DNA of 64,000 bases from positions 1,426,001-1,490,000 of the forward strand of contig JAQGEQ010000363.1 of assembly GCA_034620365.1 (NCBI GenBank), in the 5' to 3' direction. The translations under genes were made by a program, and so were the position numbers. The stretch's first letter is position 1; the number at the start of each line of letters is the position of its first letter. This document shows positions 1-64,000 of the stretch, piece by piece. This DNA is from Pegea sp. RAD2-039. Lineage: Eukaryota; Chordata; Thaliacea; Salpida; Salpidae. The notes beneath the pieces are model-generated. The model ran no database searches, had not been told where the DNA came from, and saw only the letters and a list, made by a program, of their open reading frames with translations.

Positions 1-419
1 CAGTGATAATTTTAAATTTCAAATTAAAAAATTGTCATCACTGTTTAGGTTCGGTTCAAGTCTGGGTTCGTCAATCCTGGTTGTTATAGTATATCCCGCT
101 AATTGTTTTACTTTATGATGAAACTGTTGTTGCTGAGATATATAATGCTTAGAATTAATATGTATTATTACTTGAGATAATTTATTGTAACATTTTCTTG
201 AATATATCTAATAATATTTCATCGCTAAATTAGAAATATTTTTTTAATAACTTATTTATTTGAAATTTCGACGATAACCTCGAAAAACCTATTTAATTTA
301 ATCTTGTATTTACAAACACTAATGGTTATTTTTGCTTAAAATGTTACAATTTCTGTATGTCAAGTCTTAAAAAACAGATTAAGTTAACTTAAACTTATTA
401 ATTTTGTGAATCTGATCAA
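1..419. other. Upstream region of the CPEB gene, no gene seen
   Basis: AT-rich sequence at the window edge, 5' to the CPEB start codon. No open frame, tRNA or repeat was recognised. It may hold the promoter and 5' UTR of the CPEB gene, but no TATA box or initiator can be assigned with confidence. Confidence 0.4.
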
Positions 420-3345
420 ATGGAAAATTTTAATAATAATTTCACTTCGCCTACAAGCAACCCTGACGAAGGTAGCAACTTTTGACTTTTTTAGATTCGA
501 ATGAGAATTAATAGCAGTTTATCAACGAAATCTCTAGTACTGCTAAGTTTTCGCTTTTTTAGTTTACATTTTTGCTTGGTAATAACTATAAAAAATGTAA
601 ACCGAAAATTTAAAACATTTCTAGACTTGAATGAGCAACTAACTAACTTTAAATTAAAGTGATAATTCTTCAGTTTTAAACTGATAGAAGTTTATATTAT
701 ACCAATCAATAACAACTTTCCCCAAACTTGTTTTTGTATTTTTTCAAAAATTTTCAAAACAAAATTGTTGGTGTGACGTCAACAAAACTTTTAACGATTT
801 CAGTGCTTTTAGTGATTATAAAAACAATCTTATCAAAAAAAATTTGATTAATCTCAGATGTTACTTTGGAGCAAAAATTAACTGGATTGCCGCGACGACT
901 CTTCCAACGGGAAAGCGACCAGAATTTAGATCTTCAAAACCGGAAAGCTCGATCAATTTCTTCAAGTGGTGCAGCGGTGGATCAATCGTTCAAGGGCGTT
1001 CCCTCCATGTCGTTCGAGGGCGTTCCCACTACGTCGTTCGAGGACGCTAACTCCATGCCTATGACTTTCTTCAATCAATCGTCATCTGAAACGCAATCTG
1101 GTAACCAATCAAATCACTTTAAATCATCACCAACTAATTTCTTTGTTAATTAGCCCTCGGCCGAGAAGTAAAAGATACGTTGTGGGAAAGTATGGAAGGT
1201 TCGAGCTGTAGCAAGAAAAATGGAGATCTTGCTCGTATGACGAGACCACCACCAGGTTTGGCATTTTCAACATACTCTCCATGGAATACAAGAGATCAAT
1301 CGGATCAGTGGGAAACAGCTAGTATGATATCATGTTGTGCTATAGATGAGTTTCTCATGATATTTATTAGATCATTGGGAAACTGGTAGCATTACCAGTA
1401 GTCTTACGTCTCCTGATGTCCAGAACTCGAGAGCAAGGCATCGAAAACAGTTGAGGATGGGAGAATATCACGTAAAATTTTTCCAAATTTAAGAAATTTT
1501 CACAAAATGGTGAATATTTGATTTTAGATAAACAATTTGGAGGAACAATTCCGTAACACTCAAATTACTAACCAACCATCAACTTCTAACAATTTAATTC
1601 CCATTAATTTGTTCAATGAATTAAGCAAAATGCCATCACCAACTCAATTTTATGAAATTGACAACATCAATCTGCGACCATCTATTACAAATTCGCAGTT
1701 ACAAGCAACAGACTTCTCACCTGGTTCCTCGCTGACATCTCAGGCAAATCCCAGTACTAATTCTCTTTACTGGATTGGTGAGTTGCCTGTGAGCAATTTG
1801 AAAGCACATTCTTCGTTCTCTTCGAAGATATTTGTTGGTGGTATACCTTGGGATATCACTGATGGTGAGAGTAAAATGACTTTTAGCAATTCGACAGTTC
1901 AATTTCGCGCAGAATCACTGACAACCACTTTTTCTCAATTTGGTTTAAAATTGGTGGATCGACCAAGTCAATCGACGAAAGGTGATCCGTAGATGATTTG
2001 AAGATGCAACAAATTTGATGTTTATTTGTTCAGCAGCTGGCTATGTATATCTTCTGTTTGAGAATGGTCAATCTGTGAGGAACTTATTGTTGGCTTGCGA
2101 AGCTCGCGAAGGATCGTTCTACCTGAAACTTTCTAGTCCACGTTTGAAGAGAAAGAAGGTTCAGGTATTTAACATCTATCATGTTTTGTTAATTTGAAAG
2201 CTAACAATTTGTAAGTTGTAAGTCAATTGATTGCGCAATTGCATGCCACAATCTGTTGTTTAGCTATAAATCTTTTTGATTCCATTTTTAGTACATTTGA
2301 TTCTAATCTATTTTTGTTGATTTTACTTTTTATTTAATATTTATAAACAAATCTTTAATTGTATTCTCCTATAATTTCAATTTAATCTTCTTTTTTTCAA
2401 TGCAACAAATTGAAAGGTTTTGTAATACAAAACCAGCTTTTATGAAAATGTTTTTCTGATCTTTCCAAATTTCAAAATAATTAAGTGACCAGATGTTTTA
2501 GATTTTATTATCAATTTTTGATTTAATAAAACGAAAAATTCATTCTTAAAGAAGAATGTTGTTAAATAGAAATGTTTATATCTTATTCACAAATTGATTC
2601 TTTTATTTAAAAGCATTAAATTACTAATTACTTTTCAAACCACTAAAAATGATATAAAGCAAATGATTGTTGGATATTTTAGAGTTAATTGTGTCTTATT
2701 GTTTACTAAAATATCATCAGATTTCTTGTGATTGCAGATAGTTCCTTGGCTTATTGATGATTCTAATTACTCTGTTACTAATAATGTATTAAGTAGTGGC
2801 GAGAAAACTGTTTTTGTTGGTGCTCTTCATGGTAAAATCACAGCTGAGGGGCTTGCTACAGTGATGTGTGATTTGTTTGGAAAAGTGACTCGTATTTCAA
2901 TTGATATAGACAAGAACAAATATCCAATTGGTAATTATCATTATCATTAATAGTTAATTCATTTATTGTTTCTTAAGGTTCTGGTCGTGTTACCTTTGAA
3001 TCAATACATAGTTATGTAAGAGCTATTCAAGCTGCTTTTGTGAATATTAAAACCTCCAAGTTCACAAAAAGGATTCAAATCGATCCTTACTTATCTGAAG
3101 ATGCTAATTGTGAAAAATGTAAAGGAAAAGATGAAGTGGTTTTCTGCAGAGAATTGGTGAGAAAAAGTTGATCTAATCTTTGATTTAGTGCAAGCTTTTT
3201 ATCACAGACTTGTTTGAGATATTATTGCAAGTCCTGTTGGGAATTTGTCCACGTTAAAGCGGGTAAAGAAGGCCATCGACAACTTAAACTACCTCCACAG
3301 CGGTCTACTGCCTCCTCAAGTAAATTCTGTCGTCGGCTTGCTTAG
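420..3345 (+). CDS. CPEB1: Cytoplasmic polyadenylation element-binding protein, CPEB1/Orb subfamily
   Basis: CPEB proteins bind U-rich elements in mRNA 3' UTRs and control polyadenylation and translation in germ cells and neurons. Ten phase-consistent exons: 420-471, 858-1100, 1154-1321, 1371-1471, 1528-1864, 1913-1981, 2034-2164, 2738-2930, 2978-3156, 3208-3345, giving 536 aa. The N-terminal ~285 residues are Ser/Asn-rich and unstructured, as usual for the family. RRM1 starts near residue 288 ([10 protein letters not shown]), RRM2 near 390 (VFVGALHGK), and a C-terminal ZZ-type zinc domain near 475-525 carries CEKC, FC, YYC, CW and two late His. The PWDIT and GALHG wording matches the CPEB1/Orb branch rather than CPEB2-4. 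Exon 7 has two possible acceptors three bases apart (NAGNAG). Most introns are 47-56 bp; introns 1 and 7 are 386 and 573 bp. The far N-terminus, beginning at the first ATG of exon 1, is the least certain part. Confidence 0.93.
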
Positions 3346-5179
3346 TGGTATTGTCATATAACTTGTCATCACATTCCCTGTTTCCAATTTTTCGGTTACA
3401 TACTGTTTGATGAAATACTTTCAGTTTTTGTTTTGTTTAATTTGTTGCTCATACTTGGTTTCATTTTGAAATGAACTTTTTATGTTTTAAGATATTTACC
3501 CTAAGTTTCTTCTGGCTTAAAGATACTCAGATTCTTGCATGTAAACATGAAATACTTGTTACTGGTGTACTACCAATTTTTACTAAATTCTTCTTCCAAG
3601 TCTATTAATTCATTCATCTCATTAATTTCAATGAATTTTTTTATCAAATTTTAAAGTTCTAAATTTCTTCTATTGTCCTTTAAATAGACTCATAGCTCTA
3701 ATGCTATATTTGATTTTCAAATAAAAACTTGGAAATCGAATTTTGTAAACATTTTAGAACGACATCAAATTTAAGTTCATGAGTCTTTATGCTAGTGAAA
3801 AATAAATGTTCTTCAAAAACAAAACGTGTGTTTATTTTCTATATAGCTTCCTAAATTTTCTGCTTGAAATTAAATGATTTTTATTACTCATTCCCAGGTA
3901 AGATATAAAGTTGGGGAAATGTTGTATTGTCAAAAACGTTCAGAAAAGATGAGATATCTGAAGATCAACCAGTAGATACCCCCCAATGTTAGGATCTCTT
4001 TAATACTCATATCCTTTCATCTATATAACTCCCAGAATATTTTTAAACTTTTTAATGATTCAAATGAGATAAATATAAACAAAAAAATACAGATCACTTT
4101 TTCAACTGGCACGAAATTATGCTCTTTATACCATAAAGGATCGTTAAGTGAAGAGCTAAATGATGCCTTGAAGTTTAGAGAGTCCAAAAAATAAAGATTG
4201 AAATTATTACTACGAAATGATTATAGACAATTAATAAAGTAAAATATTAGATAGAAACAATAATTTTCAATAAATTTACAAAAGTTTCATTTGCTTCTTA
4301 TTCTTTATAAACATTTCACTTGCATCAAATTCTTGTTGTTTACTTTTAGAAAAAATGAAATGATCTTCCCTGAGATTCGAAATATTTAGTTTTGAATCTT
4401 TTAGCAAACTTATTTAATATTCATTTTTCAACTTCTGTAGCTGATGACTTCGTGGCTAAATTTGAGGCCTTAAAGATGTTGTTGACATTTTGGAGTTTTC
4501 ATTTAAAAATAAAAGAAAAAAGTTTGAAAAATTGATGAATTTGAAAACTATTCAGTTTAATTATTGACTTTTTTATTTAAAAATAACCAAATAAATGTAA
4601 CTAATTTTATATATAAAATAATGAAAATTATTAAAAAATCTTTTTATACTGATTTCGCAACGATTATTCCTTACTTTTATATATATTTCAATTTTTTATC
4701 TTAAACATTTCTTTTTTAATAAAATCTTATTTCTATTTTTCCATAAAATCGCCTTCATTTGTCAATTTTCATTAACAGAATTTGATTTATTTGTTTTACA
4801 ACTTGGTTTGTTTTTTATTTACAGATTAATTCTGTTTGAAGTTGAAACTTGAATCTTTTAGTATAAATATAATAAATAAATAATATTCAGTAACTGAATA
4901 TGTTTAAAATATTAACTTTTTTTTAATTTAAATGAAAAAAGATAGTTAGTTGGTTGGTTGCAAAAAGTGTTTAGTTTTTATTTACAATAAAGCTCAAAGT
5001 TTAAAACAACTTTTTCAATTACTTTTATTGTTCAAAGTTATTTACTAACAATAAATAATTTCTTGTAAGCATTTCTATTTTTTAAAGTATTTTTAATTAT
5101 TCTTTTTTAATCAAAAAATATTTTTAAAGGTTTCTCATTAAAACACTTTTTAAATTCAATATTTTAGTTTTTATGTAAA
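3346..5179. other. Intergenic region CPEB-ZFPL1
   Basis: About 1.8 kb of AT-rich sequence. The first few hundred bases are probably the CPEB 3' UTR; possible AATAAA polyadenylation signals lie near 3720 and 3800. No coding exon, RNA gene or repeat was recognised in the rest. Confidence 0.5.
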
Positions 5180-6869
5180 ATGGGTCTTTGTAAGTGCCCA
5201 AAACGAAAAGTTACAACTTTATTTTGTTTTGAACATCGAGTGAATGTTTGTGAACATTGCCTCACTGATACTCATCCAAGAGTAAGTCCTTTGTTTCATC
5301 AAATTTCACAAATTTTAGAAATTTCTTTAGTGCATAGTTCAATCATATCTCAACTGGTTGAAGGATTCTGATTATATTCCAAATTGTTCTTTGTGTTCTT
5401 CTTCCTTGTCAGAGGGTGATGTCGTCAGACTTATATGTTATGGTCATTATCTTGTTAATATAAGTAACTTTAATGTCATTGAGCTTTTTTACAGATGTTT
5501 TTCACCTCAATTGCTTAGATGAGCTTTATAGAAACTTACCTTCAAACACAGCACCAGCAGGCTATAAATGTCCTTCTTGTAATGTCTCAATCTTTCCTAA
5601 ACCTAATCAAGCAGGAAGAGTGATTGATCGATTAAAAGAGGTTCTTTCAAGTTACAACTGGGCTAGAATAGGGCTTGGTCTACCTCTAGTTAGTTTAACA
5701 CTTTTTATATTTATTATTATTTAATTCTCTTTAAGCACCCTCCTTTGCATTTATTGTAATAAAAATAAATATATATAAATATTTGATAGTTAAATTTGTT
5801 TTTCTGAAATCTTTTAAATTTCAAAAACTTTAATCCAATGAACCATTTTTGAAAAAAAATTGATGTTCAAGCATTTCCTATGTTTCTGTCTCTTAAATCT
5901 TAAAAATGAAATATTTAAATAATATTTAAGTAATTGTCAAAAACCTATTTCTGCTGATTAACTTATAGATATTTTATCATGATAATTTGATATTTAATTA
6001 ACATAAATTTAAAATCATTTTACTGAGTTTTGTGCCCAAGTTTGATGACCTTAGGTAATTTAACCTTATGTAAGCTACTTTATTATATTTTCACTAGATG
6101 CAGCAAATAAAAATATTCTGATTGCTTCATAAAGCGCTGAAGATTTTCTTCTCAATATTTTTCATATATTAAAAAAAAACTCTTTTCACTACCCCAAAGA
6201 TATCTTCTTTATTTTTTAGATTGAAGAACTTAAACAAGAAGATATTAATTCAGAATTAGAAGTACCTCCCAATACAGACCAATCAACTAACTTCATGGAT
6301 CCTACTACCGATGTCTTAGAAGAATCCTTTGAAACATGGAATAACTCTTCCACATCTTATCAATTAGATCCAACCTTTGATCATCAATCTATCATATCGG
6401 AGGTTCAAACTGATTTTGACCAAAAAACAGTGTCCAGAAAGCCGCCAGATCCATCGACCCCGATCTATTCAACTTACTATGTAGGTGAAGATCCTGATCG
6501 ATCGGAAGACAAATATCGACGTCGGTCAGCTTTCTCTTGGCTTTCTCGTTGGATCAAGTGAGATTTGTGACGTCATATAGACATTACGTTAATCAAACTG
6601 CTTACAGGTCACGTAGACTACGAAGCAGGGGTCGAGAAACTCGTGCGTTGCCCCGGCGCGGCTTTGTTGTTATGGGAATCTTTCTTCTTGCCTTTTTCAC
6701 TTTGTTAGTAGTTGCAGTTCGATTTGGTCGTCATGGTGACAGCAACTTTGATTTTGATCCTCTTAATAACCCAATGGTTCACGTGGATGAGCCACATTTT
6801 GTAGATAGAGGTGGTCAAGGAGTAAATGACCCTTTACTAGCTCTTCAGGCTGCTGCAGAAGGCGCCTGA
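5180..6869 (+). CDS. ZFPL1: Zinc finger protein-like 1, cis-Golgi membrane protein
   Basis: ZFPL1 is an integral cis-Golgi protein that helps maintain Golgi structure and, in vertebrates, binds GM130. Five exons (5180-5281, 5331-5442, 5495-5688, 6220-6557, 6608-6869) join in phase to 335 aa, against about 310 in human. The N-terminus [12 protein letters not shown] is almost invariant in the family. It is followed by the B-box-like Cys/His cluster (CFEH, CEHC) and a RING-like finger ending in [12 protein letters not shown]. The family phrases [11 protein letters not shown] and DKYRRRSA are present, and a single C-terminal membrane helix spans roughly residues 267-289. The tail after this helix is longer than in human and acidic/Ala-rich. 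Intron 3 (531 bp) carries a short LINE-tail relic; the other introns are 49-52 bp. Identification is very secure. Confidence 0.97.
5725..5785 (-). mobile_element. LINE 3'-tail relic (family B) in ZFPL1 intron 3
   Basis: On the minus strand this matches the tail of the element at 33575-34195 and the relic at 37836-37915: a GGAGGGTGC-type stretch next to TGCATTTATTGTAATAAA on the opposite strand. Only about 45-60 bp remain, as expected from an extreme 5'-truncated non-LTR insertion. It lies inside the intron, so the ZFPL1 coding sequence is unaffected. Confidence 0.55.
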
Positions 6870-8024
6870 CCATTTGTACACTACCTGTATATATCTTATC
6901 TGAACTTTTGATTTCTCTGTTTTGGCTTCTGATGGACAAAATGGTCCCTTTTCTCATTCAGTATCCCTTTTCTTTCTATTAAATGAGTAATAATTTCTTT
7001 TATTATTTTTCCAACAAGTTTTTTTAATTTGAGCGAAAATTTCTTCTTAAAATTTCACTTTCGACTTTCTAACTACTAATAATCAAATAAGTTCTTTAAA
7101 TTCCAGATACTAAAATCAAGATCGTATTGAATACTTTGTGAGTAAACGTATTAATCCGACTATAAATTTTACTAGCTTATTAGTTTCATTTTTGAGTTAA
7201 GCTGAAAATTATATATAGTTGAATGATTGAATAAAAAAATGAACTTACTTCCATTAATAGTTTAAATTATTAGAACTTTTCTATTTGGCTAGTTGATGGC
7301 AAAAAAACTATCAATGAGCTACAAGTTGGAAAAAAATATATTTAAAAAAATAACGGTATCAAACAATTTTATATTAATAATGTTTTTTATTTGAGGAAGA
7401 CAGTATGAACCAAATGAAAAATAATTTTTTATAAAGTTTTTATTCAAAATCTTTTATGAAAATATTTTTTTCCAACTGCTTTAAAAATTGATTGAACTGT
7501 GAAAAAATTTAATAGTTTTTTGTAAATTAAAAGTTTTGACAATTTTTTAAAATAATATGTTTCATAAAAACGCCATTTTTGTTGAATTATTTCCCAAGTA
7601 AACAAAAGTTTAGTTTTTATGAAAAATAAATGAAGTTCCGTAATTTCTTTTCTTGAAATTAAAACTATTTTTAATTAACTTTTTTTTTTGTTTTAAGTTA
7701 TTTCAAATTTAGTTGTTATTATTTGTAGATATTGATAGAAAATGTAATATTATGATATAATCAGATACAAATAGATGAATAACAGGAAGACTATTGATAA
7801 TGTAAATTATGTTGAATAAATAATAAAATAATTTTCAAATAGAAATGATCAAAATGTTTTTTAGTTTATCAATTTATTATTGAAATATTTTTCTTTAATT
7901 CAATTTTTATTATATAAGAATTCTAGTAACACCTAACATGACTTGCGTAACTGTTTTTAGAATTTATTTTGGTGGCAAAGTTTTATATTTTATATCTTGA
8001 AAAAGTCACAATTAAATTAGTATA
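6870..8024. other. Intergenic region ZFPL1-BROX
   Basis: About 1.15 kb of very AT-rich sequence. It includes the ZFPL1 3' UTR and presumably the BROX promoter. Nothing else was recognised. Confidence 0.5.
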
Positions 8025-11000
8025 ATGGCTCATTGGTTTCATCGTAATCCTTTCAAAGCAACCGCTCCGCAAAAGTTTGATGTCAGCAAGATCTGTATGA
8101 AGAATGATTTTCTAAAAGTCATCTAGTAAGTTGCTAAAGAATTTTTAATAATGTTTTATTGTTCTTATCAGCTTAATATATTTTATGAAGAAAATAAATG
8201 TAGAAAAGATAAGAACACTGCTGAAGAGTAAGTGATTATGAATCGTAAGTTCAAATAACAAAATAAGTGAAGGAAATGGAAAACTGGCAGATTATATATC
8301 ACTTGTTAAGTAAATTACTTAAATCATTTTTTTTAATTAAAAGAGGTGATAGATTTTTATGAAATGATGAAGTGAGAAAGAATCAAAACTGTGGTTATCT
8401 CATTGAGAAATCTGTTACTTGCTAAGTGTTATTAAAGTTGTTGAATGACAAACCTCTGAGGATGTATGAAAGATTGTGATCTTTGAAGAAGTCATTGAAT
8501 TTAAGATGACAGAAACCGTTATTAATTTCAAAGAATTGTACTAAGTCTGAGAAAGGGTGTCAATATTTCATGGATTTAATATTGAGCTTATAGAAAAGGT
8601 CTTTGTATGAAAAAGAGAGCATGCTACATCTAAAGAAGACTTTCCTAGTATATGATTTTTGAAGAGATTTCAGCTTTATGATATCTTTTTCAAAGTGAGG
8701 ACCACATATGAAGAAGTTGAGCTCTCATTTGGAAGGGATGTATATGGTGAAATAAATTATTAATTTCTAAGTATGTTTAGTCTTAAAAATTTGAGAATTA
8801 CATATCTAGTAGATGGAGCAATTGTGAATTTTCATGGTGAATCCATTTTTGTTGGTGAGATTTCAAAATGCCCAAATCATAAATACCAAATGGAAAATCT
8901 TATTTTTGTTTAGATAAAATTCAGATGATGTTGTTTTAAAGTTCGAGGGTTTATTTATTGACAGGTGGAAAATTTTTGAAAGCTAGCTAGAGTTATCTGG
9001 ATTGAAGCCATATATTTATAAACTTTAAAGAAGATTGAAGAGTGATGGAGTTAGTTTAGTTTGGCATATTTCTAAAACTATTTAGTGATAAAGATTATTG
9101 TGTAATTTCTTAAATATTTAAGAAAAGAGGACCAATAATGCTTCTTTATTGAACAGCACTGAAAACCTCAAGAAAATTGAAGCAATGTTAACAATGGTGA
9201 CTTGTTGTTGACTATCGTTATGAAATTGCTCTATCCAAGAGTGGGGTTAAGGTTAAATTGCCTTGGAAGTTTTACTAAAATGGGATATGAGGTTGAATTG
9301 AAAGCTTTGGGAATGTTTATATAAACAATGTTAGTTGTTAGATTATTTGTTGAATTATATAGCTGCTGGTGAAGACAGGGCAATAGCTAACCACTTGAAG
9401 ATCTTTTAAGAAGGAAACCAAATTGATGATTAGTTTTTGTCTAGAAGATGAGTCAGAATTTTTTATGAAATAATTAACTTGAAGAATTGACGGAAGCTAC
9501 TGGTGAGAAAGATTGTTTGGTAGTTTAGTGGCTTATTTCTATCTCCTTTGTTATGTAATGAGATAATGATGGAACTCTTCTATTGGGAAGACACACTGCT
9601 GGAGGATAAAAAAGAATTAATAAGAATTACATGTAATACATAGATTGCATGAAAACTTTAAAAAGAATTTTGTAGGTGTATGAGTTAGTTTGTTTTTAAT
9701 ATTGTGGACAGTAGTGAGAGTGTCAAGATGTGATAACAAAATCAACTTTAAGATTAATTGTAAAATAGTAGTATCTGATGAAGACTTTTTGAATGTTTAG
9801 GTTGAATATTTTGGTTTTTTAAGATCATTAAGATACAACATTTTCTTTTTATCAACACGATAATAATAATCGTGCCACCTATTGCTTTCAATTTCAAGTT
9901 AGATGAGAATAGATGGGTGTTAATCTTTCTAACGTTGACTCTGTAGAAATGAGAATAAGCCATATCACTTTAAGGTAGACTAAATTTAACTACAAAATAG
10001 AAATAGCAAAAACTTTGTATATAAAAAAGAAGGGAGGAATTTTGAAAACAAAATAATAATTTAATTACTTTTTGAGTGATACAGAATGAAAGATGTAAAA
10101 TGTGACCTTATGTATGATTTATGTTGAGTTAGAAAATTGGTAGTTATAAAATTTAGAAATGTGTCATTGGCAGAATTATCTGAACATAGAGGAATAGTCT
10201 AATCTATATTAGAAAGATTAAAATCTCTGAAAGGAATATCACTATGGATAGATATTGCAGATATCAGAAAACCTTTAGATTGTTTTTGTAAATTTTCATG
10301 AATTTAATCAGAAAATAGTTTTAAGTTTTAAAATTGTTGGTTTATTTTACAATTAACTTTTGTTTTATTATTTAATATAAAATTGTTTTTGTTTGATTTG
10401 ATTAAAACTTTAGAAAACTGTTTAAGTTTGTATCAATTTGATTAAATAATTTCAGCACTTTAAGAGATTCTCGTATTGAACTGTTGAAGCTATTCACGGA
10501 TATTGGAGCTAATCCTGAAAAAATTGATGCAGCATGTGAAAATTACTTTGCACTTGTTCAAGGACTATTTGAAATCCCAAATGTCAGTGATAAACCCTCT
10601 CATCCAGAAGTTCATGTTGAAGATAATGAAAAAGAGAAAGAAAAGAAAAAAGATGACAAGTCAAGTTAGTTATGAGTCATCTAAATGAATTTTTTGTTTA
10701 ATGTTTTTGAAATAGAAACTGAGAAGCAAGATGAACCAGTTGTTGGAGCATCACAACGATTGAATACATTTTTCTACTTTAAATGGACTCAATCTTTACA
10801 TGTTGACAAGCCGTCAATGTTTGTAAATTTTCACAACTTTTATACAAATATCTTTTTATATATTTTCCAAATTTTCTTTTGTTCAAATTATTAAAAATTT
10901 ATTTTTATCTAGAAATGAAGCCAATGCAAAGTTTGATTTTCTCAACATGGCTGTAAATGTCGGTTTATGGTATTCTAAGTACGCTGCAAGGTTGGCCGCC

Positions 11001-12299
11001 CAGCCAGAGTTAGTTGATCAATTTATCAAAGGTTGTAGTAACAATTACAAACTGATTAAATCATCAACAGAGTGAATATGGAAGATGCTAAAACAATACA
11101 CACATGTCTTCGTAAAGCTGCTGGTATCTTTAAAGAAATCAAGGTCTCTTTTTCATCTAATTTGTTTTAAGATTTCTTTTGACAACTTATTGAATATTTT
11201 TTATATTTAAACAGGATAATCATTTAAGCATCTTAAGTAATCCAACTGTTAAAACATCTGATCTTGATCCTTGTGTCTTGGAAGCCTATATTTACTCTTC
11301 TCAGGCAGAAGCTCAAGAAGGTGATAATTACTAACATAAAAAATTCAAATTTCTAAAAAAATTTCAATTATAGTGACGATTGCTCGAGCTGTAGAAAAGA
11401 AACATACAGCAAAGCTAATTGCAGGGCTTGCAAATGAGACTGGCAAGTTGTTTTTACAAGCAGGTGAGTCTTGTAGTTGATCTTTAACCAATTCATACAT
11501 CAATCATCTACAGATGATTCGTTGAAGACTCGTGAAGCTGGTATAGTTGGGAAATGGAGAAAGTATCTACAACTGAAAGCAGCTTTTTACAATTCTTATG
11601 TAATATTTTCATCATTTGAATATCTCAATAATTTAAATATTGATGTCTTTAGGCGACTTGTTATTTTGGATCTTCTTTATTAGAATGTGAGAAATGTGGA
11701 GAGTCTGTCCGTGTTTTGGAAGAAAGTCTAAAGTGTGAGTAGCGATAAACTTTATAGAACATCTAATAATCTTTTTTATTAGATCTTCAGACAGCATCAA
11801 AACTCTGTAGTGAATACAAAGAGGCAAAAGGTGCAGGATCCACCATAAAACCAAACGAACATCCTTTTTACATCACCTTCTGTAAAAACTTGAACAGAAC
11901 TTTAGAGAAAAGTAAAAGTGAAAATGGATTTATGTGAGCGTTTATTTACTACTTGAAAAGAGATAATATTACAATTTGAACCCTAGATATCATCAAAAAG
12001 TTCCTCCTGTTGTCCCCAAAATTCAGTTTCAAGCTACACATGGGTTAGTTGACCCCTTGGACTACTCGATTGGTTCCAAAAGTGAAAAGTGGACCGATTC
12101 TGTTTATACCGGGTTTAGTGTCAGTAAGAACGTGGCCAGCAAGAAGGTTTTTAATTTATAAATAATTTTTTGTCTTTCAATTCATTGTTATTAATTAAAA
12201 CTCTTTTTATAGAAGTCTACTCCAGATAAAAGTGCTTCTATTGTTCCTGTTAAAGAACCTGATATCAAAGTTACAAAGGATGGCTGTGTTATTTCTTAA
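8025..12299 (+). CDS. BROX: BRO1 domain-containing protein BROX, with C-terminal CaaX box
   Basis: BROX is a farnesylated BRO1-domain protein that binds ESCRT-III (CHMP4/5) and acts at the nuclear envelope and endosomes. Twelve exons: 8025-8125, 10456-10664, 10716-10818, 10913-11031, 11073-11143, 11215-11320, 11374-11463, 11514-11599, 11653-11734, 11783-11933, 11987-12146, 12213-12299, total 454 aa (human 411). The start MAHWFHRNPFKATAP is a family hallmark. The BRO1 core contains LRDSRIELLKLF, EAYIYSSQAEAQEVTIARA and KWRKYLQLKAAFY. The protein ends KVTKDGCVIS, a CaaX farnesylation box in the same place as human CYIS. Residues near 90-115 form an extra Glu/Lys-rich insertion. Intron 1 is 2.33 kb and almost wholly an antisense LINE relic. 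The acceptor of exon 5 (11073) and donor of exon 3 are chosen by phase and are less certain than the rest. Confidence 0.95.
8150..10290 (-). mobile_element. Decayed non-LTR retrotransposon (LINE family A), antisense in BROX intron 1
   Basis: Read on the minus strand, this block aligns along its length with the plus-strand relics at 34196-36170 and 51590-54310. The order of pieces on the minus strand is the linker, RT motif A (an IYINIPKAF-like stretch), motif B (IIGPL) and then the long C-terminal and 3' regions. The conserved 3' stretch that ends in a TTAACAAGTGATATATAA-like run near 8300 is shared with the copy near 54060. Many stops and frameshifts interrupt every frame. It makes the plus strand here purine-rich and explains the unusual length of intron 1. 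Boundaries are approximate to about 50 bp. Confidence 0.75.
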
Positions 12300-13689
12300 A
12301 ATCTTCTTTAAATATTTTCTCCTTCAAGATCTACTCTTTTGTATAAATTTATTAATTATAATCTATCTTTTCATATATTTTCTTTGTTTTTTGTTTGTAC
12401 AAATTATCAGATTTCTATAAACAGCTTTGCTGCAAATATATTTCATTTCCTGTTCCTATTTCTACTGTAAACAAGGTTGACTTTCCTATTTTTAATTGTT
12501 TAAACAAAGATAAATGGATTTGTGACTTTAGTGGTTGTAATTACTTATTATTTGTATACTTGTTGCACTTTCTAATCTTCTTTAATTCCTTCTCAATGTT
12601 GTGTTTTGTAATGACTACTATTTAAAAATGATAATTGAGATATTTATATAAATATGAAGTAACAATTTGTGTTAATATGTTCGAAATATGTTTGATTGAT
12701 TTCATTATTTTATTTCGTCGAGTAACCTACACACTAGCAGAAAGGAACTCTTTGCTTGTACGCAGCTACACTTCTTTTAACCACTCTCGACCACCAAAAC
12801 TTGTCTCAAAGGCAACGCTTTATTAGCTGATGAATTTTGATCCCGACAAAGTAACTTAATCATCCCAACTTCTTTCTATTAGATTTGTTTTAGGACTCAA
12901 CGCAGGGTCGCTTTTATTTCAAATCAGATTACTTATTGTGCTGTCAAACAAACACATCAATAAAGTCTAGATTTAACGGTGATAAAATTAAAAATGATTA
13001 ATTTTTATTTGACCCTTGAGCATTTGATGAACTAGTATAAAGATTTTAAGTTAATTTGTATCTTTTTGTTCATGATAATCATCTAGTGAATCCGTACACC
13101 AGCTGATTTTTTTTTATTTTTTTTATTCATGTTAGTTATTAAATAATACTTTCTGGGTCACCAACTGCGCATAAAGAACTCAGGATAAGATTGAGAGTTT
13201 TTTGAGGTGATAAAAAATGATTATAAAGTTGATGAAGCATACATCTCTTAAGCATCTTCCAACGTCAAACAAAAGATTTAATTATAAAACAAGTTTTCTG
13301 GGTTTTCCTTTATCAACCGAAGAGGTTTTACACTTTCTGCTAATTTTGTCAAGTTTTGTAAAATTTCATTTTGCTTAACATGAAATTGTAATTAGCTGGG
13401 CTAGTTTAAAAATCTAAGTTTTTATCGTGAGTACCTCCGAAAAGTTTTATCTATTGTAAAAATAAATGATTTTAGTTTTTCTTCTCATCAACTTTTTAAA
13501 TATTACAAACATTCAGCATTTTAACAATTTCAAATTCCTAGGCTGATTTATAGCTACTTTTAGATCAGTTGATGTTTTTTTAGCTCAATTTGCAGTAAAA
13601 CTTCGCTACAGAAAAGTGTTTGAAGACATAGTTAGACTGCTTACATAGTTAACCTGTTTCATAGAACAGAAGAATAATATTAAGATATT
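12300..13689. other. Region downstream of BROX, no gene recognised
   Basis: About 1.4 kb. The first part is the BROX 3' UTR. From about 12690 the base composition becomes slightly more GC-rich and short open stretches appear, but none shows a recognisable domain. It may be further decayed gag- or LTR-related sequence of the gypsy fragment that follows; this is inference only. Confidence 0.35.
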
Positions 13690-14560
13690 TTTTTTGATCT
13701 AGATGAATACTATTCCACGTTTAATTATAAACTTATTTTCTGCGCTCTGTTCGCTTTGACATTTAAGTTTTATTGTGGCATAATTTGTGAACGACCCAGT
13801 TACCGGCTTCTTTTTATCGCATAATACGTTGATGGACTTGATGATACTGGATAAGTGTTTCCCGTCGATTAAAAAGCTCTTCATAGGAAAGCATTCGTAC
13901 AATGACATCCTCTGTGCTGAAAATGACCGAAGACGCTTCCGAATATAGTGAGGTAGAAGCCTGTAAATCCTTTCAAAGACCAGCTGTACCCCTCAAGCCT
14001 ACCACGCTTTCATATGAAATAATGACAAAACAGTCGAAGCTAACAGTGAAAAAATTGACAAGGGTTTCTTAGGGGATTTGTAATTCTAGCTGTTAACATG
14101 AGCCTACATAAACCTCTGCAACAAGTGACAGGATCACCAATTTCGTTTCATAATGATTCAAATCTGCGCGTATATCACACGCCAACACAAACCTCCATAT
14201 ACTGACAGCAATATGTTGAGGAAAATCTGAAAAGAGATTAAGATCTGGTCGTGATTAAAAGAGTATCCTATGACTCTTCCTTCATTTGGTGTCATCAAAT
14301 AGTAGTAACCAGAAGAAAAGATGGGACACCGAAAACAGTAGTGGATTTATCGTAATGGAAGTGGTTTCAGTAAAATTTAACAGCTTTTGCCGCATGAAAA
14401 CACAGAACTGGTGCTCTTTGAAATTCTTTTCATACAAGACACTCTCAATTGAAAATAGTCATCCAACGACAAATGATATGAAACTCACCACTGTGAAATG
14501 CAATTGTCTACCATCTGTCCACCGCAATTTATTATATTTAGGTTGAAGATTATTGGCAGA
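13690..14560 (+). mobile_element. Degenerate Ty3/gypsy-type LTR retrotransposon pol fragment
   Basis: Across several plus-strand frames broken by stops and shifts, the sequence follows the stretch that leads into reverse transcriptase in invertebrate Ty3/gypsy (K02A2.6-like) elements. Seen in order: a Pro-rich segment near 13965-14020; a VYHTPTQTS segment near 14170; a WCHQIVVTRRKDGTPK segment near 14285-14325, which matches the conserved WCxxMVVxxKKDGxPRxTVD region at the RT N-terminus; then VVDLS. The remaining RT, RNase H, integrase and both LTRs were not found. The copy is non-functional. Clade assignment rests on these motifs alone. Confidence 0.6.
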
Positions 14561-15659
14561 TAATTTTAAAAGATACTTGTTGCGCAACAAGAGGTCCCTT
14601 CTTTTGTTAATTGTTTAAAACTGTATATTTATATCATAAACTTAAGTTATAAATTACACCAAGGTAATTTATACTTTTTTCAGGAATAACCAAGACAATT
14701 TTTTATCCTAGAACAAGATTTTTGATAAAGACTTATTTAAGAGACAAATCTTGTCACATGACTAAACTCTTTACATTTCTGCTTCTCTAATCAAAGTGAT
14801 ATAAAAGATAAAAAAAAAACTAATTTTTGGAAAAAGGTTTGCTAATACCTTCAGTAATTCTCAGTATTAGTAGACTGAATTTTTAATCAATGATTTTAAT
14901 GCAAGTTTTTCAGCAATCGATCTGCAGAATTGATAAATGTAGTAAATGGGCGAATTATTTGTTTAGCGTCAAATCGGTGATTTTCTATAGTAGTCAACAA
15001 ACAAAAGTTCGTTTGTATTTTGAAATTATCAAATCATTTTAATAAGTTTGTTACTATCCACAAAAATCAATCCTTCTAGAGAGTAAATACATATTTATTA
15101 ATGCAATAAAGTGAAAATAGGTTTTTGTCAGTTTTTTGAACATAATAATTGTTTATTATATTATTTATGTTATTTTATAAAAATTAGGCTAATATTGTTT
15201 TTAGGATTCTTGACTTTTATCTTTCTTTAGCCATTATAAGTTAACAGATTAATATTTTTAGTTTTCTTATTAAATTATTTGATTTACTCCAGATAAATAC
15301 AGATCAAAATTTATTTTATTATTGGTTTGTTGATTTTTATCACAGAATAATAATAAATCCTATTTTATCTGCACTACTTTTGTTGAGCCATGGTACTTTA
15401 GACCTTTTCATTATCTATCTATAGTCTTATTATTTTCTGTCTTTAATAGCTAAGAAAAAATAATTATATATTATTTGCTAAGGAAATACTTGAATCATAT
15501 TTTCTTACAACAGTTTAATGAGTGTATATTTTCTCAAAATAAATTAAAAATTGAAGTTAGGTAACATTTTGATTTCTGGTATTTCAGAAATCAACTTTTT
15601 TATTTCTCATTTGTAAATATTTGTTTAAGCTTAAGCCTGATTATTTCAGTTACTATTAA
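14561..15659. other. Intergenic region upstream of TMEM199
   Basis: About 1.1 kb of AT-rich sequence with no recognised exon, RNA gene or repeat. It probably includes the TMEM199 promoter. Confidence 0.5.
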
Positions 15660-16292
15660 ATGTCTCTTCTTCTTTCATTATCACAAAATGGAAAAGAGAA
15701 GATCTCTGAAATAGAAGATCATCCAAATCTTCCTGATGATATTAGAGAAGTAATTGAAGCGTGCTATGTAAACAAAGGTCAAATGAAGTTAACAGAAGTT
15801 ATTTTGCTCGCTGAGTGGATGGTTTTACAATGTAAAAATACTGATGGTGCTTCAAATTTTCATGTTAGTGATCTTGTTAAAAATGCATCATTGATTTTAC
15901 CTCAATTTGAACCTCCTCCTAAAAATCCTGAATTAGTTCAAAGATTGAAACATCTTCAAGCTGCCCAAGATAATAAAGATTATAATAAGATGGTTTCTAA
16001 TGTTCACCAAGATAGGAAACAAAATGTTTCAACAAAATCTCCATTTACAACTGGTCTAAATTTTGCTGTTACATTTATTGCATCAGTATTTGCAACTTCA
16101 TATGTTTTAAAACTAATTATTCCATCATTAGCTGCTAGAATGGCTATTGGAGTAGTTGTTGGGACCATTTTATTGATAATTGAGATTATTCTTGCTCTTA
16201 GAGGCATAGAAAAGGATGTGATAAAGTCTAAACAACAAATTCAAAGCAAAAAGATCTCAAAAAGACTTTTGACCAAAAAGAAAAATGATTAA
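15660..16292 (+). CDS. TMEM199: Transmembrane protein 199 / yeast Vma12 homologue, V-ATPase assembly factor
   Basis: TMEM199 (yeast Vma12/Vph2) works with CCDC115 in the ER to assemble the V0 sector of the vacuolar proton pump. The gene is a single uninterrupted frame of 210 aa (human 208). The N-terminal half is soluble and helical and contains the family's central phrase, a run of prolines followed by KNPELVQRLKHLQ. It is followed by two hydrophobic segments at roughly residues 132-155 and 160-180 joined by a short charged turn, then a Lys-rich tail typical of ER-retained membrane proteins. The start codon is the first ATG and has an upstream stop nearby. The next gene, WDR47, begins only 153 bp after the stop, on the same strand. 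Identification rests on the overall fit and the PKNPELV motif. Confidence 0.88.
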   Translation: MSLLLSLSQNGKEKISEIEDHPNLPDDIREVIEACYVNKGQMKLTEVILLAEWMVLQCKNTDGASNFHVSDLVKNASLILPQFEPPPKNPELVQRLKHLQAAQDNKDYNKMVSNVHQDRKQNVSTKSPFTTGLNFAVTFIASVFATSYVLKLIIPSLAARMAIGVVVGTILLIIEIILALRGIEKDVIKSKQQIQSKKISKRLLTKKKND

Positions 16293-16445
16293 ACATTAGT
16301 TAATTATATTTTGTTGAAATTAAAATTGCTTTCTGAAATTTATTCTTATAAATGATATAAATTTAGAAAAAAATGTTCAATTATTATCTGTTTGATTTTA
16401 GGTTATAAATTAGATTTTTTTATTAGTCTTTCATCCACAAACTTG

Positions 16446-19400
16446 ATGGATATCATCATAAGAGATGTTGATGTTCTAAAAATAATTATTGAGTTTCTTC
16501 AATCAAGAGATTTGCTTATTAGCTCAGAAGCTCTTATAAAAGAAGCTGAGGTAGGTGGAGGTTTTTATTTAATGATATTTATTGTTTATTTATTGATTTT
16601 AATGATGCAAAGTTTAACAACTGAACAAATTTGTTGTTATGGTTTATATTGTGATGTTTTATATCAAAACTGGTAAAGTATTGTTTCAACTTTTCTATTT
16701 AGATAACTGATGAAAGAGATGAGAATTTGAATCTGCAGACCTTACAAAAGTTTTCCTGGTCTGGAAAGTGGAATGAAGTGAACAGATATCTTCAACCTTT
16801 TTATTTATATTTAGGTGACTTCTTAGAACTTTTTTATTGATATTTGTATTACAAATTTTATTTTAAAAATTTAATCCTTTAATGAAGAATAAACTTGTTT
16901 GAGTAGGTTTAGAATAATAATGACTTTTCTAATGAAAACGCTTTTATTTTTAAATAGCATTTTATGCTCTTTCAAATTCAATCTTTTGTTAAATGATTTT
17001 TAGGTGAAAACAAAAAGAAACGTTTAAATCAACTTTTATTTCGTCAATGTTTTTGTGAAAATCAATTTTCTAATCAATTTCCTGATTTATCAAATTTCAA
17101 GGTTTATTTATAAACAATTAATTTTATATTTTTATCATTTTTTTTTATTAACAGTCAATCCGAGAAAATGTCCAAAATGATTTAGATGAAATTTCATTTC
17201 AGCAATTTATTCATCAAAATCACGAATATTATGAAGAAAAAGTAAATTGTATTTCTTCTTTTTCAAATAAACCTGAAATTAATTTTGAACAGAGAAAAGA
17301 ATGGCAAATAACCGAAGCAGTAAAAGTCGCCACACGATTAGAATGTTACAATGAGATTCTAGAATTAACAAAAAAAGGTTTTTTATTAAACAAAGAAATG
17401 CTATCAACTCAACAAGATGACAAGTTTGTTGATGCAATTCTATCAACTTCAAATTCCTAAACTAACTTACTTCAGATTGGTATCTATGTTGATCAAAGGA
17501 TCATTATATGATGTTTGTAGCGGTTATTGTTCTAAAAGAGCGAGGCAAAACCTAAAGTATGAAAAAGTAAAAATGGGTGAATATGATTTTATTATGATGC
17601 AAGCACTCTACCATCAGGGCAGACGATTTTCTGTGAAATTAGTAGTGAAACTCGTCTGTATAACAACTATTCATGACTCGTTGATGTTGATGTTACCTCC
17701 GAGTTGAAAATCCCGTCAAAGTCGACGAATCTCATTGATATCATCCAACAAACATTTGATTCAGAATTTTTTTGTTTAGAAACTTTGCCGGAAGATGTTA
17801 AAGAATACAATTTAAAGAAAGTCATCGAAAGATCAAAGCTTCAAGATGTGAGTTCTCACTTCTTTTACTGGCTCCGAGGGATCAAAGAGAAAGAAGTCTT
17901 CAAACAACCTTTTATTGCAGAAGATGTTCAAGTCTGTCATCTTTATTTGATTTCAGTTTTCAAAATTTCTCATTTTTCTTTCTCTTGTAGATAGTCGTCG
18001 AAAAAATGAAAAAAAGAGAAGAAAGATTTCTTCTCGAATCAGATAACGCGGAGATGACGTAATAACGCGTTGATGACGTTATTCGCTGACACCGACACTG
18101 AGCCGTACTTTTCAGATTCAAAAGTAATGAAAAGGTTGAAGACGAGAAAAGAAGTGATGACGTCACAGCTGTCGACGATGAAGTCGTACAAGATGATGAT
18201 GACGTCACAGTTGTCGATCGTGAAGTCGTCACCCCAGTTAATGAAGACATCAAACCGGTCAACCATGACATCAAACCGGTCAATCATGACATCAAACCGG
18301 TCAACCATGACATCAAACCGGTCAACCATGACATCAAACCGGTCTATGATGACGTCACACCGATCAATAATACTGTCAAAAGCGACCAGAATACAGTGAC
18401 GTCATCATCAACCACTCGAGTAAGCAATGACATCATCACTACCTAATCTGATCTTCATCTTGATTCAGGATTCCTTTTCCGACTTCTTGTTACATCAACA
18501 AAACGCGAAATCGAATCGAGATCGGATTTTGAGCGAGCTTCAATTGAAAGAGAAAGAAGCGAAAAAAGTCCGCAACATCCTTGAGAAAAGTCCTGAAAGC
18601 GCGCGTTGTAACATCATCAAATCATCGAGAAGACATCCATTCAACTACATTCCAGTCGAGAAGACAAAAGATGAAGCTGTAATTCGATCTGTGTCCTTTC
18701 ATCCCGGAGGATCGCTCTACGCTGTCGGGAGCAACAGCCAGCGATTAAAAATCTGTCGAATCCCAGCCAATCATCTCGCTTCAATGTAACTTCTTGTCAT
18801 GATGACGTCATCAGTTGACGTCATTCCTTCACAGGCACAAGCTGAATGCACGTTTGAAGGACAAGGTCGGTGTGATGTGGTCCCAGCCGGTGATTGAGTT
18901 GTCCAAAGTCCACAAGGGCTCCTTGTATGCAGTGGAGTGGAATGGTCGGTAGATGTCGCTTTTCTCTCTTCTTCTGATCCTAATCTTTTATAGATTCCGG
19001 AGATCTTCTCGCTACTTGCTCCAATGATAAAACCATCAAACTATTTCGATTTAATGAACAGGAAGTAACCATCACAGGTAGATGACGTCATCATCTTCTT
19101 TGTTATTAACTTGCTTGTTGTAGAGCGCCCTCGAGTGTTAGCTCATCATCACGGACCTGTTCGTGACATCACATTCATAAGCTCCGAGACGCCATCTAGT
19201 GCCTGTATTGCATCTGCTGGATCTAATGATGGGATCATCTACATCACTGATTGTTCTTCTTCTTCACCTATCCATAAACTGCAATTTCATCAAGGCATGT
19301 TTTTTATCACTAGGTGGCACTCTCTCTCATCTCTTCTTCTACAGATCAAGTCCTTTCTCTTTTCTCTTCCGGCTCCCTACTTGCATCCGCATCTAAGGAT

Positions 19401-19993
19401 CGAACTGTTTGTATCTGGGATCTTCGATCAGCTAGGTAATGCATTGAAACATTGTTGATGACGTCGTCATCGCGCTTATGACGTCACAGATGCATCGATG
19501 TTATCCGCTTTCCTTCAGTGCCAACTAGCGCTTGTTTTGATCCTCGAAGACATCACCTTGCTGTCGGATGCACAGATTCGTCTACATCTGTTTATGATTT
19601 TGCTAATCTTACTCATAAACCTTTACAGGTGATCATCTTTAATCTTTGTTTGACTTTTATTTGATCTTCATATTGTAGACTTTCAACTTACACGACAATG
19701 AAGTACGAAGCGTCCGTTATCATCCTCTGAAGCCGGATGTTTTGCTCTCTGCTTCTTATGATCATACCTCTATTGTTGTCGACTACCACCACGAAGGTGA
19801 GATCTCATACATGTATTCTTCTCTCCTTCAATTACTTCTCGCAGAGATTACGTCATCTAAACTACGTCATCATCACGATAAAGTTATTCAAAGTCGCTGG
19901 CACCCGAATGGAATGATGCTCGCATCTACATCAGCTGATCAAACTTGTGTTCTAGCAGTCGTTCAAGAAAAACTTCTTGAAGATCAAATCTGA
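16446..19993 (+). CDS. WDR47: WD repeat-containing protein 47 (nemitin)
   Basis: WDR47 is a microtubule-associated LisH/CTLH/WD40 protein needed in neurons and for central-pair microtubules of cilia. Sixteen exons: 16446-16550, 16703-16814, 17004-17101, 17155-17423, 17476-17632, 17704-17931, 17991-18058, 18116-18419, 18469-18785, 18835-18944, 18994-19077, 19124-19294, 19345-19435, 19490-19628, 19679-19796, 19845-19993; 839 aa (human 919). LisH is at residues 5-35, CTLH follows, then a charged middle with an in-frame minisatellite (about residues 390-430). The C-terminal WD40 propeller contains SVSFHPGGSLYAVGSNS and DKVIQSRWHPNGMM, close to human. The intron 19295-19344 has a GC donor. The junction 17633-17703 is the weakest: its acceptor lacks a pyrimidine tract and the true reading may differ. 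From about 17.6 kb onward the gene is markedly more GC-rich than its 5' half. Confidence 0.92.
18246..18371 (+). repeat. Coding minisatellite in WDR47, 21 bp unit encoding DIKPVNH
   Basis: Six head-to-tail 21 bp units lie in exon 8 of WDR47. Four are almost identical and encode DIKPVNH; the fifth ends in VYD and the sixth has decayed to DVTPINN. The unit length is a multiple of three, so copy-number changes keep the frame. The surrounding residues are Asp/Val-rich and look like older degenerate copies of the same kind of sequence. Confidence 0.95.
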
Positions 19994-20571
19994 CTCATCT
20001 GAGATTTACCCCCTTTTTTTTTTGTTGATCTTTTTTCTCATTTAGTTCCACTCTTTTGTAGCTTTTTATTTTAAGATTAAATTTATTTTTTTATTAGTTT
20101 TTGACTCGCTGGTTGAGATTTATCGATAAAAACTGAGTTTCAGTTAGAAACTTATGCGTGGGTAGTATGTTCTTTTTTAGATATTTAGATTTTTCGTACA
20201 TTAAACTCGCTCATTGAAATATTCTCATGAAAATTTAAGAATCTTTTTGAAATTTATTGAAGTATCTTTATCAGGTTTAAAAGTCTTCTTCAAAAAAATT
20301 GAAGCGTTGTAGTTGAAGTAGTTTGAACAAAAAACTAATTTCCTTTTAATAAACAAGTTGATTTTTTCACAAAAAATTTGATTTGTTTATTGTAAACAAA
20401 TTTGTAATTTATTCATCACATCTTTTTTTAATAAAACTTTATAAAAAACATTATTGATCAAAATAAATACAAATTAAAGATCTTTAATGTTAGAAATAGT
20501 TTTGTTTAAAGTACAAGAAAGCATTAACTAAATTTTATTGTTTTTATTAACACTTTAATGCTACAGATCGG
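19994..20571. other. Convergent 3' interval between WDR47 and the SNARE-like gene
   Basis: 578 bp of AT-rich sequence holding the 3' UTRs of two convergent genes. No further feature was recognised. Confidence 0.5.
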
Positions 20572-22039
20572 CTAATAAGTATCCACGTAAGTTTTGCTGA
20601 CAGTTTTCTTGATGGTGCGCCCACGACCAGACATATTACTTCGAGATTTACTAACATTTTGAGACACTGAAGAACACTGATTTGCCGGAAACAGTTTGGA
20701 AGCAAAATCACTTTTATTTGTACAATAAGAGATATTCTCACAAACTGTTGAATAAAAAATGTAAATTTTAAGAAAAAATTGAACTTTTAATCACCTTTAG
20801 TCACCGAAGGTTCAGGTTCTGGACAAGTAGCCTCACAGTTATCTGAATCATCTGATTCATCATCAGGCTCATCATTTTTACTTCCACAACACAACCAGGC
20901 ACATCCACTTTTTTTTGGTTTTGGTTGATACTGCTCCTAAATTGTTGTATAAGACTGATTAAAAGTTTAAGAAGCAAAACAGAAGTTTAAAATGAGTAAA
21001 CACATTAGGAATGGGAACAACACGCTGTCATCAAGCACCTTCGGCCACCAAGAATTAATCTTTAAATAAGTTATTATTGACTTGGTGCTGTTGGCTGAAA
21101 AGTAATAAAAATCCAAAGAATGATTTCAATTACTAGAAGGATCTTTATAAAGTTATTATGAATGAAGTTGTTGAATCAAAGCAGCATTACTAGCAATTGC
21201 ATAAAAAGTTTTTGTGGTTGCTAAGTTGGAGTAATTTCGACTTCTAAATTTTATTGAAATAGTGATAGAAAAAAGCTTCTGTTTAAAAGTATTTTATGAT
21301 TACTGAAAATAATAATAATTATTATAAGAATTGGAATAGAATAATAAATGGAAGTGTAGTTTGTCTTTAGAGTAACCTGAACTTGTCCTAATGCTTTCTG
21401 CCGTTCTTCTATCAACTCTTGAATAACTTTATGAAGAACTCCATTAACATCTTGCAATTCGCATTGTAACTGCTGAATTTGTTGTTCAAGGCATTCCACA
21501 TCATTACTTGCTTTCAATTCCTCTAAAAAAGATGCAAAAGTAGAAGTTTTATAAAATATTGTTACATAAAAATTACAATTTTTCAGAGAATTTAAAAAAT
21601 CGCTCACATGAAATGATTATGGAACAGTTAATATCTATGTTCATAAATACACAATCTACTAACAATTTTAAAGCTAATACTTAAAGAAATCTAGAAAATA
21701 TAACTCACCAAGAACTAAACTTTGTTTTCTTAACTTCTTGGCTTTATTTTGAAGAAATACAACTAAACCTTTTTTTTTCTTAGGTTTGGCATACTCAGGT
21801 GGACAGCTATTTTTAGATCTATGCTTACCATGAGTTATAACATTTTTGTGAGGCTTATAAGATATTGCTGTAGAAGAAACTCCTACAACTTGACGAGGAG
21901 AGGGTTCTACACAATACCCTGAAGGTACTTCATTCATGTCTTCATGAATATCAGGAGAGCTATAAGTAACAATTCTATGAGATCTTGAAACCTGTTTGGT
22001 AGGTACTGATATAGTGCTGTTTACTCCGCTATGGTACAT
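20572..22039 (-). CDS. R-SNARE-like coiled-coil protein with Cys/Trp-rich anchor (copy B)
   Basis: Not a recognised orthologue. Exons read on the minus strand: 22039-21709 (start MYHSGVN, polar, ending in a Lys-rich stretch KPKKKKGLVV), 21522-21377, a linker not resolved, 21094-21039, 20936-20795 and 20744-20572 (stop). The second exon encodes a heptad coiled coil, LQCELQDVNGVLHKV then LIEERQKALGQ, that lines up with the front half of a synaptobrevin R-SNARE motif including the central Arg. The short exon at 21094-21039 encodes TYLKINSWWPK, which resembles the LKRKYWWK end of VAMP. Then, instead of a membrane helix, there is CAWLCCG, likely palmitoylated, followed by an acidic tail and a basic Ser-rich end. 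The neighbouring gene at 23930-28575 has the same plan, so the two look like diverged tandem copies. Exon phases agree except across the gap between 21377 and 21094, where about ten residues of the SNARE motif are missing from the model. Confidence 0.55.
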
Positions 22040-23929
22040 GTTCAAATTTAATTTTGATGTTTGTAATTTGACCTAAGATATTAGGTTTCTATAATTTTTT
22101 TAGGAAATTAATTTCTTTTGTTGTCTCCATGTATCAAAAATCATTTAAAGTAAAAGGCGTCTAATAAACCATCATATTTATCACAATAACAAACACAAAA
22201 TTGACAAAAGTAAGCTGTAAATAATTTACAAAGTTAACTTTTTTTTGACATCATTTTGGCAGACTTTAACTAATTTATTTGGTTAAAATAATTCTAACTT
22301 CAATATTTATAATAATTCATTATACGATTTTTATTTAGAAATTACTTTTAAAATGTACAATAGCTTATGACAAATTCTTGAAATAGTCAATAACAAAAAA
22401 ATAAATAAATAATTATTCGCTAGAAATTATTTTTAAATATTACCGGTAATATAACTGTACGTATTTTTAAATTCTTACATACAAATATTAAAATAATTAT
22501 TAACAATAATAATTTTGTATAACATTAAAGTAAAATATTTGAAAATTAAATAATTAATTGTTGAAGCTATTTTAATTAATAAAGATGATAAAAAAATAAT
22601 ATAAAATAAACAAACTAATCATTCAGTTAGTTTTGATAGTATCATTGTTTTAAAGTTAAAAAGTTGAAAACATTTTCAAAAGTCTTCAAATTATTATTTT
22701 TTTACGTTTCCAAATGTTAAAAAGATTACTTCAGGCTTATTTATTACAATTATTAAAATAAAACACCTTTTGATTATTTAATGATAATATTTAAACAAAC
22801 TCAAATACGAAAACCTGAATATCGTTTTGACAATAAGTAACCTAAATTACGAGAATATTTAACAAACAATAATAGCCATTTTATTTAAAATATTAAAGTC
22901 AGTAAAAACTAATTAAGCAACAATTATAATTTTTTAGTTTGATGAGACTCTCGTAAAAATTTGAAACTGAAAACTATAAAAACTTTTAACTCTTTTAATA
23001 AAATAAAGTTAGTTGTTAGAAAACCACGATCATTGTTAATTATGAGCAAATGCTTATGCATTCAAAACATTGAATGAAAGATTACTAAATCGTTTAAAAT
23101 GAAATTAAGCAATTTAAAAAAGATATATTTCTGTTAATCAATAGTGACAGTTGTATATATGATATTTCTATAGCCTATGTCATTATTTGTTACCCTATGG
23201 GTCAACATCAAACAATATATCCCTAGATACATCGGCTTATCTAGTACTAAAAATGTATAATACATATATAATCTTATAATATATATATTTATCAAATATT
23301 TACTTTACTGAATTATTTTTATTTGGCGATTTTTTACTAAAGCAAATATTTAAAATTTTTATGTTAGCTTATTGATAAAAAACTTTCAAGACTCTTTAAT
23401 TGTTAATACTTTTTAGCTGATAGAAGAACTAGAGCTCTGAAGTCTTTTACACTCTATAACTTTTGTGTAGCTAGCAAAGAGCCTAAATTTTAATTTTGTT
23501 TTGATTAAAAAAAGAAACAAACTACAGTATTAATTTTGCTTATATGGTTTACTTCAAGTAGAGTTAACAGTTTACTATAGAATTCTTGAGGTTTCTTAAG
23601 TGAAGTCTTATACTGCGCATGTAAGCAAAATTATCCTTTAAGAAATTAATCAGGCTAATACAAAAAATAGTTTTTTGATAAAAAAACAACAACTTGTGAG
23701 TCATACTTTTATATTTAATCAGAAATAAACAAGTCAGCCATTTGATTTTTGAACATAGTATCATATAAACACTCAAAAAATACTTTAGTGATTAATTAAT
23801 AGTCAGAATACTAAAAATTGACTTTTTGAAATCAGTTTCTATAAAAACTTTTTATAAGTATAAGTAAAATTGTAAATAATGAACCAGTCAAGTAACTCGC
23901 AAAATCAATTGATCCAGTAATACGAAAAC
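22040..23929. other. Intergenic region between the two SNARE-like genes
   Basis: About 1.9 kb of very AT-rich sequence. No exon, RNA gene or repeat was recognised. It should contain the promoter of the SNARE-like gene B and the 3' UTR of gene A. Confidence 0.5.
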
Positions 23930-26900
23930 TTATTCAGAATCTAAAAGTAAAAGTTGACGAGCTCTTTCCCGAGTTTCTTCATCTTTGTAAATTGATAATT
24001 CATCATCCATATTCGAGATTCTGTTAAATTTTATGGGAATACTTAAAAACTTGAAAATAATTAAACAAATCAACTATAAATATTTTTGGATACATATTTT
24101 AAACTAGAAATTAAAAAGATAATAATTGTAGTATTTAAAATTACTAAAAATGTGAATTCATTGAATTATGTTGGTATTTAAAAAAGTTTCTTTAATTGAA
24201 AAAAAGACAAGTTCTTTCGGTTAGCATTTACTTTTTATTCTCATTAGATTTTGATGAAGAGATTTCACTGGAACAAGGTCTAAGAGACTGCTTTTCTTCT
24301 GGTAATTCCTCACCTTTATTTCAAGGTATTATTTACATTTATTTTTTTACTATGTCAAAATGTTTACTCTATTATAGAAGTCTAATACAAAAACTAAATT
24401 AGTAGGATGTTTTGCATTCTTATACTAAACTTGAAATCGATCATTGTAATAACTGATCATAAATAGGTTTACAAAAGAAGTAAGTTTAATATAAAAGATT
24501 TACATTTGGAAATATCACAAAATACTGAGTCAACTTAAAGTAATTTAAATATATTTTACTTGTAAATGCCTTTTTCTTCTTATCCTTCTTTTTACACTGC
24601 GTTGGTGAACATTTGCATGAGCAGAGAAACCAGCACCAGCGCCAATTTGGTAAAAGACCACAACATCTGCTTCGATGTTTCTCCTTTAAGTATATAGTGG
24701 TGGTAATCTAAAAGCAGAAAGAAGTTAGTTCATTGAGAAAAATAATTACAAAAATAATAGAATCTCATCATAATTGTGAAACAAATAATTTAAATTATTT
24801 TTTTAACTAATTTGTTCTCATTAAAAAGCATTGATGACGGAGTTTCGAAATGAAACTCGGGTTCAAGTCTCAGAACCTTTTGCAATTATTGTAATAAATC
24901 AAACCTTAAAGGTTGAAGAAGGTTATACGTTTCTACAAAGGTTAATTGGATGATTAATTCTGAATTACTTTTCATTTCCCCTAAGTTATCCCTGATTATC
25001 TTTTAACTTTTGAGAAATTGCAAACTATTCAGAAATTAGATTCTAATCAAAATGAAGATATTTTCATTCATTATTTATCTTAAATTTTCCAAAAACAACA
25101 AAATACTTTTTGGAAAAATTTATACTAATAAAAAATCATTTCATGATGATTACCTTCAATACGTGCTTCAAATCAATAAAAAGCTCTTAAAACTGTAAGT
25201 TTCAAAAAATAAAAATAAAAACTTGATTAACCTTGGCAAACTGATCAGCAGTTTCATTCAGTCGTTCACAGCTTTCGAGCGCTTGATTAAGAGTGGCTTC
25301 TCTTTGATTAAGTAAGTCTAAGGCACTATTTCTTACAATCTCTGTTACTTCATCAACTTCACATTTCAAATTTTCCATTCGAAGAGTAGATGGAGGCTCT
25401 GAAAGATCATTATCCTAAAAACTCAAATTTCCCCAAATATAGAAATATATAGATTTATGCAAATATGAAAATATTTTATGCATATATGTGTATGCTAATA
25501 CATATTTTATGGATAAATAAAATTTTATCAAATTTTAATAGATAAGTTTTTCATATATATCTTATATTATCGATAAATATTATTAATAATATTTGAGATA
25601 CTTCAATGCGAAACCAATTTAACAAAATCTTCAAAAACCGATGCAATAAAAGGAAAAAAAATTATAAATTTATTATTTACAAAATGAAATAAAAGTTTCA
25701 GTTTAACTTTTTCCAACGGTGATTTGTGTAATGCTTATCAAAGAAACAAGTAAATTGGAGTAGATACCTAGCTTTAAAACAGCTGTATGAGAAATTCTCT
25801 CAAACTTTTATCTTGAATATAAGCATCAACATTTCTAATTATCTCAAAATTGTTTTTAATGTAAACATCTAGACTTTCAAAACCTATTAATTTCTTTTCT
25901 TTCATTTTGTTTGGAAAAACAAACGTTTTGAACAGTAGTGAATATTTCAACGATTTTTATCCAATCATCTTTTCTGTCATCGTTTAGCAGGAATATTTCA
26001 GTAGTTGTTGTTAAAATATTTAAACAAATTTATGTTTTTAGGAAAAAATTCCAATTTTACTCAATATCTCATACCAAAAAATATATGGTACCCAGTAAGT
26101 TCTATTTGTATTTATGAAATGAAAGCTTTTTAGCATCATATCTTTGAATGACAGGATCTTAAATAGGGATCTGACCAATTTTTAAAAAATCGAATAGTTT
26201 ATACAAAGCTTTATCAAATATTAAATGACTTGATTAATATCAAAGTTAAGCAGAGCCTTATAATAATCATTCTTTATGTTAGGCATCTTCTAATTCATGA
26301 TTTATAAAGTTGAATAATTTACCCTGGTCAGTTGGAAAAGCTTCTTTTTTCTGAATGTTTGATAGTTTTATGGACTTCTTTCTTTTTTTGAAGAAACGGA
26401 TTTTCCGTTTTCTTTTTTTTTCCAGTCGATTTTCATTTTTTGTCGCCAAAACTGACTTTCCTCGTTTTATTCTTGGTACTTCTTGTATGATAACTTCTTG
26501 TTCATCTGATTAAAAATATTTTGCAGTTAAAAGTCTTTTGTAATGTAATCAACTTTTGATTTCTTGTATTATAAGTTTACAAAATGTTGATCTCTATAGA
26601 AACATTTGAAGTTTATTCAATAATTTTATTTTTATTTTATACGCTATTGTTGGTTATTTTTACTTCATCTACTCATGTCTAGATTTCATTTTAATTATTA
26701 TTATTTGTTAACCTAACTTTATACTTTAATAGAAAAAAGCTTTGCTTCATTTATCATTCAATCAACCTAAGCTTGTAGATAAAGGCTCTGAAGTATTTCT
26801 TCATATGTAATTAGATACTAATATTAGTAAATATACATATAATTATGTACATTTAACTCTATGGTTATTAATCAAATTGACTAATCACCTGAAACAGTAC

Positions 26901-28575
26901 ATAATGGTGCTTCATTATTTTTACTTGAAGTCCCTTTTATCTTATTTTTTTCTGGGATCATGATGCTAAGAGCTGTTATTGCTCTACTTCTTGAAGCTTC
27001 TTTTTCTTCTATTTCATTTTCATCTAAATAAAAAACAGCAAGAGAGTAGATACAAGTTAGTTTGAAAATAAGATACAAGAAAATAAATATCTATAGCGAA
27101 ATATTAAATATACCTAATTAATTAAAGTAATAAAAAGCTAATAATATTTAGTCCTCCATTCCAGCAAACTTTACTCTTTAAAAAAATTAATCGATAACTC
27201 AATAACTCTATTCAAGGCATAAGGTATCTTAAAAAATTTGATAAGCATTTTACGATTTTTACCTATCAAAACTGGGTTTTGTTTAAATCTTTTTTCAGTA
27301 TTTGACTTTAAATCTTTTTCTTTTGAACAATGATAACCAGCAAAATTTTGCTGGTTCGTCTGAATTCTCTTAGTTTTATTTTGTGATTGAAAAGTTGGCT
27401 TTTTTATTGATGAAGTCTTTAAAGACATAAATCCATAATAACAAGACTCAATCATAATATACTTATCTTCAGACAACTAGTTACAAATTCTAACTCAACA
27501 AACATAATTCGTTGACTTAAATAGCTCACTAACCCAGACTTAAACATTAACCTTAATTAATATTGTAGACATTACAAGTTTTTTCGAAAGTTTGATGATA
27601 TCATCTTTTAATAATTTGTTCTTTTATAAGTTATACTCTATCAGAAAAACATTGAATAATAAAGATAGAAAACAAACCTCTGCAATCCATTGGCTCATCT
27701 TTCTTTGTTTCTAGTCGTCGTAATAATCTATTAATCACTTTAAACCTTTTTTTATTTCTTCTCTTTTGAGATAAACGAACTATAGATGAGCTTCTGGCAG
27801 CTTTTCTGGCCTTCAACTTTTTCTTCTTCTTTGTTTCATAATTTAAATTATCTAACGTATGCTCTTTCTTAATTTCAACCTTGTGACTAATTTGAAGTTC
27901 AGAATTTGTCTCAATTAAATGTCTGTCTTCTTTTTTGACAAAACCCTCTGAATGTGGTCTGCCTGATTCAAAATAACTATTTTTTTTCATATCTCTCAAA
28001 CTTTTTTGATCTATTGTGTTGCTTTCAAAGAAGCATTTATCCTTTTTACTAATTGATTCAGTGGATTGCTGAGTTGAAGACAAATTTAGTTGAGATGCAG
28101 TTGCTGAAAACCTCATAGGGTTGTACAAAAGACTCTTGATTTCATTTGTTTGCTGTTTCCTCATCTTTCTTCCTTTAACAGAGTTTAAATCACAATCACT
28201 AGATGCCTTTTTCAGATGATTAAATGATTCATTTGAAGAATTCAACGAGTTAATTTTACCTCGTGGCTTATGACGATTTCTGAGAACAACTTTTGATAAA
28301 TTTTCCACCTTTACATCTTTTGCATCTGATCTATGAATTAAAATTTTTGGCGGTAGAGGTTTTGGAGATTCAGTCTCTTGTTCAATTTTATCAACTTTAA
28401 TGTCAGAAATTAATTTATTCGACTCAATTTTTTCTACTTGATTTTTATTCTTATCACTTTTCTTTACTTCTATTTTTTTTCGTTTCTTTTCTAGTTTTTC
28501 CATCTTTTTTTCCAATTTCAAATGCTTTTTCAGAGCTTTCTTTTCTTTTTTAGCTAATTTCTTTTCCTTAGACAT
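23930..28575 (-). CDS. Lys-rich protein with R-SNARE-like coiled coil and Cys/Trp-rich anchor (copy A)
   Basis: Not a recognised orthologue. Seven minus-strand exons agree in phase: 28575-27678, 27023-26889, 26505-26323, 25398-25232, 24707-24560, 24313-24232, 24020-23930; 567 aa. Residues 1-300 are extremely Lys-rich, starting with runs of KK and EKK, then Ser/Asn-rich. Residues about 407-460 form a heptad segment, LKCEVDEVTEIVRNSALD then LLNQREATLNQ, closely resembling the synaptobrevin R-SNARE start VDEVxxIM with the central Arg. The next exon has YLKEKHRSRCCG followed by a Trp/Cys-rich patch (NWRWCWFLCSCKC) and a Lys run, suggesting an S-acylated membrane anchor rather than a standard tail helix. 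Unlike VAMPs, about 60 more residues follow the anchor, ending in an acidic/Arg helix (DEETRERARQLLLLDSE). The 27476-27171 interval in intron 1 holds an extra open frame of 101 codons that could be a cassette exon. A SNARE role is inference. Confidence 0.62.
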
Positions 28576-30859
28576 TGCGTTCGGTTGAAATTACACACAG
28601 ACTATTAAGTTTATAAAATTTTTTACAAAAATGTTTTCTAAAGATAACAAACAGTTGTTTTAATTTGTGTCAACAGGTGTTTTATGGTTAGCAGCAGTAT
28701 AACAAGTTATTCCCTAGTTTAAATTGCTCTGAACTACTTTCTCCTACGAGAAAACTGAGAGATACTATCTTTAAGCTAATTAAACTCTTTGATCTGCAAG
28801 CTTTCTTAACCAAAAACAAAAAATATTAGATATAATATATTTGGCTGGATAATTATAAAATTAGAATTTGAGACTCACTAAAGCTTATCAAAACAAGTTA
28901 AATAAACAACAAAAAATTATCTTTACTTTTGCCGTTATAATTGTTTTTTATTAATAACTCTTAATAGCCTCTGAGTAATCATTTTCTATAAAAACAACTT
29001 TGTGTCATGATTTAAGATAATTAAAACTTTTCACAAAAAAAGTAAATGAAGTTAAAATTGCTGAGCTGCCGAAAAACTTTTCTCTAACCAAATATCCAAA
29101 GGCTATATCTTATTAAAAAGTCAAAACTACAGATTTGTTTGAAAATATTGAAAATAAAAACTGTTTTTAAAAATAGTTTTACTCATAAAGTCTAAAACTT
29201 TTAAAAATGGTTCATTTCATTGTTTACTTAAAATAAAGCTTTACAAAAAAATGCCTTTAAAAGATTTTTTTTCTTATTTTTCTTTTCGTAACTTAGTGTA
29301 TCCAGTGAAGCATGAACCTTTTTCGCCTTATACTAAACGATTCATATAGAGCATGAAAAACATAAAAAATTATAACTACACCCAATTAAAATCAAAATAC
29401 GGAGTAAGCGCATTTTAAGTCTTAATTTTTCAAATGTGAGAATTATTTGCAGCTAAGTATTATATCTCATAAAAGTATTAACACTCTTACCAGGAAGTTA
29501 TCAATTACAGATTCTACTGTAGAGGACTAAGGTTCACCCATCAGTAATTTAGTTTTTACTTCCCTGTTTTGTATTTATGTTGAGTACTTCCTTGTATTTT
29601 ACTTTACCTATTAAGTTTTCATCATCAGATGAAGCTTGCATCATATTAAAATTGCAACATACAGATGGATACTTTTGTATGAGATAGCCATCACACTTGT
29701 ATGAATGCTGATTTTCTAAAAAGTAAACTTAATAACTTCAATCTTTTGTGCTTACAGTTCGCACATAAGTTTGGTTTGCGCTATCAGCGACGTCGATTTA
29801 GACATTATTTGAAGCAATTAGTTTAAAAAAAAATTTTACTAACAGAACTAGACCATAAAAATTCGTCTTATTGAGAAAACATGTGGTTATGATTCAGGTT
29901 GTCTATTGCTATTAGTAGCAAGTTGTATGCTCCTTAAAAAAATTAAAACTCTTCCTGCAAAACTGGTTAAGCTCTATGCAAAAGAATATAAAAAAGGAAA
30001 TAAAGAAATAAAGAAGAAAAGATTAATCAAAGACTGTATTTTAGGGTAAAACATAAGTAAAAACTTTATATGATTGTTTGCAAACTGCTCTGACTAATTT
30101 CGCCTGAAAATTTTTTAAGTAGGCTTCTGCTGTGAAAACTATGTCGTTAAATCAATTAAAAAAATGAATCAGTTTGCTGCTATTCATCAATAATACACTA
30201 ATCTTGAATTTATTTTCATAAAATTTGATTTGAATTCTATATTAACATGCTTCTTACAAAGTGAGTGCCAAGAATTTTATTTGAAATATTATCACTATAA
30301 ACAAAAGTTTCATATCATTTTATAGCTCAATTAATTTCTATAATGTTTTTGAATTTATTTTGAATATTCTGGCTCACAAATTTTTTTTATAAATCTAACT
30401 TACTTTACTAAGTTTAAGCCTTACAGTTTTAGCTAAGGGGATTTTTATTTTGCTTTTATAATTTTGCGTATGTAACATCTGCTTTTAAGTGAAGTTTTGC
30501 TTAATTTTAATATGGTTTTTAAATATTGATCTAATGATTTAGTTTTCCTCATATTTGTTGTTTATATAATTAAAATTATTAATAGCATGATTATTTTTGT
30601 AGGATAAAGGTATTCCTTTTATAAGAATATTTAAGTTCTTGCATTATAATTTATTTTTTCTTTAACTTAGATGTTATTTTTTACCAATTTATTGTGTCTA
30701 AGATATAATTTAAAAATATATTTTCTACTTTAAATTTTAAAAAGTGTTTTTCTAGAATTTTATAATTTATTTTGACCCTATAAAAACGTTTTACTTTTGT
30801 TTTTAACTTTAAGCACACTTAGAATTTATTTATATATTTTCAATATACAGAATCATAAG
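28576..30859. other. Divergent intergenic region before DALRD3
   Basis: About 2.3 kb between two divergently transcribed genes; both promoters should lie here. The sequence is AT-rich with no exon, RNA gene or repeat recognised. Confidence 0.5.
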
Positions 30860-32545
30860 ATGGAATTTTCTAATTTAGGAATAAATTACTATGCAAGTAA
30901 AATTTCAAAAGCTTTTAGAAATCATTTAGTAAAATGTTATCCTGATTTTGATGAACTTGATTATTTAGTTTTAGTACCATGGAAGCAAAAATCACCTAAT
31001 GATCGTCATCACTTTGTGTTACCTAGAGGATTATATTTAAAATTTCTTAATCATGCTAAGAAGATTGAAATTGATTCATCTTTGGAAAAAGTTTTTGCTA
31101 GTCTTCAAATAGCTAGTGAAAACTGGGTTATGCCTATAGGAAAAATTGAAACTTTAGATAGTTGTATTTTTGTGTCTTTAAAAGCTGTTCATTTAAATAA
31201 TTCAGTTTTAAACTGTATTTTAAAAGAACAGCTTTCTTTTGTAAAACCTTTCCAACAAACTATTTGTAAAAAGAAACCAATTGTTATGATTAGTTATTTA
31301 AACCAAATGTCATTTGCTAGAACAATTTTAACTTCATCAGTATATTTGAAAAGCTTAGAGTTTACATCAGAGTATCTTCCAGAGTGTTTTTATGTCAAAG
31401 ATCTTGGCTCAGAAGATTTTCATCTAGAAAAAGTTTGGAACAACTTTTCTTCAAATAAATCTTTCTTCACTTGTCACAATTATGATACATCCAAGCTAAT
31501 TTTTTTCTTGGAAGAATATAAGTTTTTGTCCCATGAAATAGTTGATGAAAGGTCTATAATGAAATTTGTTTTCCATTCTGATTTTGTCTGTGATTTCTCA
31601 CAAACAATTTTGGATTATTGCTTTCTTGTCGGCAAAAGTTTTCTGATTAGCAAATCAATTTTAAATATTTTTGTAAACATTGTTGAAAAACTGAACAGTC
31701 TAAAGCCTGATGAAGTTGTTTACCTACTTGGAGTTTGTTGTAATAGTGACAACCACATTTTTAAAAGAAAGATTTTTGCTGCTTTGATTATATCATTTCA
31801 TGTTTTGAATATAGAAAGCTGTAATAAGCTAAAGATTTGTAAGCTTTGTAATATAATCACTAATTCTTTGAAATTAAAAGTCTTAAATCATGAAAAAGTT
31901 CACTTTCATGATTGTAATTATAGTTATCAGAGATTGATTGAAACTTATCATTGTAATGTCTCTGAAAGCTTTCAAATAAAATATGAAGATGATAGCTGGC
32001 TAGAATTAGTTCAACCAATTGCTTCATCAGTAATCAAATTAGATTTTTTGTCAGTTAGTTTAAACTCAGTTTTGAAGATTGACCCAAATAAACAAGTGAG
32101 TAGTAAAGACGCCTGCTTCATACTCTACAATTACTCCCGCTTGCAACAAATTTTAAATAAATTTGACAAATTTGTTGAAGATGGAACATATCCATTATTA
32201 CCAACATTTGATAAAATTGATTTTTCACTTTTAAAAACTGATTCGGAACTCCAACTAATTGAACATTTGTGGAAATCTTTTGATGTATTAACAGCTTATT
32301 GTAAAAACTTTGATGAAAAAGACATTTTAAATCTGGATACTTTTAAGCCACTTACTTTAGTTTTAAACCTGAAGCGTTTAACAAACTGTTTTAATCAATT
32401 TTATCGTCATTGTCATGTGTTGGGCGAAAATATGAAGAATATGCACCCTACTATGTTTGCAAGAATCTATTTGTTGAAGGCAACTAAGCTGCTTTTTCAA
32501 AAGTTGTTCTCTTTCTTACTTATCACTCCAGTTGAACAAATGTAA
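30860..32545 (+). CDS. DALRD3: DALR anticodon-binding domain-containing protein 3
   Basis: DALRD3 is an arginyl-tRNA-synthetase-like protein without the catalytic core; in mammals it recruits METTL2 to arginine tRNAs for 3-methylcytidine modification of the anticodon loop. The gene is one uninterrupted frame; the best start is the ATG at 30860 (MEFSNLG), giving 561 aa against 543 in human. The N-terminal two thirds are poorly conserved and rich in Lys, Phe, Asn and Cys. The C-terminal ~150 residues form an all-helical DALR domain: CFILYNYSRLQQILNKF opens it and FARIYLLKATKLLFQKL closes it, with the usual late Pro-x-x-x-Met end (TPVEQM). Human DALRD3 has many introns, so the lack of introns here, in a region of intron-rich genes, is unusual. 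The alternative, a divergent arginyl-tRNA synthetase, is unlikely because no HIGH or KMSK motif is present. Confidence 0.8.
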   Translation: MEFSNLGINYYASKISKAFRNHLVKCYPDFDELDYLVLVPWKQKSPNDRHHFVLPRGLYLKFLNHAKKIEIDSSLEKVFASLQIASENWVMPIGKIETLDSCIFVSLKAVHLNNSVLNCILKEQLSFVKPFQQTICKKKPIVMISYLNQMSFARTILTSSVYLKSLEFTSEYLPECFYVKDLGSEDFHLEKVWNNFSSNKSFFTCHNYDTSKLIFFLEEYKFLSHEIVDERSIMKFVFHSDFVCDFSQTILDYCFLVGKSFLISKSILNIFVNIVEKLNSLKPDEVVYLLGVCCNSDNHIFKRKIFAALIISFHVLNIESCNKLKICKLCNIITNSLKLKVLNHEKVHFHDCNYSYQRLIETYHCNVSESFQIKYEDDSWLELVQPIASSVIKLDFLSVSLNSVLKIDPNKQVSSKDACFILYNYSRLQQILNKFDKFVEDGTYPLLPTFDKIDFSLLKTDSELQLIEHLWKSFDVLTAYCKNFDEKDILNLDTFKPLTLVLNLKRLTNCFNQFYRHCHVLGENMKNMHPTMFARIYLLKATKLLFQKLFSFLLITPVEQM

Positions 32546-33574
32546 TTTTTTCGCATAATAAGCAAGAAGTTTTTAATAATTTAATAAATACTTTAGCTAT
32601 ATTGGTTGTGCTTATATTTTAAAGTCTTATAATTAGAAGGTGAATTATGGTCTGGTTTATTTTGTGATCAGTTTTGTTATATTTTGTTTTAATAGTAGTT
32701 ATTTGCTGTATAAAATTGAATTTGGTTTAGTTATAGCTTTCTTAGAAGACTATCATGTAACTGTTATAAAATATTTAGCTTTTGTTTATTGAGTCTTGGT
32801 TTCTATTTTTTAACTTATATTTAAAAGTTTACTCTCAGATTTTTACAGCTATTTATTCCATTTGACATCTCAAATTATAGATTAATATTGCCGACATCTC
32901 TTAAGATATTTTTAATTTTTGTTTATCTTGTCTTTGTTAGTCAGTTGCTTTATTTACTTCATCCTATTTAATTTTTCAAAATTTTAATGAGCTAGTACCA
33001 GATGCTACATTATTTCTTGTGGCTGGAGATATCTCTGAAAAATAAAAGGTTTCTAGACCCCATGTTAGTTTCTTGAAACGTTTTTATCAGATTTCTAACA
33101 ACAAACTTTTTCAAGATTTTACTCCTTAACAATTTTTATTGTTCTTTTATTTGTTTATTTGATGATGTTCTTTTCTGTTACAAATACAATTTGGTCGTTA
33201 ATATCGATTGTTTTTTGAAGTATATTCAATTCTGAAGCTCTTTCAAGTGGTTTGAAGACCTGACTGAAATTAATCTCTGAAATTAATCATAGAACTGTAG
33301 TTTGTAAGATCTATTGAAATTTATTCATTACAAAATTTAAAGAAGTATCTTTTCAATAAAGTTTAGTGATCAATTAAATAAAAAGAATTAAGTTTAAATT
33401 TTTAGTTAAAATTTTTTGTTGTTCAAGCTTTTTTCTCAGATTTGAAAGTTTCAATTTATAGCAATGCGCAACACAGCATCTACTTTAATTATAGTGTTTA
33501 TGGCTCTAAGTAAAAGATCTAATAAAAGAAGATATCTAACCAAGTTTTAAGTCAACTAAAATGTAAGAAATTTA
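32546..33574. other. Region downstream of DALRD3
   Basis: About 1 kb of AT-rich sequence, partly DALRD3 3' UTR. Nothing else was recognised. Confidence 0.5.
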
Positions 33575-34195
33575 TTTCAATAAATGCAAAGGAGGGTGCC
33601 TGAAGAGAGCACCTTCCGCTAACACACATTCTCACAAATAATATATATTAAGTTAGAAATATAGAAAGCAAAAGATGCAACACATGGCATGTCAGTAGTC
33701 CTCAAAACATATATCAGTAAACAATTACATAGAATGTTAAAGATATAAGAAAGGGGAAAATCACAGTTAAGAAATGACAATGTTGGCAATATTATAACGG
33801 TTCAACTTCTGCTTGAACAACGCGAGTGATTCTGACATGAAAATATATGATGGCAGCTTGTTCCAAGTACTAATTGTGCGGTATGAGAAAAAATTCAATC
33901 TGATTAATGTGATATGGGCTTATTAAGGTGTAATATGTGTCGCCTGAGTTTATATAACTTGAGGGAAGGGCTAATAGAAAAGAAATCATCAAACTGAATG
34001 TCGATTAAATTGTGGATAATTTTAAGATTAAGAATTAAGTCGTATTTAATCCGTTGATTTTCCAAAGTATCTAAAGTGAAAAAGCTAAGACGATGTTTAT
34101 AACTAAAATATTTAATATTAAGTTTCCTACACACTAATCTCATAAATGTTGCCTGAACAGACTCGATTTTTTTGATATCACCAACTTGATATGGT
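33575..34195 (-). mobile_element. Non-LTR retrotransposon 3' end (LINE family B): RT C-terminus and tail
   Basis: On the minus strand, 34143-33904 encodes the helical C-terminal region of a LINE ORF2, including KYFSYKHRLSFFTL and a RIKYDLILNLKIIH segment. After one frameshift comes the usual ending of such proteins: NFFSYRTISTWNKLP, then a SLALFKQKLN segment and a stop near 33785. The 3' UTR leads to a tail with GCACCCTCC and AATAAA near 33580. It is 5'-truncated where family A sequence begins near 34196. Reading frames are much better kept than in family A, so this insertion is younger. Two solo tails of the same family lie in ZFPL1 intron 3 and ENO4 intron 3. Confidence 0.8.
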
Positions 34196-35030
34196 AAATA
34201 AATTATTAATAATACTGTTGGAGTACTCTATAAACCTTCAAGCTTTAACCAAACATCAACTGACCTTTATTTAGAAAGCAAAACAATTCCCAATGTCAGG
34301 TCATTAAAGACCTGGAAATCTTTATCTCTCAGATTTAAAATTGAGTCATAACGTAAATTGTTGGTTCAGAATTAGCTCTCAGCTTCACACCAAATTCTCA
34401 AATTTCATAAGACCAGATGTATTTGGATATTAAAAATATAGCTCTTCGCCACATACATCCGTCTCAAATTAGAGATTAACTCTTCCGTATGAAGTCCTCA
34501 TTTTGAAAAAAATATCATAAAGCTTGAATCTGTTCAAAGATCAAACACTAGGAAGGTTTTTTAGATACGGCATGTTCTCTTATTCATACAAAGACCATCT
34601 CTCTATAATCTCAATGTTAAATCCTTTCAGTATTAACAAATTCTACTGACCTTGTACTACTATTTGTAATTATTAATGGTTTTTGCTATTTTAATTTCAT
34701 AGAACACTTTAAAGATCATAATCTCTGATACCTTTTTAGGGCTCATCATTCAAAATTAAACCGCTCAACAACTTTAATAGCACCAACTGGCAAAAAATGC
34801 CAGGTTCCTCACTTTCTTGTTTTGTCTTCTTATATTAAGTTTTTGATTTATAATTTATGTTTTACTCCTCTACAGTGTTCTTTTTCTGTGAATATCAATT
34901 TTAGATTGTGATACATAAGACCTTTCTATTACCTCTTCGCTCACAACACTTGGTTTTTGTTTGTTGTTAAATTTGTCACTCATAGCCAGGGGTTGAATAA
35001 ATAAATATTTGGTTATCCTGGTCAGTCAAT
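34196..35030 (+). mobile_element. LINE family A fragment, 3' half
   Basis: Aligns with the 3' halves of the copies at 8150-10290 (minus) and 51590-54310. A shared landmark is the run resembling CATACAAAGACCATCTCT near 34590, matched on the minus strand near 8620. It ends near 35010 in a short tail, TTGAATAAATAAATA. The reading frame is heavily broken. It is directly followed by a 5' part of the same family, so the order is 3' half then 5' half. Confidence 0.7.
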
Positions 35031-35044
35031 TCTTTCTTCTTTTT

Positions 35045-36170
35045 TACCTGCAACCATTTTAAAAATTTATAGTTTAGTTTAAATTGTCTGCAAATGGTGA
35101 CGCAGTCTATCTTAATTTCTATCGAGTTAAGTTTCAAGGGATTAGCACCTATCTATCCTCCTTAAACTGAGATTACGTGCTTAAGTCTAGGACATCTTTA
35201 CAGTCCTCTCACGAAAATGTCATCCAAATTATGAACAGCCTAATACATAGCTTAAACCCCCACCCTAGTCGTATTATAATCGTATTAAAACTCAACCTAA
35301 CATTAACCGCTTGTCAAATGAAAAGTATCTTTCATACAAACGTTTAATGTCGATCATTCGTATAAAGCAAAATACAATCCTAAATGAATATGAAACTGAA
35401 GATTGTGGAGTGGCACGATTACAAGAAAAGTAAAATTTTGACAGTGGTGCACCACATAGCTTCTATTAATTTGTTGAATTTAAATTAAATCACCGTTTAT
35501 GTTAATAAAAATATCAGTGATCTTGAAAAAACTGAACTTATTAACCTTAGTTTTTAAAAAGCATTCACCAAAAATGACGATAATACAAACATTATTCTTA
35601 AAGCAAAGCAACCAAATCTTATGGATGATGTTGTTACCACTGATCTTGACATTTTCACTGTTGTCCACTATATAAAAGACAACGAACTGAATGAACCCCC
35701 TTTTTCTAGTCAAGTGCTTTATCTGTCTTATTATACAACCTGTATTACATGCCTTTAACTCTTTATTATCCTTTATGATGTACCTTCCCATTGGAACAGT
35801 TCTACTACCATCCCAGTACACAAGAAAGAAGATAGAAATAAGTCATTATCGAGTAACTTCTTTCACGAGTAGCCTCTGTCGGATTGATTATTTCGCAAAA
35901 ATTCTGATCCATCTTCTCCACAGCTTACTTTCTAGGAATCACTTTGGATTCGGTGATCAACTGTTTTCTTTTCTGTGCCAATGGTTTTGCTTTCAACAAA
36001 TAATCTGACTACTGTACTTTATGCTGACATTTGCAAAGCTTTTGATTTAGTTTTACCACCTTCTTAAAAGTTTGTCTCATAAAATTAACCTAATTATACA
36101 CCTTTATAACACCAAGCTGATTAAAATAGTTTCATTAAGGTAACCACGCTTCAGAGTCTTCTTCCTAACT
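35045..36170 (+). mobile_element. LINE family A fragment, 5' part with RT motif A
   Basis: Aligns with 51930-53100 of the third copy. A linker region is followed by a broken stretch where PVHKKEDRNKSL stands for the conserved VxPIHKKGDR start of LINE reverse transcriptase (near 35810-35850), and by ADICKAFDLV, RT motif A, near 36025-36055. The frame is broken by several stops and the copy stops before motif B. Confidence 0.7.
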
Positions 36171-36926
36171 TCATCACTATAGCAAATTATGTCACTTCCT
36201 AAAAACTAAGTATTAGAAATATGATTTGAGTAATTATGCTAATAAATTTTTATTTATCTACAAAGTAAAGTTAAAGCTATAAAAATCTAGAAGAAAAGAA
36301 ATAAAGAGATTAAGAGAATATATATAACAGCTACTTACTGCTAGCATAAAAGCTTTAATAACAAATTTCATGAAGAAAAGCCTTGATAAGTGTTTTATAT
36401 GGACGATAAAATTATAAAACTTATGATACTTAATTAAATTATATTAAACAAGAACCAATACCTTTATCTTTTAAAAACCTAATTTTATACCGCTTGGTGT
36501 TTCCGTTGCTATGAGTTAGCAGCGTAAACTTATTGTAAGGGGAAACTCAAAAATAATTAATTTAAATTAAACCAAACTTTAACTAATTGTATTTATATAA
36601 CCACAACTTTAAAGGTTGTAGTACTAATAAAACAATATTTACGAAAATTTTTCCTTTAGTAAAAACCAAATATTTAAATTTTGCCAGATTTAATTTAAGT
36701 AATTTAAGCTTTAGCATATTAGCTTATGGTTCATTTGATTAACTATTCATATAAATTGTATTATCTAATTTTAAAATCAGAAGTTAAATAAATAAAAAAA
36801 ATTTTGATTCTTACCATAGAAAAAGATTAAATTGGTATCCTGTGATTTGTCATAGATTGATGCTACTTATTACTGCTAAGGAAAATTTAGCTGTTTTATT
36901 TTCTAATTCAGTTCATTGAAATTATT
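36171..36926. other. Region upstream of ENO4
   Basis: About 750 bp of AT-rich sequence containing the presumed ENO4 promoter. No feature was recognised. Confidence 0.5.
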
Positions 36927-39900
36927 ATGGAAATTGATTTAAATGAATTAAGGCACAAAGCTGAAGAGTTTTACAATGATCTTAAAGTACCGGAAAGAAT
37001 AGAAAATATATTGAATGATATATTATATAAGAAACCAAATGATGTATATGGGCGTTTAGTGAGTTATCTTATTTATTATAAGCATTTTGAAGATTACAGT
37101 TGAACTCTTATGAGGAAAATTATATAAATTCTTAATATAAATATTGTTTTATATTATTTACTTAAAAGTTGAAGTATTATTAAGTCTTTTTTTATTTTTA
37201 AGCATTATTCATAGTTATTGATTTTAAATGTAAACTTTTATGCTATAAACTTATGATAATAAATTAATTTCAGTCTGAGTTTTTTGAATTATATCAACAA
37301 GTTCCTATCGTGGAAGACATAAAAACTAACACTATTTTGGATTCAAACGGGAATTGTGCTGTCAGATGCAAAATTTATAGCATTGTTAAAAACCATTTGA
37401 AGGTTAAACAATAATTTAACTTTTATTTTAAGAAGATAGCTAAAGTATAATTTGTTATTTTTTATCTAAAAATCTTAAATTTAATTTGTTAACTTAGACA
37501 AACTGTTTTATTGACTATCAGAGGTTAATAAGTAGAAATAGGTTAAATTTTTGTTGGAAAATGTTTTACAAGAACTGTAAATAAAGTAAAAGTTATTTGT
37601 TTAATTATTTCAAAACTTACTTGAACAGATCACAAGGTAACAGATAAATGGAAAATATATTATTTTCTTAGTTTAATCAATGTTATTCAAAGTTCAACAA
37701 AAAACTAAACATTTTGTGAAATTTTCAGTTTATATCTTCATTTGATTTATCTTTGGAAAAAGAAAGCTTTTACAAAAGCACAAAAATACCAGAAGGTCAT
37801 TGAGATAAATGATTAAGTCTTAATTATTTATTTATTACAATAAACGTGAAGAAGGGTGCCTGAAAAGAGCACCTCTCTCTAACACACATTCTCATAATTA
37901 TAGTTTATAAAAATAGCTTAAACAGGATTTCATTTTTTTAGCTAATAAATTTTTTTGCTTTAACAGACGAAGAAAATTTCCTTAAAAGTAAAGACTATGA
38001 AATGTGTTGTGAAATTATTCAAAGTAAAATTCTTTCACTTTTGAAAGGAGATTCAATTCTCCAACAGTCTTTTATCGACCAAAAGCTGAGGTTTAAATCC
38101 AAGATTAATTTTACTTTTATAAATTTTTTAAAATATCAGATCATGTATTGAAGAAGCTGAAGATGAGATGATGAAAGCAATTGAAATTGAAGCAATTGCT
38201 GCTTCAGCTGCTGCAAACCAAGTAGAAACATCAGATGAGAAATCATCTTTACCATTGCAATCGGCTACTAGTAAAAAACATGATAAAAAATCTTTACGTA
38301 AATCCAAAGAAGTCGTCAAACCAACAAAAAAGGGGAAAAAGAGTGTTGAGAAGCCTCTTGATGTTTCAGTTAAGAAATCTGTAGAGTACAGATTACAAGT
38401 ATGATCATTTACAAGATCAAGATTCATCTTTAAGCTGATTTGGTTGATTTTTAAAGGGCTGTAGCGCTTTTTGTCTCGCTTCTTTTGCTCTTCTGAAAGC
38501 TGCTGCAAGATTAACGGAAGTTCAATGTTTTCAAATAATTGATAATCTGCGAATGGATATGCTTGAAACAGATAAAAGTTCTTCCAGTCCTAATATGTGT
38601 CTTCCTATTCCAATTGTATCAGCTATATCTGCAGGAGTTTCATCTCATGGTAACAGATTTATTTTTTGTATGTTTTTTATATTTAAAAAATTATTCGAAT
38701 TTTAATTATAGGAAAAGTTAACCTTATTAAAAACCTTTTAATAATTGGGAAGCCGTCATCATCGGCCAGAGAAAATGTAGACAAAATGACAAAGTCTTTT
38801 GAAGCACTCAAAAAACTTCTTTCTACAAAAATGGTGAAAAAGTTTTATAAAGTTTCTTTTTTCTTGAAAAAAATTAGTTTCTAATAAAATGTTTATAAGC
38901 AATTTCATCTCTTCTATTTTATTAATGTTCCTGAAAATATTGTTGAAGCCTGTTCCAACTTCTTTAAATGGTACTTGCTTGAGTGGATTTGATAAAACAG
39001 AGATGGTTTTGAATGTAGCAATTGAAGCTATGACAAACGGAGGTTCAATTCCGGGTCAAGATCTCTTTATAGGACTTGAAATTGATAGTGAAGATATGTT
39101 CCACTATGTAATTATTAAATTTTATATTTAGTCATATTATTGTATAAAGTTTATTATTTTAGAGTTATTTTATAAACTAAAAAAGTTTTCAGTTCAATCT
39201 TAGCTTGAAGTTTTACAAATATCGATTTTTGATGTAGCTCATGTTTTTGTTATTGAAGGATAAAGATAAATACGAAGTTTATGCGTCAACTTTGAAAACA
39301 AGCGAAGAGTTGATGGATATATATTGTGATCTTGCCAACAAATACTCATCAGTTCTGCGAATGATAATAAACCCATTTCGTAAAGATGATAAAGAAAATT
39401 TGGAAAAACTTTCTCATCATTTGTCATCTAAGTACAATATTTACAATTTTTGAAAAATAAATTTCTGCAACCACCACATCAAGCTGTTATTTGTGACTAT
39501 TTTCAGATGTTTCGTTGTCGCAAATGAATTGAACTTTTGTTCAGCTCATAATTGGGTTAACACGGATGTTTTCACTTCGAATTTGTGCAATAGTTTTTCT
39601 ATTACACTAGGAGGTCGCTTAACTTGTTCTGATATCGTTCGCGCTGTTACTGACTCAAACAAACTTTATTTTTCAACTATTATCCAAGGATGTAATTCTG
39701 AAGTTTGTGATGATATCATATCTGATTTAGTAAGTTTAAACACTTTTTTAAGTTCTGTTAAAACATATACATTTTTTATTCGTTAGTAAATTTCAACTTA
39801 TAGTATTTCAAATTTGATTCTGGTCAAGTATAATCATCACTACATCTTTATTTCGGCAAGCGTTGCCTTTAAGCTTCAAATTTTTCTATTGTAGGCTGTC

Positions 39901-40276
39901 GGTGCTAGAAGTACTTTTTTACTTATAGGATCTCCTTGTAGAGGTGAAAATGTAACAAAGTTAAACAGACTAATCGAAATTGAAGATGAATTATTAAACA
40001 ACGAAAACTACAAGTGAATAGTGATTTTAATCTTACTGAGTTCATATATAGATATTATATTAGTATATGTTTATCTTTTTAATAAATTTTGTTATGAAGT
40101 TTTTTCTTTCATATAATGTTTAAACAAATTAAGGTTATACATAAAAAACTAAAAAAATGTTTGAATTTATTATAAGCATTGTTTGTTTGTGATTTGTTTT
40201 TAGATTAGTATACGAAGATGATTTCAATTTCACAACAATTTCAGCTAGGCCCGTTGAGCCTGAGACTTTTGAATAA
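36927..40276 (+). CDS. ENO4: Enolase 4-like protein, probably catalytically inactive
   Basis: ENO4 is a sperm/cilium-associated enolase relative with a long extra N-terminus. Twelve exons: 36927-37058, 37274-37402, 37729-37795, 37967-38090, 38140-38398, 38457-38649, 38712-38833, 38949-39107, 39259-39431, 39507-39729, 39895-40013, 40204-40276; 590 aa. The N-terminus matches ENO4 (RHKAEEFYNDLKVPERIENI and KPNDVYGRL). A Lys-rich linker occupies about residues 175-235. The enolase barrel includes GKVNLIKNL, DKDKYEVYAS, MIINPFRKDD and GSPCRGENVTKLNRLIEIEDEL. Against enolase, the metal ligand Glu of the IEDPF motif is replaced (IINPF), and the catalytic Lys positions in LLLKVNQIGT and IKTGAPCR appear as Thr and Leu/Ile. 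This suggests loss of catalysis. Intron 3 contains a LINE tail. Identification is by collinear similarity over the full length. Confidence 0.88.
37836..37915 (-). mobile_element. LINE 3'-tail relic (family B) in ENO4 intron 3
   Basis: About 75 bp nearly match the tail of the element at 33575-34195, including the AGAATGTGTGTTAG and GTGCTCTTTTCAGGCACCC stretches on the minus strand. This is a 5'-truncated insertion wholly inside the intron. Confidence 0.75.
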
Positions 40277-42985
40277 AACTTCTCTTCTTTCCTTTCAACG
40301 AAAACGTATTATGCCTTTACGAAGCTTAGACTTTTTTATCGTTGATTCGATTACTTCTTAGCTAAATATTTTTCGAAAAGTTTCTTTGCTTTTTTTTTTG
40401 CAACATTTTTTTTGTAAAAAAATTTGTTGTTTTAAATTAAAAAAATTCAAGTGTGTTAACAGAAAAATTTTATTTTATTTTACTTATTGAATCTATTATA
40501 TAGAGCAAAGTTTCTCAACCTCATGCCCATTTATACCTATTTTGACTTCCATGGAAATGTAAAATATTAATAATTGTAATTTCTTCGATTAAATAAGAAA
40601 AAAACAGAGATGCATTTTGTTTCTTCACCGACAATTTATCTTTATATAAGTTGGAAACAAATGATCTAGAGTTACAGCAGTGATTAGATTACTTTATTCT
40701 GTTTGATTTAATAAAAATTAACTTATGATTGAGGATTATCTGAAGAATTTTTTATTAATTACTTTAAATAAAAGACGACTAATATTTTGAGTAAATTTTT
40801 AAATGAAGCCTGATAACTAATAACTTAAGCTTGCTGCTTGTGATTTATGTAGTTTTGCATTAAATATTTTCAAAATATTTCTAATTTTATAAGAAAACAA
40901 AGCATACATCTTAATAATATTTAAACTTCAGTGATTTCATAAATTTATAATAATTAAAGTTACTTGGTTTTAGTTGGTGGCGATGAATATCTACAATTGC
41001 TATATGAAATCTTTTTACTAACAGTTTTAACATAAAAATATGTTAAGTAATCGTTATAACCATATGTATATTTAACAATAGTTTTCTGGTTGTCTATTTT
41101 ATTTAAGATCTAGTTTTTTCTTGAAAAGAATTCTTGATTCAATTTACTTTTCGTTTAAAATTGATTTTTACGGACTTGAACCATCTTTGTTTGTTTTGCA
41201 TGATTTTCGGAAGCATTTTTTTATTTTGAGTTGACTTCTTTTATGATAATTTAATTTACGTTGGCTGTAAATTTTTGTACCCCGAGACTTCAGTATTGAA
41301 TAAGCTAAATTTTCTCAATGACTTTTTAAGTTAAATAACTTGCATTACCTAAAATTCAGACATATTGCATCAGCTGCACTAAAAATATACACTATTGTTT
41401 TTCCTGGAATTTTAAAAGATTATTTTTCTAATGGCTAATTTACTCGGCTCTAATCTTGTAAATACACTAATAAAAAATTATTCTAATTTTGACCTAAGAC
41501 TTTTTATTATGCAAAGAAAATAGTCGTTTTTAAACATATCTAAAAATTTAATTAAATTACTGTTGTGTAGCTACTAACGCTAATTCGCGATTACCATAAA
41601 AAATTTGCGTTAGTTTAGTTAACATCTTGTTGCTCATAAAGTATAAGTGACGCCCTGAAGTCAGTTTCTCCAGTTAACTGGTTTTGAGGTTTTCTCAGAT
41701 CTCTATTATCAGTGGTTTTTTATCCTCAAGAATGTTCAAATTTGGTCTTATATTTGTCGAAAAATATCTGCTTTGTTTCAAAGAATTTTTAGGTTTTATC
41801 AGCTTAAACAGATGGTTAACTTTTAAGCACCGTTTATCATTAAACATGTGTAATATAACATCTGTTTTGTTTTATTCATTAAATATTTAAATCTTATTCA
41901 AATTAAACATGTGAAAAAAATTGATGACTAAAATCAAAATTAGCAAAAATTGCTTTTTTTTACAGAACTGCTGATTCAACGTAATTAGTTCAAAATTTTA
42001 TTTAGAAAATCATTCAATTAAGTACAAAGGAAGTAATTTATAACTTAATATTTCCTCACTTAAATTTTGTTTCATATTTCATAAAACTTTTATTTATTAA
42101 AAATCGAAATTTTATTTCAATAAAACTAGTTAAGTTTTTATTTTAGAAAGTGTTATTTTTTAATTTAAATTCAGATTTTTTTTTTCATTAAGTTCACAAA
42201 ATAATTAAATTAATTACTAGTTGGTATCTTACTCTATTATCCAAAACAGTTTTAAATGTTTATAATTTGTTTATTGTTATACATTAGGTTTAAGCTTTTA
42301 TTTAGAATTAATCTAATTAAAACAATTCTTTCTTGTGTATTTGCTTTGAAGTTAATCATTAATTTTAATTGATTCTTTTAAGTTAATCAGCATTTTTCAA
42401 GTCATTTTGTAATTTACAATTTTTTAGTAATTCTAAATTTAGTAATAATTTTCATTCTGTTTTGTAAATGATTAATAGATAAAGTTTTAATTTTATTGCA
42501 CATAAATTAGTTGAGAATAATTTTTTAAATACAATTTTAATTGTAGTATAATAATTATTATTCAATAATATTTTTCACTTTTTTTTGAACATTTGACTTG
42601 TATCTAAAAAAAATAGAATTGTTTATTTTAATGTAAACAGAAAAGGTTAGAAAATTTTTTAATCAGAATTTTATATTTAAGTTAATAACCTTTCTAATAT
42701 TTATTTAATTTTTTTATTTTAAGCATTTATATAATAAATAAAGATTGATTAAGAACTTATTACTACTAGTTGTTGATTATTATTTTAATAAACTGGCCTA
42801 ATGCAAGCCTTTGTGAAATATTTTATTTATATGTATTAGAAATAACTTATTATGAAAAGAGAAATTTTTTAGAGATAGATTATTATAAGTTTTTAATTAA
42901 CAAAATTAGTTATTAATGAATTTCTAAATATCTATACTAATTTTCAAAACTGAAAGATGATGTTATTGATAAATTAAATTTTTAG
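40277..42985. other. Intergenic region ENO4-integrin alpha
   Basis: About 2.7 kb of very AT-rich sequence with long T and A runs. A splice-acceptor-like TTTTTAG sits immediately before the integrin ATG at 42986, so a non-coding 5' exon may lie upstream. No other feature was recognised. Confidence 0.45.
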
Positions 42986-45900
42986 ATGTTCACAGAAAAT
43001 TTTCTTTCAAAAAGAATGAAATTCAATAAATCCTTTGTAATTTTAACTTATTTAACTATATTCAGTCTTTTACTAAATATTGCAACCTCATATAACATTG
43101 ATGAAAGATTTCCAGTCATCAAACAAGGAGCAGAAGGGAGCTTATTTGGATTAGCTGTCTCTCAGCATCACTTAAAAGCAAAAGTATCTTCTCTAAATGA
43201 AGTTACTCTATTAGTTGGGGCTCCTAAAGCTAAAACAACTGGATCTTCGATTGTGACTGGTGGACTTTTTAAATGTCCGATTAGTTCACAGACAGATGAT
43301 TGTAAGTTGGTAAAAGTAGAAGAAAAAGTTGAAGATAGTCAAAATGATCAGTGGTTAGGTGTAACAGTTGAATCTGAAAAACCTGGAGGAAGAATAGGAG
43401 TATGTGCACACCGAAGAATTTCAGACAATTTGATAGATACACTTTTTGGTAGATGTTTTATATTAAGAAGTAACCTCACACTTTCTGATAACCCCCCAAT
43501 CAACCCATGTGGAAACTCAGCTGAACTAACTGTTACACAAGACACTTATAAATATTGTCAGGCTGGAACATCATTAGCATTTAAAAAAGGTGAGAATGCA
43601 AACACTTGTTACTTTGGCTTGCCTGGTGCTTACCACTGGACTGGTACAGTTGGAATTGAAGATATAATTGATGATGCATTTCTAGATAGTGGTAAATTGC
43701 AACCAATAGGTGTAAAACAACTTAAAATTCATGGTATATTGAAAAACAGCTACTTGGGTTTTTCTGTTGTCACAGGTAATTTATCTATTAATAAGCCAAT
43801 TTACGCTGTTGGTGCTCCAAGATTGAATGATACAGGGGCAGTTGTTATATTTGAAACAAAAGAAAAAACAATGACTTTTGAGAACATTTTACTAGGTGAG
43901 TTAGTTGCTTCTGCTTTTGGATATGCTGTTGAGCTTGTTGATATAAATGGTGATGGAAGACAAGATCTTATTGTTGGAGCTCCTCAATATTATGACAGAA
44001 TAAGAGATTTTGGTGGAGCTGTTTATGTTTATTTAAACAAGGGTATAGATAGATTTGAAACTAAGTATGATCAAAAAATTCCAGGTGGAATTGATTCAAC
44101 ATTTGGTAATTCAATTACTAATTGTGGTGATTTAAATATGGATGGTATAAATGATGTAGCTATTGGAGCTCCTGGAGCTGATGATGGTTCTGGTGTGGTT
44201 TATATATATCATGGTGGTTCAGATGTTAATAAAGGACTTAAAGAGTCACCAGCACAAGTTATTAAAGCAACTGCTTTGTATGAAAATGGACTAGTTAGTG
44301 CTCCATTAATCCGGTTTGGTTATTCTCTTAATGGTGGACTGGATATGGATTTAAACAAATATCCTGACTTATTAGTTGGATCATTATCAGATGTAGCAAT
44401 TTTGTTTAGAAGTAGACCTATCATTAACATTCAAGCTTTCTTAAACTCTACACAAAATAGTTTAGTGTTTGACAATGAAAAATCTAACAAAGTATCACCA
44501 GTTATTAGTGTTTGTATGAATTATACATCTTTACCTGGTTATAATGAAGTTATAGAAATCTCTTATAACCTAACATTAGACAGTAAAACTAATTTAAATC
44601 AGCCAAGAGTTTCTTTCAAAAAGTATAAGAGTCATTCTGTTTATGAATCAAAATTGAAATTAACAGGACAGTCAAAAGTAAGTTGTTCAGAAGTCCCCAT
44701 CTATTTACAAAAGAATATTGTTGACAAGTTATCACCAATCAATATCTTGCTTGCTTATCACATCAAAGAAGCAAAACACAGAAGCAAGAGAGATGTAGTT
44801 TCATTATCAAACTATCCAGTTTTAAACAATGATTTATCAAAGAATGTAAGCTTAAGTCTAAACATATCAAAAGATTGTGGTACAGATTATGTTTGTAATA
44901 GCAATTTGCAATTTAATTGTAAATATGTTGAAAAATCTAATTCAGTATGGAAAGACTTTCCTAAAAGTAAAGATGACATTCCAGTTCTAGTTTTAGGAAA
45001 ACAGAAGGATTATGGGATAAGTTTTGAAGTAAGTAATACTGGTGAGGCTGCTCATCAATCAAAGCTAATGGTTAGCTTACCTTTTGGCGCTAACTTTGAT
45101 GGAGTTACACTTGATCAGCTTTTGTCTTTTGAAAATGGCACTTATGTTGAATTTGATCTTGGAAACCCACTAAAAACAAATGAAAAACTGTCGTTTGTGA
45201 TGACATTTTCAACTAGTAGTGATCTACTTCTAGATGATAAATTATTCACCAAAATGCATATTCAAACATCAAGTACTCAAGCTCCAGTTAAAGATGTAGA
45301 ATTACTTTTCAAGGTACAAGTAGAAGCTCATTTAGAAGTTTTATCTTCAGCAAATCCACCACAAATTAGGCCAAGTGGAGTTGTGATTGGTGAATCAGCT
45401 GTGAAAAAACCAAGTGATGTTGGAATCATAATTGTACATTCGTATGAACTTCATAATAGAGGAACTACTGATCTAGAAAATCTCAAGTTTCAAGTTTCTT
45501 GGCCTTCTCAACTCCAGAACCAAAAATGGCTCTTTTACTTTCTGGAACATAAACTGGCAGAAGTTGGTAAAAATGGATCAAATAGTCTTGTTTGTGATAT
45601 TCCATCAAAGCTAAATCCTTTGAATTTGAAACTTGAAGAAGATTCTAATCGAAAAAAGCGTGATTTAAGTGGTGAATCTTCTCCTTTATCCCTGAAAAAT
45701 CCACAATCTAAGTCGAACACTAATCATTCCAATATAGTTTGTCCAAAATCTGACGGCTGTGTTGATTTTACATGTGATTTATCTCATATTTTAGCGGGTG
45801 AGAAAATATCAATTGATTTTTATGCTGTCGTGTGGAACAGTACATTTATAGAAGAATTTAACAGACTTTTATACACTGTCAGTGTCGGTTCAAGTTTACG

Positions 45901-46192
45901 TTTAGATAACTCCAAGAATGTGATCAAATATACAAGTGATTCAATTACAAGTTCAAGTGTTTCTACTGATGTAATTTCATCTTATACTAAACCTAAACAA
46001 CAAACCAACTTTTGGGTAATTGCTGCTGCTGCTCTAGCTGGTATAATAGTCCTTGTTTTACTTATTCTCATTTTGTGGCGTTGTGGATTCTTTCAACGTA
46101 AAAGAGACTTTGGGGGTTATCACAAAGCTAGATATCACAAACAAGCATCAAAGTCTGCTGAAGAAGCTTCTCAACAAATACTTTATAATTAA
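42986..46192 (+). CDS. Integrin alpha subunit, copy 1 (single exon)
   Basis: Integrin alpha subunits pair with beta subunits as surface receptors for matrix or cell ligands. One frame of 1068 aa from the ATG at 42986; a second ATG at 43016 would give a cleaner signal peptide (FNKSFVILTYLTIFSLLLN). Next comes a seven-bladed FG-GAP propeller (about residues 35-490) with calcium loops DINGDGRQD and DLNMDGIND and a degenerate third (DMDLNKYPD). There is no inserted I domain. Thigh and calf domains follow, with a furin-type site RKKRDL near residue 893 for heavy/light chain cleavage, as in non-I-domain alphas; another basic site (RSKRDV) lies near 604. A membrane helix at about 1010-1035 precedes a short tail with GFFQR in place of the usual GFFKR. 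Residues 110-303 differ strongly from copy 2 while the rest is nearly identical. The subfamily cannot be fixed. Confidence 0.95.
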   Translation: MFTENFLSKRMKFNKSFVILTYLTIFSLLLNIATSYNIDERFPVIKQGAEGSLFGLAVSQHHLKAKVSSLNEVTLLVGAPKAKTTGSSIVTGGLFKCPISSQTDDCKLVKVEEKVEDSQNDQWLGVTVESEKPGGRIGVCAHRRISDNLIDTLFGRCFILRSNLTLSDNPPINPCGNSAELTVTQDTYKYCQAGTSLAFKKGENANTCYFGLPGAYHWTGTVGIEDIIDDAFLDSGKLQPIGVKQLKIHGILKNSYLGFSVVTGNLSINKPIYAVGAPRLNDTGAVVIFETKEKTMTFENILLGELVASAFGYAVELVDINGDGRQDLIVGAPQYYDRIRDFGGAVYVYLNKGIDRFETKYDQKIPGGIDSTFGNSITNCGDLNMDGINDVAIGAPGADDGSGVVYIYHGGSDVNKGLKESPAQVIKATALYENGLVSAPLIRFGYSLNGGLDMDLNKYPDLLVGSLSDVAILFRSRPIINIQAFLNSTQNSLVFDNEKSNKVSPVISVCMNYTSLPGYNEVIEISYNLTLDSKTNLNQPRVSFKKYKSHSVYESKLKLTGQSKVSCSEVPIYLQKNIVDKLSPINILLAYHIKEAKHRSKRDVVSLSNYPVLNNDLSKNVSLSLNISKDCGTDYVCNSNLQFNCKYVEKSNSVWKDFPKSKDDIPVLVLGKQKDYGISFEVSNTGEAAHQSKLMVSLPFGANFDGVTLDQLLSFENGTYVEFDLGNPLKTNEKLSFVMTFSTSSDLLLDDKLFTKMHIQTSSTQAPVKDVELLFKVQVEAHLEVLSSANPPQIRPSGVVIGESAVKKPSDVGIIIVHSYELHNRGTTDLENLKFQVSWPSQLQNQKWLFYFLEHKLAEVGKNGSNSLVCDIPSKLNPLNLKLEEDSNRKKRDLSGESSPLSLKNPQSKSNTNHSNIVCPKSDGCVDFTCDLSHILAGEKISIDFYAVVWNSTFIEEFNRLLYTVSVGSSLRLDNSKNVIKYTSDSITSSSVSTDVISSYTKPKQQTNFWVIAAAALAGIIVLVLLILILWRCGFFQRKRDFGGYHKARYHKQASKSAEEASQQILYN

Positions 46193-46970
46193 TTGTATCA
46201 ACGTTTTGTGCTAGTTAAAATTTGCTTGAACATTTTGTTCGAATTTTTTTTCTTTAATCAGTTTCCAATATTTCTTTTTTGTGTCACGCCTTTTGATTTT
46301 CAATCAAAATTTTATTGATATTTCATATACGTTATTAGTCTAATTCTCCTCAATTTTACATTTAATTTACAAAATTTAGTCCTTATTTTCCAAAAAAATC
46401 TTCTCCCTAATGATGATACTGCACTCTACCCGGTTTTTTTTCATTAGTTCTTATCATTAGCTTTAAAAGTTGCATTTATCATTAATATAAAATAAAAATG
46501 ACTTTCTAATTGTTTACAAACTTTGCAAATGGTGTTTGAGTTCTCGTTCTGATTTATTTTACTAATTAATTCTAATTTGTCTCCAGCAAACTGTACTATT
46601 CATATGAAAACTAGCTGTTTTTGAATTAGTTTTTTATAATCATGATTGTAGTAACTTCAAATATTTGAAACATAACTCACAATACTTTACAAACTTGAGT
46701 CGTTTGTACAATTCAAATGTTTATTTATCGTTTTATGTAACAAATTTCGGCTTTTGTATGCATATATATTAGTAATAAATTAGTTTCTTTTGTTTAGTGC
46801 TTTAATACTTTCAGTTTTATCTAATTTTAGGATTAATGAATGCAGTTTAAAAGTATTCTCTTTTGTGCATAAATATTTCGATATTTTATTTTACTGACTC
46901 TAAATGTCAGGTTTCACGCATCTACAACAAGTGTGTTATTTAAAATAGTGTTGAAGCTATTAGCAATGCT

Positions 46971-47180
46971 AAAATCATTACAATTATTTAGCAATTTCAA
47001 AACTTACTGACATAAACTGTGCCTTTTATTTGGTACGCAAGTTTATGGTACTTATTGCATAAGAGGCTTTTTGTTTTTTTATATTTTTAGTGTTAAAAGT
47101 CGTGATATTTGGCGTGAACTAGTCTTGGTTCTTATGCTGCCCTATTTACTTTATTTGCTTCTCTACTTTTATGAATAAAT
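46971..47180 (+). repeat. 210 bp block shared with the second integrin gene (copy 1)
   Basis: Matches 59026-59235 over 210 bp with a single mismatch by eye. It ends in ATGAATAAAT, a likely polyadenylation signal, and lies 778 bp after the stop codon. The sequence between stop and block is unrelated to the other gene. Probably the distal 3' UTR. Confidence 0.9.
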
Positions 47181-50100
47181 GAAAAAAATTTAATTTGATT
47201 TTTTAATGACTACGATTATTTTAACTCTTACTTTGGAAGTTAAAAACTTTGTTTTAATTTTATTTTCAAATTAACTATTTAAACATTTTTAAGGTTTATT
47301 TATAAAACAGGTTTCAGTTTGAAAAATTGAATTTAAACGATTTTTGATATGTTTGCTTTTGTGAAATTTATTTAATAACTTTCATTCTTGATCAATTTCA
47401 ATTTTGTAATTGATGTCCAAATTTGAATGTCTTAGAACGAATTTGTTTTGAATTATTTGTTGATAAATTATTATTTTTAGCATTTATTTGGTGATTAGTT
47501 GTTGTATAAACAGACTTGATATCTGTCATTACAACTTTCTGAAAATATTTCTCAAGGAGTGCTGATAATCTTAATGATAATAAATTGTTTATTTTCGGTA
47601 AATATTCGCATTTGTAAAGACTATTTCTTCTCTAAGCTCTTTGTGACTAGAAATTATAGTTGAAAAATTCCAAAAACCTATTTTAAGTTTAATTTCAATA
47701 ATTTATTTATAACTTGAAAATTTCAGTCTTAACGCTTCAATGTATGTAGTTCCTTATTAGGTGAAATTGCTGATAATAATCATTTTCTAATCTCTTATCT
47801 CTCTTAGAATTTTTTGATTTCAAAATTTTTAAAAGTATCATATCATGAACGGATAAAGCGGTTAACATTACTATTCAGTAAACAGTTGAAATTCTAAAAA
47901 TCTTTTCTAGGACTTTAAAAATTCAATTTAATATTTGAAAGATGGCAGCTAAAAAAAACTCTTAAATAAACATCTAAGCTCAATATATTGAAGTTTGAGA
48001 TAAAAACTTTAAACAAAAGCTATTAAACCTATTCTTATCAGATTTAATTCATTATGAATCATACTTCAATAAGAGTTACACATAAATTGTATCTACAGTA
48101 TTGAAGTAATCGTAACACAAACATAACCGCATTCTTAAAACTACCATATGTAACTTCCATATTAGGAGCTCTAAACTTTTCTAACAAGCTTTTGATTAAG
48201 GAGAAATTGAATAATTGTAAAGTTGTACATGATAAAGTTTTAATTCATATAATACTTATTCTCATGTTAATTATTTATATCTTTACCTACTGTAAAAATC
48301 GATACGAGCTTTTGCCACTCAAATTTGTTTTCAACTTGATCTTGAAATAAGCAAACCAATTGAATTACAGATGTTAACTTTCATCTGTTTTCCGATTTGA
48401 TTTTACAAAATAAACTTTGGATGTTTTTTTGTCAACAAATATGAAACAAACTTTCCAAAATATAAAATAATCTAGTTTGCCATCAAATCAGAAATTTCTC
48501 AGCTGTTATGAAATAAAAATATTCTATTTAAGATAAACATTTATTACTTAAAAATATTTTTCTTGTCTATGAATATATTTAGTAAATATCTAAACGTTTA
48601 GCAATCAACTAAGTATAAATATTATCGTAAACTTAAACTTTTAGTAGTTTTAAAGAAAACTTTTTGGGTTGTTATGTCATAAAATTTTGCTTTATTTAAA
48701 ATTTATTCTATTGATACGATTTTAGTGTTTAATATAAACTAATTTAATAACAAGATTAGAATTGATTACACATTGTCGTTTTAAAGCTTCTTCAAGAAAG
48801 TTAAAATGAAACAAAACAAGTTCCAGTTTAATATACTCTAGCTTTTGATTGCAATTAACTCAAAATTATATTTCAAGATAAAAATTAACTTTGATGAATG
48901 TAAACTTTTAGAGATAAGTTTGTTTTTTCCCAAGAGGTTTACTAAAAGCTTTTGGTTAATTCAATGTCAACTTTAGTTGATTTAGTGTAAACTTGAACAT
49001 TAACTTTTTAGATAAATATTTATTAAGTACAAATGTTTCTTATGTAATTAAGCAAATGTTTTTATATTTAAACTATTTTAACATCACTAATGCAAATTTG
49101 TCAACATATTTTTAATTAAACATTTTTTAAACTCTTGTTTTACTACGCTAACTTCAAATAAAAAATGTTAAGTTTAAAAACCATCGTTGATAAAAAGCCA
49201 TAATAAGTTTGAAGATTTGATTTTGTAATAAACAGAATACTTGTTAATAAATATTTTAAATAATATGTAAACAGATATCAAGGATATTAATATTTAAGCC
49301 TCTTATTTTAACAAACCTTTTATTTTGTTATCACAATTATTTTCTTAACTTCTTTTTAATTTTTTTACTTTATAAATCAATTTTGGATAAAAATTATTTG
49401 TGTTCGTATTCAATTTAAACAATCAACTTCAATATATAGCCTTGTGAAATATTTAGAATTGAGTTTATCTCTAGGGACAACACCATCAAAACCACATAAT
49501 TTAATCTCGGTCATTCAAAATATTTTAAAAGATTAATTTGTAATTTTTTTAATCTTTAAATCTTGTCTTAATTTATTCATTCTTTCTTTGCTATAACTAA
49601 AAAAGTAAATTTATTTGTAATCATCTGCTAAATAAACCCAGAAAAACTTACGTTTTGTTTGCTAAGCCAGAGAAGGCAAATACTAAAAAATTTATATCAG
49701 ATATACTTCAATATACCTAATTGTTACAAATCTGAAAAAAGTTTACTCAGAATTGGAACTCAAACTAGAGAATCAATCGAGTTGTCATAAAAACCAATAA
49801 AGTGTTTACTAAACTAACAGTTTAAATTTTTAAGCAGCTTTTAAAATCTAAGTTAAATAAGATTATGAAAAGATTCATTGTTTGAAATATTAATAAGATA
49901 AAATTAATATTCCGCAAACTATTTTTAAAAAGTTCAAAATTTTATCGACTAATAAATTAATGTGCACTAGCTGTGGCAGGCTGAAAGAGTGAACTTCTTA
50001 AGGTTTTAAAAATGAAAAAACTTAAAGATAGAAAAATTATTTTCCAATTTTATTAAAACTATTTTGAGCTTGCATTTTATCTTATTATCTTACTAAAAGA

Positions 50101-51589
50101 CCAAATTAAATTACAAAATTATAGCAATATAAAACGTCAATGTTTTCGAAATAAGGATTTGAAAAAATTTGGCTGGATATTCAATCAGCTAGTTTTTGTT
50201 ACAATATTTTTATGCCACCAATAAGAGTAAACTTATCATCAAGAATAACTTTGATTGTTATTCGAATTCTATTTTAACCAGCTATTTTAAATTATTTATC
50301 AGACTATTACTAAGACAGTATATTACTAAGGTGTTGTTGTTGCTTCTTAACTCCAATGAAGTAAGTCATGCTGATAAAATCAAATTTTCTAGTGCTCAAA
50401 GTCAAAGCACAAATTTAGTAGAAAAAGTAAATAGATACTCAAAAAATATTGATAAACATCACTTGAAACTCTTTTTTAATTATTCATATCTCTATTGGAT
50501 GACTTTCGAACAACAGAAAGCTAGTTGTTTATCTACTTTTTAGAATAATTTTTTAATCTTAAATAAAATTTATAGCATCGTTCAGTTGAAATAATATAAG
50601 ACTTTTTAATAGATAAATTTGGTTGAGCTGAAATTTTTAAACATTTTTGAATTTAATGGGTGAAAGTATTTATCAAAAAGTTGTTAACGAAATTAAAAAA
50701 ATGTTTTTATAGTAGAGTTTCTCAACCTTAAACTTAATTTGTTTTCAGAATTATTCAAAATTAAAAACTTATTATAATTAATTGAATCTTGTCTATTTTT
50801 CACGACAAGGCTTGTGACTAATGTTTAAATGGCTTGAGTGTGCTCTTTGGCGGCACATTTTGATAAAAAAACTAACTAGGAGGATTTGGCATTGCAGTAT
50901 GAAAACTAGCTTGATTATTATAATAACTTAATAGATAATAACCAATATTGATAATTTGTAACAAGATAAATTTTATTGTTTGTGATTCTACATCCTAGCT
51001 TGCCGTTTCAAAGAGCTTACCAGTTCAATTAAGACGCTTTTCTAATGAAGGAATCTTTATACTGTAAGTATTTATTTGGATAATTTATAATGATCATTAT
51101 TTATAAGTAGCTTACATATATACTTTTAAATCACGGAATTCATAATAGTTCAAACAATTGTCTGATAATTATGTAAAAACTTACAGTTTTCCTTTGGTTA
51201 GGTTTTTCAAGAAAATAACTATTTAAATCAATTGATTTTATTTATTTATTCAAAGTCGATTAAGGAAAATTTCATTCACAATATTTTTGTTTAGTGCGCT
51301 TATTTTTATAATTTTGTTTTAATTAAGTCTTATATTATTTAATGTGTCAAGTCTTTACTTGTAGGATTTATTTTAGACGCTGCCTCTGAAGATAATTAGC
51401 AGTATAATTTTTATAATTTGAACCTTGAAAACCACTTGATGCCCTTGAATTTGTCTTTATATAAATAAAATTAGAATTAAATTAAGATGATGTCATTTTC
51501 AATTACATGTTAGAGGTAGTTTACTGACTTTTTAATATTTTTAGGTATATTTTTTACTTATATGATGAAATTTACAGACAGCATTTAGA
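47181..51589. other. Long AT-rich intergenic region between integrin copies
   Basis: About 4.4 kb with no recognised gene. An open stretch of 115 codons at 50196-50543 has no ATG at its start and no recognisable domain, and is best explained by chance. A TTTCTCAACC word near 50710 recurs near 40510 and may come from old mobile DNA, but no element can be delimited. Confidence 0.45.
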
Positions 51590-54310
51590 ATAAAAGACGA
51601 AAGTATAAGCCACAAAAATACGCTCCAAAAAATATTGCAAGTATGTCGTTGTGGATTGACGACGTAATATACTTGAATAAGGTCATGCTCTATTTGAATA
51701 GGGCTTGTAAGTATTCAAACATCAAATTTTGGGATTATATAAATTCTCTCTTGTGACATAGATCCATTTAAAGAAAGGTTCCAATGCACCGGCTATCAAC
51801 TGAAGTATGCTCAGGTAGATAGCATCAATAATAAGAAAGCGTCAGGAGTACAATTTATCTACCTACTATGAATTTTCGATTTATTCTAAATGCAGAATGA
51901 TCAAAAAAAAGTCTGTGGCTTCATCAACTTAATGATTATTAAACCACTTTAAACCTGCTTTGCACTGTTTTTAACTTACATGTAAATTCCCCCTAAAGAT
52001 TAATACCTCTCTACCCCCCCCTTTAAATGGAAATACATGCTTAATAAAGGGCTATCTTTACAATCTTTCTAAGATAATTTCATCTGAGCTCTAAACAATT
52101 CTATTCAATAGTTTATATCATTAAGAGCTTCCTTTCAACCCAATCATATCAAGACTTCACCTCACATTAAACGCATCACATCAAATGAAAAGCATATCTT
52201 AAACAAAAAATGTAAAGTGGAGAATTACTATAAAGCATTATAGAAGGTTAAGTGCTAAGAATATGAAATTCAAGTTGGCATGATTACAGAAGAATTAAAA
52301 CTTCATATAAACTAAATTAAATTTCAACTCAATTACATCACCTCTTATTGATGAAAATTGAAATTTTTATCTTTGTGAAGTTAAAAAAAAAAGAATTATT
52401 CAGCTTAATGTTTTTAAAGGCCTAGAATTATTAGGCCTTAATTATTATATTCTTAAAGCAAGGAAATCAAATCTAACAGATGATTTTGGTAACAATTCTC
52501 ACTGCAGTCCACATTATCATATCTACTGTCCACAATATCATATCTACTGTCCACAATATCATATCTGCTGTCCACAATATCGTATCTACTGTCCACAATA
52601 TCATATCTGCTGCCCACAATATCGTATCTGATATCCACAATATCATATCTGATGTCCACAATATCATATCTACTGTCCACAATATTAAAGACAAATTAAC
52701 TTATACATCAGAAAAAATTCCTTATTATCTTGTAGCTCTTAATAACTCTGTCATACAGTCTCTATGTTTTACATGTCTTTAATTCTTCATTATTTTTCAG
52801 TTTTATAACTTTCCAATAAAAGAGTTCTACTACAATTCTAGTCCATAAGAGAGGAGACAGAATTAAGCCATTAAAGTACAGATCCATTTTCTCCTTAAAA
52901 TCTTACTTTCTATTTATCAATTTAGGTTTTTTCCTCGTAGTTTCTCAGGTGATCAGGTGTTGTCCTTTCTCCACCAGTGGCCATGTTCTTCAGCAAATAG
53001 TTTAATGCTATTATCATTTATACAGACATTTACAAAGCTTTTGTACATTTTTATTTATGCAAATCTCATTTTAATGAAAACTCTCAGGCAATTTAATATT
53101 AACTCTACTCTTATCTCTTAGATTAAACGATTTGTTTAAGATGGACACCGACAAGTCATCATCAATAACTTTACTTCAAGTTTTCTTGGGGTTTTAATAG
53201 TTTCACCAAAGACAGCATTATTGGTCCTTTTGTATTCAATATTTATACCAATAACAACACGCAACTTTCCTCATTACTAAAAGGTACTGGAAATTTAATG
53301 CTTTTTACCGATGATAGCAAACTCTTTAGTATTAAATCCATTACTCTTTAATCCTTTTTGGAGTCTAGTAGCTAACAGCTTTAATCTACTCAAACGAGCA
53401 AACGAACAATCGACAAATGAATTCACCTTTCCATAAAAAACTCAAAATTCCATCCCAATATTATCTTATTTTTATCTATACAACAATTTCCGAATGTCAG
53501 ATGATTTAAGACTTAGAAAACTTCAAATCTCACGATAAAAATATGCTAGCCACGTTGAGTAGTTACTCAGAATTGGTTCATCTACTTCACACCTAACTCT
53601 TAAATCTTTTAAACCTCAAATATTTTGATACTTTTAAAACTTTTCACCATATACATTTACAAATTAGAGTTCAACTTCTCCGTTTAAAGCCCTCGCCTTG
53701 CGAAAGGTAAAGCTTGAATCCGTCCAAAGATAATTTAATAGAAAAGCTACCCTTAGATTTGGTTTACCTTTTTCTTAACAAAAAAACTGTCTCTATTAGC
53801 TTAATATTACATGCTTGCAATATCGATTTTTTTTCCGACATCAAACTACTATTATAACTATTAATGATCGAACTTTTTTATACACCCTCAGGGCTCATAA
53901 TTTAAAGTAACCCAATTAACAACCATTATAACACCAAGTGGAGTAGCAGCCTTTCCAATAGGATAACCAAGGCTTAAAATTTTCTTCTAGTCTCAATCAC
54001 TATGTATTAAAATATCTCTTTTAAGAAAACCTCGTTTAAAAATATGGTCAAATCAATTTCCTTAACAAGTGATATATAAAACTGCCAGTTTTTCATTTAA
54101 TCTCTCGCTTCGTTATATTGAATTTTTGATTCATAATTTATATTTTACTTATTTCTTTTCAGTGTTTCTATTCTTGTTATACTAATTATGCTAAATTGTG
54201 TTACTTAAAACTTCTTTATTATCGTTATTCTCAAATCGTTTTGTGTTCGTCATAAAAGCTGTATAATTTGTCCGTTGCAGGCGTGGTTTAAATAAATTAG
54301 ATAAATTAAA
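51590..54310 (+). mobile_element. LINE family A, longest relic
   Basis: The most complete of three related copies. From about 51930 it parallels 35045-36170, then continues through RT motif A (IYTDIYKAF near 53018), motif B (an IIGPFVFNIYTN-like stretch near 53220-53260), motif C (LFTDDSKLF near 53300-53330) and the long C-terminal region, ending in an AAATAAATTAGATAAATTAAAT-like tail near 54290. All frames are broken many times, so it is inactive. The stretch 51590-51930 may be the end of an ORF1 with an esterase-like fold, but this is weak. A 21 bp minisatellite has expanded inside it. Confidence 0.78.
52507..52685 (+). repeat. 21 bp minisatellite inside the LINE relic
   Basis: Eight 21 bp units plus a partial ninth, consensus GTCCACAATATCATATCTACT. 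The sister LINE copy has a single corresponding site (CTGTTGTCCACTATATAAAAGAC near 35655-35680), with matching flanks on both sides. The array therefore arose from one unit in the element after insertion. Confidence 0.93.
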
Positions 54311-55426
54311 TGAATAAACAAATAATTATTACGACAAACTTAACACACTTGGCACTGAAGAACTTCTTGATATTTAGTGCACTAAAAGTTTGTGGAACAA
54401 TTTTTCATTTGAGTGTTCTAAATTTTATCGCTATATAATTTTTCATTTAAATTTCAGAATAATATAAAAAAAAATTAAAAATTAGCAAATGCTGTATTTC
54501 ATCTATTGCAATCACTATTTTTTCCTATTTTATATAAAATTCCAATCGATTTTAGATTTAAAAAATTTTTATAAACAAAGCAAATTAGTTTTAATTGGAG
54601 CAAAGCTGCAGATAATCGTTTTATAGATAAGCCAAAATAGTTTACATAACCCAATTCGAACTATTTGCTAGCAACTACCACTAGCCGGATTTACCTTGAA
54701 GAGAAACGTCATATTTTCTGACATTTTCAAAAGATTATACCTGTGCTCATTTTAGGCAGTTAGCACATCTCATTTCTTTGCAATTTTCTGAACTTTATGA
54801 TTTTATTGGGTATAAGAGATCATATTATCAGAGTTAAAGTATAGTTAATATATTAAAAATTATTTTATTTAAATTTTGTTTCATTTACATTTATTTTCTA
54901 AGATTTTATTTTGTAAAACATTTTGTACTTTGATATTTTTTATTTTTGAAGCTTTTCTGAGCAAGTAAATAATTGTTTGAAATGAAACTTTTTTGGCAAT
55001 AATTTATTATTGCATTCCCTTAATGACAAATATTTTTTACTTTATTTTTATTTCATGAATGACAAATAATTTTTACCTTTTTTTCAAATTCTTAAGTTTT
55101 TTGTTTATTATATTTTCATCTGATTAATCTGTTGATAAATTTTGTAGCTATTTAATGATAGAAATAAGAAATTTAAAATCAAGAAGCTGTAACATTTAAA
55201 AACTCATCTATAACATATCTTACTAAATGTTTTGGCAGAATCATTCCTGGCAGAATCATTCCTAATGAAAACTTTTTTTTCAAAAAACAGAAACTTTGTT
55301 TCAAATAAATAAAATTTAAATGACTTCTTTTAAATTCAAGAATTTGCTTTAAAGAATTGTTTGTATAAAATCAAAGAGTTTATTATCAAAACTATTTTTT
55401 CAGAAAAATACTTTTATAAGTATAAG
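54311..55426. other. Region upstream of integrin copy 2
   Basis: About 1.1 kb of AT-rich sequence. A short GGCAGAATCATTCCT word is repeated in tandem near 55235-55262. A splice-acceptor-like TTTTTTCAG at 55394-55402 precedes the first ATG at 55427, so a 5' exon is possible. Nothing else was recognised. Confidence 0.45.
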
Positions 55427-58400
55427 ATGAAAATAAAGCCTGGTTATGCCTTGCCAATTTCAAATATAAAATTTGAATTTGTTAAATCTTTAGTAACTTT
55501 AACTTATTTAACTATATTCAGTCTTTTACTAAATATTGCAACCTCATATAACATTGATGAAAGATTTCCAGTCATCAAACAAGGAGCAGAAGGGAGCTTA
55601 TTTGGATTAGCTGTCTCTCAGCATCACTTAAAAGCAAAAGTATCTTCTCTAGATGAAGTTACTCTATTAGTTGGGGCTCCTAAAGCTAAAACAACTAGAT
55701 CTTCGATTGTGACTGGTGGACTTTTTAAATGTCCGATTAGTTCACAGACAGATGATTGTAAGTTGGTAGACATTGACAAAACTACAAGTGATAATATTCC
55801 TCAGGATGACCAGTGGTTAGGGGTCACAGTTGAATCTGAAAAGCCTGGAGGAAAAATAGGAGTATGTGCACACCGCTGGGAAGCATTTAAAACACCTGGA
55901 AGAAAACGTGAAATAGATTCACTTTTTGGAAAATGTTTTATTCTAATGAGTGATGGTACACCTATTCCTAGTCTAGCACCCCTTAAACCTTGCACAAGTC
56001 TTAATTCAGACTCTAAAGTTAGTGTTGATAAGTATAAATATTGTCAGGCTGGTACTTCATTTGCTTTTGAGATGGGTATTAAAGGAGAGGCTTGTTATAT
56101 CGGGATGCCAGGCTCATATGGTTGGAAGGGTACAATTGGTTCTAATGACTTACGTGATGATATGTTTATAAACACTGGGCTAAATCATATTAGTAATCAA
56201 ACTTTAAACAATTTTGGAATTCCACGTAATAGCTATTTGGGATTTTCTATTACTACAGGAGTTTTTTTAAGTGGGCAAGCAGTTTATGTAACCGGAGCAC
56301 CACGTTTAGATGAAACTGGTGCTATAGTACTTGCATATACAAATAGAAATACTATGTCATTACAAGAAATTATTTATGGTGAGTTAGTTGCTTCTGCTTT
56401 TGGATATGCTGTTGAGCTTGTTGATATAAATGGTGATGGAAGACAAGATCTTATTGTTGGAGCTCCTCAATATTATGACAGAATAAGAGATTTTGGTGGA
56501 GCTGTTTATGTTTATTTAAACAAGGGTATAGATAGATTTGAAACTAAGTATGATCAAAAAATTCCAGGTGGAATTGATTCAACATTTGGTAATTCAATTA
56601 CTAATTGTGGTGATTTAAATATGGATGGTATAAATGATGTAGCTATTGGAGCTCCTGGAGCTGATGATGGTTCTGGTGTGGTTTATATATATCATGGTGG
56701 TTCAGATGTTAATAAAGGACTTAAAGAGTCACCAGCACAAGTTATTAAAGCAACTGCTTTGTATGAAAATGGACTAGTTAGTGCTCCATTAATCCGGTTT
56801 GGTTATTCTCTTAATGGCGGACTGGATATGGATTTAAACAAATATCCTGACTTATTAGTTGGATCATTATCAGATGTAGCAATTTTGTTTAGAAGTAGAC
56901 CTATCATTAACATTCAAGCTTTCTTAAACTCTACACAAAATAGTTTAGTATTTGACAATGAAAAATCTAACAAAGTATCACCAGTTATAGATGTATGTAT
57001 GAATTATACATCTTTACCTGGTTATAATGAAGTTATAGAAATATATTATAACCTAACATTAGACAGTAAAACTAAATTAAATCAGCCAAGAGTTTCTTTC
57101 AAAAAGTATAAGAGTCATTCTGTTTATGAATCAAAATTGAAATTAACAGGACAGTCAAAATTAAGTTGTTCAGAAGTCCCCATCTATTTACAAAAGAATA
57201 TTGTTGACAAGTTATCACCAATCAATATCTTGCTTGCTTATCACATCAAAGAAGCAAAACACAGAAGCAAGAGAGATGTAGTTTCATTATCAAACTATCC
57301 AGTTTTAAACAATGATTTATCAAAGAATGTAAGCTTAAGTCTAAACATATCAAAAGATTGTGGTACAGATTATGTTTGTAATAGTAATTTGCAATTTAAT
57401 TGTAAATATGTTGAAAAATCTAATTCAGTATGGAAAGACTTTCCTAAAAGTAAAGATGACATTCCAGTTCTAGTGTTAGGAAAACAGAAGGATTATGGGA
57501 TAAGTTTTGAAGTAAGTAATACTGGGGAGGCTGCTCATCAATCAAAGCTAATGGTTAGCTTACCTTTTGGCGCTAACTTTGATGGAGTTACACTTGATCA
57601 GCTTTTGTCTTTTGAAAATGGCACTTATGTTGAATTTGATCTTGGAAACCCACTAAAAACAAATGAAAAACTGTCGTTTGTGATGACATTTTCAACTAGT
57701 AGTGATCTACTTCTAGATGATAAATTATTCACCAAAATGCATATTCAAACATCAAGTACTCAAGCTCCAATTAAAGATGTAGAATTACTTTTCAAGGTAC
57801 AAGTAGAAGCTCATTTAGAAGTTTTATCTTCAGCAAATCCACCTCAAATTAGGCCAAGTGGAGTTGTGATTGGTGAATCAGCTGTGAAAAAACCAAGTGA
57901 TGTTGGAATCACAATCGTACATTCGTATGAACTTCATAATAGAGGAACTACTGATCTAGAAAATCTCAAGTTTCAAGTTTCTTGGCCTTCTCAACTCCAG
58001 AACCAAAAATGGCTCTTTTACTTTCTGGAACATAAACTGGCAGAAGTTGGTAAAAATGGATCAAATAGTCTTGTTTGTGATATTCCATCAAAGCTAAATC
58101 CTTTGAATTTGAAACTTGAAGAAGATTCTAATCGAAAAAAGCGTGATTTAAATGGTGAATCTTCTCCTTTATCCCTGAAAAATCCACAATCTAAGTCGAA
58201 CACTAATCATTCCAATATAGTTTGTCCAAAATCTGACGGCTGTGTTGATTTTACATGTGATTTATCTCATATTTTAGCGGGTGAGAAAATATCAATTGAT
58301 TTTTATGCTGTCGTGTGGAACAGTACATTTATAGAAGAATTTAACAGACTTTTATACACTGTCAGTGTCGGTTCAAGTTTACGTTTAGATAACTCCAAGA

Positions 58401-58675
58401 ATGTGATCAAATATACAAGTGATTCAATTACAAGTTCAAGTGTTTCTACTGATGTAATTTCATCTTATACTAAACCTAAACAACAAACCAACTTTTGGGT
58501 AATTGCTGCTGCTGCTCTAGCTGGTATAATAGTCCTTGTTTTACTTATTCTCATTTTGTGGCGTTGTGGATTCTTTCAACGTAAAAGAGGATTTGGTGGT
58601 TTCCACAAAGCTAGATATCACAAACAAGCATCAAAGTCTGCTGAAGAAGCTTCTCAACAAATACTTTATAAGTAG
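55427..58675 (+). CDS. Integrin alpha subunit, copy 2 (single exon)
   Basis: Paralogue of the gene at 42986-46192 with the same domain order: signal segment, FG-GAP propeller with two good calcium loops, thigh, calf, RKKRDL cleavage site, membrane helix and GFFQR tail. The first ATG in frame is at 55427, giving 1082 aa; the frame is open further upstream without an ATG. Near-identity to copy 1 holds over 55498-55768 and 56378-58671, with about a dozen amino-acid differences, several in the cytoplasmic tail (RGFGGF against RDFGGY). Between them, 55769-56377 encodes a quite different set of blades 2 to 4 with only islands shared, such as QWLGVTVESEKPGG and YKYCQAGTS. The extreme N-terminus before TLTYLTIF also differs. 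Presumably the two receptors share beta partners and signalling but bind different ligands; this is inference. Confidence 0.95.
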   Translation: MKIKPGYALPISNIKFEFVKSLVTLTYLTIFSLLLNIATSYNIDERFPVIKQGAEGSLFGLAVSQHHLKAKVSSLDEVTLLVGAPKAKTTRSSIVTGGLFKCPISSQTDDCKLVDIDKTTSDNIPQDDQWLGVTVESEKPGGKIGVCAHRWEAFKTPGRKREIDSLFGKCFILMSDGTPIPSLAPLKPCTSLNSDSKVSVDKYKYCQAGTSFAFEMGIKGEACYIGMPGSYGWKGTIGSNDLRDDMFINTGLNHISNQTLNNFGIPRNSYLGFSITTGVFLSGQAVYVTGAPRLDETGAIVLAYTNRNTMSLQEIIYGELVASAFGYAVELVDINGDGRQDLIVGAPQYYDRIRDFGGAVYVYLNKGIDRFETKYDQKIPGGIDSTFGNSITNCGDLNMDGINDVAIGAPGADDGSGVVYIYHGGSDVNKGLKESPAQVIKATALYENGLVSAPLIRFGYSLNGGLDMDLNKYPDLLVGSLSDVAILFRSRPIINIQAFLNSTQNSLVFDNEKSNKVSPVIDVCMNYTSLPGYNEVIEIYYNLTLDSKTKLNQPRVSFKKYKSHSVYESKLKLTGQSKLSCSEVPIYLQKNIVDKLSPINILLAYHIKEAKHRSKRDVVSLSNYPVLNNDLSKNVSLSLNISKDCGTDYVCNSNLQFNCKYVEKSNSVWKDFPKSKDDIPVLVLGKQKDYGISFEVSNTGEAAHQSKLMVSLPFGANFDGVTLDQLLSFENGTYVEFDLGNPLKTNEKLSFVMTFSTSSDLLLDDKLFTKMHIQTSSTQAPIKDVELLFKVQVEAHLEVLSSANPPQIRPSGVVIGESAVKKPSDVGITIVHSYELHNRGTTDLENLKFQVSWPSQLQNQKWLFYFLEHKLAEVGKNGSNSLVCDIPSKLNPLNLKLEEDSNRKKRDLNGESSPLSLKNPQSKSNTNHSNIVCPKSDGCVDFTCDLSHILAGEKISIDFYAVVWNSTFIEEFNRLLYTVSVGSSLRLDNSKNVIKYTSDSITSSSVSTDVISSYTKPKQQTNFWVIAAAALAGIIVLVLLILILWRCGFFQRKRGFGGFHKARYHKQASKSAEEASQQILYK

Positions 58676-59025
58676 CAGAAGTTCTTTTTTAACCTTTTTA
58701 CTAATATTTTTAAAGCTTACTGAAATATTTTTGTCACTTTTTTGTGTTTTTATTTTCTCCTATATTGCCTAAGCTATTTCTAAATCTTTATAATTTTTTT
58801 TATTTCTAACTTTGCAGTAAAGCTTTTACCTTAATATCATAAAAAACAAATCACTTTATTGTTTTGAAATCTGTCAATTTTCTTACTTTTGATAGTGTAG
58901 ATTGCCAATTGAGTTGATATTTTATATGTGTCTTAATGCTATTAACTTCTTATGCAAACTGTTGCTGAATTTTCTTTACACGTCATCAAACCATCTCGAT
59001 TAACAAGCCTGAAGATTCTTAAGTT

Positions 59026-59235
59026 AAAATCATTACAATTATTTAGCAATTTCAAAACTTACTGACATAAACTGTGCCTTTTATTTGGTACGCAAGTTTA
59101 TGGTACTTATTGCATAAGAGGCTTTTTGTTTTTTTATATTTTTAGTGTTAAAAGTCGTGATATTTGGCGTGAACTAGTCTTGGTTCTTATGCTGCCCTAT
59201 TTACTTTATTTGCTTCTCTAATTTTATGAATAAAT
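59026..59235 (+). repeat. 210 bp block shared with the first integrin gene (copy 2)
   Basis: Counterpart of 46971-47180, with one mismatch, only 350 bp after the stop codon. It ends in ATGAATAAAT, a likely polyadenylation signal. The 350 bp before it have no similarity to copy 1. Confidence 0.9.
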
Positions 59236-60113
59236 AATAATTTTAATTTTATTTCATTAAATGTTAATTAGATTTTAATTTTTGATTAAAAATTGCGATT
59301 TCTTTTTTGATGAAAATAATTTCTATTTTATCTGAAAAAATTTTCAAATTTGTTTCAATTTTTGATGAAAAAATTTTCAAAGAATTTTTTTGATATTTTT
59401 CATCTTTCGTTTCTGGTATGTTCACTCACGCGTGAAAAAAAGCATAAAATAGACTTCTTTCATACAAATCACCGAAGCTATAAACTCCTATTTCGCAAAT
59501 AAACATATTTATGTAATTTTTCAGCGAATTAAATTTCAAATGTTGAAATAACTTGAAACTATCCTCATCTTTACATTATTCTGATCTTTTTAACTTTCTT
59601 ATTTTTTAATTTTTTGCTTTCAAATAACAACTTTTTTGCTATCAGCATTTTTATGGTTCAATTGTTTTGAATAAAAAATGTGAATATAATTGAAAAAAAA
59701 AATTCGAACAAATCAGTTGATGACGTCATCATGAAATTTGTCGAAAGTATTTTAAATAGCTCGAGTAGCCTTAGGTGTAGATGACGTCACACAAGCAGAT
59801 ATCATCACATGAGATTTATTGAAAGAAGTACGTTATGAAAATGTACCAGATAGTCAGCACAAGTCTATAAATAAGATCTAGAGAGCTTCGAAAAGATGTT
59901 TCGCGCTTTTTGGTCGTTTCCATTCGGACGAAAAAATCATCAAAATAAAAAAATAGAAAAAGTTCTGAATATTAGGAAGCTATAAAAATGTGCAAGAAAA
60001 ATTCGGGTGGCTCTAAACATCAATTTCTTTTCTTAGAGGATGATAGGATTGACGAGGAGTCTTCTTGCTTTGTGTCTGATGAATAAAATATCAGTGAAAG
60101 ATCTTAAAGATCT
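59236..60113. other. Convergent interval between integrin copy 2 and ATF6
   Basis: About 880 bp containing the ATF6 3' UTR. An AT-rich part with short imperfect TTTTTGATGAAAA-type repeats (59280-59410) gives way to a GC-richer part with two TGACGTCA palindromes (near 59717 and 59781). No gene was recognised. Confidence 0.45.
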
Positions 60114-63100
60114 TCATTCAGTTGCACCTTGATTCTTGTCGAAGCCACGTGGTAGCAGATCACGTAACACGCGAAGATAGTTGCTGGAGTTGACCTCACA
60201 GTCGATCTTGATCATTGTTAACTCGTCTTCACCCGCAAATGTGTCTGCAGATAAAAACAAGATGAAAAGATGATTAAATTCTCAAATCTTACCGTTAGGT
60301 GGAGCTGCAGAAAAGAGTAGAGATAGTTTGGTTTTTGATGAAAGATTTTTGACCAATGGAGGGAGCAAAAGATGATCCTAAAGAAGAAGATGAATATTAG
60401 AATGAAGATGAAGATCAAATCTTACTTTTCCTGGAGCAATCACGTAAATTGTATCATTTTCACGACCAAATGCATCCCAAAAAAGTCCCAGATCTTTTTT
60501 CTTCCTGTAAATAGCCGGAGGCTGATTTCTGAATCTCGGAGGCATCTTTCCGGACTTTCGTTTCCGCTTTTTTACATCTGCATCATTTTTCAGATGATGA
60601 CTTATCCACCAATCGAGTTTTAGATTCAACCTGAACAAGTTTGAGGTCATTTACGCAAAATCATTCCGTCATCAGTGGATTTTTGACCAAAAAATTGGTG
60701 ACGTCATTTAGTTGATGTTATCATGGCAACATTAATGACGTCATGATTGTTCTATACTCACTTGTGGTTTTCGGTTCTGTTCGACTCCGTGCAGGGATTT
60801 TCTTTCTGATCACTTGATGGCAGCAAAGATTCATGCTGAAAAGATAATATCTTTGAAGATATCCTTGTGATGAAGATTAGCTCACCTGCTTTGAGCGTAA
60901 TAGTTCCTTATTTAGAGAAGATTTGAGACCTAAAAATGAAGAGTTGAAAAGTGGAAGTTGATCCTTTACTTGATTTTTTCTCAAAATTGAAGCATCAAAG
61001 GGAAGAATTCTAAAGAAAAGTCACGTGGTTAGTTGCTTAGTAGGTCACGTGGTTAGTTGCTTAGTAGACCACGTGGTTGGTTGGTTAGTAGGTCACGTGG
61101 TTAGTTGGTTAGTAGGTCACGTGGTTGGTTGCCTAGTAGACCACGTGGCTAGTTGCTTAGTAGACCACGTGGTTAGTTGCTTAGTAGGTCACGTGGTTAG
61201 TTGGTTAGTAGGTCACGTGGTTGGTTGCCTAGTAGACCACGTGGCTAGTTGCTTAGTAGACCACGTGGTTAGTTGCTTAGTAGGTCACGTGGCTAGTTGC
61301 TTAGCAGGTCACGTGGTTAGTTGATTAGTAGGTCACGTGGTTAGTTGCTTAGTAGACCACGTGGTTAGTTGATTAGTAGGTCATGTGGTTTGTTAGTAGG
61401 TCACGTGGTTGGTTGCTTAGCAGGTCACGTGATTCATTACCTGGCTGGCGAAGTTCTATTTGAATTTTCTGAGATTTCCCTCTTCTCAAGATTGTGAGAA
61501 AGTAGCTTCCGGGAAAAATGGGATGAAGATCCGATGATTATTGGATGTTGCGGAAGACTTCCAGATAGTTGGAAGAAAGGTGAGAAGCTAAAAATACAAT
61601 TTTGGTTGCTAGGATGTGTAACGTGAAAAAGCAACTGCATCAATAACCTACCTGTATGAGAATCCGATAAAGATTAGAATTGAAAATAAAATCAGAGGTT
61701 TTTTCTTTGATATTTCATTCGATCGTGAAAACTAAAACGAAATTATTTCAATTTGTCTGCATCAAGTCTTATTTAAAATTCACTTTTTTAAAAATCTGAT
61801 CTTCATCACTATAATCTTCCAGAAGACGTTGAAGTTGAGGAGATTTGTTGTTCTCCAAATATTCAACTCGCTTCAAAATAAACAAATTAATTTCGATGAC
61901 GTCATCAGCTGATGACGTGGATTCAAACCTCTTTTAACATTTGATTCTCATTTTCCAAGTTAATGATTTGCTACAAAAGATACAAATTAGTTGAAAATTG
62001 ATGAAATTTTCACATCAATTTCACCTCTTTCAACATTTGATTCTCATTCTGTAAATCCACATTTTCTTTCGTGCAACTTTCAATTTGACTTTCCAGATTT
62101 GCTACATGCTGCGGAAGACAACAGTTCGAAACATTCTCATCACGTGACTTACTAACAAACCATTTTCTTCTTCCGCCTTGATTGGTTAGCAGATTCTCGA
62201 TTTTTAATCATACGTTGTTGTTTCTTAATCATCTGCTAACCCAAAAGTTAATTATTTGTTTAATTTTCGATCACTTCTCATACTTCAGCTTCCATCTTGT
62301 TATCACTCATACTATTGCTAGTTGGTGTTGCGCAGAAGGGCGGTTTAAAAGCAGGTATGATCAATTGCTTAGGGCCAGCTAGCGAACCCATAAGCGGCTT
62401 GTTACGACTGATCTGGTCTGAATTTGGTGAATTCGGAAGTATTTTTGTGATAACAACTGGTTTAGTTTGGTCTGTAACAATTTAGTGAGCTGTGAGTGTT
62501 TTGATTGGTCAATTCACCTGAGTTGATTTGGTATGAAGTTTTTAGTTTGATATTTTCCGGTGAAAGTACAATGACAGGTTTGTTTGTAGGTTCCAACTTA
62601 ACTGGTTGAAGATTAGAGATGTTGTTGACAATAACTGGTGACGATGATGACGATGAAATATGAAGCTGAAAACAACAAATTCCTCAATGAAATGATCAAA
62701 TTTGTCAAGTTTCAATTTCTTAATCTTTTTTAGAAGAAAACTGTTGATATTATGCAAATGCTTCCAACTTTGTAACAAATATTTCAAATTTTGGGAAATT
62801 TAACTAAACCGAATATTTGAAAATCTATTTTAACTTCAAGTTGTTGATAATATTTAAATATTTTCTAATGTCCACAAAATTCAGTATTTAATTTAATTTG
62901 AAAATATTTTGAAAAGTTTACTTTTTGATCAGCCTTAATTGCTTGATTATTTGGTATTTGAATGATGGATGAAAGTGGTGTCTTCTTCACTACGACATTT
63001 ACTGGATTTGTATGAGAAACAATACTCTGAAATTGATTGGGTCATTAAAAAGCAATTAGAAGTTGTTTCCTGAATCACTTGCTGAACGTTGTTCGGTTGA

Positions 63101-63833
63101 TTGCTTGCTAATAAGTTTGTTTTTACTTTTTTGTTGTTTGGTTGATTGTTTGTAGCAATAACAGGTCGTTTGTACGTGGCTGTAAAAAAATAATTTAAAA
63201 AAATAATGATAAATAAAACGAACTTTTTGTAAATGTTCTTGAATCAGATCTCTTCATGTTGTTGTCGATATTTAAAAAGTTTTTCTCTGAAAATAATTTA
63301 ATTATTTTTTGTGTTTATAATAAATGGATAAACTGCTAGTAACAAAAATAAATGTTTAAATCAAATTAGTTTTGTTGGAACAAACAACTGTCTATTAAAA
63401 CCAAAATATTTGAAAATAAACTACACATCAATGAAACAATCTAATTTAAAGGCTAAGTTTAACTAGGCATCTTAGAAAGTATTTTTTAATTAAAAACAAG
63501 GGCTGTAAGTTACCAGGAAAATTTGATTGTTTGGTTTCTAAGAGTTCCTCATCTTTTTCAAATAACTTCAGTAACCTAAAATCGTAAACAGTTTCAAATT
63601 GATGTGAAAATTTAATCTCTTTGCTTAAGACCTTATGGTTTCTGTTTTAGCAACTTCCATTTCATCAGCAATTTTCATCTCTTTTAAGTCTGATTCAGAA
63701 GACTACACAAGTTGCTTGTTAGATTTATTTACAGGAATGAGTAGATACAAACCTGCTGCTTCATCAAATTGTTGGTTTCCATCATTGAAGCTAATTCAAA
63801 GTTTCTTTCCGATAACAACAAGTTTGAATCCAT
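60114..63833 (-). CDS. ATF6: ATF6, ER-stress-activated bZIP transcription factor
   Basis: ATF6 is an ER membrane sensor cut by S1P/S2P in the Golgi under stress to free a bZIP factor. Nineteen minus-strand exons agree in phase: 63833-63753, 63702-63632, 63575-63514, 63286-63224, 63179-63079, 63026-62922, 62665-62518, 62471-62284, 62232-62161, 62108-62025, 61970-61929, 61870-61784, 61731-61652, 61587-61441, 61009-60886, 60835-60762, 60630-60426, 60377-60293, 60244-60114; 649 aa (human 670). The N-terminus is Asn/Gln/Ser-rich. The basic region KKQQRMIKNRESANQSRRKK is nearly identical to human, followed by a leucine zipper. A membrane helix lies at about 380-394, and an S1P-type RxxL site (RKLL, 421-424) sits just after it as in human. 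The luminal domain ends with the ATF6 marker DHLLLPP and an IKIDCEV segment. Exon 11 is a 14-residue duplicate. Identification is secure. Confidence 0.95.
61020..61440 (+). repeat. 24 bp CACGTG minisatellite filling ATF6 intron 14
   Basis: About 17 units of 24 bp, consensus GTCACGTGGTTAGTTGCTTAGTAG, with alternation of GTCACGTGG and ACCACGTGG at the start of the unit. Units 4-7 recur as units 8-11, a 96 bp higher-order duplication. The array runs across nearly the whole intron (61010-61440), including the donor side. Every full unit but one carries the CACGTG palindrome. Confidence 0.95.
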
Positions 63834-64000
63834 CTGAGTTTAGAAAAGTAGAAATAAAATTTCAAAAAGGAAATTGAAAACAATTCAGTAAATAGATAAA
63901 AACGAATGAAACGTGAAGTTATTTAGGAATAATTATCACACTTTTATTACGACTATTTTTAGATAAACTGAAATAAGAAAGTACTTTAAATAAATTTTTC
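63834..64000. other. Upstream of ATF6, window edge
   Basis: 167 bp of AT-rich sequence immediately upstream of the ATF6 start codon. It probably holds the 5' UTR or proximal promoter; no element can be named. Confidence 0.4.

Follow-up and report, generated by a model that had tools for sequence, protein, structure and literature searches.

Two tandem integrin alpha genes of the salp Pegea sp. RAD2-039 carry diverged ligand-facing heads on a nearly identical chassis. The diverged part is an internal cassette that encodes propeller blades 2-4 and is saturated at synonymous sites. It is bounded on both sides by coding sequence in which the two copies hardly differ. We consider it likely that the pair is an old tandem duplicate in which gene conversion has homogenised the islands that could still be aligned, while two heads have persisted.

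Results

The window, by which we mean the whole 64,000-nucleotide stretch that was analysed (C21:1426001-1490000, in a genome of 105.7 Mb and 387 contigs), contains both genes on the forward strand, as are all features of the pair given below. Copy 1 is an intronless frame of 1068 amino acids (42986-46192). Copy 2, also intronless, runs from its first ATG at 55427 to 58675, within a listed frame of 1104 amino acids that starts from a TTG (55361-58675). Both frames are uninterrupted and match the Pfam domains FG-GAP and Integrin_A_Ig_1/2/3. They have the propeller, the three Ig domains, the membrane span and the GFFxR-like tail of an integrin alpha without an alphaI domain. The tail of both copies contains CGFFQRKR, which we take to be the GFFxR-like integrin alpha motif. 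Alpha6 in 7ceb is the top solved match by sequence for both proteins, and the alpha6beta1 headpiece in the same entry is the best fold match of the copy 1 model (TM 0.80 by query length). Among the database matches listed, the nearest proteins bear the name alpha-6-like. Both copies are closest to the laminin-binding type without alphaI (alpha6/alpha3/alpha7), by sequence and, for copy 1, by fold. For residues 60-560 of copy 2, the nearest named homologues among the matches listed come from the tunicates Phallusia, Ciona, Clavelina and Styela (40-44%), and the closest of all the listed proteins is an unnamed one, P0003 (47%).

Three near-identical islands are found by pairwise comparison of the copies. 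The 5' island covers the late signal peptide and blade 1 (43027-43312 and 55483-55768); BLAST identity starts at 43027 and near-identity at ~43042. There are 2 base differences in 271 bp between 43042-43312 and 55498-55768, and the codons of 43040-43312 show no synonymous difference over 65 sites (dS 0) and 3 nonsynonymous ones. Upstream of this island, a weak alignment between the signal peptides persists. The 3' island (43895-46189 and 56378-58672) covers blades 5-7, the stalk, the membrane span and the tail, with 24 base differences in 2,295 bp and no indel (~1% divergence). Its dS is 0.026 (12.5 synonymous differences over 497 sites) and its dN 0.006, a low dN/dS. The spacing of its 21 differing codons gives p 0.24 for the longest gap and p 0.049 for the sum of squared gaps, so there are no clear sub-tracts within it. 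These two blocks are the near-identical flanks described in a first-pass annotation of this DNA.

That annotation had missed a third island downstream (46970-47201 and 59025-59254), which is 97.4% identical, ends at an AATAAA poly(A) signal and is probably distal 3'UTR. It is separated from the stop codon by ~780 bp in copy 1 and ~350 bp in copy 2 that cannot be aligned with each other. The island was rejected as a known structured RNA, since 46190-47400 of copy 1 gave no Rfam match with an E of 1 or less, and as a dispersed repeat, since both matches (2/2) of a genome search are these two copies. When 40001-49500 is compared with 52501-61000 (9.5 and 8.5 kb), no collinear match is found outside the islands, only matches of 23-73 bp that are AT-rich or out of order.

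The cassette lies between the 5' and 3' islands, at 43313-43894 in copy 1 (582 bp, 194 residues) and 55769-56377 in copy 2 (609 bp, 203 residues), as delimited by a synonymous scan and structure models. The two cassettes are 49% identical in protein. The NG86 dS is 1.40-1.45, with 81 synonymous differences over 127 sites, and dN is 0.43, so dN/dS is below 1 (0.43 vs at least 1.4). A maximum-likelihood dS of 7.1 and the failure of two other estimators indicate that synonymous sites here are saturated. A scan that was blind to the borders places the step in synonymous divergence at 43316-43894; its best interval has a log-likelihood ratio of 103.4, against a maximum of 10.1 among 300 codon shuffles. 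Chance is excluded as the source of the mosaic, and so is a single uniform age for the whole gene. The cassette predates the similarity of the blocks beside it, as the first-pass annotation had argued from the synonymous differences within the cassette. The further statement of that annotation that the borders are sharp holds for the 3' edge: after the mismatch at codon 43892, no codon differs until 44333. The border is softer on the 5' side, where only 6 of 17.0 synonymous sites differ at 43340-43414 (75.2 of 109.7 elsewhere in the cassette), and this stretch is possibly an older conversion tract. GC3 does not shift between the islands (0.187 and 0.178) and the cassettes (0.186 and 0.182). 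GC-biased conversion was rejected on this flat profile, and the lack of a shift in the islands counts against the conversion reading.

The repeat pattern in the proteins places the start of the cassette after blade 1 and its end just before blade 5, confirming its assignment to blades 2, 3 and 4. AlphaFold models of the two propellers (mean pLDDT 83.5 and 85.1) include loops of low confidence within the cassette. In the structure of alpha6 with laminin-511, the alpha subunit touches the ligand through its II-III loop, its X1 region (I193-L235) and Asn189 (PMC8241838). Alignments to alpha6, from which its residue numbers were counted, put all three sites inside the cassette, in keeping with the earlier proposal that it covers the region of ligand choice. 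At the Asn189 position copy 1 has His and copy 2 has Gly; since neither keeps the Asn anchor, we do not claim laminin binding for either copy. The copies also differ in the X1-like stretch and in the number of potential N-glycosylation sites in their cassettes (3 vs 1). The copies agree in 47 of 50 columns that are at least 80% conserved among 22 homologues, compared with 22 of 90 variable ones, a pattern suggestive of constraint on both heads. Identity within the cassette is 41/72 in strands and 51/109 among residues outside strands and helices. Strands thus diverge along with loops, so the edges of the cassette may reflect how much homology recombination requires rather than ligand choice.

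The first-pass annotation had raised the prospect of a modular receptor-diversity system with further copies elsewhere in the genome. Our searches, in which match counts are lower bounds, do not bear this out. With backbone DNA, both scored candidates (2/2) are these two genes. Each cassette protein finds three matches, namely the two copies and a third, laminin-type alpha on contig C6, and cassette 2 DNA finds two. The C6 gene, also a single open frame, is the only other full-length cassette match, at 32%. The full copy 1 protein has ten matches in the genome: three are long (the two copies and C6) and seven are short integrin-like fragments elsewhere, two of which (on C284 and, marginally, C19) overlap the cassette end at 35-48%. 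A search of the window for cassettes was negative save for three matches at E above 2. On the backbone, cassette and window searches, more copies or silent cassettes were rejected. Elsewhere in the assembly, C215 gave two equal matches in opposite orientation, which may be an artefact.

Trees were built from 22 of the 120 homologues listed (2,882 were found) and the two copies, which gives 24 rows in the cassette tree; the C6 alpha was present in the first trees and, because of its long branch, left out of the later cassette tree and the topology tests. In the backbone tree the two copies group together. They are also sisters in the cassette tree (support 96/83), with P0003 next (97/93), and the branch to copy 2 is longer than that to copy 1 (1.21 vs 0.48). 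Path lengths are 1.69 between the copies, 2.47 from copy 1 to P0003 and 3.20 from copy 2 to P0003, and the split between the heads is therefore about half to two thirds as deep as that from the nearest relative sampled. Grouping copy 1 with P0003 is not rejected (p-AU 0.34, 0.57 and 0.66), nor is grouping copy 2 with P0003 (0.22 and 0.24). Copy 2 with P0011 is rejected (0.035-0.038), and ((copy1,P0003),(copy2,P0011)) is borderline (0.047 and 0.058).

Over the cassette, P0003 (26 vs 11, p 0.020) and P0018 (18 vs 7, p 0.043) have more residues in common with copy 1 than with copy 2, and P0011 has fewer (8 vs 17, p 0.11), in tests of 22 outgroups, each alone and with p uncorrected, where the P0003/P0011 pattern was noticed after the test. 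With the consensus the copies share 8 residues each. A general speed-up of one head was rejected, since only P0003 and P0018 of the 22 outgroups lean to copy 1 and the consensus is even. Among 300 pairs of 25 proteins, backbone identity exceeds cassette identity by more than 20 points only between copy 1 and copy 2 (49.5; the next pair has 17.5), although a database clustered at 90%, with many rows lacking a species name, makes this a weak test of the pattern in relatives.

A tandem beta-integrin pair on contig C258 of the same genome shares a 192-bp block at 94.3% identity, with differences in 8 of its 64 codons (5 synonymous). Outside the block, 60-bp windows fall to identities of 0.32-0.72. 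This tract, judged by eye and without a formal test, is conversion-like. It sits in the betaI domain, and ligand-facing parts are therefore not generally exempt from exchange in this genome. The tract is a caution against inferring selection from every such border. The beta-integrin genes, which we group into five loci, match in separate pieces, and their introns look GT-AG by eye; in Fritillaria borealis, by contrast, 95% of introns depart from GT/AG (PMC13326754).

Discussion

An old duplicate pair with gene conversion, the reading offered by the first-pass annotation, is still the simplest account of these genes. A tandem duplication would long ago have produced two integrin alpha genes of laminin type, ~12.5 kb from each other. 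Conversion between the two loci would since have replaced the sequence of one copy by that of the other, time and again, in the regions that could still be aligned over a sufficient length: blade 1, blade 5 to the tail, and the distal 3'UTR. The blades 2-4 cassette would have escaped, shielded by selection or by plain heterology. Such a history would leave two ligand-facing heads on one common stalk, span and tail, each with unrelated upstream sequence. We prefer it because all segments outside the islands (upstream, cassette, mid-3'UTR and downstream) look old, because no cassette donor was found in the genome searches, and because the C258 beta pair has a conversion-like tract. In addition, the edge of the 5' island lies inside coding sequence for the signal peptide that is still weakly homologous, which fits a conversion edge and not a duplication breakpoint. 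Our confidence is slightly lowered by the divergence of the strands and by the topology that joins copy 2 to P0003, which is also unrejected. The evidence for the mosaic and for conversion comes from one genome.

Alternatively, the gene may have been duplicated recently, one copy then taking a divergent cassette and, separately, a mid-3'UTR segment from a paralogue that is unsampled or lost. A single recent event would give the similar low divergence seen in all islands, and the longer branch of cassette 2 also fits. This history is nevertheless unlikely, as it requires two separate replacements and a lost donor that the genome searches did not find; moreover, the best tree pairs the two cassettes as sisters, and weak homology extends past the 5' island. 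We give still less credence to an assembly artefact in which alleles or haplotypes of one locus were joined in tandem. The C215 matches could point to such an error in the same assembly, but alleles would have common flanks, and no collinear alignment was found outside the islands over 9.5 and 8.5 kb. The data go against both outcomes that the first-pass annotation named as refuting its reading, uniform synonymous divergence and alleles joined in assembly. Least probable of all is an origin by retrocopying, in which the genes stem from two splice isoforms of a single parent gene and the cassette corresponds to mutually exclusive exons. The frames do lack introns, whereas the beta-integrin genes match in pieces, and identity halts at the stop codon and returns in the probable 3'UTR block. 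However, the C6 alpha is also one open frame, so intron loss is not peculiar to the pair; a parent gene with these sequences was not found in the genome searches, and the tandem arrangement in the same orientation would be a coincidence.

Two further readings concern the heads themselves. Conversion may be right and the cassettes may still do the same job, having drifted too far to recombine without gaining a new ligand. This overlaps with the account that we prefer, and we give it perhaps one chance in a handful or slightly better. The abrupt 3' edge, the diverged strands and the cassette dN/dS below 1 agree with it; the differences between the copies in the X1-like stretch, at the Asn189 position and in potential N-glycosylation sites speak against it. 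More speculatively, the heads could be ancient lineages that predate the species and were carried through speciation on a repeatedly homogenised chassis, conversion transferring whole heads from one gene to the other within populations, in the manner of allorecognition or immune receptors. The lean of copy 1 to P0003 and of copy 2 to P0011 hints at this, but the trans-species topology is borderline and the heads are sisters in the best tree, and we think it improbable. Under old duplication with conversion, either selection or heterology may keep the cassettes apart.

The phenomenon itself is already known. In TLR1/TLR6, conversion homogenises ~300 residues towards the C-terminus, as seen in nine mammals (PMC2077338). 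These are also tandem receptor paralogues, in which the last repeats, the membrane span and most of the signalling domain are homogenised and the ligand-binding part is distinct; as there, synonymous sites in the integrin pair have been made alike in one region and are long diverged in another. In TLR1/TLR6, however, the diverged part is N-terminal, while here, in one genome, it is internal and lies between two stretches of homogenised coding sequence. Among clustered protocadherins, regional conversion homogenises the C-terminal part of the ectodomain and the N-terminal recognition repeats stay diverse (PMC1852091). That is a similar case of regional homogenisation beside a diverse recognition part, but it involves dozens of genes and not two integrin alpha copies. 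Diverged islands in duplicates held alike by conversion are also described for red/green opsins and RHCE/RHD (reviewed in PMC3924837), as the target of selection, and for GOT1 of Tigriopus (PMC3728101), where the island is likewise read as a selection target. The integrin pair has the same peak of divergence inside duplicates that conversion keeps alike, and differs in that its diverged segment is ~580 bp long and synonymously saturated. What is unusual here is an internal, saturated module of whole blades with homogenised coding sequence on both sides. For integrins, we found no case of gene conversion or concerted evolution in the literature searched by titles and the beginnings of abstracts, subscription papers and preprints aside.

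A functional parallel is the X1/X2 exon choice of laminin-binding integrins, which likewise present alternative propeller segments, X1 or X2, at the ligand face of one alpha chassis. In alpha6, splicing swaps the ~43 residues of the X1 region (PMC8241838); here the alternatives are 194 and 203 residues long and reside in two genes. If the proposed history is true, the pair would exemplify regional concerted evolution among integrins. It would also be a natural experiment in which the ligand face (blades 2-4) is isolated while the stalk, membrane span and tail are nearly constant, so that what the alpha head decides becomes directly testable with two natural receptors. By analogy with the X1/X2 choice, the near-identical stalk, span and tail, together with two heads that each have their own upstream sequence, suggest that the animal could deploy one signalling receptor, through two possibly separately expressed genes, against two sets of matrix ligands. 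In this salp, duplication and conversion may take the role that falls to exon choice in other animals.

Sequence context of the paired alpha genes

A T-rich, splice-acceptor-like run ending in AG lies just 5' of both integrin alpha starts (42981-42988 and 55391-55429). In copy 1, TTTAG precedes the ATG at 42986, and in copy 2 TTTTTTCAG sits 24 bp 5' of the ATG at 55427. These runs possibly mark a 5'UTR intron or a trans-splice site.

Pfam matches identify further frames in the window: an RRM_7 fragment (1537-1992), a Vma12-like V-ATPase assembly factor (15660-16292) and a frame whose product carries a DALR anticodon-binding domain (30797-32545). Self-comparison of the window also reveals tandem repeats at 52502-52685 (spacing ~21 bp) and 61020-61431 (spacing ~24 bp), and an inverted pair with 76% identity (8464-8799 and 34393-34731) that is perhaps a mobile element.

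Integrin genes elsewhere in the genome

The third integrin alpha (L008, C6:505717-511839; match at 1501-4623) is a single open frame of 1055 aa, counted from the first ATG, with 37% identity to copy 1. Within this genome, the laminin-type alphas lack introns, whereas the beta-integrin genes match in pieces. The 46.9-kb contig C215 carries two integrin-like fragments that score equally in opposite orientations (L013, 9138-9335, minus strand; L012, 27186-27383, plus strand); this pair would be either an inverted repeat or an assembly palindrome.

A tandem beta-integrin pair lies at C258:2078400-2088300 (L028). The two genes are strongly diverged apart from a 192-bp block within the betaI domain (1700-1891 versus 7462-7653 of the locus, minus strand), which is 94.3% identical. 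This block is a second conversion-like tract in the genome.
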